Assembly: GCA_037783545.1 (NCBI GenBank) | Contig: JBBELK010000164.1 | Span: 1,736,001 to 1,800,000 of the forward strand | Length of the DNA: 64,000 nt | Origin: Henricia sp. BOLD:AAB3569 | Lineage: Eukaryota > Echinodermata > Asteroidea > Spinulosida > Echinasteridae | Direction: 5' to 3' | In this document: positions 1 to 64,000 of the stretch, one piece after another | Layout of the letters: each line of letters starts with the position of its first letter | How positions within the stretch are numbered: position 1 is the stretch's first letter | Program-made: the position numbers and the translations under genes | The notes under the pieces: model-generated | What the model saw: only the letters and a program-made list of their open reading frames with translations | What the model was told of the DNA's origin: nothing | Database searches by the model: none

Positions 1-50
1 GGCTGCGGCTATTGCTGTCAAGATCGGCTACCGCAGTGCCATCTTTATAG
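1..50 (+). CDS. MCT-like gene, first visible exon (5' partial)
   Basis: Frame starts at base 2 and reads AAAIAVKIGYRSAIFI plus one base, then a GTAAGA donor. It holds the loop 2-3 MFS motif. The acceptor lies before the window. Confidence 0.75.
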   Translation, partial: LRLLLSRSATAVPSL

Positions 51-3000
51 GTAAGAATTGATTGTCTGAGTAGCATTCCGTAGATTTTGTGCCTTCTGAA
101 AATTGTTTTATAAATGGAAGTACAGTCCGAGAAACAGTCGATGGACAATGAATGAAGCATGTGCAATTAGGTATTTTTAGAGTTGTGAGGTTTAAAAAAT
201 GGACTTAAGAAGTTTATCAGAAGTATTTTCTTTAAAATCACTCATTAAGCATCAGTCAAGTGCAGATTTGATTGAAAAAACCCAAATTATTATTATTTCT
301 TTCTGGTATTCATACCAAGGATTCCTCTAAAGTGCCCATTGCACTGTCATTCGCAAGCGTGAGGAAACCCATGAAGAATTAGAAATTAGAAATGGCCAGA
401 GACACCGGGGAATCCCCTTGCTCTTCACGAAAGAATGCTCTGGGATCTTTAAAGTGCGTTACTGTTACCTAACACACTGGACCAACGGCTTAACATCCCT
501 TCTGAAGGATGGAGCAAGTGTGGTTGAGTGCCTTGCTCAAGGGCACAGGTACTGCAGCCGGGGGAGGTTCGAACCTGCAACCCCAAGTTTTCACCTATGA
601 TTGTGAGTTAATGACCCAAACCACTCGGCCACGGTACCCCACAAATATGGGAGTAAGAAAATTAAGATTTTTGTAGGCTCCATATGTTTTGTCTCGTATG
701 TTTTGAACACAAGGTCTGCAGCCAAGATTAACTACTCAGTTCGTTCCTTTCTGGTGACTCATTGTTCAACGAAGTGATTTTCTCAATGTGAACAGGATCC
801 AATTCAATCGTTTTTCCCTCTATAGGTGTACTCCTTAGTGCTTCCTCATGCATGCTCACTTCTTTCATCACGGAGATTCGCTGGTATTTCTTGACGTTCA
901 GTCTTATGTTTGGTATCGGCGCGTCCATGGCTACTTTCCCTGCGTATGACTACTTAATGAGTTATTTTCATAAGGAGTTTGTTCGAGGGTCTGGCTTGAT
1001 GTCCATAGCATCCAGTGCAGGTACAGGGTTTTTCATGAGGGTGATTGTGCAAACTATTGTCCCGGGGTGATCTTGAGATGGTAGGTCTGCTACTTTGGGG
1101 AATGGGAAATCTTAGCCATGACATCTGAAGATCTTTGAGGGGCAGTAGTTTGCACCTTCACCCAAATAAAGAGCAGTCAATATTTGTTTTATATACATCA
1201 TATTTGTTTGTTTTTATTTTGGGGGTTAGGGGGAGGGGGGGGAGGGGGAGGGGGGGGGGGGGGGGGGGGGAGTGGTCTGTTTGTTTTACGCAAGCGCACA
1301 CACGAACGCATAAACTTGTGATTTTTTGTACTCAAGAAAAATATTCTAGTGTTTGGCCTATGACTTGAAAGGTCAAACAAAAGCAGGGTGAAATGTGTAA
1401 AATAATTTTCTATAGAGAAATTTCAAATTGTCATCGAAAATTAGGGTCTCTGCTTTTTGTGATAAAATTTGCCAATCTGGCTCTTTTTAACAGGGCTAAT
1501 GGTACTCGCCCCAGCTATGGAGTCAATGCTAGATTCCATAGGCCTCCAACACACCCTGCGAGTCCTTGCTGGCATTACACTTCTCAGTGCTGTTGCGGTT
1601 TTCTCCTTCCGTCCCTCCCCGGCCGAGAAGCGTCGAATGTCCGTCGTCCAAAATCCCGGCCTTGGATCATCCGACACCCCGAGTGCACCTTCAGTGGACC
1701 AGAAAGCGCTACTCAAACCTCCCGTTCACACCAATAAGACCTTTACGGAAACCATGAGTGTCTTCGGCGGCATTTTGCGTTCGCCCGATATGTGGATCTT
1801 GGGAGTTCTCAGTTTTACGATGAGCCTGGCGACGTCCTTCACGTACATCAATATGGTAGGTTTCCATATCCAAAATTCTTCTCTTTTCAGAGGTGTGAAT
1901 TTTCAGGGTTTTGACCCAGAAACTGTCGACTTTTTAAACTCGGTGCAGAGCTGCCAACCCTCTCAGATTTTACAACAGATTTCCCTGAAAATGATTGATC
2001 TCGCAACTCCCAACACAAATAAAACCCTCCTAGATTGTCAGTTAACAACCCCAGAGATTTTTAGATCGGGTAGCAGCTCAGTCAGTGTCACAGAGTAGAA
2101 GCCAAACAAATTTCTGGGAAAAACTGAAAAATTGCATCACTGTACTATTTGTCACTTTGAAAATGCAATTTCATGATGAAACATGATAACGACCCCACAT
2201 TTTCATGAAATTTACATGCTGTTTCAGAACTGCCATGTTCACTCATGTATTTTGTAACTGTTAAGTTTGCTATACTGTATTGCAGCAAAGGCACTTTGAA
2301 GAAACCAAAAAGAATGGAAAGATAAAATTAAAAGCAAACATATAATTTTCGAGTAGCTCTTTGCTTTAAGACAATTTCACCACGACGACGAGAATTCTCA
2401 TTGTTCGATTGTGATACGATTGTAATCGTATTACAATAAATTGGCAAAAAACGCGTGTGACCCCATCTCGTAATCATATTACAATCCATCCCATAAGCCC
2501 CTGCGGTAACCTTCCCCACGCACGCGCGCATACTTTCTGCTTCACCGCACGCACCTGGCATGCTTTTCCATTCACAGGGCGCCACTGGCGCGCACGGCGC
2601 GGCGAGGCAGCAAGCACGCACACGCAACACAGGAAACCCACCGCAAGGGACGATGGGATGGATTACAATACAATTACAAGATTGTGTTGTTCGTGTGACC
2701 CCACTTTATTATAATACGATTACAATCCGATTATAATAAGTTTGTCGTCTGACCCCGGTCGTCATTGGAAATATTACAATCGTATCACAATCGAATAATT
2801 ACGATAATTCCCGTGTGACCCCGACCTAGGCAGCCTTTTTTGAGCAAATCCAGACTTTTTCATTTGAAAAGTGCCTCTGCTGACCACAGAAAAGTGGAAT
2901 TATGTGAGGGTCGTATTTAGGTGAGCAGCATGATTTTTTTTTAGCATTCTTTTGTTGCTGTGCAAATTCATGTGCAATGCAAAAACCACGGTAATTTGTT

Positions 3001-6000
3001 TCAACATTAAATTGAAAAGTCCAGAGACTTTCTGATTTTGTACGTTGTATTAACTAAAACATTAAAACCACTCCTTAAGCATATGAATTGCCATGCAAGA
3101 AAAAAAAGGCCTTTAAAGAATCATGCTTGCTTACATTTTTGACTTGAAAAAGTTGGGTGAGTAACAAAATTGATGTTTCATTGGAAACGCAAATAAAACT
3201 GTACTTTAAATACATGTCAAACACACTCAAAACTGTCAAGTAAGCCAGGGTGCAACAGTGTTGTGCATACAAAAAAGTAAAGTGAACCCCATCAGGAAAA
3301 AAATCTGACAAAAGAGATATAATTCTTTTCATGTTCAGTCATCTTTCACCATTTTTGTTTTGTGCCGTAAAAAAGTACTAAATATTTTTTATGACAAAAG
3401 CATTTTCAAACTGAATTTTTTATATTTATAAGTGCTTTTGTACTTTAATGGTCTACTGATTTTGGGTGTGTTATTGTGTGGACGCTGATGCAATATTATT
3501 AAAATGCATCCAAAACAGCTTTGCTAACACGGGTCAGTCATTCCATCATTATCGTAATTTAAAGTACATTTTGTGATGGCATTTATGCCGACACTTACAT
3601 GTATTCAAAAACCACGACCATGAAAAATTGATACTCTTTGGAATAATTTTTCTGTAGAAATTTGCAATGGTTTTGAGTTATTTGCAAAGTTGACATTTGT
3701 CAAAATGTGCAACTTTCCACCTTTCAATTTACCAGCTTGCAGGAAGTTGAAGCAGATCCCTGATAAACTTCAGGGTTATTAAAAGCCTGAGTGGGGGTGC
3801 TTTTGATGTTTGCAAAAACAAAAATTTCAAATTTGGTCAAACTGGACAGATAGTGTCATGTGGTCAAAATATACCAAGTAACGTACATTTTCCATAAAGT
3901 ATCTGCATCAATTTAGAAACTAGTAAACAAAATTGTATCCTTTACAAAACTCGTCTTTAAATATAAAAAATAATAATATACGGAGCAATTATACCTGTGA
4001 GGTTTTTTTTCCACCAAATTCAGATTTATGGTGAAAATACAAGCCAGAACAAATTTGTTTTAGTTTCAAAACTAATACAATGTATATTGATTTTGGACAG
4101 GATCAGGCACTTGTGACTGACTCGCCAAAGAATTTGTAATTCTTTGTTTGTCCTGCCCCAAAATGAAGGCAATTTTAAGAGCTGGGCAAACAAATTTTGA
4201 TTTTGCATATCTACATGTAACAGACAGAAGGGGGAAAAAGCGACAATATTTTTTTCTGGCTTGTAGTTGGCATACATTTGGAGTGAGTCACGCGCTATTC
4301 CAGTAGGAGAGGTTTTGTTTTTGTACTTTTTCTGGTGCTCTTTCACCAGTTAATTCTGGTTTGAAGCGGTTCCATGATGGTAATGTTGCATGTTATTGAA
4401 ACCTTTCCAACTTCCTGCTCATATGTTGACAGTATATGGTACGTTGAATAGCTGGATTGAGCAATCGCACGCGACTTCAGCAAACAAGAAAATGAAACTA
4501 AAAGAACAATGGGACCTGTTTAGCAAGTTGTTTGGAGCATTTTAGAGATTGCACCACATTGGGAAAAACCTGACACCAGGGTGTGACAATGTTGTGCTCG
4601 GTTGATATTTAATATTAAAAAAAGGAAACAAAGAAAGGATATAATCTTTGCAAATTGCATTTTTCTGTGCATAAAGTGCAAATCACGTTGCTTGGCCACC
4701 TAGCTGACTCAAGCTATTTTGAAAAAACTTTAAGTTTATTTTTAAAGTTGATTTTGCAAGTATATCGAGATACATAATTGTTGCACCGAGGTGTCATATG
4801 TACATGTACATATGAAGATTAATAATTAGAATGTAGAGGTATTCAATCATGAGAATCAAGAAACAAAAGGTCTTGGTTAAAATTGTGCCCCAACCTTCAG
4901 AACTGATGTTTTGTTTCCAAACGGGGGCACACTGCGGCGCATTGCCCCGCGCTTTTACGATTGATCTAATTTTACGACCATGCAGGTTAGCTTTCTGAAA
5001 TCCATCGGTTTAAGCGTGAAGACCAGTGCCTTCACGCTGAGCATGATGGGCGTGGGAGAGTTCGTGGGCACCGTACTGTCCACCCTACTCGGTGACCGAG
5101 TCCCACTCTTAAAGATGGAGGTCCTAGCGATCGTTACTCTTGCGGCCGCCTTGGTGACCGCAACCATCACGTTGGTCACCGTCTATCCAGGAGTGCTAAC
5201 TCTTGTTATAGGTAAAACGCAAATATACCTACAGTATCACCAAGGAAAATGGGTATTGGTTATGTAGTAAAGTAATCTGCACTTGACGATTTCGTCTTTG
5301 AGAATTTGTCTTTCGTATTTCTGGGTTTTCCTGTTCCTTGTATTAACTTTCACAAGTCTCACTCCCGCTTAAATTGTCAGTGGTGCATTTTTATGACCTC
5401 ATTTTTTTGACCTCAATTTATTTGGGTAAAGGGACACTTCTATTAATTACTTTCAAGTAATTAATTTTTCAATTTCATGCAGTTTTATCTTTTATGGCTG
5501 GTATTTCTGGGCTACTTACAATTGCCCGAAAACGGACGCATTTGAACCTGAATAGCATTGGTGTGCTGCTTAAAAGTTGGTACTTGGAACAATACCCAGT
5601 TCTTAGACATGTAGATTAGTAGTCGTTGTGTTGTTCATTTGTACAGTATGTATGTAGTCTAGACAGGTTTCCCAGTTGGGTACGTGTTGACTTACTGTAA
5701 TTGGCTTTTTTGGTCCTAAAAATACCCCTTAGGATCTGTCTAGGAAGAACATAATAATATGCACAAACTGTAAAGTTAGGGAGCTAAAGTACTGAATGAT
5801 CCTTTTTTAAAACCATTGACCCTTTTATAAAGACTAGAATAGCCTGGCACCTCAATGCTTTTTTAAAGAGGTGGGGGTTTCCCACATAGCTCGGAAAAAA
5901 GGAATGTCAATATGAAAACCTAATTTAGTTATAAAGCTACATATTGAATGAAGGAAAATCATATGGTTTTCTCTGGGATTCGAACCTGAGACCTCTTATA

Positions 6001-9000
6001 CACAGGGCAGGTGCTCTACCAGATGAGCTATATATGAGACACAGTGGTATGCTCCTTCAGGTTTTCCCCCAAGAACCCAACATTTTCGTGTGTTGCGTGG
6101 ATGCACAACTAAGTAAAGTATCAAACACAAAGTTTGTTGTGGTTGTAGTGCCTACCACCACTGAAATGACCAAATAATCAAATCTTTTGGTCTGCATTGG
6201 GATTCAAACTTGAGACCTCTGACACACCAGGCAGGTGCTCAAGAAGCTGAGCTATGAGGCACGGTGGTTTAATTCCTAAGGTTTTCCCTAAGACCTCTGA
6301 CACACCGGGCAGATGCTCTACCAGCTGAGCTACATGTATGAGGCTCGGTGGTATACTCGCTCAGGTTCCCCCAAGACCTCTGACACACCAGGCAGATGCT
6401 CTACCAGCTGAGCTATGAGGCACAGTGATATACTCCCTCAGGTTTTCCCCAAGACCTCTGACACACCGGGCAGATGCTCTACCAGCTGAGCTATGAGGCA
6501 CAGTGGTATACTCCCTCAGGTTTCCCCCAAGACCTCTGACACACCAGGCAGATGCTCTACCAGCTGAGCTATGAGGCAAAGCGGTATACTGTATAAGTTT
6601 ACCTTAGGCTAGATAGTACTTAAACTACTGGAGAAAAATATAAGCCTTGAATTCTGATGTAGTGAGGGCAAAACATCCTATATTCAAGAACAGTTGTCAC
6701 TTAAATTAGTTCTATAGCGTGTAAACTTCTGACTGGAAAGATGCAAGAATATTTGTGTGTTTCTATCCTTATCTTGATGACAAGATTTGGAACGCATACG
6801 TATCTGGCACCTTTCCACCCAGCAGTTTGAACTATAGAACAAATTCAGAGACACCATTGGGCTGTCCTCCCGTGTGAAAAAGGTAAATGACCTCTGCGCC
6901 CATTGTGTGACCCTGGCTTAAGTGTCACTCAGGATAACACCCTAATGAATGATCCTTCTTTATATCCTGTAAGCCTTTGGCGAGAAAACGATCTTGAGGG
7001 GAAACTTTGGATAAAAACAAAAACGTATCATAATCTGCTGTAGCCAGGGGGCTTTCAAACACGGGGGATTTCAATCTATGCTACAGTCAGAAACTTGGGA
7101 TTGTGGCAGGAAATTGGCTTGATAGTGCTGCCGGAATTTATTTGTTAGCAGAGAAAACGTAATTTGAGTCATGCATGCTTAAACAAATCCAGTTTATTGG
7201 GCATTGTTTTTTTTAAAAATCTGAGAGCATTGCACCATTTCTCTAGGGTGCAATCCAATTATCGAAGTCTGAGTCACAATTTGCATCGTAAGTCTGGCCT
7301 TGTTTCAAGCTGTTCAAATAAATGGTTAAAATTTCTTTCAACTGTTTTTATTGCACAAAATGGAAAAAATTAATATTTTCAGTCGTTGAAATCGCAAAAT
7401 CGGGAAAATGTTTATGTTGTGTGGGAATTAACATAATTCATCACTTTATTTTCATAATGATTTCATACTTTTTACACCCATTTACACATGAGGTAAATTT
7501 GGAAAAACATGCAAAATTATAAAAAAAGTTGGTTTCATTTTGTATTTGCCTGCTCTTCCCCACTTTTAGAGCTAGACTTGTGATGCAACTTGTGAAGTAC
7601 TGGCAATAATTGACAGGTCGCCATTGGTTAAGTGTGGCCTATGGCCACCTGTTTAGAGTAGGCATATGGATTGCTATTCATGGTCATTGGAAATTACAGT
7701 CAGCACCTGTCTATACTTATGCCAAGTCTAGTGGAGCAAATTCACAATACACTGTTCCATCAGGCGTTAAATATACATGTAATGCAAGTTCTTAAAAGTA
7801 TTACTTTTAATTGCTACAATGCCAATTTTTTTCTAGTCTCTCAAAAGTCTGCTAATGGAATAAAATTGTAATGGTATGACAAGTGTGTGGGTGTCCTCTT
7901 GCAAAATAAAAATTCATATAAGTATCAGTCAGGTTTAATTGGTTTTTAAATAATTTCTTCAGGTGACAAAGTCGGACACTGTTGTGAATTTGCCCCATTA
8001 GTTTGTTGTGGTAGTGAATTCCAAATCATACTGATTATAATACATGTAAGAATATATTTTGAAGTTGTTCAGAGTTGAAAGTATTATTCTCAATTTCTCA
8101 TCAAAGGCCGGTTTTACAGAACCTGCTAAGCCGAACAAAGAACCAAAATTTGAAAGATGAAATTTTCATCATCACGAGGGTATTTAATTGAATTCTGATC
8201 CTTCTCCAACTGGGGATCATGCCTAGGGTTTTAATCTCGGATCTGATCATGATCTCAGAAGCGTTTACATTCAGTCTGATCTGGAGCTGATCCTGAGCTT
8301 GGGATCTGATCCTGAGCTTGGGATCTGATCCTGAGTTTGGGATCTGATCCTGAGTTTGGGAACTGATCCTGAGCTCGGGATCTGATCCTGAGCTTGGGAT
8401 CTGATCCTGAGTTTGGGATCTGATCCTGAGTTTGGGAACAAGTGTTCGTACACACAACCTGTTCAGCTTACTTTTAATAATTCGAGTGGAAAATTCTATC
8501 TATGAGAAAACTGGATGTTGATTGGCTGTGTCTGTAAAAATAATACTCAGAGGAAATGTTCTCTGAATTTTTAAAAATATTTGTACATGTACAGCAATTG
8601 ATGTACATGTACAGCATATCTGATGAGTGTGAAAACTGAATCTATGGAAAATTAATTTTCTGTCATCTTTCAACTCTGAAAAAAAAATGATAAAGTTGTG
8701 TTTGAAGAGAAGACATGATGTGACAACTTCACCCAAATCTTTTAGTGCAAACATTTAGTGGTAAAATAAGTGGTATTTTTAAAATAATATGGGTTACAAA
8801 TAAGTGTTATATTTAGTTTTAATGGTGATACATGTACTAAAGTAGCGTAAGGTTTAATTTTCAGAGGGATGAGGTAAGTGGTGTTACATTTGTTGTGTAA
8901 TAAAACATTGTTGAAACAATTTAAAAATGGTGTTTATGACCTAACGGTAACATCATGCATGCATGTACATAACCACTTATTTTCAGGTCGTAGGGCGGGC

Positions 9001-11702
9001 AAACATACCGTATTAGCCCAGATCATTCCATTATCCATACATTTGCATTTTATCATTGTCGTTCCTCAATATACTGCCTTTGGCAAGGTTATAAGGTTGG
9101 CTTTATCAGGGGGCAGCGTAAGAAAACATTCTTGATATCGGGTACGGGGGGCAGATTGTACAATTTTAGACTTATTTCAAGTCTAAATCGCGCATACTTC
9201 ACAAATTTATGAGAAGTAAGAAAATACATTTTGGTGATACGCAATATCAGACTTGACATAAGTCTAAAATGGCACAACCCGTCCCCCGTACCAGATATCA
9301 AGAATTTTGTTTTACGCTGCCCCTGGCTTTATGCATTTTTAAAAACTCTTGAATGGTTAAAAATGTTAATGGTTTCTCATGGCTGAAAAAAAGGCTTTAA
9401 AAATTTGGTGATTCGGTAGTGTTTCTTACATATTTTGGTGGTTCTAAATGAATGCTTATTTCCCTAATGATGCATAAAAGGTGTGCCCCTTTAAAAACAT
9501 AAAAAGACCAAAGATGAAGTCATGTTTGTAAAATTGTAACAAAAATACTTAATTATAATTTGAAAGATTTTTTTCAGAAATATATCAGGGGCACACAGGG
9601 CTTGTTTGTGTTTTATTTCAACGCAACTGTGATGTAAACTTTGCACTTTTTAAATTGGCAAATTTCACAAATTCTGTCTGAATTTCACAAATTTGATGCA
9701 AAATTGTTAACTGGAAACAAATGTAATTCAAAATGTTGCAAAATATAAAAATTGGCGTTTACATTTTGCGTTCAAATCAAAACACAAACAAACTTCGGCA
9801 TCATGTCCTGAAGAATATTCAATGATTTGTAATCCGATATTTCTTTGATCTTTCCCTAGTCATGGGCATGTGTCGATCTACCTACAACCTAATGTTCTTC
9901 CCAGCAGTCATCGAAAGAATGGGCAAATATCGCAAGTTGGAGAGTTGCGCAATCAGCTCCGTACTGTGCGGTGTAGGCTACGTGCCCGGTGGAATTATTG
10001 GAGGTGAGATTAGAAGGGGAACTGTCGGAGTTTTAACAATGCATTGACTCCGTTAACATTGGGGAAACTAAAGTACACTCAGCGTTCGAATTAGCACTGG
10101 TCCGTTGGCCAAATGACAGTTGAAATCATCTTGGGCCAGCTGGAAAGCCTCCCCAAATGGTCCGGCTGTCCAGTTGAAATAAAACTTGTACTGGGGAGAA
10201 CCTTAATGACTACCAAATGTTCCTAATTTATTCACTCAAATATGGTTATTGCAGACATTAAAGGTCGACTGTGTGTAAAAAGAATAACCGGGCCACTTGA
10301 AATGATGACAGGCCAGTGAAGACTTAGGAAAAAAGTTAAGGGCAAACGCTGACACTACTCACAATAAGTTAGGATATTGTCGGGTGTACCCAGACATTTT
10401 GAGGGTATGTATTCCCCTTGAATGATTTTGTATGATTAGACTATTGTATCTGCATGACAGACGCACCTTGTCACAGGAATGGGTGAAATTAGCCATTTGA
10501 AAGAGAAACAAAATCAAAAACAACATACCAATATCCCTAACTTATTGTGAGTAGTGTACTAAGGTAAAAATGTCACCCCTTGTCAATGTCAACTTGTCAA
10601 CTTGTCAAGGTTACTGGGTCTACACTAAAACCAGTGATCTGTTTTCCTGTACTTTAGCAATGGTCATTTCAGATTACCAGTGAATGTTTAGACCCAGCAT
10701 CTTTTCCTACATGTACCTCCATGGACCCAGTTACTCTAGCTACTGACATCACACTTTAGTAGTCTGTTGCTTCATTCGATGAAGATTCAATGATGATTCT
10801 TCTTCTTTCGTATGATCCCCTAAAGGGATCTGGTTGCTGAGATTAGCCGACTCAAGTCGTTGCCCTGTAGCCACCTAGGAGGTTCTTCAGCACAGCCATG
10901 AAGTGCAAGAGAACAGGAATAAATTCTCGGTTCAACGATGATTCGATACGGAGATTTCCTGATGTGAACGCACTCTCCTTTATTCATTGAATGAATATGG
11001 CAGGGTGCTATACCATATTCACTGCAACCAAAATTTGAATGTCTACAAATTTTTTTTTATATTTAACACCTTAAAGGAGCGTGACCAGGTTTTTCAAAAA
11101 AAAATAGATTTTGTTCTAACCTAACAACCATATGAAATACCTCTCTAAAATGCTATCCATGAGAGGAAAACGGGAAATTTGCAATCTCCAATTTGGATGT
11201 GGAAGCAAAAAGGTTGGTTTGTCACTGCATATCCTTGGAAATATACGGATTGAGGGCACAACATTTTAATGGTAATAAGAACAATATGACACATGATCTT
11301 ATGGTTTCAAAATGTCAACACTCATGGGAAAAATGGGTGGGTCCAAATTGCGATATGTACATCCTCCTTTAACTAACATAACTAAATACTAATGGTAAGT
11401 GGACACCACTGTATTCTGTGCCCAATTGATGGAATAACCCAATTGAAAATTTCACAGGTGCCTTATATGATGCAACTGGTACCTACATGTACTCCCTACT
11501 AATCTGCGCCTTCCTGTACCTCGCCACAAGCCTTTTGTTGGTATGGAGTGCCTACCGTTTCCGCCGTTCCAAACGGGCCCAGGGACAGATGATGAGCCCA
11601 ACTGGGAATGACAAAGGGGACGAGAATAACGCAGGGGACTCCGAGGCACAGAACAAGACAGAAGAAAAGTATGTGATCGATATGATTATGACCACTGTGT
11701 AA
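1..11702 (+). CDS. Monocarboxylate transporter-like MFS protein (SLC16 family), 5' end outside window
   Basis: Six exons (1-50, 826-1020, 1494-1855, 4986-5211, 9860-10003, 11458-11702), each with GT/AG borders, join in phase to give 406 residues. The start lies upstream. Family features seen: the loop 2-3 motif KIGYR at residues 7-11, a central basic cytoplasmic loop (about 115-165) between helices 6 and 7, GDRVP in the second half, and the very typical last-helix lead-in LYDATGTY in the final exon. Family members are 12-helix plasma-membrane proteins that move lactate, pyruvate or other monocarboxylates, usually with protons; the actual substrate cannot be read here. The C-terminal tail is hydrophilic and ends TTV. 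The first two helices and the start codon are missing because the window begins inside the gene. Confidence 0.85.
385..645 (-). repeat. tRNA-derived SINE (Leu/Ser-like head), minus strand, in MCT intron 1
   Basis: On the minus strand the head reads TGGCCGAGTGG (box A-like) and GGTTCGAACC (box B-like), followed by a body with TTGAGCAAGGCACT. The same family occurs at 50066-50390 and 62334-62410. Confidence 0.75.
826..1020 (+). CDS. MCT-like gene exon (helices 3-4)
   Basis: Pyrimidine-rich acceptor ending TATAG and donor G|GTACAG. 195 bases, phase 1 in and 1 out. Encodes hydrophobic segments and the segment YLMSYFHKEFVRGSGLMSIA, matching the MCT region after helix 4. Confidence 0.8.
1226..1271 (+). 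repeat. Poly-G tract
   Basis: G-only or GGGA-rich run inside MCT intron 2 (1021-1493). Strong G-quadruplex potential. Nothing else is recognised in this intron. Confidence 0.9.
1494..1855 (+). CDS. MCT-like gene exon (helices 5-7 and central loop)
   Basis: Acceptor TTTTTAACAG, donor ATATG|GTAGGT. Encodes APAMESMLDSIGLQHTL, a helix, then the charged loop with RPSPAEKRR and the helix-7 lead-in SPDMWILGVLSF. Higher GC than its introns, as expected for coding DNA. The frame stays open past the donor, so the donor defines the end. Confidence 0.85.
1856..4985 (+). other. MCT-like gene intron 3
   Basis: AT-rich, no coding exon seen. It holds the foldback element at 2397-2806; the rest is featureless to me. 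Confidence 0.6.
2397..2806. mobile_element. Foldback MITE with ATTACAATCG-type inverted ends
   Basis: The left end TTCGATTGTGATACGATTG is mirrored at the right by CAATCGTATCACAATCGAA. The interior has further ATTACAAT palindromes and four GTGTGACCCC/TCTGACCCC blocks. No coding capacity. Confidence 0.75.
4986..5211 (+). CDS. MCT-like gene exon (helices 8-9)
   Basis: Acceptor TGCAG, donor ATAG|GTAAAA. Encodes VGEFVGTVLSTLLGDRVP and a following hydrophobic helix. Phase 0 in, 1 out. Confidence 0.85.
5965..6590 (-). repeat. tRNA-like sequence plus tandem array of its 5' half
   Basis: On the minus strand 6036-5969 has both a box A-like TAGCTCATCTGG and a box B GGTTCGAATCCC. Five further units (6200-6580, about 78 bp) keep the box A-like TAGCTCAGCTGG but have a GGGGGAAACCTGAGG-type spacer in place of the T-arm. 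Confidence 0.8.
8296..8440 (+). repeat. 19-bp tandem repeat (GGGATCTGATCCTGAGCTT)
   Basis: About eight copies with C/T and A/C variants. The unit is not a multiple of 3, so all three minus frames stay open and give a 19-residue repeat; I regard these frames as non-coding. Confidence 0.9.
9109..9325. mobile_element. Foldback MITE
   Basis: The ends GGGGCAGCGTAAGAAAAC and TTTACGCTGCCCC are inverted, and the match continues inward through TTCTTGATATC and TACGGGGG. About 217 bp, inside an intron, non-coding. Confidence 0.8.
9860..10003 (+). CDS. MCT-like gene exon (helices 10-11)
   Basis: Acceptor TTTCCCTAG, donor GGAG|GTGAGA. Encodes FFPAVIERMGKYRKLESCAI and GYVPGGIIGG, the family's helix 10-11 region. 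Phase 1 in and out. Confidence 0.85.
10353..10556. mobile_element. Foldback MITE in MCT intron 5
   Basis: CTACTCACAATAAGTTAG at the left is mirrored by CTAACTTATTGTGAGTAG at the right. About 204 bp. Confidence 0.8.
11072..11373. mobile_element. TTAAAGGAGYGTGACCAG-family foldback element
   Basis: Begins TTAAAGGAGCGTGACCAG and ends CCTCCTTTAA. Related copies lie at 53473-53840, 54743-55080 (right end not clear) and 59443-59803 (left end decayed). TTAA ends suggest piggyBac-type mobilisation (inference). Confidence 0.6.
11458..11702 (+). CDS. MCT-like gene terminal exon
   Basis: Acceptor TTTCACAG. Encodes ALYDATGTYMYS, the last helix, an RFRRSK basic stop-transfer, then a Gln/Asn/Asp/Glu-rich tail ending TTV before TAA. 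A GTATGT about 30 bases before the stop could be an alternative donor, so a longer tail is possible. Confidence 0.8.
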
Positions 11703-11889
11703 TTAAGTATCTGATTGTATGGTATCCACACTTGGGTCATTATTCTGATTTGGGACAAGGTTTAACAGTTAGTCTTGGCCAAGTTTGAGGAATTGAAATT
11801 TTCTTAAAATATTGATTCTTGATCAGAACAGAAGTTTGTTAAAGACGGTTAACTTGTACATAATAAGGCACTGATCGACCAATCACTTT

Positions 11890-12240
11890 GGAATCGCTTT
11901 CAAGACTGTTCTGCTTCAGTGATTTCGCCCAGGTCTAAGTGGACCTACTTGAACAAAGTGATTCACACAGAAATGAAATGTGACATTCCCTGTTTCTGGG
12001 AGAATCCTGCAGTTAGGGGCCCCAGAAAATCATTTAGTTGGGTTTTCAACCTGATTGAACCTGCATGGGATGAGCTGACCGCTGAAACCATGCTCTCCCA
12101 AACTAGCCCTAGAAGTGCAGGAGCTCAGGGAGGCACTTCAGGCAGAGTGGCACACCCTACCTCAGTGGCTCTTACAGAGGCTGGTGCAGTCAGCCTTGCC
12201 ACAAGAGGTGGCCAATACAATTTTACATTGTTTAGCTTAT
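11890..12240 (+). pseudogene. Tc1/mariner-type transposase relic (C-terminal part)
   Basis: A stop-broken frame reads LREALQAEWHTLPQWLLQRL after a decayed segment, matching the C-terminal region after the DDE catalytic centre of Tc1-like transposases. It is homologous to 40230-40600 on the opposite strand. No catalytic core remains. Confidence 0.65.
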
Positions 12241-12877
12241 AATTCCATCAGAGTATAAATTGTGTTACTTTTTATAAACCACGTATCGATCAAGCCCAAT
12301 ATGCAGATGCAGCCAAATTGTTGTATTATCAGTAATGAAAACAGAGAATTGGAAAAGATGATATTTCTTGTTATAAGCAAAATGTTTAACAGTGCGCATA
12401 CTAACAAGGTTCAGCTGTAGACATCAGATGTTATTTTGCCTGTTACTAGTATCCTAGTAACCATAATACTACATTGTAATATTCCAAGTGGATTTAAAAG
12501 CTGACCCTTGATATACAGTGTAATAGTGCTTCACAACCACACTTGCTTGACAAAATTCTAATCAGGGTATCTAAACCAAAGCTGTTTGTTCAGCCTTGAC
12601 CAAATCTATGACATTTTTTCATGCATTTTATTTCTACATGTACACGTGTATGTACTGAAAGGACTTTTTAAAGTCTGCTACATGTATATTGATTTATTGT
12701 ACCTTTCCAGAATATGCATGAGTATTTTTGTACTGGTGGGTATTTTTGTATAGACTCTTCACTGCCATCAATATAGGTTTTTACAATGTTTTGTAAAGGA
12801 ACCATGCAGTGTTTGAATAATGTACATAAAATTAGCCAATGTTGTTTGCTAATTAGCAATTAAAAATCTGAAGCTTA

Positions 12878-12883
12878 ATAAAG
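12878..12883 (+). terminator. Candidate polyadenylation signal AATAAA
   Basis: First clear AATAAA downstream of the MCT-like stop codon on the + strand. No GU-rich element was checked. Confidence 0.4.
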
Positions 12884-13074
12884 CATCGGCAAAAGTAGGC
12901 TTATAATTATCATAATGACAGTCTTATGTAACTGTCACAATGGTGGAGTTTTATATAGCGCATGCATACATCGAGCGCTCGGTGCTCAGTGCACTGTTAT
13001 TATGTAACGCCCCAAGTACATGTAGATCCTTGTCATTTGATTGGAGGATTGTGGGTCACATGGTGTTCAGCAAT

Positions 13075-13329
13075 TAAAGGCCCATTACACCATTTGCAAT
13101 GACCCAAAATTTTACTTAATTACTCAAAGTGTTGATACAGCAATGGTAACAAACACCACAAGATTGTATTTTTTTTTTTGATGGATTTTGAAGGTTTTCT
13201 GAAGCATTGATGTATCTCTTTAGTTGAAATTTCTGCAGGGCTTAGTATACCAACATTCTTCTTTGGATATGTTATTTAAGAAATCTGTATACAAAAGTTA
13301 AATTTTGCAAATGATACATTGGCCTTTAA
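13075..13329. mobile_element. Foldback MITE, AAAGGCC...CATTTGCAA ends
   Basis: Left end AAAGGCCCATTACACCATTT, right end AAATGATACATTGGCCTTT. A second copy lies at 48282-48614. Confidence 0.75.
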
Positions 13330-13487
13330 ATGCTATGCTACCAAATTACTGTGTATTTTTGTTTTTCCATGCTATAATATTGTACCAAGGATCTTGGGAT
13401 GCTCATCATAATGCCTGCATTGTAATTTGTATAAATAATAAACAGTTACATTAAGCTTTGAAGTAACATTAATATACTGCACAACGA

Positions 13488-13830
13488 GAAGACGTGGTGA
13501 TCTACATGTAGTGGATAAGCACGTCAGACTTTCGGGTGATAGGTCCGTGGTTCGAATCCTGGTCACTGCTATCACGTTGTGTCCTTAGACATTGTCTCTC
13601 TCCACCCATGTGTATAAATGGGTACTGGCAAATATTGGTTGGGAAACCCAGCTACATAGCTGCTGGGGGTAGACCTGTGATGGACTGGCATCCCATCCAG
13701 GGGGAATAGCAATGCTCCTAGTCACTCCATGCCATGGAAACTGGGGATGAGTACCGGCCATATGAGCCATCTTGGCTCGTGAAGCAACTTTACTGCACAG
13801 CTCGTGTTTTTTCACCACTTAAAGCGGCTT
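13488..13830 (+). repeat. tRNA-derived SINE
   Basis: The head carries TAGTGGATAAGCACGTC and a perfect box B, GGTTCGAATCC. The body includes GGACTGGCATCCCATCCAGG, a module I have seen in other animal SINE bodies. Confidence 0.75.
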
Positions 13831-15407
13831 TTGCTACATTATGTTCTTGTAACTCGCAACTGCCATGTGTGTGTGTGTGTTAACATTCCTTTTTGTCCAT
13901 TCACGTATGGCAGATGTAAATGATAGAAATTCAATAAATAATGACAAAACACTGTCAATGTATTTATTGCTACATATATTTTACTTGTTTTAGAAATAGC
14001 CCATTGTTTGCCCTATTCTTGGTTTTAAAAAATGTTATGGGTGTTTTATGTGCTACTTGTAATACGGCAAGACAATTTTATGGGTAGTCTACTTGTTTGG
14101 TAATTATCCTCTAAAATGTTTTTCTTAATTATTATCTTTGAGCTTATTGTTATCGAGATGGTAATGGTAGTAATCATGCTGTGAAATTATTTCGTCTGAA
14201 TTTCCCCCATTCATGAGAAAAATGACAAAACTATTTGAATCTGGAGCCATTCATTCGTGCACAAAAACCATGATTGGGTTTTTTCATGTTTTCTGAAGTA
14301 TTACTACATCTACGTGGCTGAAATTTCTAGGTAGTTTTCTCGACCTAGCTTTCAATTAACAGTGGAAATCATGCCGTTTTTAACAGTTTACCAAACGAGT
14401 ATACTACCTTTAAGCAACTCAACTGGCTTTTAAATTCAGTTGAAGATATATTGAAAAACAAAAATATTTATATTGAATGTGTATTTATTGCTAATACTTC
14501 TGCTTTTTTTGTCAAAGCATGCTTATTATAAAAAATTAGTTATACTGATTAGAAAGAAATCAGAATTTGTGAATGGAAAATACACCTAAAATGTCACTAT
14601 TTCATTCCCTCAGATAATTTGGTCTTTGTTCGTTCATAAGACCTGGGGTGCATGTCTTTTATTTATTGAAAGATGAAGACGTTTTGTGAATAAGATATAT
14701 TTCGTCAGCTGTAATTGTGAAATTCAAAACTATTTGTATGATGTTTTCTACAGTGAAAGAAGTTATAGAATAATGTTGACATTTTAAGTATGCAAAATAA
14801 CTTTCTTGACTGTTTTTTGTTTTTTAGAATTTACAAAAATGTATTCCAGAGACTATACATGTAAGTTATAGCTGTAGATCAAGTAATTTTTAAACATTGC
14901 CATAATTAGCATTGCCATACCCATTATGCTTTGTGGGAAAAAAATATTAAAGACAGTGCCTGTACAGATAAGATGCCGTCTCATATAATTCTTGTTTTAA
15001 TAATAATAATAATAGCAATCTTATATAGCGCCAAATGCCAGGGCCTCTAGGCGCTTTACAGTATAAACCAAAGTGATAACATACATATATATATATATAT
15101 ATACATGTATATAGATAAAAAATATTAAACGTTAAAACCAAAGAGCATCATCAAAAGCATCAAGTCTGGTAATACTGAACCAAAAGATGTGTCTTAAGCT
15201 GGGACTTGAAATTACTGATGTAATGAATTTGACGCATGCTGTTAGGAAGACCATTCCAGAGGTGTGCCGCTGAAAAAACAAAATATTCTTTATGGTTCGT
15301 TAATTGGTTGCATGTCAATTCTTATTGAATTATTTATTCAAGAAGTGTTTCAGGAACGCGTGTGATGCAGTATTACAAACCGGATGTGATATCCGTACCT
15401 GGGTTAA

Positions 15408-15730
15408 TAATGTAATGGTGGACACTAGTATAGCGCACATGTCTACCCTAGGGTACTCCTGGCGCTGTTGCTATACTTTATCGCTGCCATCAGGAAATCA
15501 CCAGAACCATTTCGCTTCAACTAGGTGGCTACCTGGCCAAGGCGCACAATCCTATCTGCAGTTAGATTGTGGCATTCCCCCTAACAGCTCCTCAAATAAC
15601 GCTTGGGTTGACGAGGCAATTGAGATTAAGTGTCTTGCCCACAGAAACGAACACGTTGGCACAAGTGGGGCTCGAACCCTTAACCCTTCGATCACAAGCA
15701 CGGCTGTATACCCACTAGACCACACATGCT
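15408..15730 (-). repeat. tRNA-derived SINE, second family
   Basis: The minus strand starts GTGTGGTCTAGTGGGTATAC, has GGGTTCGAGCCCC as box B, and ends in an AGCGCTATA-type tail. A second copy lies at 60625-60955. Confidence 0.8.
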
Positions 15731-16484
15731 CTGCGAACACTGCTTATGATTGGTCTAACTCAATGCAATGTTGCATACTTATACGTTTTGTCGATAACCT
15801 ATCTCCACGCTCTTTCCTTAATTATTATTGAAAAAAAGAAATGTGACTCAAAGCGGATTCGAACCCGCAACTCTTGATTGATAGTCCTATGTCTTCACCA
15901 ATAGACTACCAAGCAACTCGACAAATCCATAAATTTTCTTTTTTTATCGCTTTATTTAACAACTCCTGAGGGCGCTATATAGAGAATATCAATATTCATA
16001 TCCATTGCAACTAATCAGAAACATTGATGGAGCCCTATAGCAAATATGTGTAGGGAAAAAATATCACAAATGGAAACCGGATATAGGGATTGGGCACCAG
16101 TCTAGTTACTAGAAGCCGGCCTAGACTGGTTCCCGTCCACATATTCCACACAGGAGAAGCGAACCAATCTATAGGGATCGGGAACCAATCTAAAGCCGGC
16201 CATGATAAGCGGGAAAGTGAAAAATAGCTGGTAAGTTGAATGTTTTTTATCTTCTTTCGTCGTGAAAATGAAACATTTATTTGCTCAATGTTTTATATAT
16301 CTGCAAAAACGAGCAGTGAATGAGTTTAAAAACTATAATTTTGTGATTGAATAGTGTGCATAAACTGATTATTCTATGGAATGTTTAGAGCTTTATAAAA
16401 CTTTAAAAGTTACCCAAAATGGCGGCGGGAATTTAAACTGGGGCGCGTAGCACGTGGTTCGGTCGTGCTGCACAACAGACTAGA

Positions 16485-16855
16485 CCGCGCGTTGCTTAGC
16501 ACAAAAATTTGCTTAGCACAGAATTTGTTTGCTTTATTTTGCAAAAATGGATTGCCAGCCAAAATCGTAAGTGATGTGTATTGAAAGGTATTCTCCTACT
16601 CCTGCGAAGAACACAAGTTGGCGTATAATTAAATTTGGACTGTAATCCATTTTATAAAGCAAATCAATCCTGTGCTAAGCAAATTTTTGTGCTTAGCAGC
16701 GCCATGAAATTGGCCCCTGGGCCCAATTTCATAGAGCTGTTTAACAGCCCATTTTCCGTTAACCGTGCGTCAGGCTATTTCATAGACATCGTTAACGGTA
16801 AGCAACTGAAAACCTGCCTTAACCAAGCACTAGCAGCCCCATGAAATTGGCCCCT
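16485..16855. mobile_element. Two adjacent foldback elements (CTTAGCAC and GGCCAATTTCAT families)
   Basis: TTGCTTAGCACAAAAATTTG is mirrored by CAAATTTTTGTGCTTAGCA. Next to it GGGCCCAATTTCATAGAGC is mirrored by CCCCATGAAATTGGCCCC. Related sequence is built into each 727-bp unit at 17.56-22.08 kb and lies at 42255-42420. Confidence 0.7.
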
Positions 16856-17245
16856 GACATGCCTGATGACAGAGGGTGCCATATGCGTATTGCGTGTGTT
16901 TGTGTTCTTTAATATAAAATCAAATGTAGGTTTCTCGTGATTTTAAATGAATTAAATCAAAAGAATACCACAACTGGCCTTGCAAGTGTTGTTTTTGACG
17001 TGCCACTGGAAAACGCTTGAAGCTCAGCGCTTGATGCGCGACGTGCAGGTATGGCCTCCCACAGCTTCATTCGATCTTCGTTAGCGGTCGCTTAATGTAA
17101 ACGGTACCGCTCTTCGTTCGATCTTCATTAAGTGATATGTGAACGCACGCTTCATAAACTAACGATGATAAACTAATCTTCGTCGAACGAAGCGATTTTT
17201 CTAGTTAGAACGGGGTCTTACTTGTCCTTTTTATTCTCATACTAG

Positions 17246-17361
17246 CACTGAATACCACTGCGGAGGAACAGCCCAGGTGAACAACTGGAATGATAAATCG
17301 AACCCTGAAGATGTTAAGGGCATCAATTGAGAGGTGTACAAAGCTTGTTCCGAGTTTAAAG
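17246..17361 (+). pseudogene. D-amino-acid/D-aspartate oxidase exon, frameshifted
   Basis: Acceptor TTCTCATACTAG and donor AAAG|GTAAGG. The first half reads GGTAQVNNWN with downstream PED, matching the LGGT-Q-x-DWN...P block of DAO/DDO. A stop then follows in that frame, while another frame reads IERCTKLVPSLK, matching the family's RCC-LEPSL block. One indel near 17318 is therefore needed. Normal enzymes are FAD-dependent peroxisomal flavoproteins that deaminate D-amino acids. The next family block (VxEWVGLRP) was not found before the first terminal-exon copy, and no upstream exons were found in 12-17.2 kb. I read it as a gene relic, unless the frameshift is a sequencing error. Confidence 0.7.
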
Positions 17362-17379
17362 GTAAGGCTTAAGGAGTAT

Positions 17380-17535
17380 ACCACTGTGCCTCATAGCTCA
17401 GCTGGAAGAGCATCTGCCCAATGTGTCAAAGGTCTTGGGGGAACTGAGGGAGTATACCACTGCGTCTCATAGCTCAGCTGGTAGAGTAGGTACTCTACCA
17501 GCTGAGCTATGAGACGCAGTGGTATACTACCGCAG
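17380..17535. repeat. tRNA-like units with a perfect 38-bp-arm palindrome
   Basis: Two forward TAGCTCAGCTGG units are followed by an inverted one. Bases 17451-17488 and 17491-17528 are exact reverse complements separated by GG. It sits between the DAO-type exon and the 727-bp array. Confidence 0.9.
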
Positions 17536-18067
17536 TGCCCTGTGTGTCGGAGGTCTTTCAAATATTCGAATAATGATTTTTGTATTCGAATATTCAAAAA
17601 GGTTAATCAGTAATAAGTTGATCAGTAAATTGGGAGATAAAAGAAATGTTTTTTTACAGGAGTGGTATTTTCTAAAAAGCCCGGCGCAAACGGGAGAAAA
17701 AAAAAGAAACACGAAACCAATTGTGCTTAATGAAAATACCGAACTCGCCCTCGGCTCGTTCTGTATTTTCATGACTCGTACGGTATATTCTCATATCACC
17801 CTCAAAGCCGTCCAATATTATATAAATACTGGTACAGATTGCCAAATTTATAAAGACGTTTAGCAGGAAACATTTGCTTACTACAAAGTTTATTTGCTTT
17901 GCAAAAATGGATTAGCAGGCAAAATCATACGTAAATTTGTGTACTACACATCACAAACGATTTTGACTGCTAACCCATTTTTTACAAAGCAATTAAATTT
18001 TGTATTAAGCACATTTTTCTGCTGAACAGCTTATAAAATTTACCCCTTGTCATTTTCGTTCACCTAG

Positions 18068-18172
18068 GTTGTTCATAATTACGGACATGGTGGCTCTGGT
18101 GTTACGCTACATTGGGGCTGCGCATTGGACGCCACGGAGTGCATTGCAGAGCTACCAATGGCCAAACTGTAG
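18068..18172 (+). CDS. D-amino-acid/D-aspartate oxidase terminal exon, copy 1
   Basis: Acceptor TTCGTTCACCTAG, then [20 protein letters not shown]...ELPMAKL and TAG. HNYGHGG-G-T-HWG is the C-terminal FAD-site signature of DAO/DDO, and the length after it fits the family. AKL at the end is a plausible type 1 peroxisomal targeting signal. Whether it is spliced to any functional upstream exon cannot be told. Confidence 0.75.
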
Positions 18173-18793
18173 CTGGACAATCACTCATCGGCTGAGATTG
18201 TGAGAAAGACTACGAGACATAAGGTACACATTTCAGTAGGGCTGTTCCAGTTATTCGAATATTTGAATATATTTGATCGATAACCAAATATTCGAATAAT
18301 GATTTTTGTATTCGAATATTCAAAAAGGTTAATCAGTAATAAGTTGATCAGTAAATTGGGAGATAAAAGAAATGTTTTTTTACAGGAGTGGTATTTTCTA
18401 AAAAGCCCGGCGCAAACGGGAGAAAAAAAATGAAACACAAAACCAATTGTGCTTAATGAAAATACCGAACTCGCCCTCGGCTCGTTCTGTATTTTCATGA
18501 CTCGAACGGTATATTCTCATATCACCCTCAAAGCCGTCCAATATTATATAAATACTGGTACAGATTGCCAATTTCATGAAGCCGTTTAGCAGGAAACATT
18601 TGCTTAATACAAAGTTTATTTGCTTTGCAAAAATTGATTAGCAGGCAAAATCATACGTAAATTTGTGTACTACACATCACAAACGATTTTGACTGCTAAC
18701 CCATTTTTTACAAAGCAATTAAATTTTGTATTAAGCACATTTTTCTGCTGAACAGCTTATAAAATTTACCCCTTGTCATTTTCGTTCACCTAG

Positions 18794-18898
18794 GTTGTTC
18801 ATAATTACGGACATGGTGGCTCTGGTGTTACGCTACATTGGGGCTGCGCATTGGATGCCACGGAGTGCATTGCAGAGCTACCAATGGGCAAACTGTAG
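18794..18898 (+). CDS. Oxidase terminal exon, copy 2
   Basis: Same frame, acceptor and stop as copy 1, with C-terminus GKL instead of AKL. Confidence 0.7.
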
Positions 18899-19520
18899 CT
18901 GGACAATCATTCATCGGCTGAGATTGTGAGAAAGACTACGAGACATCATAAGGTACACATTTCAGTAGGGCTGTTCCAGTTATTCGAATATTTGAATATT
19001 TGATCGATAACCAAATATTTGAATAATGATTTTTGTATTCGAATATTCAAAAAGGTTAATCAGTAATAAGTTGATCAGTAAATTGGGAGATAAAAGAAAT
19101 GTTTTTTTACAGGAGTGGTATTTTCAAAAAAGCCCGGCGCAAACGGGAGAAAAAAAAAGAAACACGAAACCAATTGTGCTTAATGAAAATACCGAACTCG
19201 CCCTCGGCTCGTTCTGTATTTTCATGACTCGTACGGTATATTCTTATATCACTCTCAAAGCCGTCCAATATTATATAAATACTGGTACAGATTGCCAATT
19301 TCATAAAGCCGTTTAGCAGGAAACATTTGCTTAATACAAAGTTTATTTGCTTTGCAAAAATGGATTAGCAGGCAAAATCATACGTAAATTTGTGTACTGC
19401 ACATCACAAACGATTTTGACTGCTAACCCATTTTTTACAAAGCAATTAAATTTTGTATTAAGCACATTTTTCTGCTGAACAGCTTATAAAATTTACCCAT
19501 TGTCATTTTCGTTCACCTAG

Positions 19521-19625
19521 GTTGTTCATAATCACGGACATGGTGGCTCTGGTGTTACGCTACATTGGGGCTGCGCATTGGACGCCACGGAGTGCATTGC
19601 AGAGCTACCAATGGGCAAACTGTAG
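19521..19625 (+). CDS. Oxidase terminal exon, copy 3
   Basis: Same, but HNHGHGG: the motif's Tyr is His. C-terminus GKL. Confidence 0.7.
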
Positions 19626-20248
19626 CTGGACAATCATTCATCGGCTTAGATTGTGAGAAAGACTACGAGACATCATAAGGTACACATTTCAGTAGGGCTG
19701 TTCCAGTTATTCAAATATTTGAATATTTGATCGATAACCAAATATTCCAATAATGATTTTTGTATTCGAATATTCAAAAAGGTTAATCAGTAATAAGTTG
19801 ATCAGTAAATTGGGAGATAAAAGAAATGTTTTTTTTACAGGAGTGGTATTTTCTAAAAAGCCCGGCGCAAACGGGAGAAAAAAAATGAAACACGAAACCA
19901 ATTGTGCTTAATGAAAATACCGAACTCGCCCTCGGCTCGTTCTGTATTTTCATGACTCGTACGGTATATTCTCATATCACCCTCAAAGCCGTCCAATATT
20001 ATATAAATACTGGTACAGATTGCCAATTTCATAAAGCCGTTTAGCAGGAAACATTTGCTTAATACAAAGTTTATTTGCTTTGCAAAAATGGATTAGCAGG
20101 CAAAATCATACGTAAATTTGTGTACTACACATCACAAACGATTTTGACTGCTAACCCATTTTTTACAAAGCAATTAAATTTTGTATTAAGCAAATTTTTC
20201 TGCTGAACAGCTTATAAAATTTACCCCTTGTAATTTTCGTTCACCTAG

Positions 20249-20353
20249 GTTGTTCATAATTACGGACATGGTGGCTCTGGTGTTACGCTACATTGGGGCT
20301 GCGCATTGGACGCCACGGAGTGCATTGCAGAGCTACCAATGGGCAAACTGTAG
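20249..20353 (+). CDS. Oxidase terminal exon, copy 4
   Basis: Intact HNYGHGG frame, C-terminus GKL. The upstream acceptor tract has C to A in TTGTCATTTTC. Confidence 0.7.
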
Positions 20354-20969
20354 CTGGACAATCATTCATCGGCTTAGATTGTGAGAAAGACTACGAGACA
20401 TCATAAGGTACACATTTCAGTAGGGCTGTTCCAGTTATTCAAATATTTGAATATTTGATCGATAACCAAATATTCCAATAATGATTTTTGTATTCAAATA
20501 TTCAAAAAGGTTAATCAGTAATAAGTTGATCAGTAAATTGGGAGATAAAAGAAATGTTTTTTTTACAGGAGTGGTATTTTCTAAAAAGCCCGGCGCAAAC
20601 GGGAGAAAAAACACGAAACCAATTGTGCTTAATGAAAATACCGAACTCGCCCTCGGCTCGTTCTGTATTTTCATGACTCGTACGGTATATTCTCATATCA
20701 CCCTCAAAGCCGTCCAATATTATATAAATACTGGTACAGATTGCCAATTTCATAAAGCCGTTTAGCAGGAAACATTTGCTTAATACAAAGTTTATTTGCT
20801 TTGCAAAAATGGATTAGCAGGCAAAATCATACGTAAATTTGTGTACTACACATCACAAACGATTTTGACTGCTAACCCATTTTTTACAAAGCAATTAAAT
20901 TTTGTATTAAGCAAATTTTTCTGCTGAACAGCTTATAAAATTTACCCCTTGTCATTTTCGTTCACCTAG

Positions 20970-21074
20970 GTTGTTCATAATTACGGACATGGTGGCTCTG
21001 GTGTTACGCTACATTGGGGCTGCGCATTGGATGCCACGGAGTGCATTGCAGAGCTACCAATGGGCAAACTGTAG
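20970..21074 (+). CDS. Oxidase terminal exon, copy 5
   Basis: Intact frame and acceptor, C-terminus GKL. The GAT/GAC difference at the Asp codon is silent. Confidence 0.7.
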
Positions 21075-21696
21075 CTGGACAATCATTCATCGGCTTAGAT
21101 TGTGAGAAAGACTACGAGACATCATAAGGTACACATTTCAGTAGGGCTGTTCCAGTTATTCGAATATTTGAATATTTGATCGATAACCAAATATTCGAAT
21201 AATGATTTTTGTATTCGAATATTCAAAAAGGTTAATCAGTAATAAGTTGATCAGTAAATTGGGAGATAAAAGAAATGTTTTTTTACAGGAGTGGTATTTT
21301 CTAAAAAGCCCGACGCAAACGGGAGAAAACAAATGAAACACGAAACCAATTGTGCTTAATGAAAATACCGAACTCGCCCTCGGCTCGTTCTGTATTTTCA
21401 TGACTCGTACGGTATATTCTCATATCACCCTCAAAGCCGTCCAATATTATATAAATACTGGTACAGATTGCCAATTTCATAAAGCCGTTTAGCAGGAAAC
21501 ATTTGCTTAATACAAAGTTTATTTGCTTTGCAAAAATGGATTAGCAGGCAAAATCATACGTAAATTTGTGTACTACACATCACAAACGATTTTGACTGCT
21601 AACCCATTTTTTACAAAGCAATTAAATTTTGTATTAAGCAAATTTTTCTGCTGAACAGCTTATAAAATTTACCCCTTGTCATTTTCGTTCACCTAG

Positions 21697-21801
21697 GTTG
21701 TTCATAATTACGGACATGGTGGCTCTGGTGTTACGCTACATTGGGGCTGTGCATTGGACGCCACGGAGTGCATTGCAGAGCTACCAATGGGCAAACTGTA
21801 G
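21697..21801 (+). CDS. Oxidase terminal exon, copy 6
   Basis: Intact frame and acceptor, C-terminus GKL. TGC to TGT in the WGC motif is silent. Confidence 0.7.
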
Positions 21802-22804
21802 CTGGACAATCATTCATCGGCTGAGATTGTGAGAAAGACTACGAGACATCATAAGGTACACATTTCAGTAGGGCTGTTCCAGTTATTCGAATATTTGAAT
21901 ATTTGATCGATAACCAAATATTCGAATAATGATTTTTGTATTCGAATATTCAAAAAGGTTAATCAGTAATAAGTTGATCAGTAAATTGGGAGATAAAAGA
22001 AATGTTTTTTTACATGAGTGGTATTTTCTAAAAAGCCCGGCGCAAACGGGAGAAAAAAAACAAAACGCGAAACCAATTCGTTTACTCCCCTTTTCGCGTT
22101 TCAGTGAATCCACCCCGCAAATAGAAATGCCACCGAAACGGATACAGCGCCGCCAGGGGCGACAACAGAGCAGTACAGTTACATTATATATTGATAACAC
22201 GTGATCTAGAATACGAGCGATGATTGGTCATCGGTTTCTCCCGTAGCGAAACAAGTTCCGCAGACTGTAGGCCGAAACGTTTGATTTAATGAAAACATGT
22301 TTCGCGAAACAAGCAGGTTTGTTTCGCGAAACAAACAACGTTTTCTGTTTGGGGTAATGCCGACAAATGTCAACGTCACGAGGAAAAACGTTTTTGTTTC
22401 GCATTGTGTATTTTTTGCCTACCGTTTGTGGTGCTCCAAATGTATGCAGTATTTATTTTGTATTTCTAGATTGATCATACTGCATTAAAATTTACTCAAT
22501 GGTATATGATAAATCAGGCTCAACGATTATTCGATAATCAATCTATCACTTGATGAAAATATTCGAATATTAAGTTATTCGAATTGACTCGGCCCTACAT
22601 TTCAGTGGGATAGATAATAAGGTTTGAAAAAGGAATAACTGGGTCTTTCCACGCTAATGGGCCTATTTGAAAAATAAGTCAATAATTCCTTTCAGATGTC
22701 TTTAGTTTATCCCAAACTTGAAGAAATTCCCTTGTACTGTTCTCGGGAGATAACTTTTGCCCAAAAAGGTAAGAAAATGCTGCCACAACATACATTTCTG
22801 TAAA

Positions 22805-22915
22805 GCTTGTGTACAAATCTTCCATTTACGTATGTAACGGCGGACAGACAAAAATGTCACAATTTTGTCTGTCCACCGTTACATATGCATGACAAATTTG
22901 TACACTGCAAAAGAG
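22805..22915. repeat. Hairpin with GACAGACAAAA arms
   Basis: Arms GTAACGGCGGACAGACAAAA and TTTTGTCTGTCCACCGTTAC face each other across a short loop. Confidence 0.85.
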
Positions 22916-22997
22916 GTGCGTCTGACTCTCAGAGTGGTCTGTGTGGCATTTAACTACACTGTTCACACATGAGCAGTATGTACAAATTTTGCTTAGT

Positions 22998-23385
22998 CGA
23001 ATTCAGCAATTTCTTCATCGAATGAGGAAATTCTGATCTTCGTTGAATAGACATGGTGGCCCGTGACGTGACTTGTTTTATCTAGCACGCCCTCTGTTGA
23101 CTGCCAAGCATGGTTTAACAGGGCGTTTCTATGAGTATACTCGTAGTCGGTAGTCAACGTGTTAATGACAATTTTAGAAATATTTGCTTTGAAACCAAAG
23201 CTACGTAGAAAAAACTTGGACTTGCCTATGTAAACTAGTGGGTTTTTTGCCTGTCGTCTTTTGTCTCAAATCAACAGAGGGCGCCCCAAATGTAAACACG
23301 TCACATCGTCTATAAAGAGGCATGCGTTCAGATCAGAAAATCCAATCAAATTATCGTTGAAGCTTACTGAATGAAGATTTTTTAA
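22998..23385. mobile_element. Foldback element with CATCGAATGAGG / TTCAGATCAG arms
   Basis: Imperfect inverted ends, plus an inner mirrored CACGCCCTCTGTTGA / TCAACAGAGGGCG pair. Related ends occur near 10770-10990 and 17050-17215. Confidence 0.6.
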
Positions 23386-24868
23386 AATGTGACTACCGGT
23401 ATGGCTATATTTCACATTTGATGACTGAGGTACAAGATTCTAAGCAGTATGACAACATTTTGCTTGCTTGGGAAGGGTAAAAAATATGACCCGGAACAAT
23501 CTCCTTTAAGTCTAAAGATAGAATGAGGTTAAATTTATATTCCATAAGACACTTCACTTATGCATTATGGCTATGGTATTTTGGGTTTTTTCCAGTATTA
23601 TAAATTATTTTGCTAAACTTGTATTCACGATTATGATTAATGCTTCAGCTGAGTGCTTCAATTATTTCCGTGTAGTAAAATAACAGAGAACCACCTACAA
23701 TGTATCTTCCTTCATTGTATTTTTTCGCATTTCTTTTGATCTTATTAGACATTTATTTCACATTACCTCAATTCTTGAAAATAAATTTTACAATTCTTTA
23801 AAATATATAATACAGTAAAATAAACTGACCAGTATGCAATGGGTGTCTATATAGTTTAGTTTTTGTTTAAAGGTAGTATAATCGTTTGGTAAACTGTTAA
23901 AAACGGCACAATTTTCACTGGTAATTGAAAACATAGGTTGAGGAAACCACCTTGTAGAAATGTCAGCCACATAGATGCAGTAATACTTCAGAAAACCTGA
24001 AAAATCCAAATGCGGTTTGAATGAATGAATGGCTCCATTCATTTGGAGATTCAAATATTTTTCTCATGAATGGGGGCAATTCAGACGAAATTATTTCAGA
24101 GGGTGATTACCAAACAAGTAGATTACCTTTAACATCCGACATACTAATAAATGCATTAAAAAAGGCAACTCTCTCAACTTTTATGCTAATTACGGGAAGG
24201 GCGAAAAACCTACAAAAAACCTTTTTAAGGAAAACAAAATTGGAAAATTCCCTTCCGGCTCCATGTTTTGATGGCAACCAAGTTAAACAACTCCGTAATT
24301 TAGCATTATTGCGTCCTTATCCACAAAAGTGACTTGACGTTTTTAATTTTTATTTTATTACTATTATTTTTTGTGTCAGCAATACAAGTTTAGTGCCTTG
24401 TTCTGTCTGTTAATTGACTTCACAAAATTGGCTACTAACTTGTGCGGCTCAGTAACGACACCTGTGATGTCAAGATCACAAATGATCGCAAGGAAAGTGT
24501 GGCTAAGTAGAAATTAGTCTTTAGTGGTTATTGAGAGGAAAACTTCCTAGGCTGTCCGCACTGGATTAAAAATGGGAAAAGTACCCATTGTCTCGGTGGG
24601 TTTTCCCAAAAAAAGTCCAATGCGGTCAGGCCTTAAGACTCATCTACCGTATAGTGTTCGTATATCACCTCACAAGGAGGGCTTAAATGTATCTAAGATC
24701 AGTCTGTGTTGGTCGTGCTGCTCTCTTTTTTGTCCCATAATAAGTCTTTTCACAAGATGTAATCAAGAAAAGGCAACGAGCAGGATCTGACTTGAAAGAT
24801 CAAGGGAATATAATAATGTTCATATTGCTTCCTTGATGCGAGGAGTGTCCTTATTTGATAGAGCATTG

Positions 24869-24981
24869 TCAGAAGTCTTCACATTTCTTGGATGTATCAC
24901 AAAGGGGAAGGCCCAAGCATTTCTGTATTGGTATCCTCGTTGTCTGAAAGATGGCAGTTATCGACGTCAGAGTATGATTAT
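24869..24981 (-). CDS. Cassette exon copy, possible terminal coding exon
   Basis: Acceptor TTTTCTTCTAG. Open for 37 codons in the incoming phase, then TGA. It lacks the CAAG|GTTAGG donor of the others, consistent with being terminal. Confidence 0.4.
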
Positions 24982-26455
24982 CTAGAAGAAAACAAACAAA
25001 TAATATGTTAACTCTTTAAAATTTTGGTAATGACAAAAAAAAGGGCTACTGAAATACATGTATATGAAATAAAATACATAAAATAAAATGCAATTTTCCT
25101 TTCCCTAGAAATAAGGAGGTGTTAAGATTCGGCCAATCACTTGAGCCCCTATTTCAAAAGAAGGGTGATGGTGTTGAATTAATCGAGACCTAACCTTGCA
25201 TCAGGGCGTCTCCATCCAGGCACAGACGTTTCTGTATTGGCTGAGGGGTGCTCATCATTGACAACAGCGTTTCGTCAGTCCAAAAAGATCATCTGGAAGA
25301 AGAAAAAAAAGGTGAGCCATACTAATGAGGAGACGTTTAGATTCGGCCAATTGTTAGAATCTATTTTTTAATATAAGGACGATTGTGCTAGCCTAATGCC
25401 AGTGAATTAATCAAGACCTAACCTTGCATCAGAGCGTCTCCAACCAGGCCTGAGCATTTCTGTATTGGTATCCTTGCTGCATGACTGAAGGATGCTCGTC
25501 TCAGACGAAAGAGGGATGTCATAGTCCAATCAAATCATCTATAGAGAAAAGAAAAAAATGAGATTGTTTTTTTTTTTTACACCAACCATGTTTAGAGGTG
25601 CTTAGAGTCGGCCAATCATTTTTAATATAAGGGTGATGATGCTAGCGTAATACCAATTAATTAACCGAGACCTAACCTTGCATCAGAGCGTCTCCGCCCA
25701 GGCACGGGCATTCCTGTATTGGTATCCTCGCTGACTGAAGGATGCTCGTCTTGGAAGACAGTGACGTCAGAGTCCAATCAAATCATCTGGTAGAAAAGAA
25801 ACAAATGATTTTTTTTTTTATTACACCATAGTGATGGGGATTACACCAGAAAAATGCTTCTGGTGATGACCATGACATTGTGACAATTAAAGGGATAGAA
25901 CGGATGCATGAAATAAAATGCAAAACTTCGTTTCCCAGAAATCAGAAAGCATTTTGCATCGGTCAAACACAAGAGTCCCTTTTTGAATACATGTGTAAAG
26001 ATGATAAACCAAGACCTAACCATAGAGTTATATATAGAAAACTAGAGTGCGCACTCCCAATACATGATGTGCTGATATGGATGCCGCCATTTTGGCTTAA
26101 CGCTATGGGTGCTCGGTGGGCGAAGCTGTGTTGCCCACTTTGCACGCATAGCGATAAGCAAACATGGTGCCGCCCGCATCGGTACGGTCCACACACGTGG
26201 CTTGAATAGCCAGTGCACACTCTAGTTTACTATATATAACTCTATGGACCTAACCTTGCATCAGAGTATCCATCCAGCATTCAATTTGGCTTCCTTCTTG
26301 GGTTGCTGGGTGACGTCCAATCAGATTCCCTCCTTGCATCGCCAGTTGCAAGCCAACAGCATCTTGGTCTGAGATGGATCCCCTCATCATTGGGCACCAT
26401 TCATCCCGTTGCTTTCCTGGATGCACTTTCACGTCAGGAGCTGAAGGTCTTTGTG
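24869..26455 (-). CDS. Unrecognised minus-strand transcript with tandem cassette exons
   Basis: Five blocks on the minus strand have acceptor tracts and, except the last, a GATGCAAG|GTTAGG donor: 26255-26455, 25677-25786, 25423-25538, 25195-25292 and 24869-24981. The first is open in one frame (includes HPGKQRDEWCPMMRGS and ends LMQ). Splicing to the second or third gives DDLIGL then a stop; to the fourth, a short different tail; to the last, 37 codons ending KKCEDF. No family is recognised. It may be protein-coding with alternative ends or a non-coding RNA. Upstream exons were not found beyond the C-rich tract at 26479-26520. Confidence 0.4.
25195..25292 (-). other. Cassette exon copy
   Basis: Acceptor TTCTTCTTCCAG, same donor. 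Reads DDLFGLTKRCCQ-stop. Confidence 0.45.
25423..25538 (-). other. Cassette exon copy
   Basis: Acceptor TTTTCTCTATAG, same donor. DDLIGL-stop is again preserved although the rest differs. Confidence 0.45.
25677..25786 (-). other. Cassette exon copy
   Basis: Acceptor TTCTTTTCTACCAG, donor CAAG|GTTAGG. In the phase set by the upstream exon it reads DDLIGL-stop. Confidence 0.45.
26022..26247. mobile_element. Foldback MITE inserted next to the cassette exon
   Basis: CATAGAGTTATATATAG and CTATATATAACTCTATG mark the ends, flanked by CCTAAC / ACCTAAC, a possible target duplication. The inner arms AGTGCGCACT / AGTGCACACT also mirror. It lies in an intron of the cassette transcript. Confidence 0.85.
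26255..26455 (-). CDS. Cassette transcript, first visible exon
   Basis: Acceptor CCTTTTACATTAG, donor CAAG|GTTAGG. Its 3' part is homologous to the downstream cassettes. Confidence 0.4.
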
Positions 26456-26478
26456 CTAATGTAAAAGGAGAAAACAAA

Positions 26479-26520
26479 CCCCCCCCCCCCCCCTCCCCCC
26501 CCCACTCCCCCTCCCCAACC
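26479..26520. repeat. Poly-C tract
   Basis: C-only runs with a few T and A. G-rich on the minus strand. Confidence 0.9.
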
Positions 26521-26581
26521 CCAAAAAACAACAACAAGCAAAAAAAATAAAAAATTAACCCTGTTAAACCCTAACCCTGTT

Positions 26582-27668
26582 AAACATGCTTACCAATGTT
26601 ACCAATATAACCAATATATTCTTACTTTCTTGCTTAGTGTACAAGACTGTAACTGGTAACTGGCCTCAGTCAGTTGGGACGAAGCCTGTTACCATGTTAA
26701 ACATTCTTACCAATGTTACCAATATATTCTTACTTTATTGCTTAGTGTACAAGAATGGAACTGGTAACTGGCCTCGGCCAGTTGGGACGAAGCCTGTTAC
26801 CATGTTAAACATTCTTACCAATGTTACCGATATATTCTTACCTTCTTGCTTAGTGTACAAGAATGGAACTGGTTACTGGCCGAAGCCTGTTACCATGTTA
26901 AACATTCTTACCAATGTTACCAATATATTCTTACTTTCTTGCTTAGTGTACAAGAATGGAACTGGTAACTGGCCTCGGCCAGTTGGGACGAAGCCTGTTA
27001 CCATGTTAAACATTCTTACCAATGTTACCGATATATTCTTACCTTCTTGCTTAGTGTACAAGAATGGAACTGGTTACTGGCCGAAGCCTGTTACCATATT
27101 AAACATTCTTACCAATGTTACCAATATATTCTTAGCTTCTTGCTTAGTGTACAAGAGTGAAACTGGTAACTGGCCTCAGCCAGTTGGGACAAAGCCTGTT
27201 ACCATGTTAAACATGCTTACCAATGTTACCAATATATTCTTAGCTTCTTGCTTAGTGTACAAGAGTGGAATAACTGGCCTCAGCCAGTTGGGACGAAGCC
27301 TGTTACCATGTTAAACATGCTTACCAATGTTACCAATATATTCTTAGCTTCTTGCTTAGTGTACAAGAGTGGAATAACTGGCCTCAGCCAGTTGGGACAA
27401 AGCCTGTTACCATGTTAAACATGCTTACCAATGTTACCAATATAACCAATATATTCTTAGCTTCTTGCTTAGTGTACAAGAGTGGAACTGGTAACTGGCC
27501 TCAGCCAGTTGGGACGAAGCATGTTACCATGTTAAACATTCTTACTAATGTTACCATGTTAAACATTCTTATTAATGTTACCGATATATTCCTACCTTCT
27601 TGCTTAGTGTACAAGAATGGAACTGGTTACTGGCCGAAGCCTGTTACCATGTTAAACATGTTAAACGC
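26582..27668 (+). repeat. Minisatellite, about 92-115-bp unit
   Basis: About ten units with ACCATGTTAAACATTCTTAC, GCTTAGTGTACAAGA and ACTGGCCTCAGCCAGTTGG (itself a hairpin). Units of about 108 and 93 bp alternate in the first half. The 242-codon open frame over it shows no domain beyond the repeat. Confidence 0.95.
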
Positions 27669-28420
27669 AGACGACGGTAGGCGAAGTTCCTAGTGCCGTA
27701 AGTTCTTTGCCGGACTTACAGACTTTTTACGTGCGAGTGCCGAGTTACGACGGAATATGTGGTATAAAAGTTACAAACATGGCCCCAGTTTTAAAAACAA
27801 CAGATTCTAGAAACACAAATGGCAGCCCACACAAAAGGGGTGAGAGGGGGCGGAGGCGGGTGCCGCGGGTGTTAAAAGATTATCAGGTGGGCACCGTGAC
27901 AAAATATTACCAATTAGACATTCTATTTTAAAACATTACATAGGGCCTACAAGCACAAAAACTTTACACATGCACGTCACTACGTACAACTTTTCAAGTT
28001 CACCCTTGACACAAGAGGGCGCTGTTTAACATAGCAAACTCCCCACTTCAGCTATATGATTACTACTATTTGCCGATAGTTGGTTATCGGACTTACGGAC
28101 ATAGTTTAACAGAATTAACAACCTACATTATACACATCGCCCATAAAAAGTACAAACGTTTGAAAGCGTTTTCAAACGGTATCTCGTCGGCAATGGCAAA
28201 TTTGAAACATTCGACAAACGTTTTCAAACGTTTGCCGAACGTTTGTCGTTGACGCCCATAAAAAGTACAAACGTTCGAAAGCGTTTTCAAACGGGATGTC
28301 CTTCATATACGGCGTAAATTCATGTACGTTACTTCGTTTCCATTATATATGAGACAACTGGGGTTTGATATTCACAGCAAAACACAATGTTCATGGAAAA
28401 ACACATCTGATGTTTACATG
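27669..28420. other. Gene-free segment with a local duplication
   Basis: The segment CCCATAAAAAGTACAAACG plus GAAAGCGTTTTCAAACGG occurs twice (28140 and 28254). Nothing else recognised. Confidence 0.5.
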
Positions 28421-28424
28421 AGAT

Positions 28425-28670
28425 GTTCATAGCGCAACCGAATTGATGTTGATAGCGCAACCGAATTGATGTTGATAGCGCAACCGAATTGATGTTGATA
28501 GCGCAACCGAATTGATGTTGATAGCGCAACCGAATTGATGTTGATAGCGCAACCGAATTGATGTTGATAGCGCAACCGAAATGATGTTGACAGCGCAACC
28601 GAAATGATGTTGATAGCGCAACCGAATTGATGTTGATAGCGCAACCGAATTGATGTTGATAGCGAAACAC
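28425..28670. repeat. 23-bp satellite
   Basis: About ten copies of GATGTTGATAGCGCAACCG plus AATT. Open in two minus frames only because the short unit lacks stops. Confidence 0.95.
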
Positions 28671-28975
28671 ATTAAGATGTTGATAGCGAAACACATTAAG
28701 ATGTTGATAGCGAAACACATTAAGATGTTGATAGCGAAACACATTAAGATGTTGATAGCGAAACACATTAAGATGTTTATAGCGAAACACATTAAGATGT
28801 TTATAGCGAAACACATTAAGATGTTTATAGCGAAACACATTAAGATGTTTATAGCGAAACACATTAAGATGTTTATAGCGAAACACATTAAGATGTTTAT
28901 AGCGAAACACATTAAGATGTTTATAGCGAAACACATTAAGATGTTTATAGCGAAACACATTAAGATGTTCATAGC
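28671..28975. repeat. 24-bp satellite
   Basis: About thirteen copies of AAGATGTTTATAGCGAAACA plus CATT. The first four or five copies have GTTGATAGCG like the adjoining 23-bp array, the later ones GTTTATAGCG. The unit is a multiple of 3 and gives an eight-residue repeat (MLIAKHIK / MFIAKHIK). Confidence 0.95.
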
Positions 28976-29069
28976 GAATTCATTACATGTAGATGTTCAT
29001 ACATTAGCAAAACACATTTTGATAATAGAAAAACACATTTTGACATTCATAGCAAAACACATTTCATGT

Positions 29070-30110
29070 TCATACGAAACAACCAGAGATATTTGGCGAC
29101 GAAATGTTTCTTATTTTCGAATTTGGTCGTGACGAAACGACCAGAGATATTTGACGACGAGATTTATAGGCGAGATTTGGCGACGAGATTTTTCTTATTT
29201 TCGAAGTGGGTCGTGACGAAACGACCAGAGATATTTGGCGACGAGACAACCAGAGATATTTGGCCACGAAATGTTTCTTATTTTCGAATTTGGTTGTGAC
29301 GAAACGACCAGAGATATTTTACGGCGAGATTTAAAGGCGAGATTTTGCGACGAAATTGTTCTTATATTATAATTGGTCGTGACGAAACGACCAGAGATAT
29401 TTGGCGGCGAGATTTTGCGACGAGATTTTTCTTATTTTCGAATTGGGTCGTGACGAAAAAACGACTAGAGATATTTGGCGACGAGATTTAGAGGCGAGAT
29501 TTTGCAACGGAATTTTTCTTATTTTAGAATTGGGTCGTGACTAAACGACCAGAGATATTTGGCGACGAGATTTAAAGGCGGGATTTTTCGACGAGATTTT
29601 GCGACGAGATTTTGCGACGAAATTGTTCTTATATTAGAATTGGGTCGTGACGAAACGACCAGAGATATTTGGCGACGAGATTTAGAGGGGAGATTTTGCG
29701 ACGAGATTTTGCAACGGAATTTTTCTTATTTTAGAATTGGGTCGTAACGAAACGACCACAGATATTTGACGACGAGATTTAAAGGCGAGATTTTTCGACG
29801 AGATTTTTCTTATTTTCGAATTTGGTCGTGACGAAACGACCAGAGATATTTGGCGGCGAGATTTTGCGACGAGATTTTTCTTATTTTCGAATTGGGTCGT
29901 GACGAAAAAACGACTAGAAATATTTGGCGACGAGATTTAGAGGCTAAATTTTGCGACGAAATTTTTTTATTTTCGAATTTGGTCGTGACGAAACGACCAG
30001 AGATATTTGACGACGAGATTTAAAGGCGAGATTTTTCGACGAGATTTTTCTGATTTTCGAATTTGGTCGTGACGAAACGACCAGACAGATTTTGCGACGA
30101 GATTCTTTTT
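29070..30110 (+). repeat. Irregular tandem array with GACGAAACGACCAGAGATAT
   Basis: About twelve units of 70-110 bp built from GGTCGTGACGAAACGACC (a hairpin), AGAGATATTTGGCGACGAG, GCGACGAGATT sub-repeats and TTTTTCTTATTTTCGAATT. No coding frame of interest. Confidence 0.95.
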
Positions 30111-33100
30111 ATTTTGAAAACGTTCACTATCGAGCGGTAGTATTCTCAATTGTCATATCGTTCTGTTTTATTTTTCGTAGTTACAAACGGTACCATCATT
30201 ATTTTCGAAGTCACGTGATCTGTATTTGCACAATTTCTTGTCCACGGAGCGTAAATTTATACGGTACTTTTAATTCGTTTCCGTGCCAAATTTGAGACAA
30301 ATTTCTTTTGATTTCTTAGTCGAGAGAAGACTGGAATTTATTGTTAACAAAATTTATGATTTAGAAATAACCACACACAGCAAATAAACACACCAAATAA
30401 ACACACCAAACAAACAATAATTTGATTTCGGGTGGGGGTGGGGGAGAGCGATCGGGGGCGGGGATTCAAGAAATTGTTTTCTTTTCCAATTTGTTTCTTT
30501 TTGAAAGTCACCTCTTTTTTTTTTGCAGAGGTCTTTCATGTAAATATATACATACAATAAAATTAATACTAACCATTACAAACAAATAATAAAAATACGA
30601 ATAATTTCAATTGCGGTCAGCCTACAGTTTTAATGCAGCATTGCTAGTTTGTGGGAGGGATTTATATACAATTACGATACAAGGATATATAATTAATTCA
30701 TATATTTATGTATTTGCATAATGCAACGCACCAGGCATTGCGGACAGCCTATCATTTCAATGCTGCATTGTTAGTGGTTGTTCGTGTTTTTTATAGTTAT
30801 AATATTCATATATTCAAAATATGTTTGCATAAGCAACGCTCAAGGCATTGCGGACGACCAACTGATTCAGCGCACAAGGCACTGCTAGGGACTGGACTGC
30901 CTACGACGATTCCAATGCAACATTGCTAGGGGCTGTTTTTAAATTATGCAATGCATTAGGCATTGCGGACTTCCTATTGTTTCAATGTTGCATTGCTTGG
31001 GATTCTCCGTTGAAAGGTTCAATTATAATATTCATGTTCAATTATAATATTCATATTCAATTATAATATTCATTATATTTCTTGCATAAATAAAGCAACG
31101 CTCAAGGCATTGCGGACGGCCTACTGTTTCAGTGCACAAGGCACTGCTAGGGACCATATGTATAATTTTAATTAATTGCAGCAGTGTTCCAAATACGTAT
31201 ACATTTTTTGTTTCGTTTTCGTGTTGCTGGCACTTTCCGCACCACACATTTCGGTTGTTTTCACCAAAGTTAAAGTTGTTAACACTTAAATTATGTTATA
31301 ATTTATGTTGTTCCCTGATTGAGTTGTCACTATTTTATATTAATTGAACTTGAACCCAAATGAATGTGTAGGGCCAAACCCCTCCCCCTCCCCCTCCCCC
31401 TCCACCTCCACCCTCACCCCAACCCCTTCCCCAATGCACTGCGCATGCGCTAGCCTGGCTTTGCTTGCTGTAGCTGTTTGACGGCTGTTTGCTGCTTTGG
31501 GCCCCTTTGCGAAACACGCAACTGCAAACGCAACTGCATACACACATACACACATACATTCATATATCCCAGTTTATTTATTTTTATATGTAAATGTATA
31601 TATCGAACTGCGCCAAACACACACAAAAAGTCTCGACAACTTCTGCGAAAACGGGAGACCTACGGCACCTGACCTATTCTGACCTAGTATTCTAACCTGA
31701 TCCTTAAAGCTACATGTAGTAGGCCCTACAACCTTACTACATGTAAATCTAACTACGTAGGTTTCCCATTTTCGGCTGAAGCAAGCGCGCCAAATGTTTT
31801 AGCATAACGCGCTTCATGATTACGAGTGTAGGTGATTGTGTATGTTGTAATTACCCATTCATACTGATCTCGCTTTAACTCTCGTTGCACTCGTTTATAC
31901 ACGCTGCTGAACGCTGCCGAACGCCGCTGAACGCTGCAACCATGTGGGACAAGCGTGAAAAGCACCCCAGCCTAATTTGTAATATGCAAGAACCCCATCA
32001 TAAATTTCGTGCATTTCTTTTTTTGACAATGTCCCAGACACTGTCAAGTGAATTATTTGTTTTTATAGATTATTTAATTTTATAACACGTTTACTAATTA
32101 TTGCGTTTTAAAAATTATTTTTAATTTAAAAAAAAAAATCACGAAAACATGTGGTGCGGTTGTTTGTGAAAGAAATACCGACAAATAGATCGAACATTTG
32201 AAACACTGCCATGCAAACTAGGGGATTTAACTACAATATTTCTAGGTTATATCTTCAGCATCTAAGGAGTTAGAGATGGAGATGTTTAAAGGAGCTGAGG
32301 AGCCTTGCGAAGGAACTGTCTTGCTAAGGCTGATCTTGAAATCTTGAATTTGATGGGGAGGTCTCTGTTTAGCATCGAAGGAGATAGGTTAGAGATGGAG
32401 ACGTTTGGTGGAGCTGAGAAGCCTTGCGAAGGAACTGTCTTGCTTAGGCTGATCTTGAAATCTTGAATTTGATGTTTAGCGAGCATGCAGCCCCAGTTCG
32501 GCATTTTTTCTACAAGAGTTTTTCTACAATTATAATATTCACATTGTGTAATTATGAAATGCAACGCACAAGGCATTGTCTACGGCCGACTGCTTCAGTG
32601 CACCAGGCACTGCTGGAGACCATACTTATAATTTAAACAGTGTGAACAGCCCAGTTTTTCTCAATAAGGAATAGTAACTACCGTGGGGTATTAATATAAT
32701 AATATTAAGTTCTTGTCTTCATAAGGCAACGCACCAGGCATTGCTGACGTCTGCTTCTTCAATGCTCAAGGCATTGCTATAGAGAATGTCTATAAATTGT
32801 TCGCTTTGGGCTGTCAATTGGCATGTTAATAAATTTAATTCTTGAATAATAATTATTCGTATATTATAATCATCCTCGTATTTCTTTAAGATTGTCCTTG
32901 ATCCATCATGTGATGCTCCTCTTGATCTTCTCGGTTTCATGATTAAAGTACTTATAAGGAAGCAGTATTCCATGAAAGTCCCAATTTTTTTTTATCCACA
33001 GAAATTTTTCTCACACCACGTAACTTCCGGGCGTTTTGTTATCCATAATTATCATTATTGTGTGTCCATTTGTTTTGGAATAATTATATATGCAAATTGT

Positions 33101-33130
33101 TCCTCTAAATTAGGTTTAAGTGGGTTATTA
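30111..33130. other. AT-rich region with dispersed hairpin motifs
   Basis: No exon recognised. GGCATTGCGGAC-type motifs followed by CAATGCTGCATTGC or GTGCACAAGGCACTGC recur near 30610, 30730, 30845, 30955, 31105, 32565 and 32730. A 117-bp direct repeat at about 32280-32345 and 32395-32465 (GGAGCTGAGRAGCCTTGCGA) is also present. Confidence 0.6.
31340..31950. repeat. Segmental duplicate, copy A
   Basis: Shares an ordered series of blocks with 33190-33870: AACTTGAACCC, a CCCCAACCCC tract, GCACTGCGC/GCAGTGCGC, a TCTGCGAAAA block and ACGCTGCTGAACGC. Confidence 0.7.
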
Positions 33131-33189
33131 TTATTAGATCTTGTGATGTTGCGGAAATAGCGAGTATCTAGTTCCATCTGCAGTAGTAA

Positions 33190-33870
33190 TTATTAAACTT
33201 GAACCCCAGTTAGTGAGTAATCTCCCCCAACCCCAACCCCCACCCAGCCCCCCGCGGTGCAGTGCGCACGCTGCAGCCTCGCTTTGCCGATTGCAGCTGC
33301 TTAAAAAAACAAAAAAAAAAATAATAATAAAAAAAACGCTTGCAGCAGCATCCACGTTCACATATTCACCTCATTTTCACACAACTGTATTTTTTTTTTT
33401 TTTACCCAGTGTACTGAATGATTGTTTGTGTTTCACTATATCCTTGCTTATTACAAGTGCTCCAACCGAATGCGGTGACCAATATATAACATAATTGAGC
33501 AATAGATATGGATGCCGGAAAATAGCGCAAGTTCCTAAAATCGTCTGCGAAAAAATGGGAAACCCACTACACTAACTGCTTCCCTAACCTAAGCTATTCT
33601 AAGCCCGGGCAAGGCTAATAGCACTAACTGACCTAGATTTGGGTTCCATTTTTTAGCAGACGATATCGCGAAAAAAATGCTACTATTTGATTTTAAGCGC
33701 GCATGTGCTGTTTATCGATTATGTGTTATTGATTGTTTTTTAATATCACACATTCAAACTCAACTCATTTACAAACGTGATCACGCTGCACAGTGCTTTA
33801 TAATGCTGCACAGCCTATAATGCAGATAAACGCTGCTGAACGCAAGCGAACGCTGCAAACCCCGACAAAA
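33190..33870. repeat. Segmental duplicate, copy B
   Basis: Diverged second copy of 31340-31950 in the same orientation. Confidence 0.7.
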
Positions 33871-34082
33871 TGTATAATATACCATAATTATAGGTTTGTA
33901 ATTTAATATCGTTAGCTTTCGTAAATATTACATTTCTGTTATCATTTTATCATTTTCTAGCATTTAATATTTAACAAGCATTATTTTCGAAATTAATTTT
34001 ATTGAAGAAAACAAATCCCGAAAGCACGTGGTGTGATTGTGCCAGCATTTTTAGTGAAACTTAAATAACCGAAAAATGGGGC

Positions 34083-34350
34083 AACTTTCCATTAGCCTTT
34101 TAGAAGTATGGCGGAACAAAAGGAGAGGGCGCAATTTCATTTGGGTATGAATTTTTTTATCAATTGTATTTCTTTCGAAAAACTTGATTTACATGTTGTA
34201 ATTATAATACATAGACAGAATTATAAATAAAATTAATAAGTGTAAAGTGAAAAACTGAGTTATTTTGCATTTTAGTCGATTTTATACCCACTGCAAAGTG
34301 CGCCCTCCTATTGTGTCCGCCATACTTCAAAAAGGCTAATTGGAACACTG
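34083..34350. mobile_element. Foldback MITE
   Basis: TTCCATTAGCCTTTTAGAAG and CTTCAAAAAGGCTAATTGGAA are the ends. The match continues through TATGGCGGA and AGGAGGGCGCA / GAGAGGGCGCA. Confidence 0.8.
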
Positions 34351-35344
34351 CCTTGTCCTACTATATTTAAAGTCGTATGTGCCTATTTCTTAATTAGTCA
34401 ATTAACTATTTAAACTATTATTTATGTTCTATGTACTGTGATTTAAATACACGGTATAATTAAAATAAGGAATACTATAAGGCTGGTGCATGTACATTAT
34501 CAGTAAAATACAGCAATGTTTCACGCTATAAATTTTCATGCAATTTTTGAATTATAGTTGATAAATTTCATGGAATAAATTACTTTTACACATTAATCAA
34601 CCTTGGGGGCCTCCTTGTATAAAACCATTCATGTACATATAGGCATGTTTCCATGTGCATGCCTGGCCGGTTACCGAGTACTCCCGGCCAGGTACGTGCG
34701 CGTGCCTAGCCTGGGCATCGAGCCAGAACTTGTTTACGCGTACAATAATGTGATTGTCAGATGGCTGCACCTGGCTTCATCCTTTCAACCAATCAGAGTC
34801 AATTTCGTACACTTCATAGCCACGCCCACCAGCACGCGCTGGCCTTTTTTTTATTCATCGGCCGGCGCGTGCCAGGAAAAGTAAGAAAGGTATGTAATAC
34901 ATTTCAGAAAACTTCGGTTGGCAAGAGAAAATATGCGAAGAGTTATTGAATGAATAGGATGGGATTAAATGCTACATTTTTTAGCAGTGGCATTTTGTGT
35001 GAGTCGTATTTGGGGGCCAGAAAAGGGGACCGTGTGGAAAATTTAAGGGGAATTTCTTTTAAGGGAAATACGAAAACGAGAATATTTTATTTAACGGTAC
35101 GATCTTTATCGATAAAAAACATTTCAACATTATCGCAAACGAAAATGTTTCCCTTCTTGCTACATGTACATGTTTTAACAATAGCTCAGTACCTTGTAAA
35201 AAAAAATAAAACAATAAAAAAAAAGGGGGTGGGGAAACAATAATTTTTGGACAACGATTTTTTTTTGGCGAAATATGAAAAAAGAAAACATGTACCTAGA
35301 GTCAAAAATTAAAACAACGGTAAAAAAGGGAAAAAATAATATTT
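34351..35344. other. Gene-free segment
   Basis: A GC-richer stretch at 34640-34880 (GGCCGG and GCGCG rich) without a recognisable exon. The rest is AT-rich with A and T homopolymers. Confidence 0.5.
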
Positions 35345-36060
35345 TACCGAGTTGGTGACGAATTATTTCAACAATTTTGCGAAATGTGAAAACGAAAAAA
35401 ATTTACTTTAACGGGACGATCGTTCTTGGTATTTTAGCTCAGTACCTAGTACAGAAAATTCATGGTAAAAAAGGGGCACTCGTATAATTATTTTTTCGCG
35501 AAATTAGAAAAACGAAAAATGTTTATTTAAATGAACGTCGAATCATTGTTAATAATGTACAATGTAGCTCAGTACCTTAGTACAAAAAATGTAAACAATG
35601 GTTTAAAAAAAGGGTGGGGAACGCTATTTTTTTTCCCGAGTTGGTCACATGGACGACAATTTTTTTTAAATTATTCATTGCGAAATTTGAAAATTAAATT
35701 TTACCGAGTTGGTGACGATTTATTTCAACAATTTTGCGAAATGTGAAAACGAAAAATAATTTACTTAAACGGGACGATCGTTCTTGGTATTTTAGCTCAG
35801 AACCTAGTACAGAAAATTCATGGTAAAAAAGGGGCACTCGTATATAATTATTTTTCCCGAAATACGAAAAACGAAATGTTTTTATTTAAACGAACGTCGA
35901 ATCATTGTTAATAATATACAATGTAGCTCAGTACCTTAATACCAAAAATAAACAATGGTTTTAAAAAAGGGGTGGGGAACGCTATTTTTTTCCCGAGTTG
36001 GTCACATGGACGACGATTTGTTTTTTATTCATTCATTGCGAAATTTGAAAATTAAATTTA
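35345..36060 (+). repeat. Tandem duplication, about 357-bp unit
   Basis: GAGTTGGTGACGA recurs at about 35350 and 35707. Each copy carries GGGACGATCGTTCTTGG, TAGCTCAG-ACCTAGTAC and GTTGGTCACATGGACGAC in the same order. Confidence 0.9.
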
Positions 36061-36499
36061 AAATATTTTACTTAAACGGGATGATCTTTCGTGGTTATCC
36101 AAAAACAATTTAACATTAAAAAAAAAAAACGAAGAAATGTTGTACTCGAAAGAAACGATTTTTTTTTTATTTAGAAAAAGTTTTAATCTAGAAAAAACTT
36201 GAATAATAGGCATAGGCCTAGCTTTTTTTTTAGACTATTAAGAATTGGATTGTGACCATCTCGGGACAAATATACATCGAGGGGGTAAAGAGAGAAAAGA
36301 TTTTTCCACTCACCAATCATGAATTTTACAAAAAAAATTGCACTTGAAAACAGATCTTGAAGACATACCTCACAAAAAGTCACATTTGCAAACATATTAA
36401 TCCGGAGAACATTATATTCCAGTTTGATGCTCAGTTCACCGAGGATGTAAGCGACGCCTGCGTTCAAGTTCAGTGTTCGTACCAAGTTCAATTTGTGTA

Positions 36500-37030
36500 T
36501 AGGCTAGGCCTACAGTTCACAACACACTCCGCGGAGCATGCCCCGGGTGACTTGACGTTTGCGGCCGCTCGGAAAAACCTCGTGAAGAAGCGACCGGCCG
36601 GCTGAAGTTTTTCACAACGGGTCGCCGACAAAACCACGCACAATTTTGAAGCGGAGACTTTTTCTGACGCACACAGTCCAAGACACGAAATATAAAACCA
36701 CTTGCTGACAAAGTTTCGTTAAATGGCGAAAGTTTTTCACATTTTTGGTGGAGAATTCTGTGGAAAATCGGACAGTTCGGTGCACCGAGGTTCCCCGTCC
36801 GAAATTTTACTGAAGCAAATGGCGTCGGCCAAACCAGTTCGAGCCGGTGTCCGTGCACAGCGCAATATTTTCTATATCCCTCCGCTCTTGCAGCCTCGCC
36901 GGCCCACAATTCCAGAATTTGATTGGTCGAAAGTGCACAGTGAGCGGACTAATTTATTACTGTGCGAGACGATACACGAAATGTTCGGGTCGTGCGTAGG
37001 CATTTTGTGTCCGATCAAAAGCAGACGACA
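36500..37030. other. CpG-richer segment of unknown role
   Basis: Clearly richer in CG than its surroundings and open on both strands (137 codons +, 130 codons -) with no recognised motif. It could be a promoter/first exon or an old coding piece. I cannot assign either strand. Confidence 0.3.
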
Positions 37031-37079
37031 AGTCGTGGGAATATTTTTGGCACTGTTTCAAATATATACTCGTAGTAGG

Positions 37080-37930
37080 ATTTCTGTGCAATTTTGTGTT
37101 TTTTATTTTGTGTTTATTATTTTTTTTCATATCTAAAAATTTGAATTAGAGGTTGGAAATACTCAGGGGAGAGCATGGACATCTGCTGGAGATTCTGGCT
37201 ACGTTTTTATGCCCCAGGTGGGGATTTTTACCCAAATAAATCAATTTTTCAGCGTACCGAGAAGCAAAAAACACATGTTTTGCCCCATTTTAAGAGGATT
37301 TTGTCACCTAAAGTTTGCCCCAGGGGTTGGGATTTTGTCTCTTAAAAAGTGAAAACATATATTCTAGGGCGGGTTGCTGGAAATAATTGATAGGTTCATT
37401 GGAATTTGTCTAATTCATTGGATCTTGATAAGCCGTAAAAACAAAAATTAATATAATTATTAATATAATTAATATTAGGAAGAGCGCACCATGCACAACC
37501 TGTCCGTATTGCGGACGTCGTGTAACTGCACAGTTGGCAACGTATCAAACCTGTTGCTGCATGTAATGGATACAGCCACTGAGCGCTTTATGCAGCGTCG
37601 TGGCCGGCATCGGGCGTATACGGTATAGAAAACCATTGACATTTCTGTGCAATTTTGTGTTTTTAATTTTTTGTTTAATTTTTATTTTTACATCCCAGAA
37701 TTAGAGTTAGGGGTTGGAATCACCTAGGGGGGAGAACAGGCATCAGCTGGAGATTTTGGCCACGTTTTTTACGCCCCATGTGGGAATTTAAAAGAAATAA
37801 ATCAAATTTTAGACGTACCTGGAAGCAAATTTACATAGTTTTCCCTCAGGGTGGGGATTTTTGGGGTCTAAAGTTTGCCCCAGGGGTGGGGATTTTTGTC
37901 ACTTGAAAAAGTGACGATATAGCTCGGGGA
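37080..37930 (+). repeat. Direct duplication about 545 bp apart
   Basis: 37080-37350 and 37640-37915 share TTTCTGTGCAATTTTGTGTT, GCTGGAGATT, GCCCCA-GTGGG and AAAGTTTGCCCCAGGGG in order. Confidence 0.85.
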
Positions 37931-38830
37931 TGGGCGTGGGTAGAAATCGATAGGTGTTTTTGAATTTGTTTAATAATCCTAAAATTGCCACGCATTTAGG
38001 ACAGACATCACGTATAGGCTAGGCCTATACGTACGTGTAAACACACGAGGAATCCCCAATGCGAATACGGGACCAAGAGGAACGGGGCATTAGGGGGCCC
38101 TTATAAGTTACAACATGGTTACAAGGATATGCCGCCGAGGATTTACGCTTTTCTTCGGTAGGCGTGAGCTCCTCGCTCCGGTGGTTCTGTTAAAGACAGA
38201 TTACATGATTGAAAAACCTTAAAGGTAGAACACATTGGTAATGGTGAACTGTTAAAAGGGGCACTATTTCCACTCGTGATTAAAAGCCAATGTTGAGAAA
38301 ACTACCCTGTAGAGTTTTCAGCCACATAGGTGCAGTAATTCTGAAAACTTAAAAAATCCATACATGGTTTTTGTGTTGAGTTGAATGGTAAAAAAGTCTT
38401 TCGCAAAATACTTTTTTTTACAAAACCACAGTTTTTTAAGAAAACCTTCAGTTGTAAATTTCTCACACAGAATACGATTTTTACTTCAATAAAACCATGT
38501 GGTGTTTGGTACCATTCTTATTAACCCCTTTAGTAAAGTTTTTCTTGTCAACTCGTGGAAAACAAAAAATTGGGGTCACTGTAAAACAACAGGATTACAT
38601 AACTAAAGAATAATATACTTGTAGACATTTCAGCCACATACATATCAGAAAACCTGGAAAATCCATGCATGGTTTTTGTGCACGAATGAATATATAGGAA
38701 AAAGGTTGTCTGCACACAATTTTTTTAAAGCATATTCAGTTGGCAATCTCTCCCGTAAAGGTACCATCATGTGGTGTGTTAATCATTGCAATCAACACCT
38801 TTTTTTGATAACTGCAAAAGTTAAAGACGT

Positions 38831-38953
38831 AGGCTCGTCAATGCGCGCGAGGAACAAGTTCGGGCCACGAAATTCACCGCTCCATGCCTTAATTTCTATG
38901 GAGCTGTGAATTTCGTGGCACGAATTTGTTCCTCGTGCGTGCATTGACGAGCC
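38831..38953. mobile_element. Foldback MITE, AGGCTCGTCAATGCGCGC ends, copy 1
   Basis: Near-perfect hairpin whose mirror runs to TTAAAGACG / CGTCTTTAA at the outer edge. The inner arms ATTCACCGCTCCATGCC / ATGGAGCTGTGAAT mirror. Copies 2 and 3 lie at 39400-39512 and 59819-59943. Confidence 0.9.
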
Positions 38954-39209
38954 TCGTCTTTAATGATGTACTTGGGTGAGGGTCCGGCCATCCATAAACA
39001 CTCGCGTGTGCGCGTTGTTGCCAGACGCGTTTACAAAATATTCAGTGACGCAACATAGCACGTGCCATGGCACGCGTGTGCATTCCATTGTTCCACGAGA
39101 GAAACAAGAACTCGGACCTTTTATAAAAATTATACTAGGCCTAGGCCCCCTATAGGCTTAAATAGGACAAGGCCTAACCCTTTTTTTTTGGACATTTTCC
39201 CTCGTTTAG

Positions 39210-39390
39210 GCCACACCCTTGCGTTCAACTGGACGGATTCCCAATGCAACACCAATGTGGGGTTGGATGCCATCGCCGACTATTGGCGGCAGGGCTACGT
39301 GGGCGTCATCGGACCCGGCTGCTCTTGCAACTACGAGGCCCGTCTGGCCGGTGCTATCAACTTCCCGCTCTTTGATTACTGCTCTTTGAT
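39210..39390 (+). pseudogene. ANF_receptor N-lobe exon truncated by a foldback element
   Basis: Acceptor CCCTCGTTTAG. Codes from GHTLAFNWTDSQCNTNVGLD to INFPLFDYC; the frame then runs into a MITE at about 39400 and stops at 39416. No GT donor lies at the expected end. It reads in phase 1, needing an upstream exon that I could not find. Confidence 0.6.
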
Positions 39391-42300
39391 GCCTGCACTC
39401 CAATTATTCGTGCCATGAAATACCCAGCTCCATAGCAAAGGCATGGAGCTACATATTTCATAGCACGAATTTGGCGCGCGCGCATTGCTGACGAGCCTGT
39501 GCCTTTAAAGGAACAACATGCTACAAATTGTAGTATACAATACAGTATACCACTGTGCCTTTTAGGTCAGTTGACAGAGCATCTGCATGGTGTGTCAGAG
39601 GTCTCGAGGGAAACCTGAGGGAGTATACCACTGCCTCATAGCTCAGCTGGTAGAGCATCTGCTCAGTGTGTCAGAAGTCTTTGGGAAAACCTGGGGGAGT
39701 ATACCACTGTGCCTCATAGCTCAGCTGGTAGAGCATCAGCCTGGTGAGTCGGAGGTCTTGGGGGGAAACCTGAAGGATTATACCACTGTGCCTCATAGCT
39801 CAGCTGGTAGAGCATCTGCCCAGTGTGTCAGAAGTCTAGGGGAAAATCTAAAGGAAGTATACAACTGTGCCTCATTGCTCAGCTGGTAGAGCATCTGCCT
39901 GGTGTGTCAAAGGTCTCAGGTTTGAATCCCGATGAGCATATATGTGTCTCAATCTATATTTATTATATTTCCATGGTGATTGTTCTCATCCAGACCTTGG
40001 TTGGGGAACTTACAAAGACGAGAAAGCATCCAAAGCGTTTGAGTCGGTGATGATCGTGACTCTAAAAGGACCCAAGAAAGCGCTAGCCTATCAGATATGG
40101 ATGTGGTACGTCAAGTTCTCAGTTATGAACCCTCCGTTCTATGGGAGTGGCAGACAGGTAAGTTCCTTATTTATACAGTTTAAAAAAAAAAACATACCCT
40201 TAGTGAAAGATATTAGGAGGCAAAACATATTTTATCAGTCGGTAACTTGTTTGACCATCTCATGTGGCAAGGCTGACTGCATCAGCCTTCTTAAGAGCTG
40301 CCGAGGCAGAGTGCGCCATTCTGCCTGAAATGCCTCCCCGAGATTCTGTAATACTAGGGTTGCTTCGGGAGACATGCAGACGCAGTATTTAACCCTGTCC
40401 CACGCAGGTTTAATTAGGTCGCGAAAACCCAACAAAATTGGTTTTCTAAAAGCCCTTAACTGCAGGATTCTTCAAAAAACAGGAAATGTCACATTTTATT
40501 ACTGTGGGAATCACTTTGTTCAAACAGGTCCACTTGGACCTGGAGGGAAATTACTGAAGCAGAACAGTCTTGAAAGAGGTTCCAATTCCTCTATGTCCAT
40601 TGAACTATGCAACTATTTAAAAAAATCCCCTATAAACATATTTTTAGGTCTTAATCATTTTTTCTTCATTTTGTTTCTGATAATACAAGGCTCCTGTTAA
40701 ACAAGGTAGTTTGCAAAATCCCAAGGACCTCTTACGGTATTTTAATTTCATCTCTTGCACAGTTCCATACTTATGCTGCATTCCTGTATGTCGCGACCAT
40801 CCTGTTTGCGAAAGCCCTGCATGCTGCCTTAGATGCCGGAGACAACCCCTACGACGGACAAGCAATTGTCAGTCACATCTTGGAAACAGAATATCAAAGT
40901 AAGTCGTGTGGATGCATTAAACTTATATTGTAATGAGCAGAAAATCCATGCATAGTTGCATGGGTGTAATCTCAAAGACGTCTTTTACCTTGAGCAATTA
41001 CAGGATGATTGATTTCCTGTAGTAAAAGCCCCTGGAATTGAATGGCATTTGTTTTGTACACAAACATATGGAGGCCTGCCTGCCAGGCAGTCTGGGCTTG
41101 TCCTGGAAAAGACAGGTCAAGCTCCAAACTTGTGGAGAGAATCTTGCACTTTGTTGGGTTTCAAGCTGATTAAACATGTATGGGATGATCTGTTGACTAG
41201 ATCTGTGCGTCTCCCAAACAGCTCAGATGCGAACCAAAAATAAGTAAATCGTTTGAAAATGATCTAAATAATTTCATCTTTACGGATTATTTTCTAATAA
41301 AAATATATCATTTTAGGGGTGAACGTGGATAGTATTTACACTGATTTACAACCAAACTTAAAACCTGTAGGAATGGTAAGAATACTGTACAAGTCGGACG
41401 TCACTGTTTTTTTGTAAAATGACTTATTAGCCATCTGTAAGTGCAGGTCTAAATAGAGGGGAAAAAAATTGGGCACGAACAAATATGAAGATACAAAAAA
41501 TCTTGTTGCGTTTTTTCTTTTGAAAATGTTGGCCATGATCCGAAAATGAATTTTCTTTATACTTTTAGATTTGATGGACCATTATTCTAAACTAACAAAA
41601 AATAAGCAGATTTCACTATTCAAAAAGTGAAAAAATTAAACTGGCCTGCCAAAATCATAAATTGGCTCTTGCTTTGGCAACAGAGTTATTGTTTAAAATG
41701 TTGTGACATATTTGTTAGTTTGGGGCAAAGGTCAATCAAATATGGAAGTATGAAAACAATCAGCTAGATTGCATGGACACCCAGGGTTTGCCTTTTATGA
41801 CATGTAATTAAAAATTATGTCAAAATTTGTTAGTTTGGCTATTGGAATGCAAGATTTTAAAAGGGAGAAATTGTTCTAATTTTTAAAATTGTTACTTAAA
41901 TTTTTTTGAGAGTTGTTCTATGGGTTTGAGTGCATGGAGTCCCAGTGGGTGTCCATACATACTAATCTTTTCCCCCTCATAATTTGTACAGACGCATTAG
42001 GTGATGTCCGACATGTAAATTATTTCCAGAGTACCATATCCATAAAACCATGCAAGATCCTCCATGTAAAATATAAGAAAAAGTCGGTCTCTTCTTTTTT
42101 GCTAGTAAAAACGTTAATTTTTGTTTAAATAGCTAAACTGAAGTTGTAAACTAGTAAAAACAAATTAGTTGAAACCCGAATATTGACAAAAAACTACGGA
42201 GGCCTGGAGTGGACATGTCAAAACAAAACAAAGCCTGTCATAAACTGGTTAGCACCTGGGGCCAATTTCATGGCACTGTTTAGCACAAACATTTGCTTAG

Positions 42301-45300
42301 CACAGAATTTACTTGCCTTTTATTGCAAAAAAGGGATGTTAGCCAAAATTGTATTTGATGTGTATTTACTAATATTTTGCTACTCTTTCTTCGCTCACAA
42401 TTTGGCGTACAATTTTGGCTTGTATAATGTAACACGTGTGGTGGCGTGGACTAGTAAAAATTAAGGAGGACGAGTGAAACATTTATCTGACTTATAGTCC
42501 TGTGGGCTTCACGGTTATCGACGCCATGTTGTTCACGGGGCAGTTTGAACACGCGTTGCTGTGTGCGTGAGCGGATCGTAGACGAATGCATTGTTAGGTC
42601 ACTGTGCATTAGCTACGATCCGCGCACGCACACAGCAATGCGTGTTCTATGTGCCCCGTGAACAAGATGGCGTCGATAACCGTGAAAGGGTTTATTGATA
42701 GGTGCTGGCCAAGTTGGCCATTGGCCTCGGTGGCCTTGGTTAATGTCAAAGGCTGGATTGGTTGCATTTTGGTCACAGTTGGTAATTTTTGTTCCTTATG
42801 TATTCATAGATTGGAGATGGAGCCCACAGACTGGAGCTTGATATTACACACTACAAAAATGGACGTGTTGCCATGGATACTGAAAACACAGGAGAGGTGA
42901 GTTTTTGGCCATTCTTCCAATTTCATTACAGTGGAAATTCTCTATAATGAACACCATAAAGAACGTTCTGCTGCAATGAACATCACTCATGGCTCCTAAC
43001 TACCTGCATTATAGTGCAACATGTTAATATATGCAGATTGTTGCTCATTTACATGTTACAGCATCATAATTAGTACTGACATCTTGGTGTACTATTCTTG
43101 CCTTAATCAAATTTATGCAAATCTGTTTCTTATTTACATGTCACTGCAGCATTCTAAATATACTTTTTTGCCCTTGCTCATGTTTATTCATGAATGGTGT
43201 CCCCTGAAGCTGAGTTCCAGTTTGGTTTTTTAGAAGTCACATAGTGGCCATGGTTTCATCATGATGTTACCCAGAATGCCCCAATACTTGCTCATGTTTA
43301 TTCATGAATGGTGTTTCCCTGAAGCTGAGTTCCAGTTTTGTTTTTTGGAAGTCACATCATGGCCATGGTTTCATCAGGATGTTACCCAGAATGCCCCAAT
43401 ACACTGCTCCAAACACATTTTCTTCTTTTGCCCATTTTCATGTTTATTCATGAATGGTGTTTCCCTGAAGCTGAGTTCCAGTTTTGTTTTTTGGAAGTCA
43501 CATCATGGCCATGGTTTCATAGATGTTACCCAGAATGCCCCAATACACTGCTCCAAACACATTTTCTTCTTTTGCCCCTTTCTCATGTTTATTCATGAAT
43601 GGTGTTTCCCTGAAGCTGAGTTCCAGTTTGGTTTTTTAGAAGTCACATAGTGGCCATGGTTTCATCATGATGTTACCCAGAATGCCCCAATACTAGCTCA
43701 TGTTTATTCATGAATGGTGTTTCCCTGAAGCTGAGTTCCAGTTTGGTTTTTTAGAAGTCACCTAATGGCCATGGTTTCATCATGATACTACCCAGAATGC
43801 CCCAATACATTGAATGAAATGAGTTAATACTGACATCTGGGTGTATTATCCTTAGGCCAAAAAAAATAATAGTTCTGCTTCCGGTTTCCCGAACGACCCT
43901 ATTTTTAGGCTGCGACCCTATTTTTTTTATCGGAAAAAAATTGGCAAAAAAAAAAAAATTCCCTACCTACCTACCCTACTTTGAAATGCCATGTAATCGG
44001 AAGCAGAACTATTTTTTTTTTTTTGGCCTTACCTTAATCAAAAACCTTGCTCATTTACATACCTGTATTACTGCAACATGTTAATTTCCCCTCTTTTACA
44101 CTTACATGTATAACAAAGAGAAAGTTAGATCCCAATCCTTTGTAAATTGTTTAATTTTTGATAATACAAGGTTTCTGTTATAACAAGGTAATCTACAAAG
44201 CCTTAACAGGGGCGGATCCAGCGGGGAGTGTGGGGGGCGCACGCCCCCCCTTTTCAAAAAAACAAAAAAAACACCACTTTTTGTGCACACTTTTTCTGCT
44301 TAAAGTGGTAAAATATTGCCCCAGATCGCACCACAGAGCATCTATAATCCATCTAGAAGCCGTTAGGGCTTCGCGCTATGCACTCGCTATTTCATTGTCA
44401 TCAGCATTTCATGCTTAAAAATTTCACGCCCCCCCCTTTTCAAAATCCTGGATCCGCCCCTGCTTAAGGACCTCTTATTAACAGGGTTTAGCTGTATATT
44501 TTTGCATTTCATACATGCATCTGGTATAGAAAGATATCAAGCTCTATACTATTTTTAATGCCCTTGAAATATTCTTTTTAAATACTGATTTTCCATGAAA
44601 GGCAATGAATGAGCTAAGTTCTGTTGATACGACACATGATATGAACAGGTCACAAATAATTGAGATATTGAAAACAAATTTCCAAACTTGTAAGGAGTAA
44701 ACTTTACATACTAATGCATTTCATTTGATTTCCTACCAGTTTGTGAAGCTCCCTTGTGTTGCTGCCCATGCTTGGCCTCACCTGGACTATTGGACTCCAC
44801 GTACATGTCTCTCTCCTGTTGGAATTCATTTGTCATCATGAGCAGCTTTCAGGTATTGTAATATCAGCTTGTTACTACTTCTCTACATTAGGAATAGCTT
44901 GACCATTCCCAATATAATCTATCAGCACTTTTGCTGGGTGCTTTCCCAAGAACTGCGTCAACAATTTGTGCTTGGGTTGGGACTCGAACCCACAACCTTC
45001 TGCATTCTATAGCAGTTGCCTTAACTGCTCGACCTCTCAGTGTGCTGGTGTCATCGGGCCTGTTTGATTCTTGCAACAGTTGGTATCACAACTAATCCCT
45101 TGCTCTTTTCCGACAATTTATGAGAACGATTAAAAACATCAAAATGTGTTTGGGTAGGACTCGAACCCATATCCTCCTACATTTTACAACAGTCTACAAC
45201 AGTTGACTTGACCACTCAGTGAGCTGGTTTAAATCATGGAGCAGTTGGGACTTGAACCTCAATCATTCGATCACTAAGTGCGCTGGTGTCAAGGGGCCAG

Positions 45301-46330
45301 TTTGAATCATGGAGCAGTTGGTATCACAACCAATCCCATGTCTCTTTTTTGACAAGATTTATCAATACTGTGCTCAGTGCTTTTCCAAGAACTCTGTTAA
45401 AACCTTGTGATTGGGTGGGACTTGAACCCACAGCATTCTAGAACAGTTGTCTTAACCACTCGCCCACTCAGTGTGCTGGTCTCGGAGTGTCAGTTTGAAT
45501 CATTCATTAAAAACCTGTGCTTAGGTGGGACTCGAACCCACAGCCTTTTGTAAGGCATATTTTTGTATTTTTTTTCAAAAATTGTCAATTCGTATATGAA
45601 TTCAGAAACTATTCACCTTTTAATTTCCTCTAAATTTGCAGTATTTTGTAACATATTTTCTTCATTTTTCACAGGTGACAAAGACTTGTGTGCGGCAAGC
45701 GATGTCGACCAGCTGAATATTTTCAAGATCTGTTTGTACTTTGGCAGACCTCACTGCATCGTCTTCAGAGTGGCCAAGATTGACCCATGGTAAGTACCAA
45801 TACACACGCATTACTGTATAAAGTATCTCGTCTCTGACAAATGACTAGCGATGCATTGGGCCTTGAGGAGTTGCAGTTTACAGCATGGAAAAATATTTTC
45901 TGACTCGTCAAACATGGAATTCTTTCCACTACGGATGGGAATTTACGGTTAATCCAGAAACCGGTTTGCAATTCTTTCAAGTGTCGGCTAACACTAAAGA
46001 TTGTTGCTGGTGTTTATAGATGCATGTGCAATGTACACAATACCCCCAAAATAATAATTGTACCTTTACATGTATCTGGTCAAAATTGAACAATGACCCC
46101 ATTTAAATTTATTTCAGTTTCATGAAGTCATTACAAATAACCTTCTGAAAACTATAGTAAATTCTTTAAAAGTCTCATCCCTATTTTCCACAATGTTAAA
46201 TTTAATATTTTTCCCCCACAGACATGTTGAAAGAATCAAGTCGACTGAAGCTTCTGCTCAACCTACCATAGTTCCTGGATCCAGTCAGTTCCCAAGTCTC
46301 AACAAAAACCTAACAGTTTGTAAACATTGA
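39210..46330 (+). CDS. ANF_receptor-type ligand-binding protein (natriuretic-receptor/guanylate-cyclase ectodomain), incomplete
   Basis: Exons: 39210-about 39390 (no donor), 39994-40157, 40763-40898, 41317-41375, 42810-42896, 44740-44800, 45675-45789 and 46222-. From 39994 on all phases agree, giving 206 residues. The first block has CNTNVGLDAIADYW and VIGPGCSCNYEARLAGAINF, typical of the N-lobe of periplasmic-binding-type receptor ectodomains. Later blocks have FESVMIVTLKGP, FAKALHAALDAGDNPYDGQA, LDITHYKNGRVAMDTENTGE and FVKL, matching the order in membrane guanylate cyclases. About 100-120 residues of the domain's middle are absent, as are signal peptide, transmembrane helix, kinase-like and cyclase domains. 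The junction 45789/46222 creates a TGA. It is either a secreted or decoy ectodomain or a decayed gene. Confidence 0.6.
39400..39512. mobile_element. Foldback MITE, copy 2, abutting the receptor exon
   Basis: ATTCGTGCCATGAAATACCC mirrors ATTTCATAGCACGAAT. The right end has GACGAGCCTGTGCCTTTAAA. The matching left end is missing, so the copy is 5'-truncated at the exon side. Confidence 0.8.
39540..39942 (+). repeat. Tandem array of tRNA-like units
   Basis: Five units of about 78 bp with TAGCTCAGCTGG. Only the last (39873-39940) also keeps a T-arm, GGTTTGAATCCC, and a closing ATGAGC that pairs with the opening GCCTCAT. Confidence 0.85.
39994..40157 (+). CDS. ANF_receptor-like exon
   Basis: Acceptor TTCTCATCCAG, donor GACAG|GTAAGT. 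Encodes ASKAFESVMIVTLKGPKKAL and ends GSGRQ. Phase 1 in, 0 out. Confidence 0.6.
40230..40600 (-). pseudogene. Tc1/mariner-type transposase relic, minus strand
   Basis: Reads DLIKPAWDRV then LGEAFQAEWRTLPRQLLRRL, matching the DLNPIEHxWD ... EEWxxLPxxLIxRL region of Tc1-like transposases. It is the reverse-orientation homologue of 11890-12240. It sits in an intron, and another fragment is at 41130-41230 (+). Confidence 0.7.
40763..40898 (+). CDS. ANF_receptor-like exon
   Basis: Acceptor TCTCTTGCACAG, donor CAAA|GTAAGT. Encodes FHTYAAFLYVATILFAKALH and GDNPYDGQAIVSHI, the best family match after the N-lobe. Phase 0 in, 1 out. Confidence 0.65.
41317..41375 (+). CDS. ANF_receptor-like exon
   Basis: Acceptor ATCATTTTAG, donor ATG|GTAAGA. 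Encodes VNVDSIYTDLQPNLKPVGM. Phase 1 in, 0 out. Confidence 0.55.
42508..42688. mobile_element. Foldback MITE just upstream of a receptor exon
   Basis: CTTCACGGTTATCGACGCCA mirrors GGCGTCGATAACCGTGAA. The arms continue through TTCACGGGGC and CACACAGCAA. Highly conserved hairpin, about 180 bp. Confidence 0.9.
42810..42896 (+). CDS. ANF_receptor-like exon
   Basis: Acceptor TGTATTCATAG, donor GAGAG|GTGAGT. Encodes GDGAHRLELDITHYKNGRVA. Phase 0 both ends. Confidence 0.6.
43178..43808 (+). repeat. Tandem repeat in the receptor gene intron, about 115/145-bp units
   Basis: CATGTTTATTCATGAATGG recurs at 43179, 43293, 43439, 43583 and 43699. The longer units add a CTCCAAACACATTTTCTTC insert. Long open frames across it are repeat artefacts. 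Confidence 0.95.
43852..44036. mobile_element. Foldback element with AATAGTTCTGCTTCCGGTTT arm
   Basis: The left arm AATAGTTCTGCTTCCG and right arm CGGAAGCAGAACTATT face each other across an A-rich middle. Confidence 0.8.
44208..44462. mobile_element. Foldback MITE with CAGGGGCGGATCCAG ends
   Basis: Starts AGGGGCGGATCCAG and ends CTGGATCCGCCCCTG. A second copy lies at 57679-57931. The interior GAAGCCGT-AGGGCTTCGCGCTA is shared. Confidence 0.9.
44740..44800 (+). CDS. ANF_receptor-like exon
   Basis: Acceptor GATTTCCTACCAG, weak donor CCAC|GTACAT. Encodes FVKLPCVAAHAWPHLDYW, placed where family members read GQFxVV near the end of the ectodomain. Confidence 0.5.
44899..45555 (-). repeat. Tandem tRNA-like repeats
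   Basis: On the minus strand about five units end in GTGGGTTCGAGTCCC-type box B sequences (near 44985, 45160, 45255, 45425 and 45535). They alternate with TGGTATCACAACCAATCCC blocks. Intronic in the receptor-like gene. Confidence 0.75.
45675..45789 (+). CDS. Receptor-like gene, last coding exon
   Basis: Acceptor TTTTTCACAG, donor CATG|GTAAGT. Encodes DKDLCAASDVDQLNIFKICL and ends KIDP; the next exon's first base completes TGA. Not similar to any cyclase-receptor segment that I recognise. Confidence 0.5.
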
Positions 46331-46394
46331 ATGATTTGAATCAACTGATCCTTCCATCAGTTCCTAAGCACACAACTCTTCAGTGTCTAAAAAA

Positions 46395-46680
46395 ATGACT
46401 ATCAGTTTGTAAACAAACCAAAACTTGCTCAATTTATTCTTTCAAAAAATGACTATCTGTTTGTAAACAAACCAAAACTTGCTCAATTTATTCTTTCAAA
46501 AAATGACTATCTGTTTGTAAACAAACCAAAACTTGCTCAATTTATTCTTTCAAAAAATGACTATCTGTTTGTAAACAAACCAAAACTTGCTCAATTTATT
46601 CTTTCAAAAAATGACTATCTGTTTGTAAACAAACCAAAACTTGCTCAATTTATTCTTTCAAAGAAATGACTATCTGTTTG
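46395..46680 (+). repeat. 54-bp tandem repeat with TGTTTGTAAACA
   Basis: GACTATC recurs at 46397, 46451, 46505, 46559, 46613 and about 46668. Each unit contains the palindrome TGTTTGTAAACA and TTGCTCAATTTATTC. Confidence 0.95.
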
Positions 46681-46840
46681 TAAACATTGACTTGTACTAA
46701 ATATTCTTGTCTTATTTAACAACCAATTGTATTTATTTCTCTTGTAGCATTGTTTAATGTACTTTAACAAATATAGTAAGTTGTTTGTAAACAATCTTAT
46801 TTAAATAGTGTTATATAGTTAAAGTAACTTCCAAAGTCAA

Positions 46841-46846
46841 AATAAA
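46841..46846 (+). terminator. Candidate polyA signal AATAAA (+ gene)
   Basis: Lies downstream of the 54-bp array. It faces a minus-strand AATAAA at 47125-47130, so the two transcripts would end tail to tail about 280 bp apart. Confidence 0.5.
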
Positions 46847-47174
46847 AGTCACTGACAACAAAAGTTTCATTTGTAAACAAGTCTCATTTTATTCTGTACT
46901 CCAATAAGTAAACCAAGTAATATATGCAAGCAAAATGTTCATTAACTTAATTTATGCAAGGTCCTAATTGCTATTGTCTTTACAGATAGGTTATGAGCCC
47001 TCGCCAGGGATTAAAAATCGAACAGGGGTTACCCCCTGTTCGATTTTCTAACATATTGAGATGGAGGTTTCCCTCCTCTACCTGTTAAAGAAAACATTAA
47101 TAAAAATGGTGTACAAATCAAATGATTTATTAAACAAGAAAATATAGTTACGCGGTAACTGCAATCTCAAAACA

Positions 47175-47400
47175 TCATTTGTCGAGAATCGTCTTTTCAT
47201 GAGCAAACATTTTGACTTGGTGAATCAAGTCACAGATTGTCAGTAAATACATCATGACAAACTGAAAATGGACTTTCTCAAGTTTTCCGTCTACATACCC
47301 GATTACGACGTACCAAGTCAAAAAGACAGTCACGAAAACATTTAAAAACTTATTCCGTCTGGAACTGGACTGCTTGCGGCCTCTGAAGATGCCGTTTCTG
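47175..47400 (-). CDS. Putative terminal exon of an unrecognised small membrane protein
   Basis: Minus-strand acceptor TATTTTTCTTTTTCAG, then an open frame from NGIFRGRKQSSSRRNK through two hydrophobic segments (FLNVFVTVFLTWYVVIGYV and FQFVMMYLLTICDLI) to EKTILDK and a stop. An AATAAA follows about 45 bases on (47125-47130 on the + strand). Candidate upstream exons with good splice sites lie at 51574-51606 and 52665-52705, but their phases do not join to this frame, so the gene model is weak. No family recognised. Confidence 0.35.
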
Positions 47401-47441
47401 AAAAAGAAAAATAACAAAATATTAGTTTCAGATAAACACAT

Positions 47442-48281
47442 TTTACAATGGCTTTCATTTCATACCAAAATTTATTAATTTTCAGTTAATTTCTCTTTAA
47501 AACATTACTTGGTGCATTTGCCTACAACAATTTACTACTTGTACAAAACATGCATTTTAGCTGGAAATCATAAGTTTTTTATATGTGCTATCCAAATAAT
47601 AAATTTGTTGATGGGAACATTTCAATATGATTTTTAGCTGAGAATTGGAACCCAATTAGTTTTACTAGTTAAACTTTGAAAATGCACACAAACTTGTTCA
47701 TGTTTTTAGATGATTATCAATTTACGGGTAAGAATTAAAGGCAGTATACATGATTGGTATCTCGAAAATCAGAAATGTTCACAATATAAACATGACGACA
47801 GTAGAAAACTTCCCCTGAAATGGTTTTGTCTGAAGTGCTATAGTCTTTGAGATATGAGTCAAACAATTAGTTTTCACCTCATAAGACAAATTCAATTCGC
47901 CCCAAATTACTTCATTCAAACACTACATGCACCGTGATTCAGGGAAATGACTACTCTTTTTTTGACCGTTTTCTCAAAAGTTAGACGGAGCTGGTTTTTG
48001 CTTACATGTAGGTTGGTTTTAATCATGCATATATTCAATCACACAGGGGGATAACATTATTTGGAACAGTTTACCAATTATGTATACTATCTTTAAGTTT
48101 ATTTTTTCTTTTAAAATGACTTGAGCATTAGTGAGTACAAATTTGACCAAAAACCCAAATTTAGTATCATTTTACAGCACACATTATCCACTTGCATATT
48201 GGTTATTTTTCAGAAATTTGGAAAGAGCTTCATACAATAAACGGTAGGAATTTAGCACTCGACCATCACTTTGTCCTTAAA
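47442..48281. other. Gene-free segment
   Basis: Contains a diverged copy (47650-48170) of the inverted-repeat arm sequence found at 49240-49370. No exon seen. Confidence 0.5.
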
Positions 48282-48614
48282 GGCTTATTGTATCATTTGC
48301 AATGACCCAATTTTGTTTTTCATGAGTTGACAAGGAAAACCTTACTCAAAGTGTCGATAGCAATGGTAACAACAAACACCACATTTATTTCCGTCAAAAA
48401 TGGTATTTCATGTTGAAAATTGACAACGAAGTTGGGTTTCTAAAAAAGTCCTGTGCACGGGACCTTTTCAAGGTTTTCGGAAGCATTGATGCATCTATGT
48501 AGCTAAAATTTCTTCAGGCTAGTTTACCAACATTCTTCCTTAGATATGTTACACTCTTATTCTACGAATCTGCAAAAAGTTGTATCTTGCGAATGATACA
48601 TAGGGCCTTTAAAA
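48282..48614. mobile_element. Foldback MITE, second copy of the 13075 family
   Basis: AAAGGCTTATTGTATCATTT at the left, GAATGATACATAGGGCCTTT at the right, and shared interior GGTTTTCGGAAGCATTGATG. Confidence 0.75.
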
Positions 48615-49375
48615 AACTTGTAACCATCAGAAATTGCACATTTGATAAGGAAACACCCCGAAAGTAAGTTAGATGTTTCACAGCCCAGGTCAAGTTTTTG
48701 CAAACTACAACTGGAAATCGGTGGCAGATCTAGGCTCACGGAAATTTCAAGTACTACCCCCAGATAGTGCCTGGATCCACTGCCGATTTCTAGTCATGAT
48801 CACAAAAACCTAGCCCAGGCTCATGGACATTTCAAGCACTACCCAGATAGTGCCTGGATCCACTGCCGATTTCTAGTCATGATCACAAAAACCTAGCCCA
48901 GGCTCATGGACATTTCAAGCACTACCCAGATAGTGCCTGGATCCACTGCCGATTTCTAGTCATGATCACCAGAACCTAGCCCAGGCTCATGGACATTTCA
49001 AGCACTACCCAGATAGTGCCTGGATCCACTGCCGATTTCTAGTCATGATCACCAGAACCTAGCCCAGGCTCATGGACATTTCAAGCACTACCCAGATAGT
49101 GCCTGGATCCACCGCCGATTTCTAGTCATGATCACAAAAACTCGGCCCAAGCTCTGTGACAGATATTTTCCTTAACATTTTTTTGTAGTTTTCTACAGGT
49201 CTAAGTGATAATCGAGTACTAAATTCTTTCCTCAAACTAGTTTAATTTTGTTAAACTTTGAAAATGCACACAATCTTGTTTATGTTTTTAAGTTATCAAT
49301 TTATAGGTTAGAATTAAATGTATTTGTTCTTATAAAATGACGAGCACTAGTGAGCGCAGATTTGACAAAAAAAAC
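48600..49375. repeat. Left arm of a large inverted repeat, with 83-bp tandem units
   Basis: Mirrors 50785-51310. Five 83-bp units (AGATAGTGCCTGGATCC at 48762, 48845, 48928, 49011 and 49094) lie inside this arm. The right arm has only two. Confidence 0.9.
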
Positions 49376-50784
49376 CACCCGAATTTAGGAGTGGTTAAAA
49401 TTTAGAATTTTCTTGAAAGGTTTCTTTTTAGCCATTTTAGGATGTTTTTTTTTCACGTTATAAATGCAAGAGCACAAACTGCATGTTACACATTTCACTT
49501 TCCACAAAACGAAAAGCTCAATTCATGTGGGTTCAGATTGTGGTTCATGTGCCCATGAGCAATGCACTTTGCTCCTCTCCACCCAGGAGTAAGGACAGTG
49601 AATGTTGAAGATACGTTGCTGTAATAATGGCCTACATAAGTTCATATTATAACATGCAGTCTGTACACGGAGCATATTTAATGGAATGTCTGTAGCACAA
49701 GTTAGAAATAGGGAATTCAACTGACCTCCAATTTTAACCACAGCAATTAAATTCATTCACTTGGCACATACCGGGGGTATGCAATAAGTAAAGTTTGTTT
49801 TAACCTTGGCATGTGCCAAAAATAAGGGGGTTTGTGCTGTACATTTACCAGCATGTGATGAAAATTGTGGCCTGTCACAACATGGAACCTTCCGACTATT
49901 TACACAGATGAGTAGGTCAAGTCTGTACGATGTACGTATTCATGTAGCCTTTTGCAAATTCAACTTGATATGCACAGATTTTGCCTTCCTGATGATATAC
50001 ATATAAAAATACAATGCATTTTTTCCCGTTTAGCACAGTGTAGGTAATTTGCAGAATGAGTTAAGTATCGTGGCTGAGCAGTTTGGGTCATTCACTCACA
50101 AACTTCCGGTTGAAACACCCAAAGGTTGTGGTTTTCAGACTACTTGAGGTTAATGTGCCCTTGAGCAAGGCACTTGACCCCAATTGCTCCATCCTGTGGA
50201 TGGGATGTAAAGCCCTAGGTCCAGTGTTGTGTAATGCACCTTACAGATCCTAAAACATTCTTTTGGAAGAGATGGGGAATTTGTCCCCAGTGTTTCTGGC
50301 TTAGCCGCAACTCGCCGACCTATACGTATCAATATTGAGGTAGTTCCTGACAGTTGTAAAGCGCATGAAATGCGCTATTATTAAAGAACACCAGAAATTT
50401 GTCAGTGAATTTATTTGTGTACCCCGATTTTGCCACCGATTTCTTAAGCAATTAAATTGCGAAAAGGCCAATAATTTAGTTGTTTTCCCAACTTGGCTTT
50501 AAAATTATCAAATATATTGGTTTTCAAAAAATGCAGTTTATGTATTTATTTTTTCATCTCTCAAACCAAGTTTTTTTTGGGAAAGAATTGAGAAGTTGAT
50601 TATGGCTTCAGACCTTGTGTGCAAAACATATGAGACGGGCTGAAAATTTCAAGTGTTTCCTCACAAAATCGTAAAATTTTCTCACTCAATTTGCACCTAC
50701 CTAAATAGAGCAAGTTCGGTTGGGCGACTAGACTTAACCTTAGTCGATATGGGCAGTGCGGGCGGTTTTGTTTGGTCAAATCGG
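49376..50784. other. Spacer between the inverted-repeat arms
   Basis: No transposase frame seen. Holds a SINE (50066-50390) and an element at 50560-50700 also found at 51860-52010 and 61560-61690 (GTGTGCAAAACATATGAGAC). Confidence 0.6.
50066..50390 (+). repeat. tRNA-derived SINE (same family as 385-645)
   Basis: Head CGTGGCTGAGCAGTTTGGGT, body GTGCCCTTGAGCAAGGCACT, tail with GCGCATGAAATGCGC hairpin. The T-arm is decayed. Confidence 0.75.
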
Positions 50785-51310
50785 CGCTCACTAGTGCTCG
50801 TCATTTTATAAGAACAAATACATTTAATTCTAACCTATAAATTGAATAACTTAAAAACATAAACAAGATTGTGTGCATTTTCAAAGTTTAACAAAATTAA
50901 ACTAGTTTGAGGAAAGAATTTAGTACTCGATTATCACTTAGACCTGTAGAAAACTTATGAGATGGGCTTAAAAATGTTAAGGAAAATATCTGTCACAGAG
51001 CTTGGGCCGAGTTTTTGTGATCATGACTAGAAATCGGCAGTGGATCCAGGCACTATCTGGGTAGTGCTTGAAATGTCCATGAGCCTGGGCTAGGTTTTTG
51101 TGATCATGACTAGAAATCGGCAGTGGATCCAGGCACTATCTGGGGGTAGTACTTGAAATTTCCGTGAGCCTAGATCTGCCACCGATTTCCAGTTGTAGTT
51201 TGCAAAAACTTGACCTGGGCTGTGAAACATCTAACTCACTTTCCTTATCAAAATCAAATGTGCAATTTCTGATGGTTATAAGTTTTTTAAAGGCCCTATG
51301 TATCAAAATA
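50785..51310. repeat. Right arm of the large inverted repeat
   Basis: Reverse complement of 48600-49375 minus three 83-bp units, ending with GGCCCTATGTATC as the left arm begins. Confidence 0.9.
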
Positions 51311-53472
51311 TACGTGCTCCAAGCCAAATTTACTGTGAATTTTTGATATCCAAACAGTCAAGTGTCATGTACTCAAAAGGGGGATGTGCCTTTGGGCAAA
51401 GCATTTTACCATAAATTGCCTCTCTCCACACAGAAAAATACTTTGGTAGTGAATGTATAAAACTTCAGTACTATTGTTATGAACAAACTCAGAATTGTCT
51501 GGATTTTTATGGTAAAATTGGCTCCAATCACAAACAATGCACCTTTAAAGTTACAATAGAGAATGATACTTACATTTAAACTGGACCCTTGGCTGGTGAT
51601 CAAAACCTGAGGAGAAAAGACAAAGTATTGCTGTTAATGAAATAAATAAAAGGTTCCTGAAACCCTTACCATGATTGTTTAAAATGGTCTCATTTTGTGG
51701 TAAATTAGTTGTTCCTATGTGGAGTATAAATGAGAGAATTCTACACATTGCCATCACCAGAGGTATTAGGTAGGAAATTTACTAACTTAATGAAATAGTC
51801 CACGTGTTTCAAGGAAAATGACACTTTTCACTCCGCAGAGATGTGCACCGTTTGGGGGTTTTGGAAAGAATTGGGAAGTTGATCATGGCTTCAAACCTCG
51901 TGTGCAAAACATATGAGACAGGCTGAAAATCTGTTCAGTATTTCCTCACAAAATCATGAATGTTTCTCACTAAAAAATTTGGGTTTTTAAATCAAATCTA
52001 CACTTACCGAGGGAAAAATATTATGAGTGTTTCCAAAGTAAAACTTGAAATTTTCTCACTACTTAATTCATGTTTCATGTGTTACCATAATAATTTCTTG
52101 GCTGTTTGTGCACGTAAAATGCGGACGTGAACGCGAAATGGCTTGAGCACTGGTCATATCTTTATGAATATGAGGTCTCAGAACCCAGGTTCGAATTTTG
52201 GTCACGGCAAAAGAGTTAGGCTATATTTGTGGATTTTTGTTTTCGTCTGTTTTAAGATTTCCTCAAAGCATGGAGGTAGCAGGTAGGTCCCTCCAATATA
52301 AAGAATTAGTGGCCAAGGCGGGTGTATGGTATTTATTTATATTTAGTCATACCCCTAGAACTATCATGACTATGGGGGATATAGTGGAAATAGTGGCGAC
52401 CAGTAAATATAATTTATTCTTCTAAGATTTTACCTCAGTGTATGCATTGTTTAGTACAGTTTATCTTCTGCCAAAAGGTAAAATTTTGTTCAGAAAAATT
52501 TAGCATGAATAATGATAATTTCTAGTAGGGGGAAAAAAACCTAATTTTTTGTAGACGAGGTCCATAAGACTTGTGCACCGAGTTGAAATTGCAGAGTATG
52601 AAAGTAAAACTTTTATGAATTCATTCTATTTCTAATTAAGAGTTTTAACAGATCCGCAATTTACCTGTTCTAAGAAGCCACCGTCACACGGTACACGGCT
52701 CCATCCTGAAAGAGAAAAGAACAGCCAGATTTGAAGGATGGCATGGATGGTTACTTGATTTTTAAGTTGGTCCAAAGTCCCTTCAAGGGCTGCTTTCGAG
52801 CGCTCGTCCGTGGTGCACCTTGGCGTTGGGAACGTTACGTCACACACATGCGTACACACAATCGCGTAGACTGGTTCCCGGTCCACATATTCCACATACG
52901 ACGACTGAAGAATGTTTGGTCCGGGTACCAGACTAGATCCATGGTGCACCACGGTCATTAAAAATTACATTTTCCCACTAATAAAAGCTTGGTTTTCCAC
53001 AAAATTAATCACAGGTATCTGATGAAAATAAATCATGAAAATATTTACAACATTTGCATTCGATGTGGAAGCTTGAACATTCAAAATGTCAACCCAAAAT
53101 TGAAATTTCCAGAATCATTCTACGACGCGCCAGCCATTTTTTCCGATTCATGCATGAGTACGCACAAAGTCTCCCAGTTGTCCCGACGACTCGGAGGTCG
53201 AGAGCAGTTGGTGCCACCATCTGGTGCACTAACACGCTTTCGGCGATCGGGCGAGCACCATGGAGCATGCACCAGGGCTGCGTTCCAAATACGCGAACGT
53301 GGGTCATAGTCTTCGCCCAAAACTACTTTAGTCCGGTAGGCCTAGTACTATTTACCGGAAAACACCAGAAAACACCGGAAAACATAGGCCTACTAAATAC
53401 CGGAAAACATACTAAATACCGGGAAAAAAGTATTTTATGGTGTTTTCTGCAGGTAGTGGGGGTGGTGTTTTA
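51311..53472. other. Region without a supported gene
   Basis: Two short minus-strand blocks with good splice sites (52665-52705 and 51574-51606) may belong to the weak gene ending at 47175. Otherwise repeats, including 52780-52960 related to 16085-16200 (TAGACTGGTTCCCG). Confidence 0.4.
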
Positions 53473-53840
53473 AAGGAGTGTGACCAGATCCCTTTTTTTA
53501 CCCGTAACTCCCCGGGACTTACCTTATGGGTCATGAGATTTTTATATCATAACATCCGTTATATTTTTCTGATTACGAAACTGAAACTCCCGCGCTTCTA
53601 GGCCGCATATTTCCGAGGATATCGTCGAAAATCCACCGATTATTTGTAAACTAATTTTCCAGTATCAACGTTTATCCGCTGAAAGCCGACTCGATAGTTT
53701 TGTTAAATTTTTTACTGGAAATTGCAAATGTTTTCGGGTTTTGGGGACATGGGAGGTGTGTATGGGAGTTACTTGATAAGGTTTATTGGTAAGTTACATC
53801 AAAAACTATTTTCCAGAAACTCTGGTCACGCTCCTTTAAG
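53473..53840. mobile_element. TTAAAGGAG-family foldback element
   Basis: Starts TTAAAGGAGTGTGACCAG and ends CTGGTCACGCTCCTTTAA, a clean inverted pair with TTAA at both tips. Confidence 0.85.
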
Positions 53841-53936
53841 TGCTTTCGGGTGTTTTCCGGTATTTAGTATGTTTTTCCGGTGTTTTCCGGTATTTAGTGT
53901 TTTCCGGTAAATAGTATCACCCCTCTAGTCGATATT

Positions 53937-54548
53937 GGTTTGTGTACGTGTTGGCCATTCCTAGTAGTAGTGCGCCCTCTTGCAGCACTATCTGGCCAGC
54001 CCTTTGCTCACTAGAGTAGTCTTGGGAATCTCTCCCGGAAGGTTTAACTTTTTCTTTGTTTTTGCCTAGGCAACCAATCAGCGAGTGACCCAAATACAGC
54101 AGAGCGTGGGAATGCAGCGAGCGACCCAAATACAGCGCGTGACCCAAATACACCACGTGCACGCGCTTCGAATGGTTTGAAAAATATAAGGCGGCTTAGA
54201 AATATCATCAAACATGACCGTTTTATCGTTGCTAATATTATCGGTGGCATAAGTTTCTTGGCAAATGCTTGCGAATATATTTACAAACATGTTTGCAAAA
54301 GCGTATGACATCGCAAAATACATTTGTTTATGAAGATAATTGCGACATTGCAAATATTTGCAAAGATATCTGTGGTATGCCATGTCCCTTGTGTGCCACC
54401 ATAAAACCCTCTGCAGCTATTTACATAAAACGGTACCGCCCCCAATGCTGAACTTCCAGGAGAGATTCCCAAGACTACTCTTGTGAGCAAATAGATAGTG
54501 CTGCAAGAGGGCGCACTACTAGGAATGGCCAACGCGTACACAAACCAC
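53937..54548. mobile_element. Foldback element with about 100-bp inverted ends
   Basis: GGTTTGTGTACG-GTTGGCC and GGCCAACGCGTACACAAACC are the tips. Within the arms CACTATCTGG/CAAGAGGGCGCACTA and AGTCTTGGGAATCTCTCC also mirror. The interior has CACGTGGTG-type tandem CCAAATACA blocks. Confidence 0.85.
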
Positions 54549-54742
54549 AGGGCCAAGACTACGTGGGTCATGAAAAATGCCCACCAAAATGGTGGAGTGA
54601 AGGGGTGACGTCACTGGAAAGCAATCAATTAGAAAATTGTACCCGTTTCAGATATGGTTTTTAAGCTAAGCTTTTTCACGGTTCTTTTGCCGCACATACT
54701 GCGCATGTGCAAAATAGAAAGAACGTTTCTTTATAAAGTATT

Positions 54743-55080
54743 AAAGGAGTGTGACCAGATCAATTTTTGAGCACCCCATTTTTCCAATAGGTGTTGAGAT
54801 TTTGATACCATATCATGTGTCATATTTTTCATTACTATTAAGAAATTTCACATTCTCAATCTACATATTTCCGGCCGGGTATCGTAAAAAAAACACACCA
54901 GAGTTTTAAAGTAAACTAAATTCATCTGTTCCATTTAGCAGTGCAGTGATTATACACTAGCCCATTTGCTTCGACATCCAAATTGGGATTGCAAATTTCC
55001 TGTTTTCTTCCCATGGATAGTATTTTACGATTGTCAACAACAAATTGTCAATTTTCTGGATATATCTCGAGCCTTTAAAG
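54743..55080. mobile_element. TTAAAGGAG-family element, right end unclear
   Basis: Begins TTAAAGGAGTGTGACCAG. The interior GCAGTGCAGTGATTA and GCAAATTTCCTGTTTTCTTC match the 59443-59803 copy. Confidence 0.55.
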
Positions 55081-55368
55081 GCGCACATGGCCCAACACAT
55101 GCCTTTCAACGGTCCTCCTTTTTGAGGTACATGTATATTAGAAAATGGAACAAGTTTCAGTTTGGTTTCTAAGCCAAGCAGTCGACACATCTAAAAGCAC
55201 TACTCGGACAAACAAACGGACCCTAATTTCTCAATATTTTTCTTCAACTTCAATCAAACAAAATGCAAACGTGAAGAAAACGTGCCAATTGCACGTTATA
55301 AATAATGTAAAACAATTCAGAAAATGTGTCAAGTTGAACCTAGTATTCAATAAGGCGGTTTCACAATG

Positions 55369-55541
55369 TCACGGGTCGATCACCAAACCCTACTGGTCTG
55401 TCCTCCAGATAGGGGAGAGAACAATAGGGCCACGTGCAGAAACGCACGTGGATGCCAGCAGAAAAGCATCAAGGCTCTATCGTTCTCTTCCTGATCTGGA
55501 GGACAAACACGGGAGATGTTTATTGACCCGTGACAGTGTAA
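55369..55541. mobile_element. Foldback element A of an adjacent pair
   Basis: GTCACGGGTCGATCA and TGACCCGTGAC are the tips; the arms include CTGTCCTCCAGAT / ATCTGGAGGACAA. CACGTG sits near the centre. Confidence 0.85.
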
Positions 55542-55559
55542 AACAACTATTGAGCTCAT

Positions 55560-55763
55560 GCCAATGATGTCATTTTGGGAGTAAAACAATGCCGCGTCGT
55601 TGTGGAAGCAATGTGCGTGCGCGTTGTGTGTGTCCATAGCGCGCGTAACGCGCAATGATGAGGCTCCCATTGGTGAATTAAACCGCGTTACGCCCACCAG
55701 AGACACACACAACGCGCACGCACATTGCTTCCACAATGACTCAGCATTATTTGACTCCCAAAA
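55560..55763. mobile_element. Foldback element B of an adjacent pair
   Basis: CATTTTGGGAGT and ACTCCCAAAATG are the tips; the arms include TTGTGGAAGCAATGTGCGTG and its mirror. The 12-18 bp between A and B carry nothing else. Confidence 0.9.
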
Positions 55764-56480
55764 TGGCATAGTATTCGCACGTGTTCGAAAGGGGTCAATA
55801 GCCTGGATACTTATAGGCAATATTCAATAGATATAAACATACTTTAAAGCAAGTACTGCTACATTATAAATTATCGAATACATTTTGAAAATAAACAAAA
55901 CATCTAGGCCTATATTTCAATTAAATCTTTGGCATATGTCAATACAATTTAAATTTGTTTAAATTTGAAATAACCTTATCCAAACATTTAAACATTTCAG
56001 TACTGAAGAAAAAAAGGAAATTTCAATGAACAAAATGCCAAATAATTGGAAATCCTCAATAATTGCAAATGTCTCCTCAAAATTGCCAACTGGCAAACAT
56101 TTTTACAATTTAATTACCTTGGAAATGGTGTATAATGAAGCACTTAAACAACATATTTGTAATTTGGCATGTGGGGCTGTCCAAAGTTGTCAACATTTTC
56201 ACATTGTTCTACAGAGCGTAGTATTTTTCAAGACCCCTTCCCTCCCCCAGAAATACTACTTATCAACATTTGTTGTCACTACCATGAAATGTCAACATTT
56301 TACAGTGCATGTAAAGTTCTCGACCCCCTCACCCCCAACCCCCACAAACCCGACCCCCACCCCCCTTTTCCTCCGCTTTGTAGTTCTGTGAAAATGTTGA
56401 CAACTTTGGACGGCCCCTTAATGTAACAAATTTATAGCAACCGAGTAATAAATGTTAACTATAACTCGATCGTGGCAAAT
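55764..56480. other. Gene-free AT-rich segment
   Basis: AT-rich, with a C-rich tract at 56315-56365. No exon seen. It contains a GTCAACATTTT-type mirror pair (56188, 56293, 56394). Confidence 0.5.
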
Positions 56481-56484
56481 TTGG

Positions 56485-57535
56485 AAGCTCGTGTAGAGCA
56501 TCTGCCTGGTGTGTCAGAGGTCTTGGGGGAAACCTGAGGGAGAATACCACTGTGCCTCATAGCTCAGCTGGTAGAGCATCTGCCTGGTGTGTCAGAGGTA
56601 TTGGGGGAAACCTGAGGAGTATACCAGTGTGCCATATAGCTCAGCTGGTAGAGCATCTGCCTGGTGTGTCAGAGGTCTTGGGGGAAACCTGAGGGAGAAT
56701 ACCACTGTGCCTCATAGCTCAGCTGGTAGAGCATCTGCCTGGTGTGTCAGAGGTCTTGGGGGAAACCTGAGGGAGAATACCACTGTGCCTCATAGCTCAG
56801 CTGGCAGAGCATCTGCCTGGTGTGTCAGAGGTCTTGGGGGAAACCTGAGGGATATACCACTGTGCCTCATAGCTCAACCGGTAGAGCATCTGCCAGGTGT
56901 GTCAGAGGTCTTGGGGGGAAAACCTGAGGGAGTATACCACTGTGTCTCATAGCTCAGCTGGTAGAGCATCTGCCTGGTGTGTCAGAGGTCTTGGGTTAAA
57001 CCTGAGGGAGAATACCACTGTGCCTCATAGCTCAGCTGGCAGAGCATCTGCCTGGTGTGTCAGAGGTCTTGGGGGAAACCTGAGGGATATACCACTGTGC
57101 CTCATAGCTCAGCTGGTAGAGCATCTGCCTGGTGTGTCAGAGGTCTTGGGGGGAACCTGAGGGAGTATACCACTGTGCCTCATAGCTCAGCTGGTAGAGC
57201 ATCTGCATGGTGTGTCAGAGGTCTTGGGGGAAACCTGAGGGAGAATACCACTGTGCCTCATAGCTCAGCTGGTAGAGCATCTGCCTGGTGTGTCAGAGGT
57301 CTCAGGGAAACCTGAGGGAGTATACCACTGTGCCTCATAGCTCAGCTGGTAGAGCATCTGCCTGGTGTCAGAGGTATTGGGGGAAACCTGAGGAGTATAC
57401 CAGTGTGCCTCATAGCTCAGCTGGTAGAGCATCTGCCTGGTGTGTCAGAGGTCTTGGGGGAAACCTGAGGGAGTATACCACTGTGCCTCATAGCTCAGCT
57501 GGTAGAGCATCTGCCTGGTGTGTCAGATATCCTAA
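56485..57535 (+). repeat. Tandem array of 14 tRNA-like (box A) units
   Basis: Period 75-80 bp. Each unit has TAGCTCAGCTGGTAGAGCAT, GCCTGGTGTGTCAGAGGT and GGGGGAAACCTGAGG. None has a box B. The overlapping open frames (PHSSAGRASAWCVRGLGG repeats) are artefacts of the array. Confidence 0.95.
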
Positions 57536-57678
57536 TTTCATAGACCCAGCTAAAACCATAAACTAGGAACACAGAAATAGAATGAGAACATAACAAATAT
57601 TATGTACAGGTACAAGAATTTTCCCGGAAGGAAAAATTTACACTGAATAGAATTTGGCTTGGAAAACCTTCAACAGTT

Positions 57679-57931
57679 TTCAGGGGCGGATCCAGGGGGG
57701 CGTGGGGGGCGCACGCGACCCCCTTTTAAAAAAAATAATAAAATAGAAAATGAAAATTCAACTTTTTGTGCACACTTTTCCTGCTTAAAGTGGTTAAATA
57801 TTGCCTCAGATCGCACCACAGAGCATCTAGAATCCATCTAGAAGCCGTCAGGGCTTCGCGCTACGCGCTCGCTATTTCATTGTCATCAGCATTGCCACCG
57901 CCCCTTTTCAAAATCCTGGATCCGACCCTGG
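57679..57931. mobile_element. Foldback MITE with GGGGCGGATCC ends, second copy
   Basis: Same family as 44208-44462. Right end CTGGATCCGACCCTG has one change. Confidence 0.9.
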
Positions 57932-58054
57932 TTTTGGCTTACCTAGATCATGTTTTCGGGAAAATACTTTCGACTTTTGTCTGAAAATTATCAGAGCTGG
58001 CGTTAACCAAAACAAACGGTGGGCTAAAAACATTTGTTTAGCATCTAGACAAAA

Positions 58055-58111
58055 TCACAACGTGAACATCGTCTGAAGGCCTTTCTTCATCTGCTGGAGT
58101 TCATGCTGTTG
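58055..58111 (-). CDS. SYCP3-like terminal exon
   Basis: Acceptor ACTCCCCTACAG, then QQHELQQMKKGLQTMFTL and TGA. This is the most diagnostic segment of the protein. Confidence 0.8.
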   Translation of the reverse strand, partial: QQHELQQMKKGLQTMFTL

Positions 58112-61100
58112 CTGTAGGGGAGTAAACAAAACAGAAAATATTACGTTTTTATTTATTCAAATTTGATTCCAATTTTAAAACAAACGCCGGCACTAAAATT
58201 AGGACAAAAAATACCTCTCAAATTCCTGTCGAAGAATGAGCCGAAGGCGAGTTCGGTATTTTCATGACGAGTGCAGTATATTCTCCCGAAAAGACATCCA
58301 ATATTATTATTATTGTTATATAAAATGAAGCTTATACCTTCTTTGTTTTGAAAGACTTCCAAAAGATTTTTGTCTGTTTGGTGTTGAAAACTTAATTTCT
58401 GTACCAACGTTTACAATTGCATGTGCTTTTGTTACTGTCCTACAGTACCTTTTGTTACTGTACTCACGCGCGCATTGCACAAACGTGCAATCCATTTACT
58501 TGGTGCATGACACGCGCGTATGCTTTGGTGCGCCCAGCGTGGACGCACTTCGGATTGGGGCTCATTGCTGCACAGTATCAAAAACGGTATCCGCAAAAAG
58601 CTTCATTTTATATAATAATAATTGATATCATGAATCGAGCAAAAACTCTGTTTGCTAGGATAGGGCGACAATTTGTGTGTAAAAAAGCTATATTAGGGCG
58701 GCACGCTCAATAGGGCGACAATTTGGTGTCGCCCGAATATTTTTTAGGTTAAAAACCATTTTTTTTAAAATCGAGAACCATTTTTCTCTCTTAGGTCTGT
58801 AACCATTTTTGGAAGATTAGGGTAGAGAAATTTGGTGTCAATTTGAGTGAATTTTGGTGGTCCCCAGGGAAAGGCTTCCCGAATTGTCGCCCTATTGCTG
58901 CATCCAGAGTTCTTACAATACTTACGGCTTCTTGACGGAGTTTCTTTTGCATGCTTGTCATTTCTTGAGACAGTATTTGCTTAACGCAGTGTTGGAGGTG
59001 TCTCCCGAGTTGGTCATTTAATTCCTCGGCGTCATTTGCCATATTCACATGTAGAGATTTGATTTCTCCAACACTGTTGGAGAAATGGTAATCATAGTTA
59101 TGCATTCAGAGTTCCAATTTAAATGGTAATCATAGTTATGCATTCAGAGTTCAAATTTAAATGGTAATCATAGTTATGCATTCAGAGTTCAAATTTAAAT
59201 GGTAATCATATATAGTTACGCATTCAGAGTTCAAATTTAAATGGTAATCATAGTTATGCATTCAGAGTTCAAATTTAAATGGTAATCATATATAGTTACG
59301 CATTCAGAGTTCAAATTTAAATGGTAATCATAGTTATGCATTCAGAGTTCAAATTTAAATGGTAATCATAGTTATGCATTCAGAGTTCAAATTTAAATGG
59401 TAATCATATATAGTTATGCATTTTGGCCACTCTGTTAATAAAAAAAGTGTGTCCATATCAAACATTTTGAGCACCCCCCCCCCCATTTTTTCCCATGGGT
59501 GTTGGGATTTTGACACCATAACATTCATTATATTTTTCTCATTACCATTCTGAAATTTCGCGCCCCCATCCATATATTTCCAGGGATATCGTCAAAAATT
59601 CACCAAAGTTTAGTAAACTAATTTATCTGGTACATAAAGCAGTGCAGTGATTACACCAACCTTTTTTGCTTGTACATCGAAATTGGAGATTGCAAATTTC
59701 CTGTTTTCTTCCCATGGATAGTATTTTGGGGAGGTATTTTATATGATTGTTCGGTTAGAGCGAAATTCATTTTTTGGAAAAATCTGGTCACGCTTCTTTT
59801 AAATTAAAGTGAGAATTAAAGGCAGAGGCTGGTCAATGCGCGCCTGAGGCCAAATTCGTGCCACGAAATACGCAGCTCCATAGCGAAGGCATGGAGCTGC
59901 GGTATTTGGCCTCACGCGCACATTGACGAGCCTCTGCCTTTAAAACATCAATTCTTGCTTTATTAACTAGATTCTTGCACATAAAAGTCATTCAAGATAT
60001 TGAATGTATCTGAAGCTTTTTGAGTGCCTTTCAAAAAATACAACACTGAGGCATTCAATAAGTACTTGGGACTCAGTTTTTAGAAATTTAATACCCTTTT
60101 ATGTACATTTTGCTGGGCATATTCTGAAATGTGCAACAGAGTAACTTGAGTTATGCGACCTATCATGAATGGTTTTTATCCATTTTTGCCACGGTTGTAG
60201 TTGAGTCAATCACAAGTCTATCACAAGTCCAGAGCCGAACAAAAAAAAGTCTGTGACAAGTCCCGCACAAGTCCGTCCCAAGTCCAGTAACAAGAAGCAA
60301 AGGATGAACACGCACAAAAGAATGCCTTTGTTGGAGTTCATTTGAATAGCTTGTGGCCTGTGATGGACTTGAGATGGACTTGAGATGGACTCGACTTCAA
60401 CCCTGGTTTTTGCAAGTGAACTCTACATGTGTACTTACTGGTGATTCAGAGTGGATGCTGTCTTCCGTTGATGTTGCTCAAGGACTCGCTGCATCTTGGT
60501 TTGCATGTCTTGAAGTTGACTTAAATCTGTTTCCAAAGCAACGATTTCCCCAAGAAGATTGCTCTTGAATTCTTCTTGAGCTTTGTATCTGAGAGACAAC
60601 GAAACATGCAACATGTAGTAATAATGGTAGATTCTTGTATAGCGCACATATCTACCCTTCATGAGGGTAATCAGGGCGCTGTTGTCATTAAAACCGCTGC
60701 CATCAGGAAATCACCAGAACCATTTCGCTTCAACTAGTGGCTACCTGGCCAAGATGCACAACCCTATCAGCAATTACATTGTAGCATTTCCCCCCTAAAA
60801 GCTCCCCAAATATCGCTTGGGTTGACGAGGCAATTGAGATTAAGTGTCTTAATTGCCCACAGACACAAACACATTGGCACAATTGGTGCTCGAACCCATA
60901 ACCCATTGGTCACAAGCATGGCTGTATACCCACTAGACCACACATACTCTCATGACCTACCGGGTAGTATTGGGTGATTTGAACATTTTTTTAGGAATCA
61001 CAAATTCACTCGAATTCAAAACCATTTTCAAAACAAAAATTGGCGCAAAAATTAGAAAAATATCGGTTACAAATCATAGCTAAAAGTCTATTAGCATTCA

Positions 61101-63751
61101 GAATTGGCAGATACTTCCTGGGATCGCCTTACAAAGACGGAATTGCAATTCAGATTCCCACCTGAGAATCTATTTCATCCAGAAAAGATTGATCCAAGTT
61201 TAGCCTCACCTTGCTTGAAACTGCCTGTTTAAAAGCTTGGAGAACTGATGCTGTGTGGTCTTAACAGCTCCCTCTGTCAACTGCTGGGTCTGCGCTCGCT
61301 TGGTCTAGTCAGTTCAGACAAAAATGATTTATTATAAAAATTACAAAAATTATAAAAATTATAAAAATAACAAAAATAAAAAATTATAAAAAATATAAAA
61401 ATTATCAAAATTAGCAAAATTTGACATTTTCTCATCAAGTTCCTTCTAGCTTGGGCTGGCAATGGACCATTGACAGAAGGACCAATTTCGGAAAGAAGAA
61501 GACCAAGAACGAACAAGGGATGGACCGGGTATAACCTGGAGACTAATCGGAGAGGAATCAGAAAGAATTGATTAGTTGATCATGCATTCAGACCTTGTGT
61601 GCAAAACATATAAGCCAGGCTGAAACATTTCCAAGATTCCTCACAATATTTAGTCACTCCAAATTTTTTTTTTTTTTATCAAATCTGCACTTGCAGATGG
61701 GTCATTCTATAAATTTGGGGTCCAACGTGTGACATTTTCCTGTCCCTGTTACACCTGACATACTGCCATTTGCCAAACAAGTATTATTAAAAATGCCTTC
61801 AAAACATATTTTTATGAATTGTACTTTATGTAATCACTTTTTGAAATAGAAAGCATTTAAAGAATATGTCCTGAATTTACAAAATACAACATTTTACAAG
61901 ATGTCAGACGTAACAGGGGACAGAAAAATTGGACCCCAAATTTATAGAATGACCCAGATGCTAGATGAGTCATTTTAAAGAAAATAAAAATGCTGCTCAA
62001 CTTCTCAACTCTTACCGATGAATCAAAGACAGAGTGAGGACAGATAGAAGATGGGTCTAGGACAAGCCCAAGACGAGCCAAGGACTGACCAAGGAAACCA
62101 ACCTACCTGCATCTTTTTCTTGAGATTTTCTCCCACGGCCTTGAGCATCTTGGTAATATGCACGGCCGGTACGGTCTCATGAGAGGGGTGAGAATTTGAA
62201 GACTGTGATGAGGCACCGTCATCGCTGACGTTGCTCTGCGAAGCAACTTCTTCTATTTCTTCTTCTTCTCGGAGAGTGGAACTTAAAGCACCTACAGAGC
62301 AGAATATGGAACTCAATAGATTGCAAGATATTGTGGGGTACCGTGGCCGAGTGGTTTAGGTCATTGACTCGCAATCATGGGTGAAAACTTGGGGTTGCGG
62401 GTTCGAATATATAATTGATTTATAATGGTTTATTCGCAGAATCGCTCAAAAACAGATCATATACAGGGCCTTTAACTCACCTGCCTTGAAGAGTTTCTTA
62501 GGTCTGAGAGCGCCCTCTGCACTACGGGACACAGCGGAGGTGACAATAGCTGGTAGTTCAAGTAGTTCAGGCTCAAAATCCTCAGTTTGTTCTTCATTAC
62601 CATCACCATCATTGTAATCGTCGCTGAATAGATCGCTGTACTTACGTTTTAGTGCAGACGTTGTTGGCCGAACCCAACTCGATGGTCCTGTGTGTATAGA
62701 TTGTGACGTTATATGAAGGCAGAGGTGCCTATATTTATGATTGAGGTACAATTTATACAATATTGTGATATAATTGTCAAACACAAAGTTCCAAACGTGT
62801 GGTTTTAAAAGCGTTTAAGCGCAATTCAATCGGAAACATCTTGTTTACAGCGGATTAAAAGAGTCTTTCCCCGGTAAATTTATAAAGGGGGCATTTTGGC
62901 AACACAGACCATATTTTCCAAAAAATACCTTTGTCTGGTCTCAAAATAAAAGAAAGTTTAAGTTGTCTGAAGAGATAACTTAGGTTACAAATAGTGTGAC
63001 AATATGCCTTTCTAAAAACCCTGTGTACAAATTTCCAATATATGCTCGCAACCGGGACGGCCTAAAATGTAACACAAGTCATATATTGATTTTCATGTTT
63101 TTAGAAGACGCGGTACATTTTGACAGAGCTGAAATGTCTTCGGATGAGTTTATTGATATCTTTCTTTTGATTTATAATGGTTTTATTCACAGAATTGCTC
63201 AAAAACAGATCATCCATAGTGCCTTTAACCATGCCTGAGTGTAATCTTAGTGTATATATTCTTCATGTATACATGTGTAAGTTTCTGTTTTCAAAATGGG
63301 GGACGTTTAACAAGAGGAACAATAGGGTCCGTGGGGGTCCGTGATTTGGAATTGTGTCAAAAACAAATACGCCGTATTCCTGAACGTGTGAGGGCACTAG
63401 TCAAGTGATCCGCGCCCATCGTGCGTTATGTTCGAACACAAAACGCGCTACGCGCACACGCCTTCCAAACGTATATTTCAAATGGAAATCTGTACCTCCA
63501 CTTTTCTACTGTTGTCTATGGACATTTCCCCCAAATCACATTGTTCGAGTGCCCTCAAGCGTTCAGGAATACGGTCTATTAGAGCAGTCGCCAAAAAAAC
63601 TACAGTCTTAACAAAAGAGGAACAATGGGCAGCGGGGTGGGAGGCAGGTACCATATATGGCTGTTTACATACCCGACTTTAGGGTTACATCAATTTGCAT
63701 CGACTCATCTGCTACTGGACTTGGACTTGGACTCTGATTGAATGTGACTTG
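58055..63751 (-). CDS. SYCP3: SYCP3-like synaptonemal complex (Cor1 family) protein
   Basis: Seven minus-strand exons (63673-63751, 62481-62687, 62107-62291, 61210-61304, 60439-60588, 58926-59073, 58055-58111) join without a phase error to 306 codons plus TGA. The start codon is not found, so a 5' exon is missing. Residues 1-140 are acidic and Ser-rich with a basic patch (ALKRKYSDLF). From about 140 the sequence is heptad-rich coiled coil (ITKMLKAVGENLKKKM, QDMQTKMQRVLEQHQ, MTSMQKKLRQEA) and ends QQHELQQMKKGLQTMFTL, closely like the vertebrate SYCP3 end. SYCP3 assembles as a coiled-coil tetramer on meiotic chromosome axes. Vertebrate proteins are about 236 residues; this one has a longer acidic N-terminus. 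A related Cor1-domain protein is the main alternative. Confidence 0.75.
58300..58625. mobile_element. Foldback element in the SYCP3-like gene's last intron
   Basis: TATATAAAATGAAGCTT and AAGCTTCATTTTATATA are inverted about 270 bp apart. The adjacent 58235-58270 resembles the GAAAATACCGAACTCGCC block of the 727-bp units. Confidence 0.75.
58926..59073 (-). CDS. SYCP3-like exon
   Basis: Acceptor TTTCTCCAACAG, donor AGCC|GTAAGT. Encodes NMANDAEELNDQLGRHLQH and QEMTSMQKKLRQEA. Its acceptor abuts the 38-bp repeat array. Confidence 0.8.
59087..59420. repeat. 38/42-bp tandem repeat beside an SYCP3-like exon
   Basis: About nine copies of AATGGTAATCATAGTTATGC plus ATTCAGAGTTCAAATTTA. Some have a 4-bp TATA insert giving 42 bp. 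It starts within 15 bp of the exon's acceptor, so it forms part of its branch-point region. Confidence 0.95.
59443..59803. mobile_element. TTAAAGGAG-family element with decayed left end
   Basis: Right end CTGGTCACGCTTCTTTTAA. The interior matches 54743-55080. Confidence 0.65.
59819..59943. mobile_element. Foldback MITE, copy 3 of the 38831 family
   Basis: TTAAAGGCAGAGGCT and AGCCTCTGCCTTTAA are the tips; the inner arms CAGCTCCATAGCGAAGG / CATGGAGCTG mirror. Confidence 0.9.
60439..60588 (-). CDS. SYCP3-like exon
   Basis: Acceptor CGTTGTCTCTCAG, donor CACCA|GTAAGT. Encodes YKAQEEFKSNLLGEIVALET and LQDMQTKMQRVLEQHQRK. Confidence 0.8.
60625..60955 (-). repeat. tRNA-derived SINE (same family as 15408-15730)
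   Basis: Head GTGTGGTCTAGTGGGTATAC and GGGTTCGAGC on the minus strand, intronic in the SYCP3-like gene. Its tail begins 36 bp from the 60439-60588 exon's acceptor. Confidence 0.8.
61210..61304 (-). CDS. SYCP3-like exon
   Basis: Acceptor GAACTGACTAG is pyrimidine-poor, donor CAAG|GTGAGG. Encodes TKRAQTQQLTEGAVKTTQHQ and SKLLNRQFQA. Chosen because it alone fits phase 0 in and 2 out. Confidence 0.65.
62107..62291 (-). CDS. SYCP3-like exon
   Basis: Acceptor TTCTGCTCTGTAG, donor TGCAG|GTAGGT. Encodes the acidic LREEEEIEEVASQS and the start of the coiled coil, HITKMLKAVGENLKKKMQ. Confidence 0.75.
62334..62410 (+). repeat. SINE head fragment (tRNA Leu/Ser-like)
   Basis: GTACCGTGGCCGAGTGG and GCGGGTTCGAAT. 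The body is missing. It is followed by a 62412-62475 segment also present at 63167-63230. Confidence 0.75.
62481..62687 (-). CDS. SYCP3-like exon
   Basis: Acceptor CTATACACACAG, donor GGCAG|GTGAGT. Encodes SALKRKYSDLFSDDYNDGDG and EPELLELPAIVTSAV. Confidence 0.7.
63367..63586. mobile_element. Foldback element near the 5' side of the SYCP3-like gene
   Basis: CGCCGTATTCCTGAACG mirrors CGTTCAGGAATACGG, and GAGGGCACTAGTCAAGTG mirrors TTCGAGTGCCCTC. Confidence 0.8.
63673..63751 (-). CDS. SYCP3-like exon, first found
   Basis: Acceptor CTCATTTCAG, donor CGG|GTATGT. Encodes QVTFNQSPSPSPVADESMQI and DVTLKS. No in-frame start before its splice site. Confidence 0.55.
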
Positions 63752-64000
63752 CTGAAATGAGGAGAATTTTAACAATCTGTAAAAACTAAACAAACAAGCT
63801 CATTCGTATTGATAGCTTTCGACCAAGTGCAACATCCGGGAATGTTTGGGTGTCACCGTACACGCCAATAGACGCACATGAACATGCGTAAAAAATACCC
63901 ACCAGCGTATTTTTATTCGAAACCGTCGCACGCACGCGTTGCGATACGTTCAAATTATTGAGCATGTACTCAGCTTGTATTTAGTTGTAAAAAAACAAAG

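Follow-up and report, generated by a model that had tools for sequence, protein, structure and literature searches.

The window, by which is meant the whole stretch of 64,000 nucleotides analysed here, contains the 3′ part of a transporter gene, an apparent relic exon related to D-amino-acid oxidase (DAO), and a tandem array that carries a DAO-like terminal exon six times. The features, in order, are:

1..11702, plus strand: 3′ part of a monocarboxylate-transporter (SLC16/MCT-like) gene (MFS_1, E 1e-22)
1-50 (cut by the window edge), 826-1020, 1494-1855, 4986-5211, 9860-10003 and 11458-11702, plus strand: transporter exons, joined by hand
17246..17361, plus strand: relic upstream DAO exon, aligning to about residues 238-271 of DAO
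17368..17558, no strand assigned: tRNA-like repeat sequence that occupies the interval from relic exon to array
17559..18284, plus strand: unit 1, exon 18068-18172 (34 codons and stop), C-terminus AKL
18285..19011, plus strand: unit 2, exon 18794-18898, C-terminus GKL
19012..19738, plus strand: unit 3, exon 19521-19625, Tyr to His in HNYGHGG
19739..20466, plus strand: unit 4, exon 20249-20353
20467..21187, plus strand: unit 5, exon 20970-21074, with a 7-nt deletion in the A-rich run 5′ of the exon
20746..20942, no strand assigned: MITE-like element, a 197-bp palindrome within the intron sequence of unit 5 (81% self-complementary over 203 alignment columns)
21188..21914, plus strand: unit 6, exon 21697-21801
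21915..22078, plus strand: partial unit 7, 164 bp, without the exon

The transporter exons form a continuous frame of 406 aa that matches MCT10, MCT2 and MCT1 in the PDB (best E 9.8e-14). The gene has its own stop, ends at 11702, and lies on the same strand as the DAO pieces, between them and the window start.

The array consists of six head-to-tail units of 721-728 bp (17559-21914) and the 164-bp partial seventh. A preliminary description had placed it at 17560..22075; the array is real, but the partial unit runs three bases further, to 22078. The shared acceptor, 34-codon frame and stop reported for each unit are all present. Starts of units 4 and 5 were set to the matching base; ungapped repeat detection gives 19740 and 20461. 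Pairwise substitution divergence between the six full units is 0.56-2.07% (all 15 pairs), and private indels are present in units 1 and 5. There are 26 gap-free variable sites among the copies, 21 singletons and five shared, and of the ten pairs that the shared sites form, six are incompatible with a single tree by the four-gamete test. The head-to-tail order and the apparent exchange among units give the array a satellite-like character, recurrent mutation being an alternative reading of the four-gamete failures.

Mis-assembly could in principle have multiplied one or two real units, as a near-perfect palindrome adjoins the array and such structures can mislead assemblers. However, the singleton and shared substitutions, together with the private indels, are too many for one unit rewritten from accurate reads. 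The four-gamete failures also argue against one unit written out repeatedly, and an assembly artefact is scarcely probable.

The array length corresponds to 6.2 copies, and this non-integer number suggests that at least one edge was cut, or that the array was inserted as a piece. AATAAA is absent from the whole array. ATTAAA is found once per unit, 5′ of that unit's exon, and variant poly(A) hexamers, e.g. AGTAAA, are located about 280 bp downstream of each exon start.

The codons of the repeated exon match the DAO C-terminus. The exon carries an HxYGHGG...HWGxAL segment that aligns to DAO chain residues 305-330, the C-terminal alignment by which a DAO/DDO terminal exon is recognized. The protein search suggested earlier was run with the exon peptide against the PDB, and all 16 distinct sequences with E ≤ 10 bear the name D-amino-acid oxidase or D-aspartate oxidase, with a best E of 3.5e-9; the proposed DAO/DDO identity is thus upheld. 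The 34-residue exon misses the Pfam PF01266 gathering cut-off (16.5 vs 27.9 bits), and when joined to the relic exon it scores 23.4 bits, still under the cut-off, as expected of so short a piece. The exon peptide drew four weak matches at E 3 from a phage collection. No relative was confirmed in two scans of bacterial and archaeal genomes, and viral contigs matched neither the exon pattern nor the tRNA-like repeat; these collections are not of animals and say little here. No other copy of the terminal exon was found in the window beyond the array. Judged by its sequence, the repeated exon is, as had been proposed, a tandemly amplified terminal exon from a gene of the DAO family.

There is no frameshift or nonsense change in any of the six exons, in agreement with the preliminary description, and the acceptor bases adjoining the exon are identical in 6/6 units. 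Four exon sites vary. Two of the changes are silent and two alter an amino acid: the Tyr to His change in copy 3, inside the motif, had been noted, but the second, Gly to Ala in copy 1 and outside the quoted motif, had been missed. The C-terminal tripeptide is AKL in copy 1 and GKL in copies 2-6, and that of every copy is permitted by the broad peroxisomal pattern; PMC8919083 describes AKL as canonical and places G at position -3 within the broad PTS1 pattern.

The intact frames had been taken as a pointer to function, a view that the data do not support. Variable sites make up 4/105 of the exon and 22/605 of the flank (Fisher P = 1), and the probability that four random changes leave the stops untouched is 0.80. 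With exon and flanks equally variable, and untouched stops probable by chance, the open frames do not speak for use. The chance of zero indels in the exon is about 0.5 (calculated by hand from about four flank indel events). No constraint on the exons is visible, four variable sites being too few to reveal weak constraint.

A second DAO exon (17246-17361), about 200 bp before the array, was missed by the earlier reading. It has an acceptor, ...TTCTCATACTAG, 5′ of the exon and a donor, GTAAGG, at 17362, and is interrupted by a one-base frameshift near 17325, which could be a sequencing error. It is on the same strand as the array and in the correct order, with 197 bp between them. By tblastn the match is weak (E 0.74, first frame only), and a profile finds weak collinear matches in two frames, columns 241-268 (iE 0.015 in 6.4 kb) and then 265-278 (iE 3.1). 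The single-frame profile score of 4.6 is barely over a chance minus-strand match of 3.4 in the same stretch, and the exon alone has no Pfam match. The frameshift-tolerant scan gives it a score of 66, against a maximum of 45.5 in 40 random sequences. When the two pieces are joined by X and compared with the PDB, all 16 matches at E ≤ 10 are DAO/DDO (best E 2e-4). It should be pointed out that this exon is a strong candidate only in the frameshift-tolerant view.

The rest of a DAO gene was sought with two human proteins as probes, and very divergent exons could therefore escape detection. No exon for about residues 272-304, which a gene would need between the relic exon and the array, was detected; with the relic exon masked, the best DAO score in that gap is 25. 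On both strands of the array-masked window no other DAO segment rises above the null (next best 41.0 plus, 37.5 minus; null maximum 45.5, 40 sequences), and with the relic exon also masked the plus-strand best is 41.0, within the null. A functional DAO/DDO gene would have the N-terminal FAD-binding part, the middle and the RPxRP segment, which is present in the probes, in frame, and this combination was not found in the window. Pfam scans of the plus-strand frames of 1-17702 and 22001-36702 (three frames) gave no DAO match, which is weak evidence of absence, as the same scans missed the relic exon. The plus strand of 36703-64000 and the minus strand were covered by the two human probes, with Pfam applied there to four minus-strand frames and one plus-strand stretch.

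Several DAO-like leads were set aside. The match at 2661-2708 (tblastn E 0.32) has a frame context unlike an exon, and its score of 41.0 is within the null (maximum 45.5). The match of 11986-12024 to DDO residues 197-209 (E 1.6; score 37, within the null) is read as a repeat because a similar peptide (RILQL...LIKPAWD) recurs in a minus-strand frame at 40235-40471. A score of 56 at 17516 is the slow decay of the relic-exon alignment, as 17362-17558 scores ≤25 once that exon is masked, and a minus-strand profile match at 12756-12902 (score 3.4, iE 0.036) is not above the null.

The copies had been suggested to supply alternative last exons, and one may ask whether a DAO gene with exons beyond the window splices onto one of the six, AKL and GKL providing different peroxisome-targeting strengths. 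The identical acceptors, the open frames and the tripeptide difference fit this, and Drosophila pip uses tandem terminal exons as alternatives (PMC9013439). However, an intact upstream donor exon in compatible phase, as in pip, was not found: the exon with GTAAGG, nearest upstream and the sole further DAO exon found in the window, carries a frameshift, and the penultimate exon was not found there. Upstream lies a same-strand transporter gene with its own stop, every unit lacks AATAAA, and the exons display no visible constraint, although weak constraint would be undetectable with four variable sites. Use of the copies as alternative last exons is unlikely, and the particular form just outlined is highly doubtful. 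A more elaborate version, in which a real DAO gene, its other exons beyond the window or joined in trans, uses the six as a cassette, with AKL in copy 1 and GKL in the others tuning peroxisome import and the palindrome before each acceptor steering the choice via competing RNA hairpins, is extremely remote.

Palindromic repeats are prominent at the locus. The tRNA-like stretch, which occupies the place expected for the penultimate exon, includes a near-perfect palindrome with its arms at 17439-17488 and 17491-17540, and the DNA fold of 17430-17548 has z = -14.4. The MITE-like element is separated from the unit 5 exon by 27 nt, and the other full units align with it (blastn). It shows two overlapping folds (z = -4.2 and -5.6) and has relatives in the window near 16496-16718 and 42261-42364; it is thus a short palindromic element with further copies, as expected of a MITE. 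Another unit segment has a relative at 58233-58307.

This recurrence of repeat-like unit parts, as well as the non-integer copy number expected of an inserted concatemer piece, would also suit a satellite or mobile repeat family that captured a DAO terminal exon elsewhere; the array would then be one of several dispersed copies, and the relic exon coincidental or carried along. However, coincidence is hardly likely for a relic exon in the right order and orientation at such a short distance, and the window has no further copy of the terminal exon; such a capture is rather improbable. The earlier phrase ‘young satellite that captured an exon’ came close, but the adjoining relic exon suggests that the exon was already present and was amplified in place, beside the remains of its own gene.

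Most probably, the last exon of a dead DAO gene fragment was recently amplified into this short tandem array. A piece of a DAO gene would originally have been at the locus. It may have taken up repeats, the MITE-like palindrome in its last intron and the tRNA-like repeats 3′ of the earlier exon, and both the penultimate exon and the reading frame would have been lost; if the array was cut on its left side, that would also account for the missing exon. A segment comprising the end of the last intron, the last exon and the 3′ flank would then have been duplicated, and unequal exchange would have raised the number to 6.2 copies and might also have shuffled variants among them. Under this proposal the intact appearance of the exons reflects a young amplification and not selection. 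We infer this order of events, an involvement of the palindromes in initiating the duplication, and a lack of function.

The locus thus suggests that a dead gene can give rise to a short series of exons that look intact: as long as the copies are young and exchange sequence with one another, their frames stay open without selection. Gene predictors may be misled into annotating six DAO exons at this site. The locus can also be looked at as a minor case of a satellite-like repeat soon after its origin and close to the probable source, each unit having a transposon-like hairpin and the array edge a strong palindrome.

No tandem array of DAO exons appears by title among the literature matches listed. 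The array exon has in common with DAO (PDB 2du8, 1dao) and D-aspartate oxidase (6rkf) the HxYGHGG...HWGxAL segment and a short tail with a peroxisome-type tripeptide; unlike these enzymes, the locus yields only the C-terminal segment and a piece, interrupted by a frameshift, that corresponds to about residues 238-271, and the N-terminal part and RPxRP segment were not found in the window. The D4Z4/DUX4 macrosatellite arrays also consist of tandem units with coding sequence, mixed by exchange. In contrast to these, the present array has only 6.2 copies, and its coding content is a single 34-codon exon without a start, beside a relic of its likely source gene. As in Drosophila pip (PMC9013439), the terminal exon copies each have their own acceptor; however, pip is a working gene, whereas the DAO gene upstream of the array is broken and its exon copies are at most putative alternatives. 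The same paper describes repeated first exons in hydra that are flanked by the DINE-1 transposon, an arrangement that resembles the transposon-like element inside each array unit.

The array of DAO-like (D-amino-acid oxidase) last exons at 17559–22078 consists of six head-to-tail units and a 164 bp partial seventh, in a window whose spliced genes and many repeats give it the look of animal DNA. The features of the locus are:

stop at 11702, same strand, upstream: transporter gene; the window includes six of its exons, the first truncated by the edge
17246–17361, plus strand: relic DAO exon (tblastn lead, PDB matches, frameshift-tolerant scan)
from 17368 up to the array: tRNA-like repeat sequence that includes a near-perfect palindrome, filling the gap between relic exon and array
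17559, 18285, 19012, 19739, 20467, 21188 and 21915: unit starts, the last that of the partial seventh
unit 5, 27 nt before the exon: 197 bp palindromic element (81% identity in a self-complementary alignment of 203 columns)

An ungapped repeat tool places the fourth and fifth starts at 19740 and 20461 because of a 7 nt deletion in unit 5. Full units differ pairwise at 0.56–2.07% of aligned sites (all 15 pairs). Of 10 pairs of shared sites, six are at odds with one tree, a pattern expected if copies exchanged sequence, or alternatively from recurrent mutation.

All six units share the acceptor TTCACCTAG, after which comes an open frame of 34 codons closed by a stop. The 34-residue peptide is identical in four copies; copy 3 has a Tyr to His change in HNYGHGG, and copy 1 has MAKL vs MGKL. 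In a PDB search with the exon peptide, every distinct sequence matched at E ≤ 10 (16/16) is named D-amino-acid or D-aspartate oxidase (DDO). The best match, to DAO residues 305–330, has an E value of 3.5e-9, and DDO 6rkf has 1.5e-6. These matches indicate that the repeated exon encodes the C-terminus of a DAO/DDO-family protein, with higher scores against DAO than against DDO. The preliminary description was correct as to the array, its acceptor, open frame and stop, and the enzyme family. As for the C-terminus, the available text of PMC8919083 lists SRL as the peroxisomal signal of zebrafish Dao1, terms AKL canonical and gives a broad search pattern that permits G at position -3; GKL as a signal is not discussed there.

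The intact exon had also been called functional-looking, with copies that could supply alternative last exons. This functional reading is unsupported. Variable sites number 4/105 in the exon and 22/605 in the flank (gap-free columns; Fisher P = 1.0), and the four in the exon comprise the amino-acid changes of copies 1 and 3 and two silent changes, no excess of the latter (2/4, binomial P 0.29). Only 5.5% of random changes in the exon would make or remove a stop, and the probability that four leave its stops unaltered is 0.80. The six copies thus show no visible constraint in the exon–flank and silent-site comparisons, in which changes are too few to reveal weak constraint. In addition, the upstream donor exon is frameshifted.

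This relic exon, absent from the preliminary account, first appeared as a weak tblastn match at 17208–17312 (E 0.74). It reads TEYHCGGTAQVNNWNDKSNPEDVKGI in one frame and, one base on, IERCTKLVPSLK, which ends exactly at a GTAAGG donor. With the two pieces joined by X, all 16 PDB matches at E ≤ 10 are DAO/DDO (best E 2e-4, chain residues 238–271). The pieces alone gave no Pfam match, and one frame at a time they scored weakly against the profile (4.6 and -2.9), the former barely exceeding a chance minus-strand match of 3.4. Because the stretch had been picked after inspection, a frameshift-tolerant scan was run over the whole array-masked window. It gave a score of 66 ending at 17361, which is DAO residue 271. 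Forty random sequences (first-order chain, same base steps, one strand each) gave a maximum of 45.5 (mean 38.9, sd 3.2), and the best scores elsewhere in the masked window were 41.0 on the plus and 37.5 on the minus strand, below that maximum. A score of 56 at 17516 was rejected as a separate signal, being the decaying tail of the relic-exon alignment. The probes were two human sequences, which very divergent exons could escape.

The coding sequence for residues ~272–304, where the RPxRP segment lies, would have to be located between the relic and last exons. With the relic exon masked, the best score there is 25, showing no DAO signal, and the same scan with the human probes did not find the segment elsewhere in the window. 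As far as the probes reach, the DAO pieces have no other DAO sequence around them, over 17 kb on the upstream and 42 kb on the downstream side. The transporter gene has a 406 aa frame (MFS_1 E 1e-22; MCT10 E 9.8e-14).

The other full units align with the palindromic element of unit 5, and relatives lie near 16496–16718 and 42261–42364; the element looks MITE-like. A different part of the unit is found again at 58233–58307. AATAAA is found nowhere in the array. There is one ATTAAA per unit, positioned before the exon, and variant hexamers, e.g. AGTAAA, lie ~280 bp past each exon start.

Several other repeats were observed. Near the left edge of the array, 17439–17540 is a near-perfect palindrome (arms 17439–17488 and 17491–17540, 50 nt each, 2 nt apart; fold z = -14.4), which may be either a hot spot for rearrangement or a fold-back made in assembly. 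Inverted repeat arms at 14170–14417 and 23863–24110, ~9.4 kb apart and 82% alike over 255 columns, flank the relic exon and array. Tandem repeats of 78–79 bp with the tRNA-like core TAGCTCAGCTGGTAGAGC are found at 6213–6590, 39544–39916 and 56493–57527, and also at 17368–17540, in up to 13.3 copies; ARAGORN finds no tRNA in them, and no Rfam family matches at gathering level. Close to such repeats, a single stretch at 39209–39412 resembles the ligand-binding region of ANF-type receptors (PF01094, E 8.9e-5, under the curated cut-off), with no PDB match at E ≤ 1. One 83 bp tandem repeat occurs in opposite orientations at 48732–49141 and 51011–51171, ~1.9 kb apart. A 54 bp unit at 46390–46686 (5.5 copies, 99% matches), most of it spanned by a 92 aa open frame, is probably a very recent minisatellite.

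The most likely explanation, which we hold with considerable confidence, is a young array derived from a dead gene's last exon. We infer the order of events as follows: a DAO gene fragment would have decayed at the locus and taken up repeats, and its last-exon segment would then have duplicated. Simple tandem duplication yields a whole number of units. The array has six units and 164 bp; therefore it probably either lost part of one edge afterwards or arrived at the locus as an inserted piece. Loss at the left edge would also explain the missing penultimate exon and the abrupt junction with tRNA-like sequence.

Tandem terminal exons that serve as alternatives are already known, according to the available text of PMC9013439, which reports that Drosophila pip has eight clusters of terminal exons repeated in tandem and that, in hydra, repeated first exons are flanked by DINE-1. 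The layout of the array is similar to these. However, it differs from a pip-type cassette in that no intact donor exon was found in the window, and in the way it behaves it resembles a small satellite-like array.
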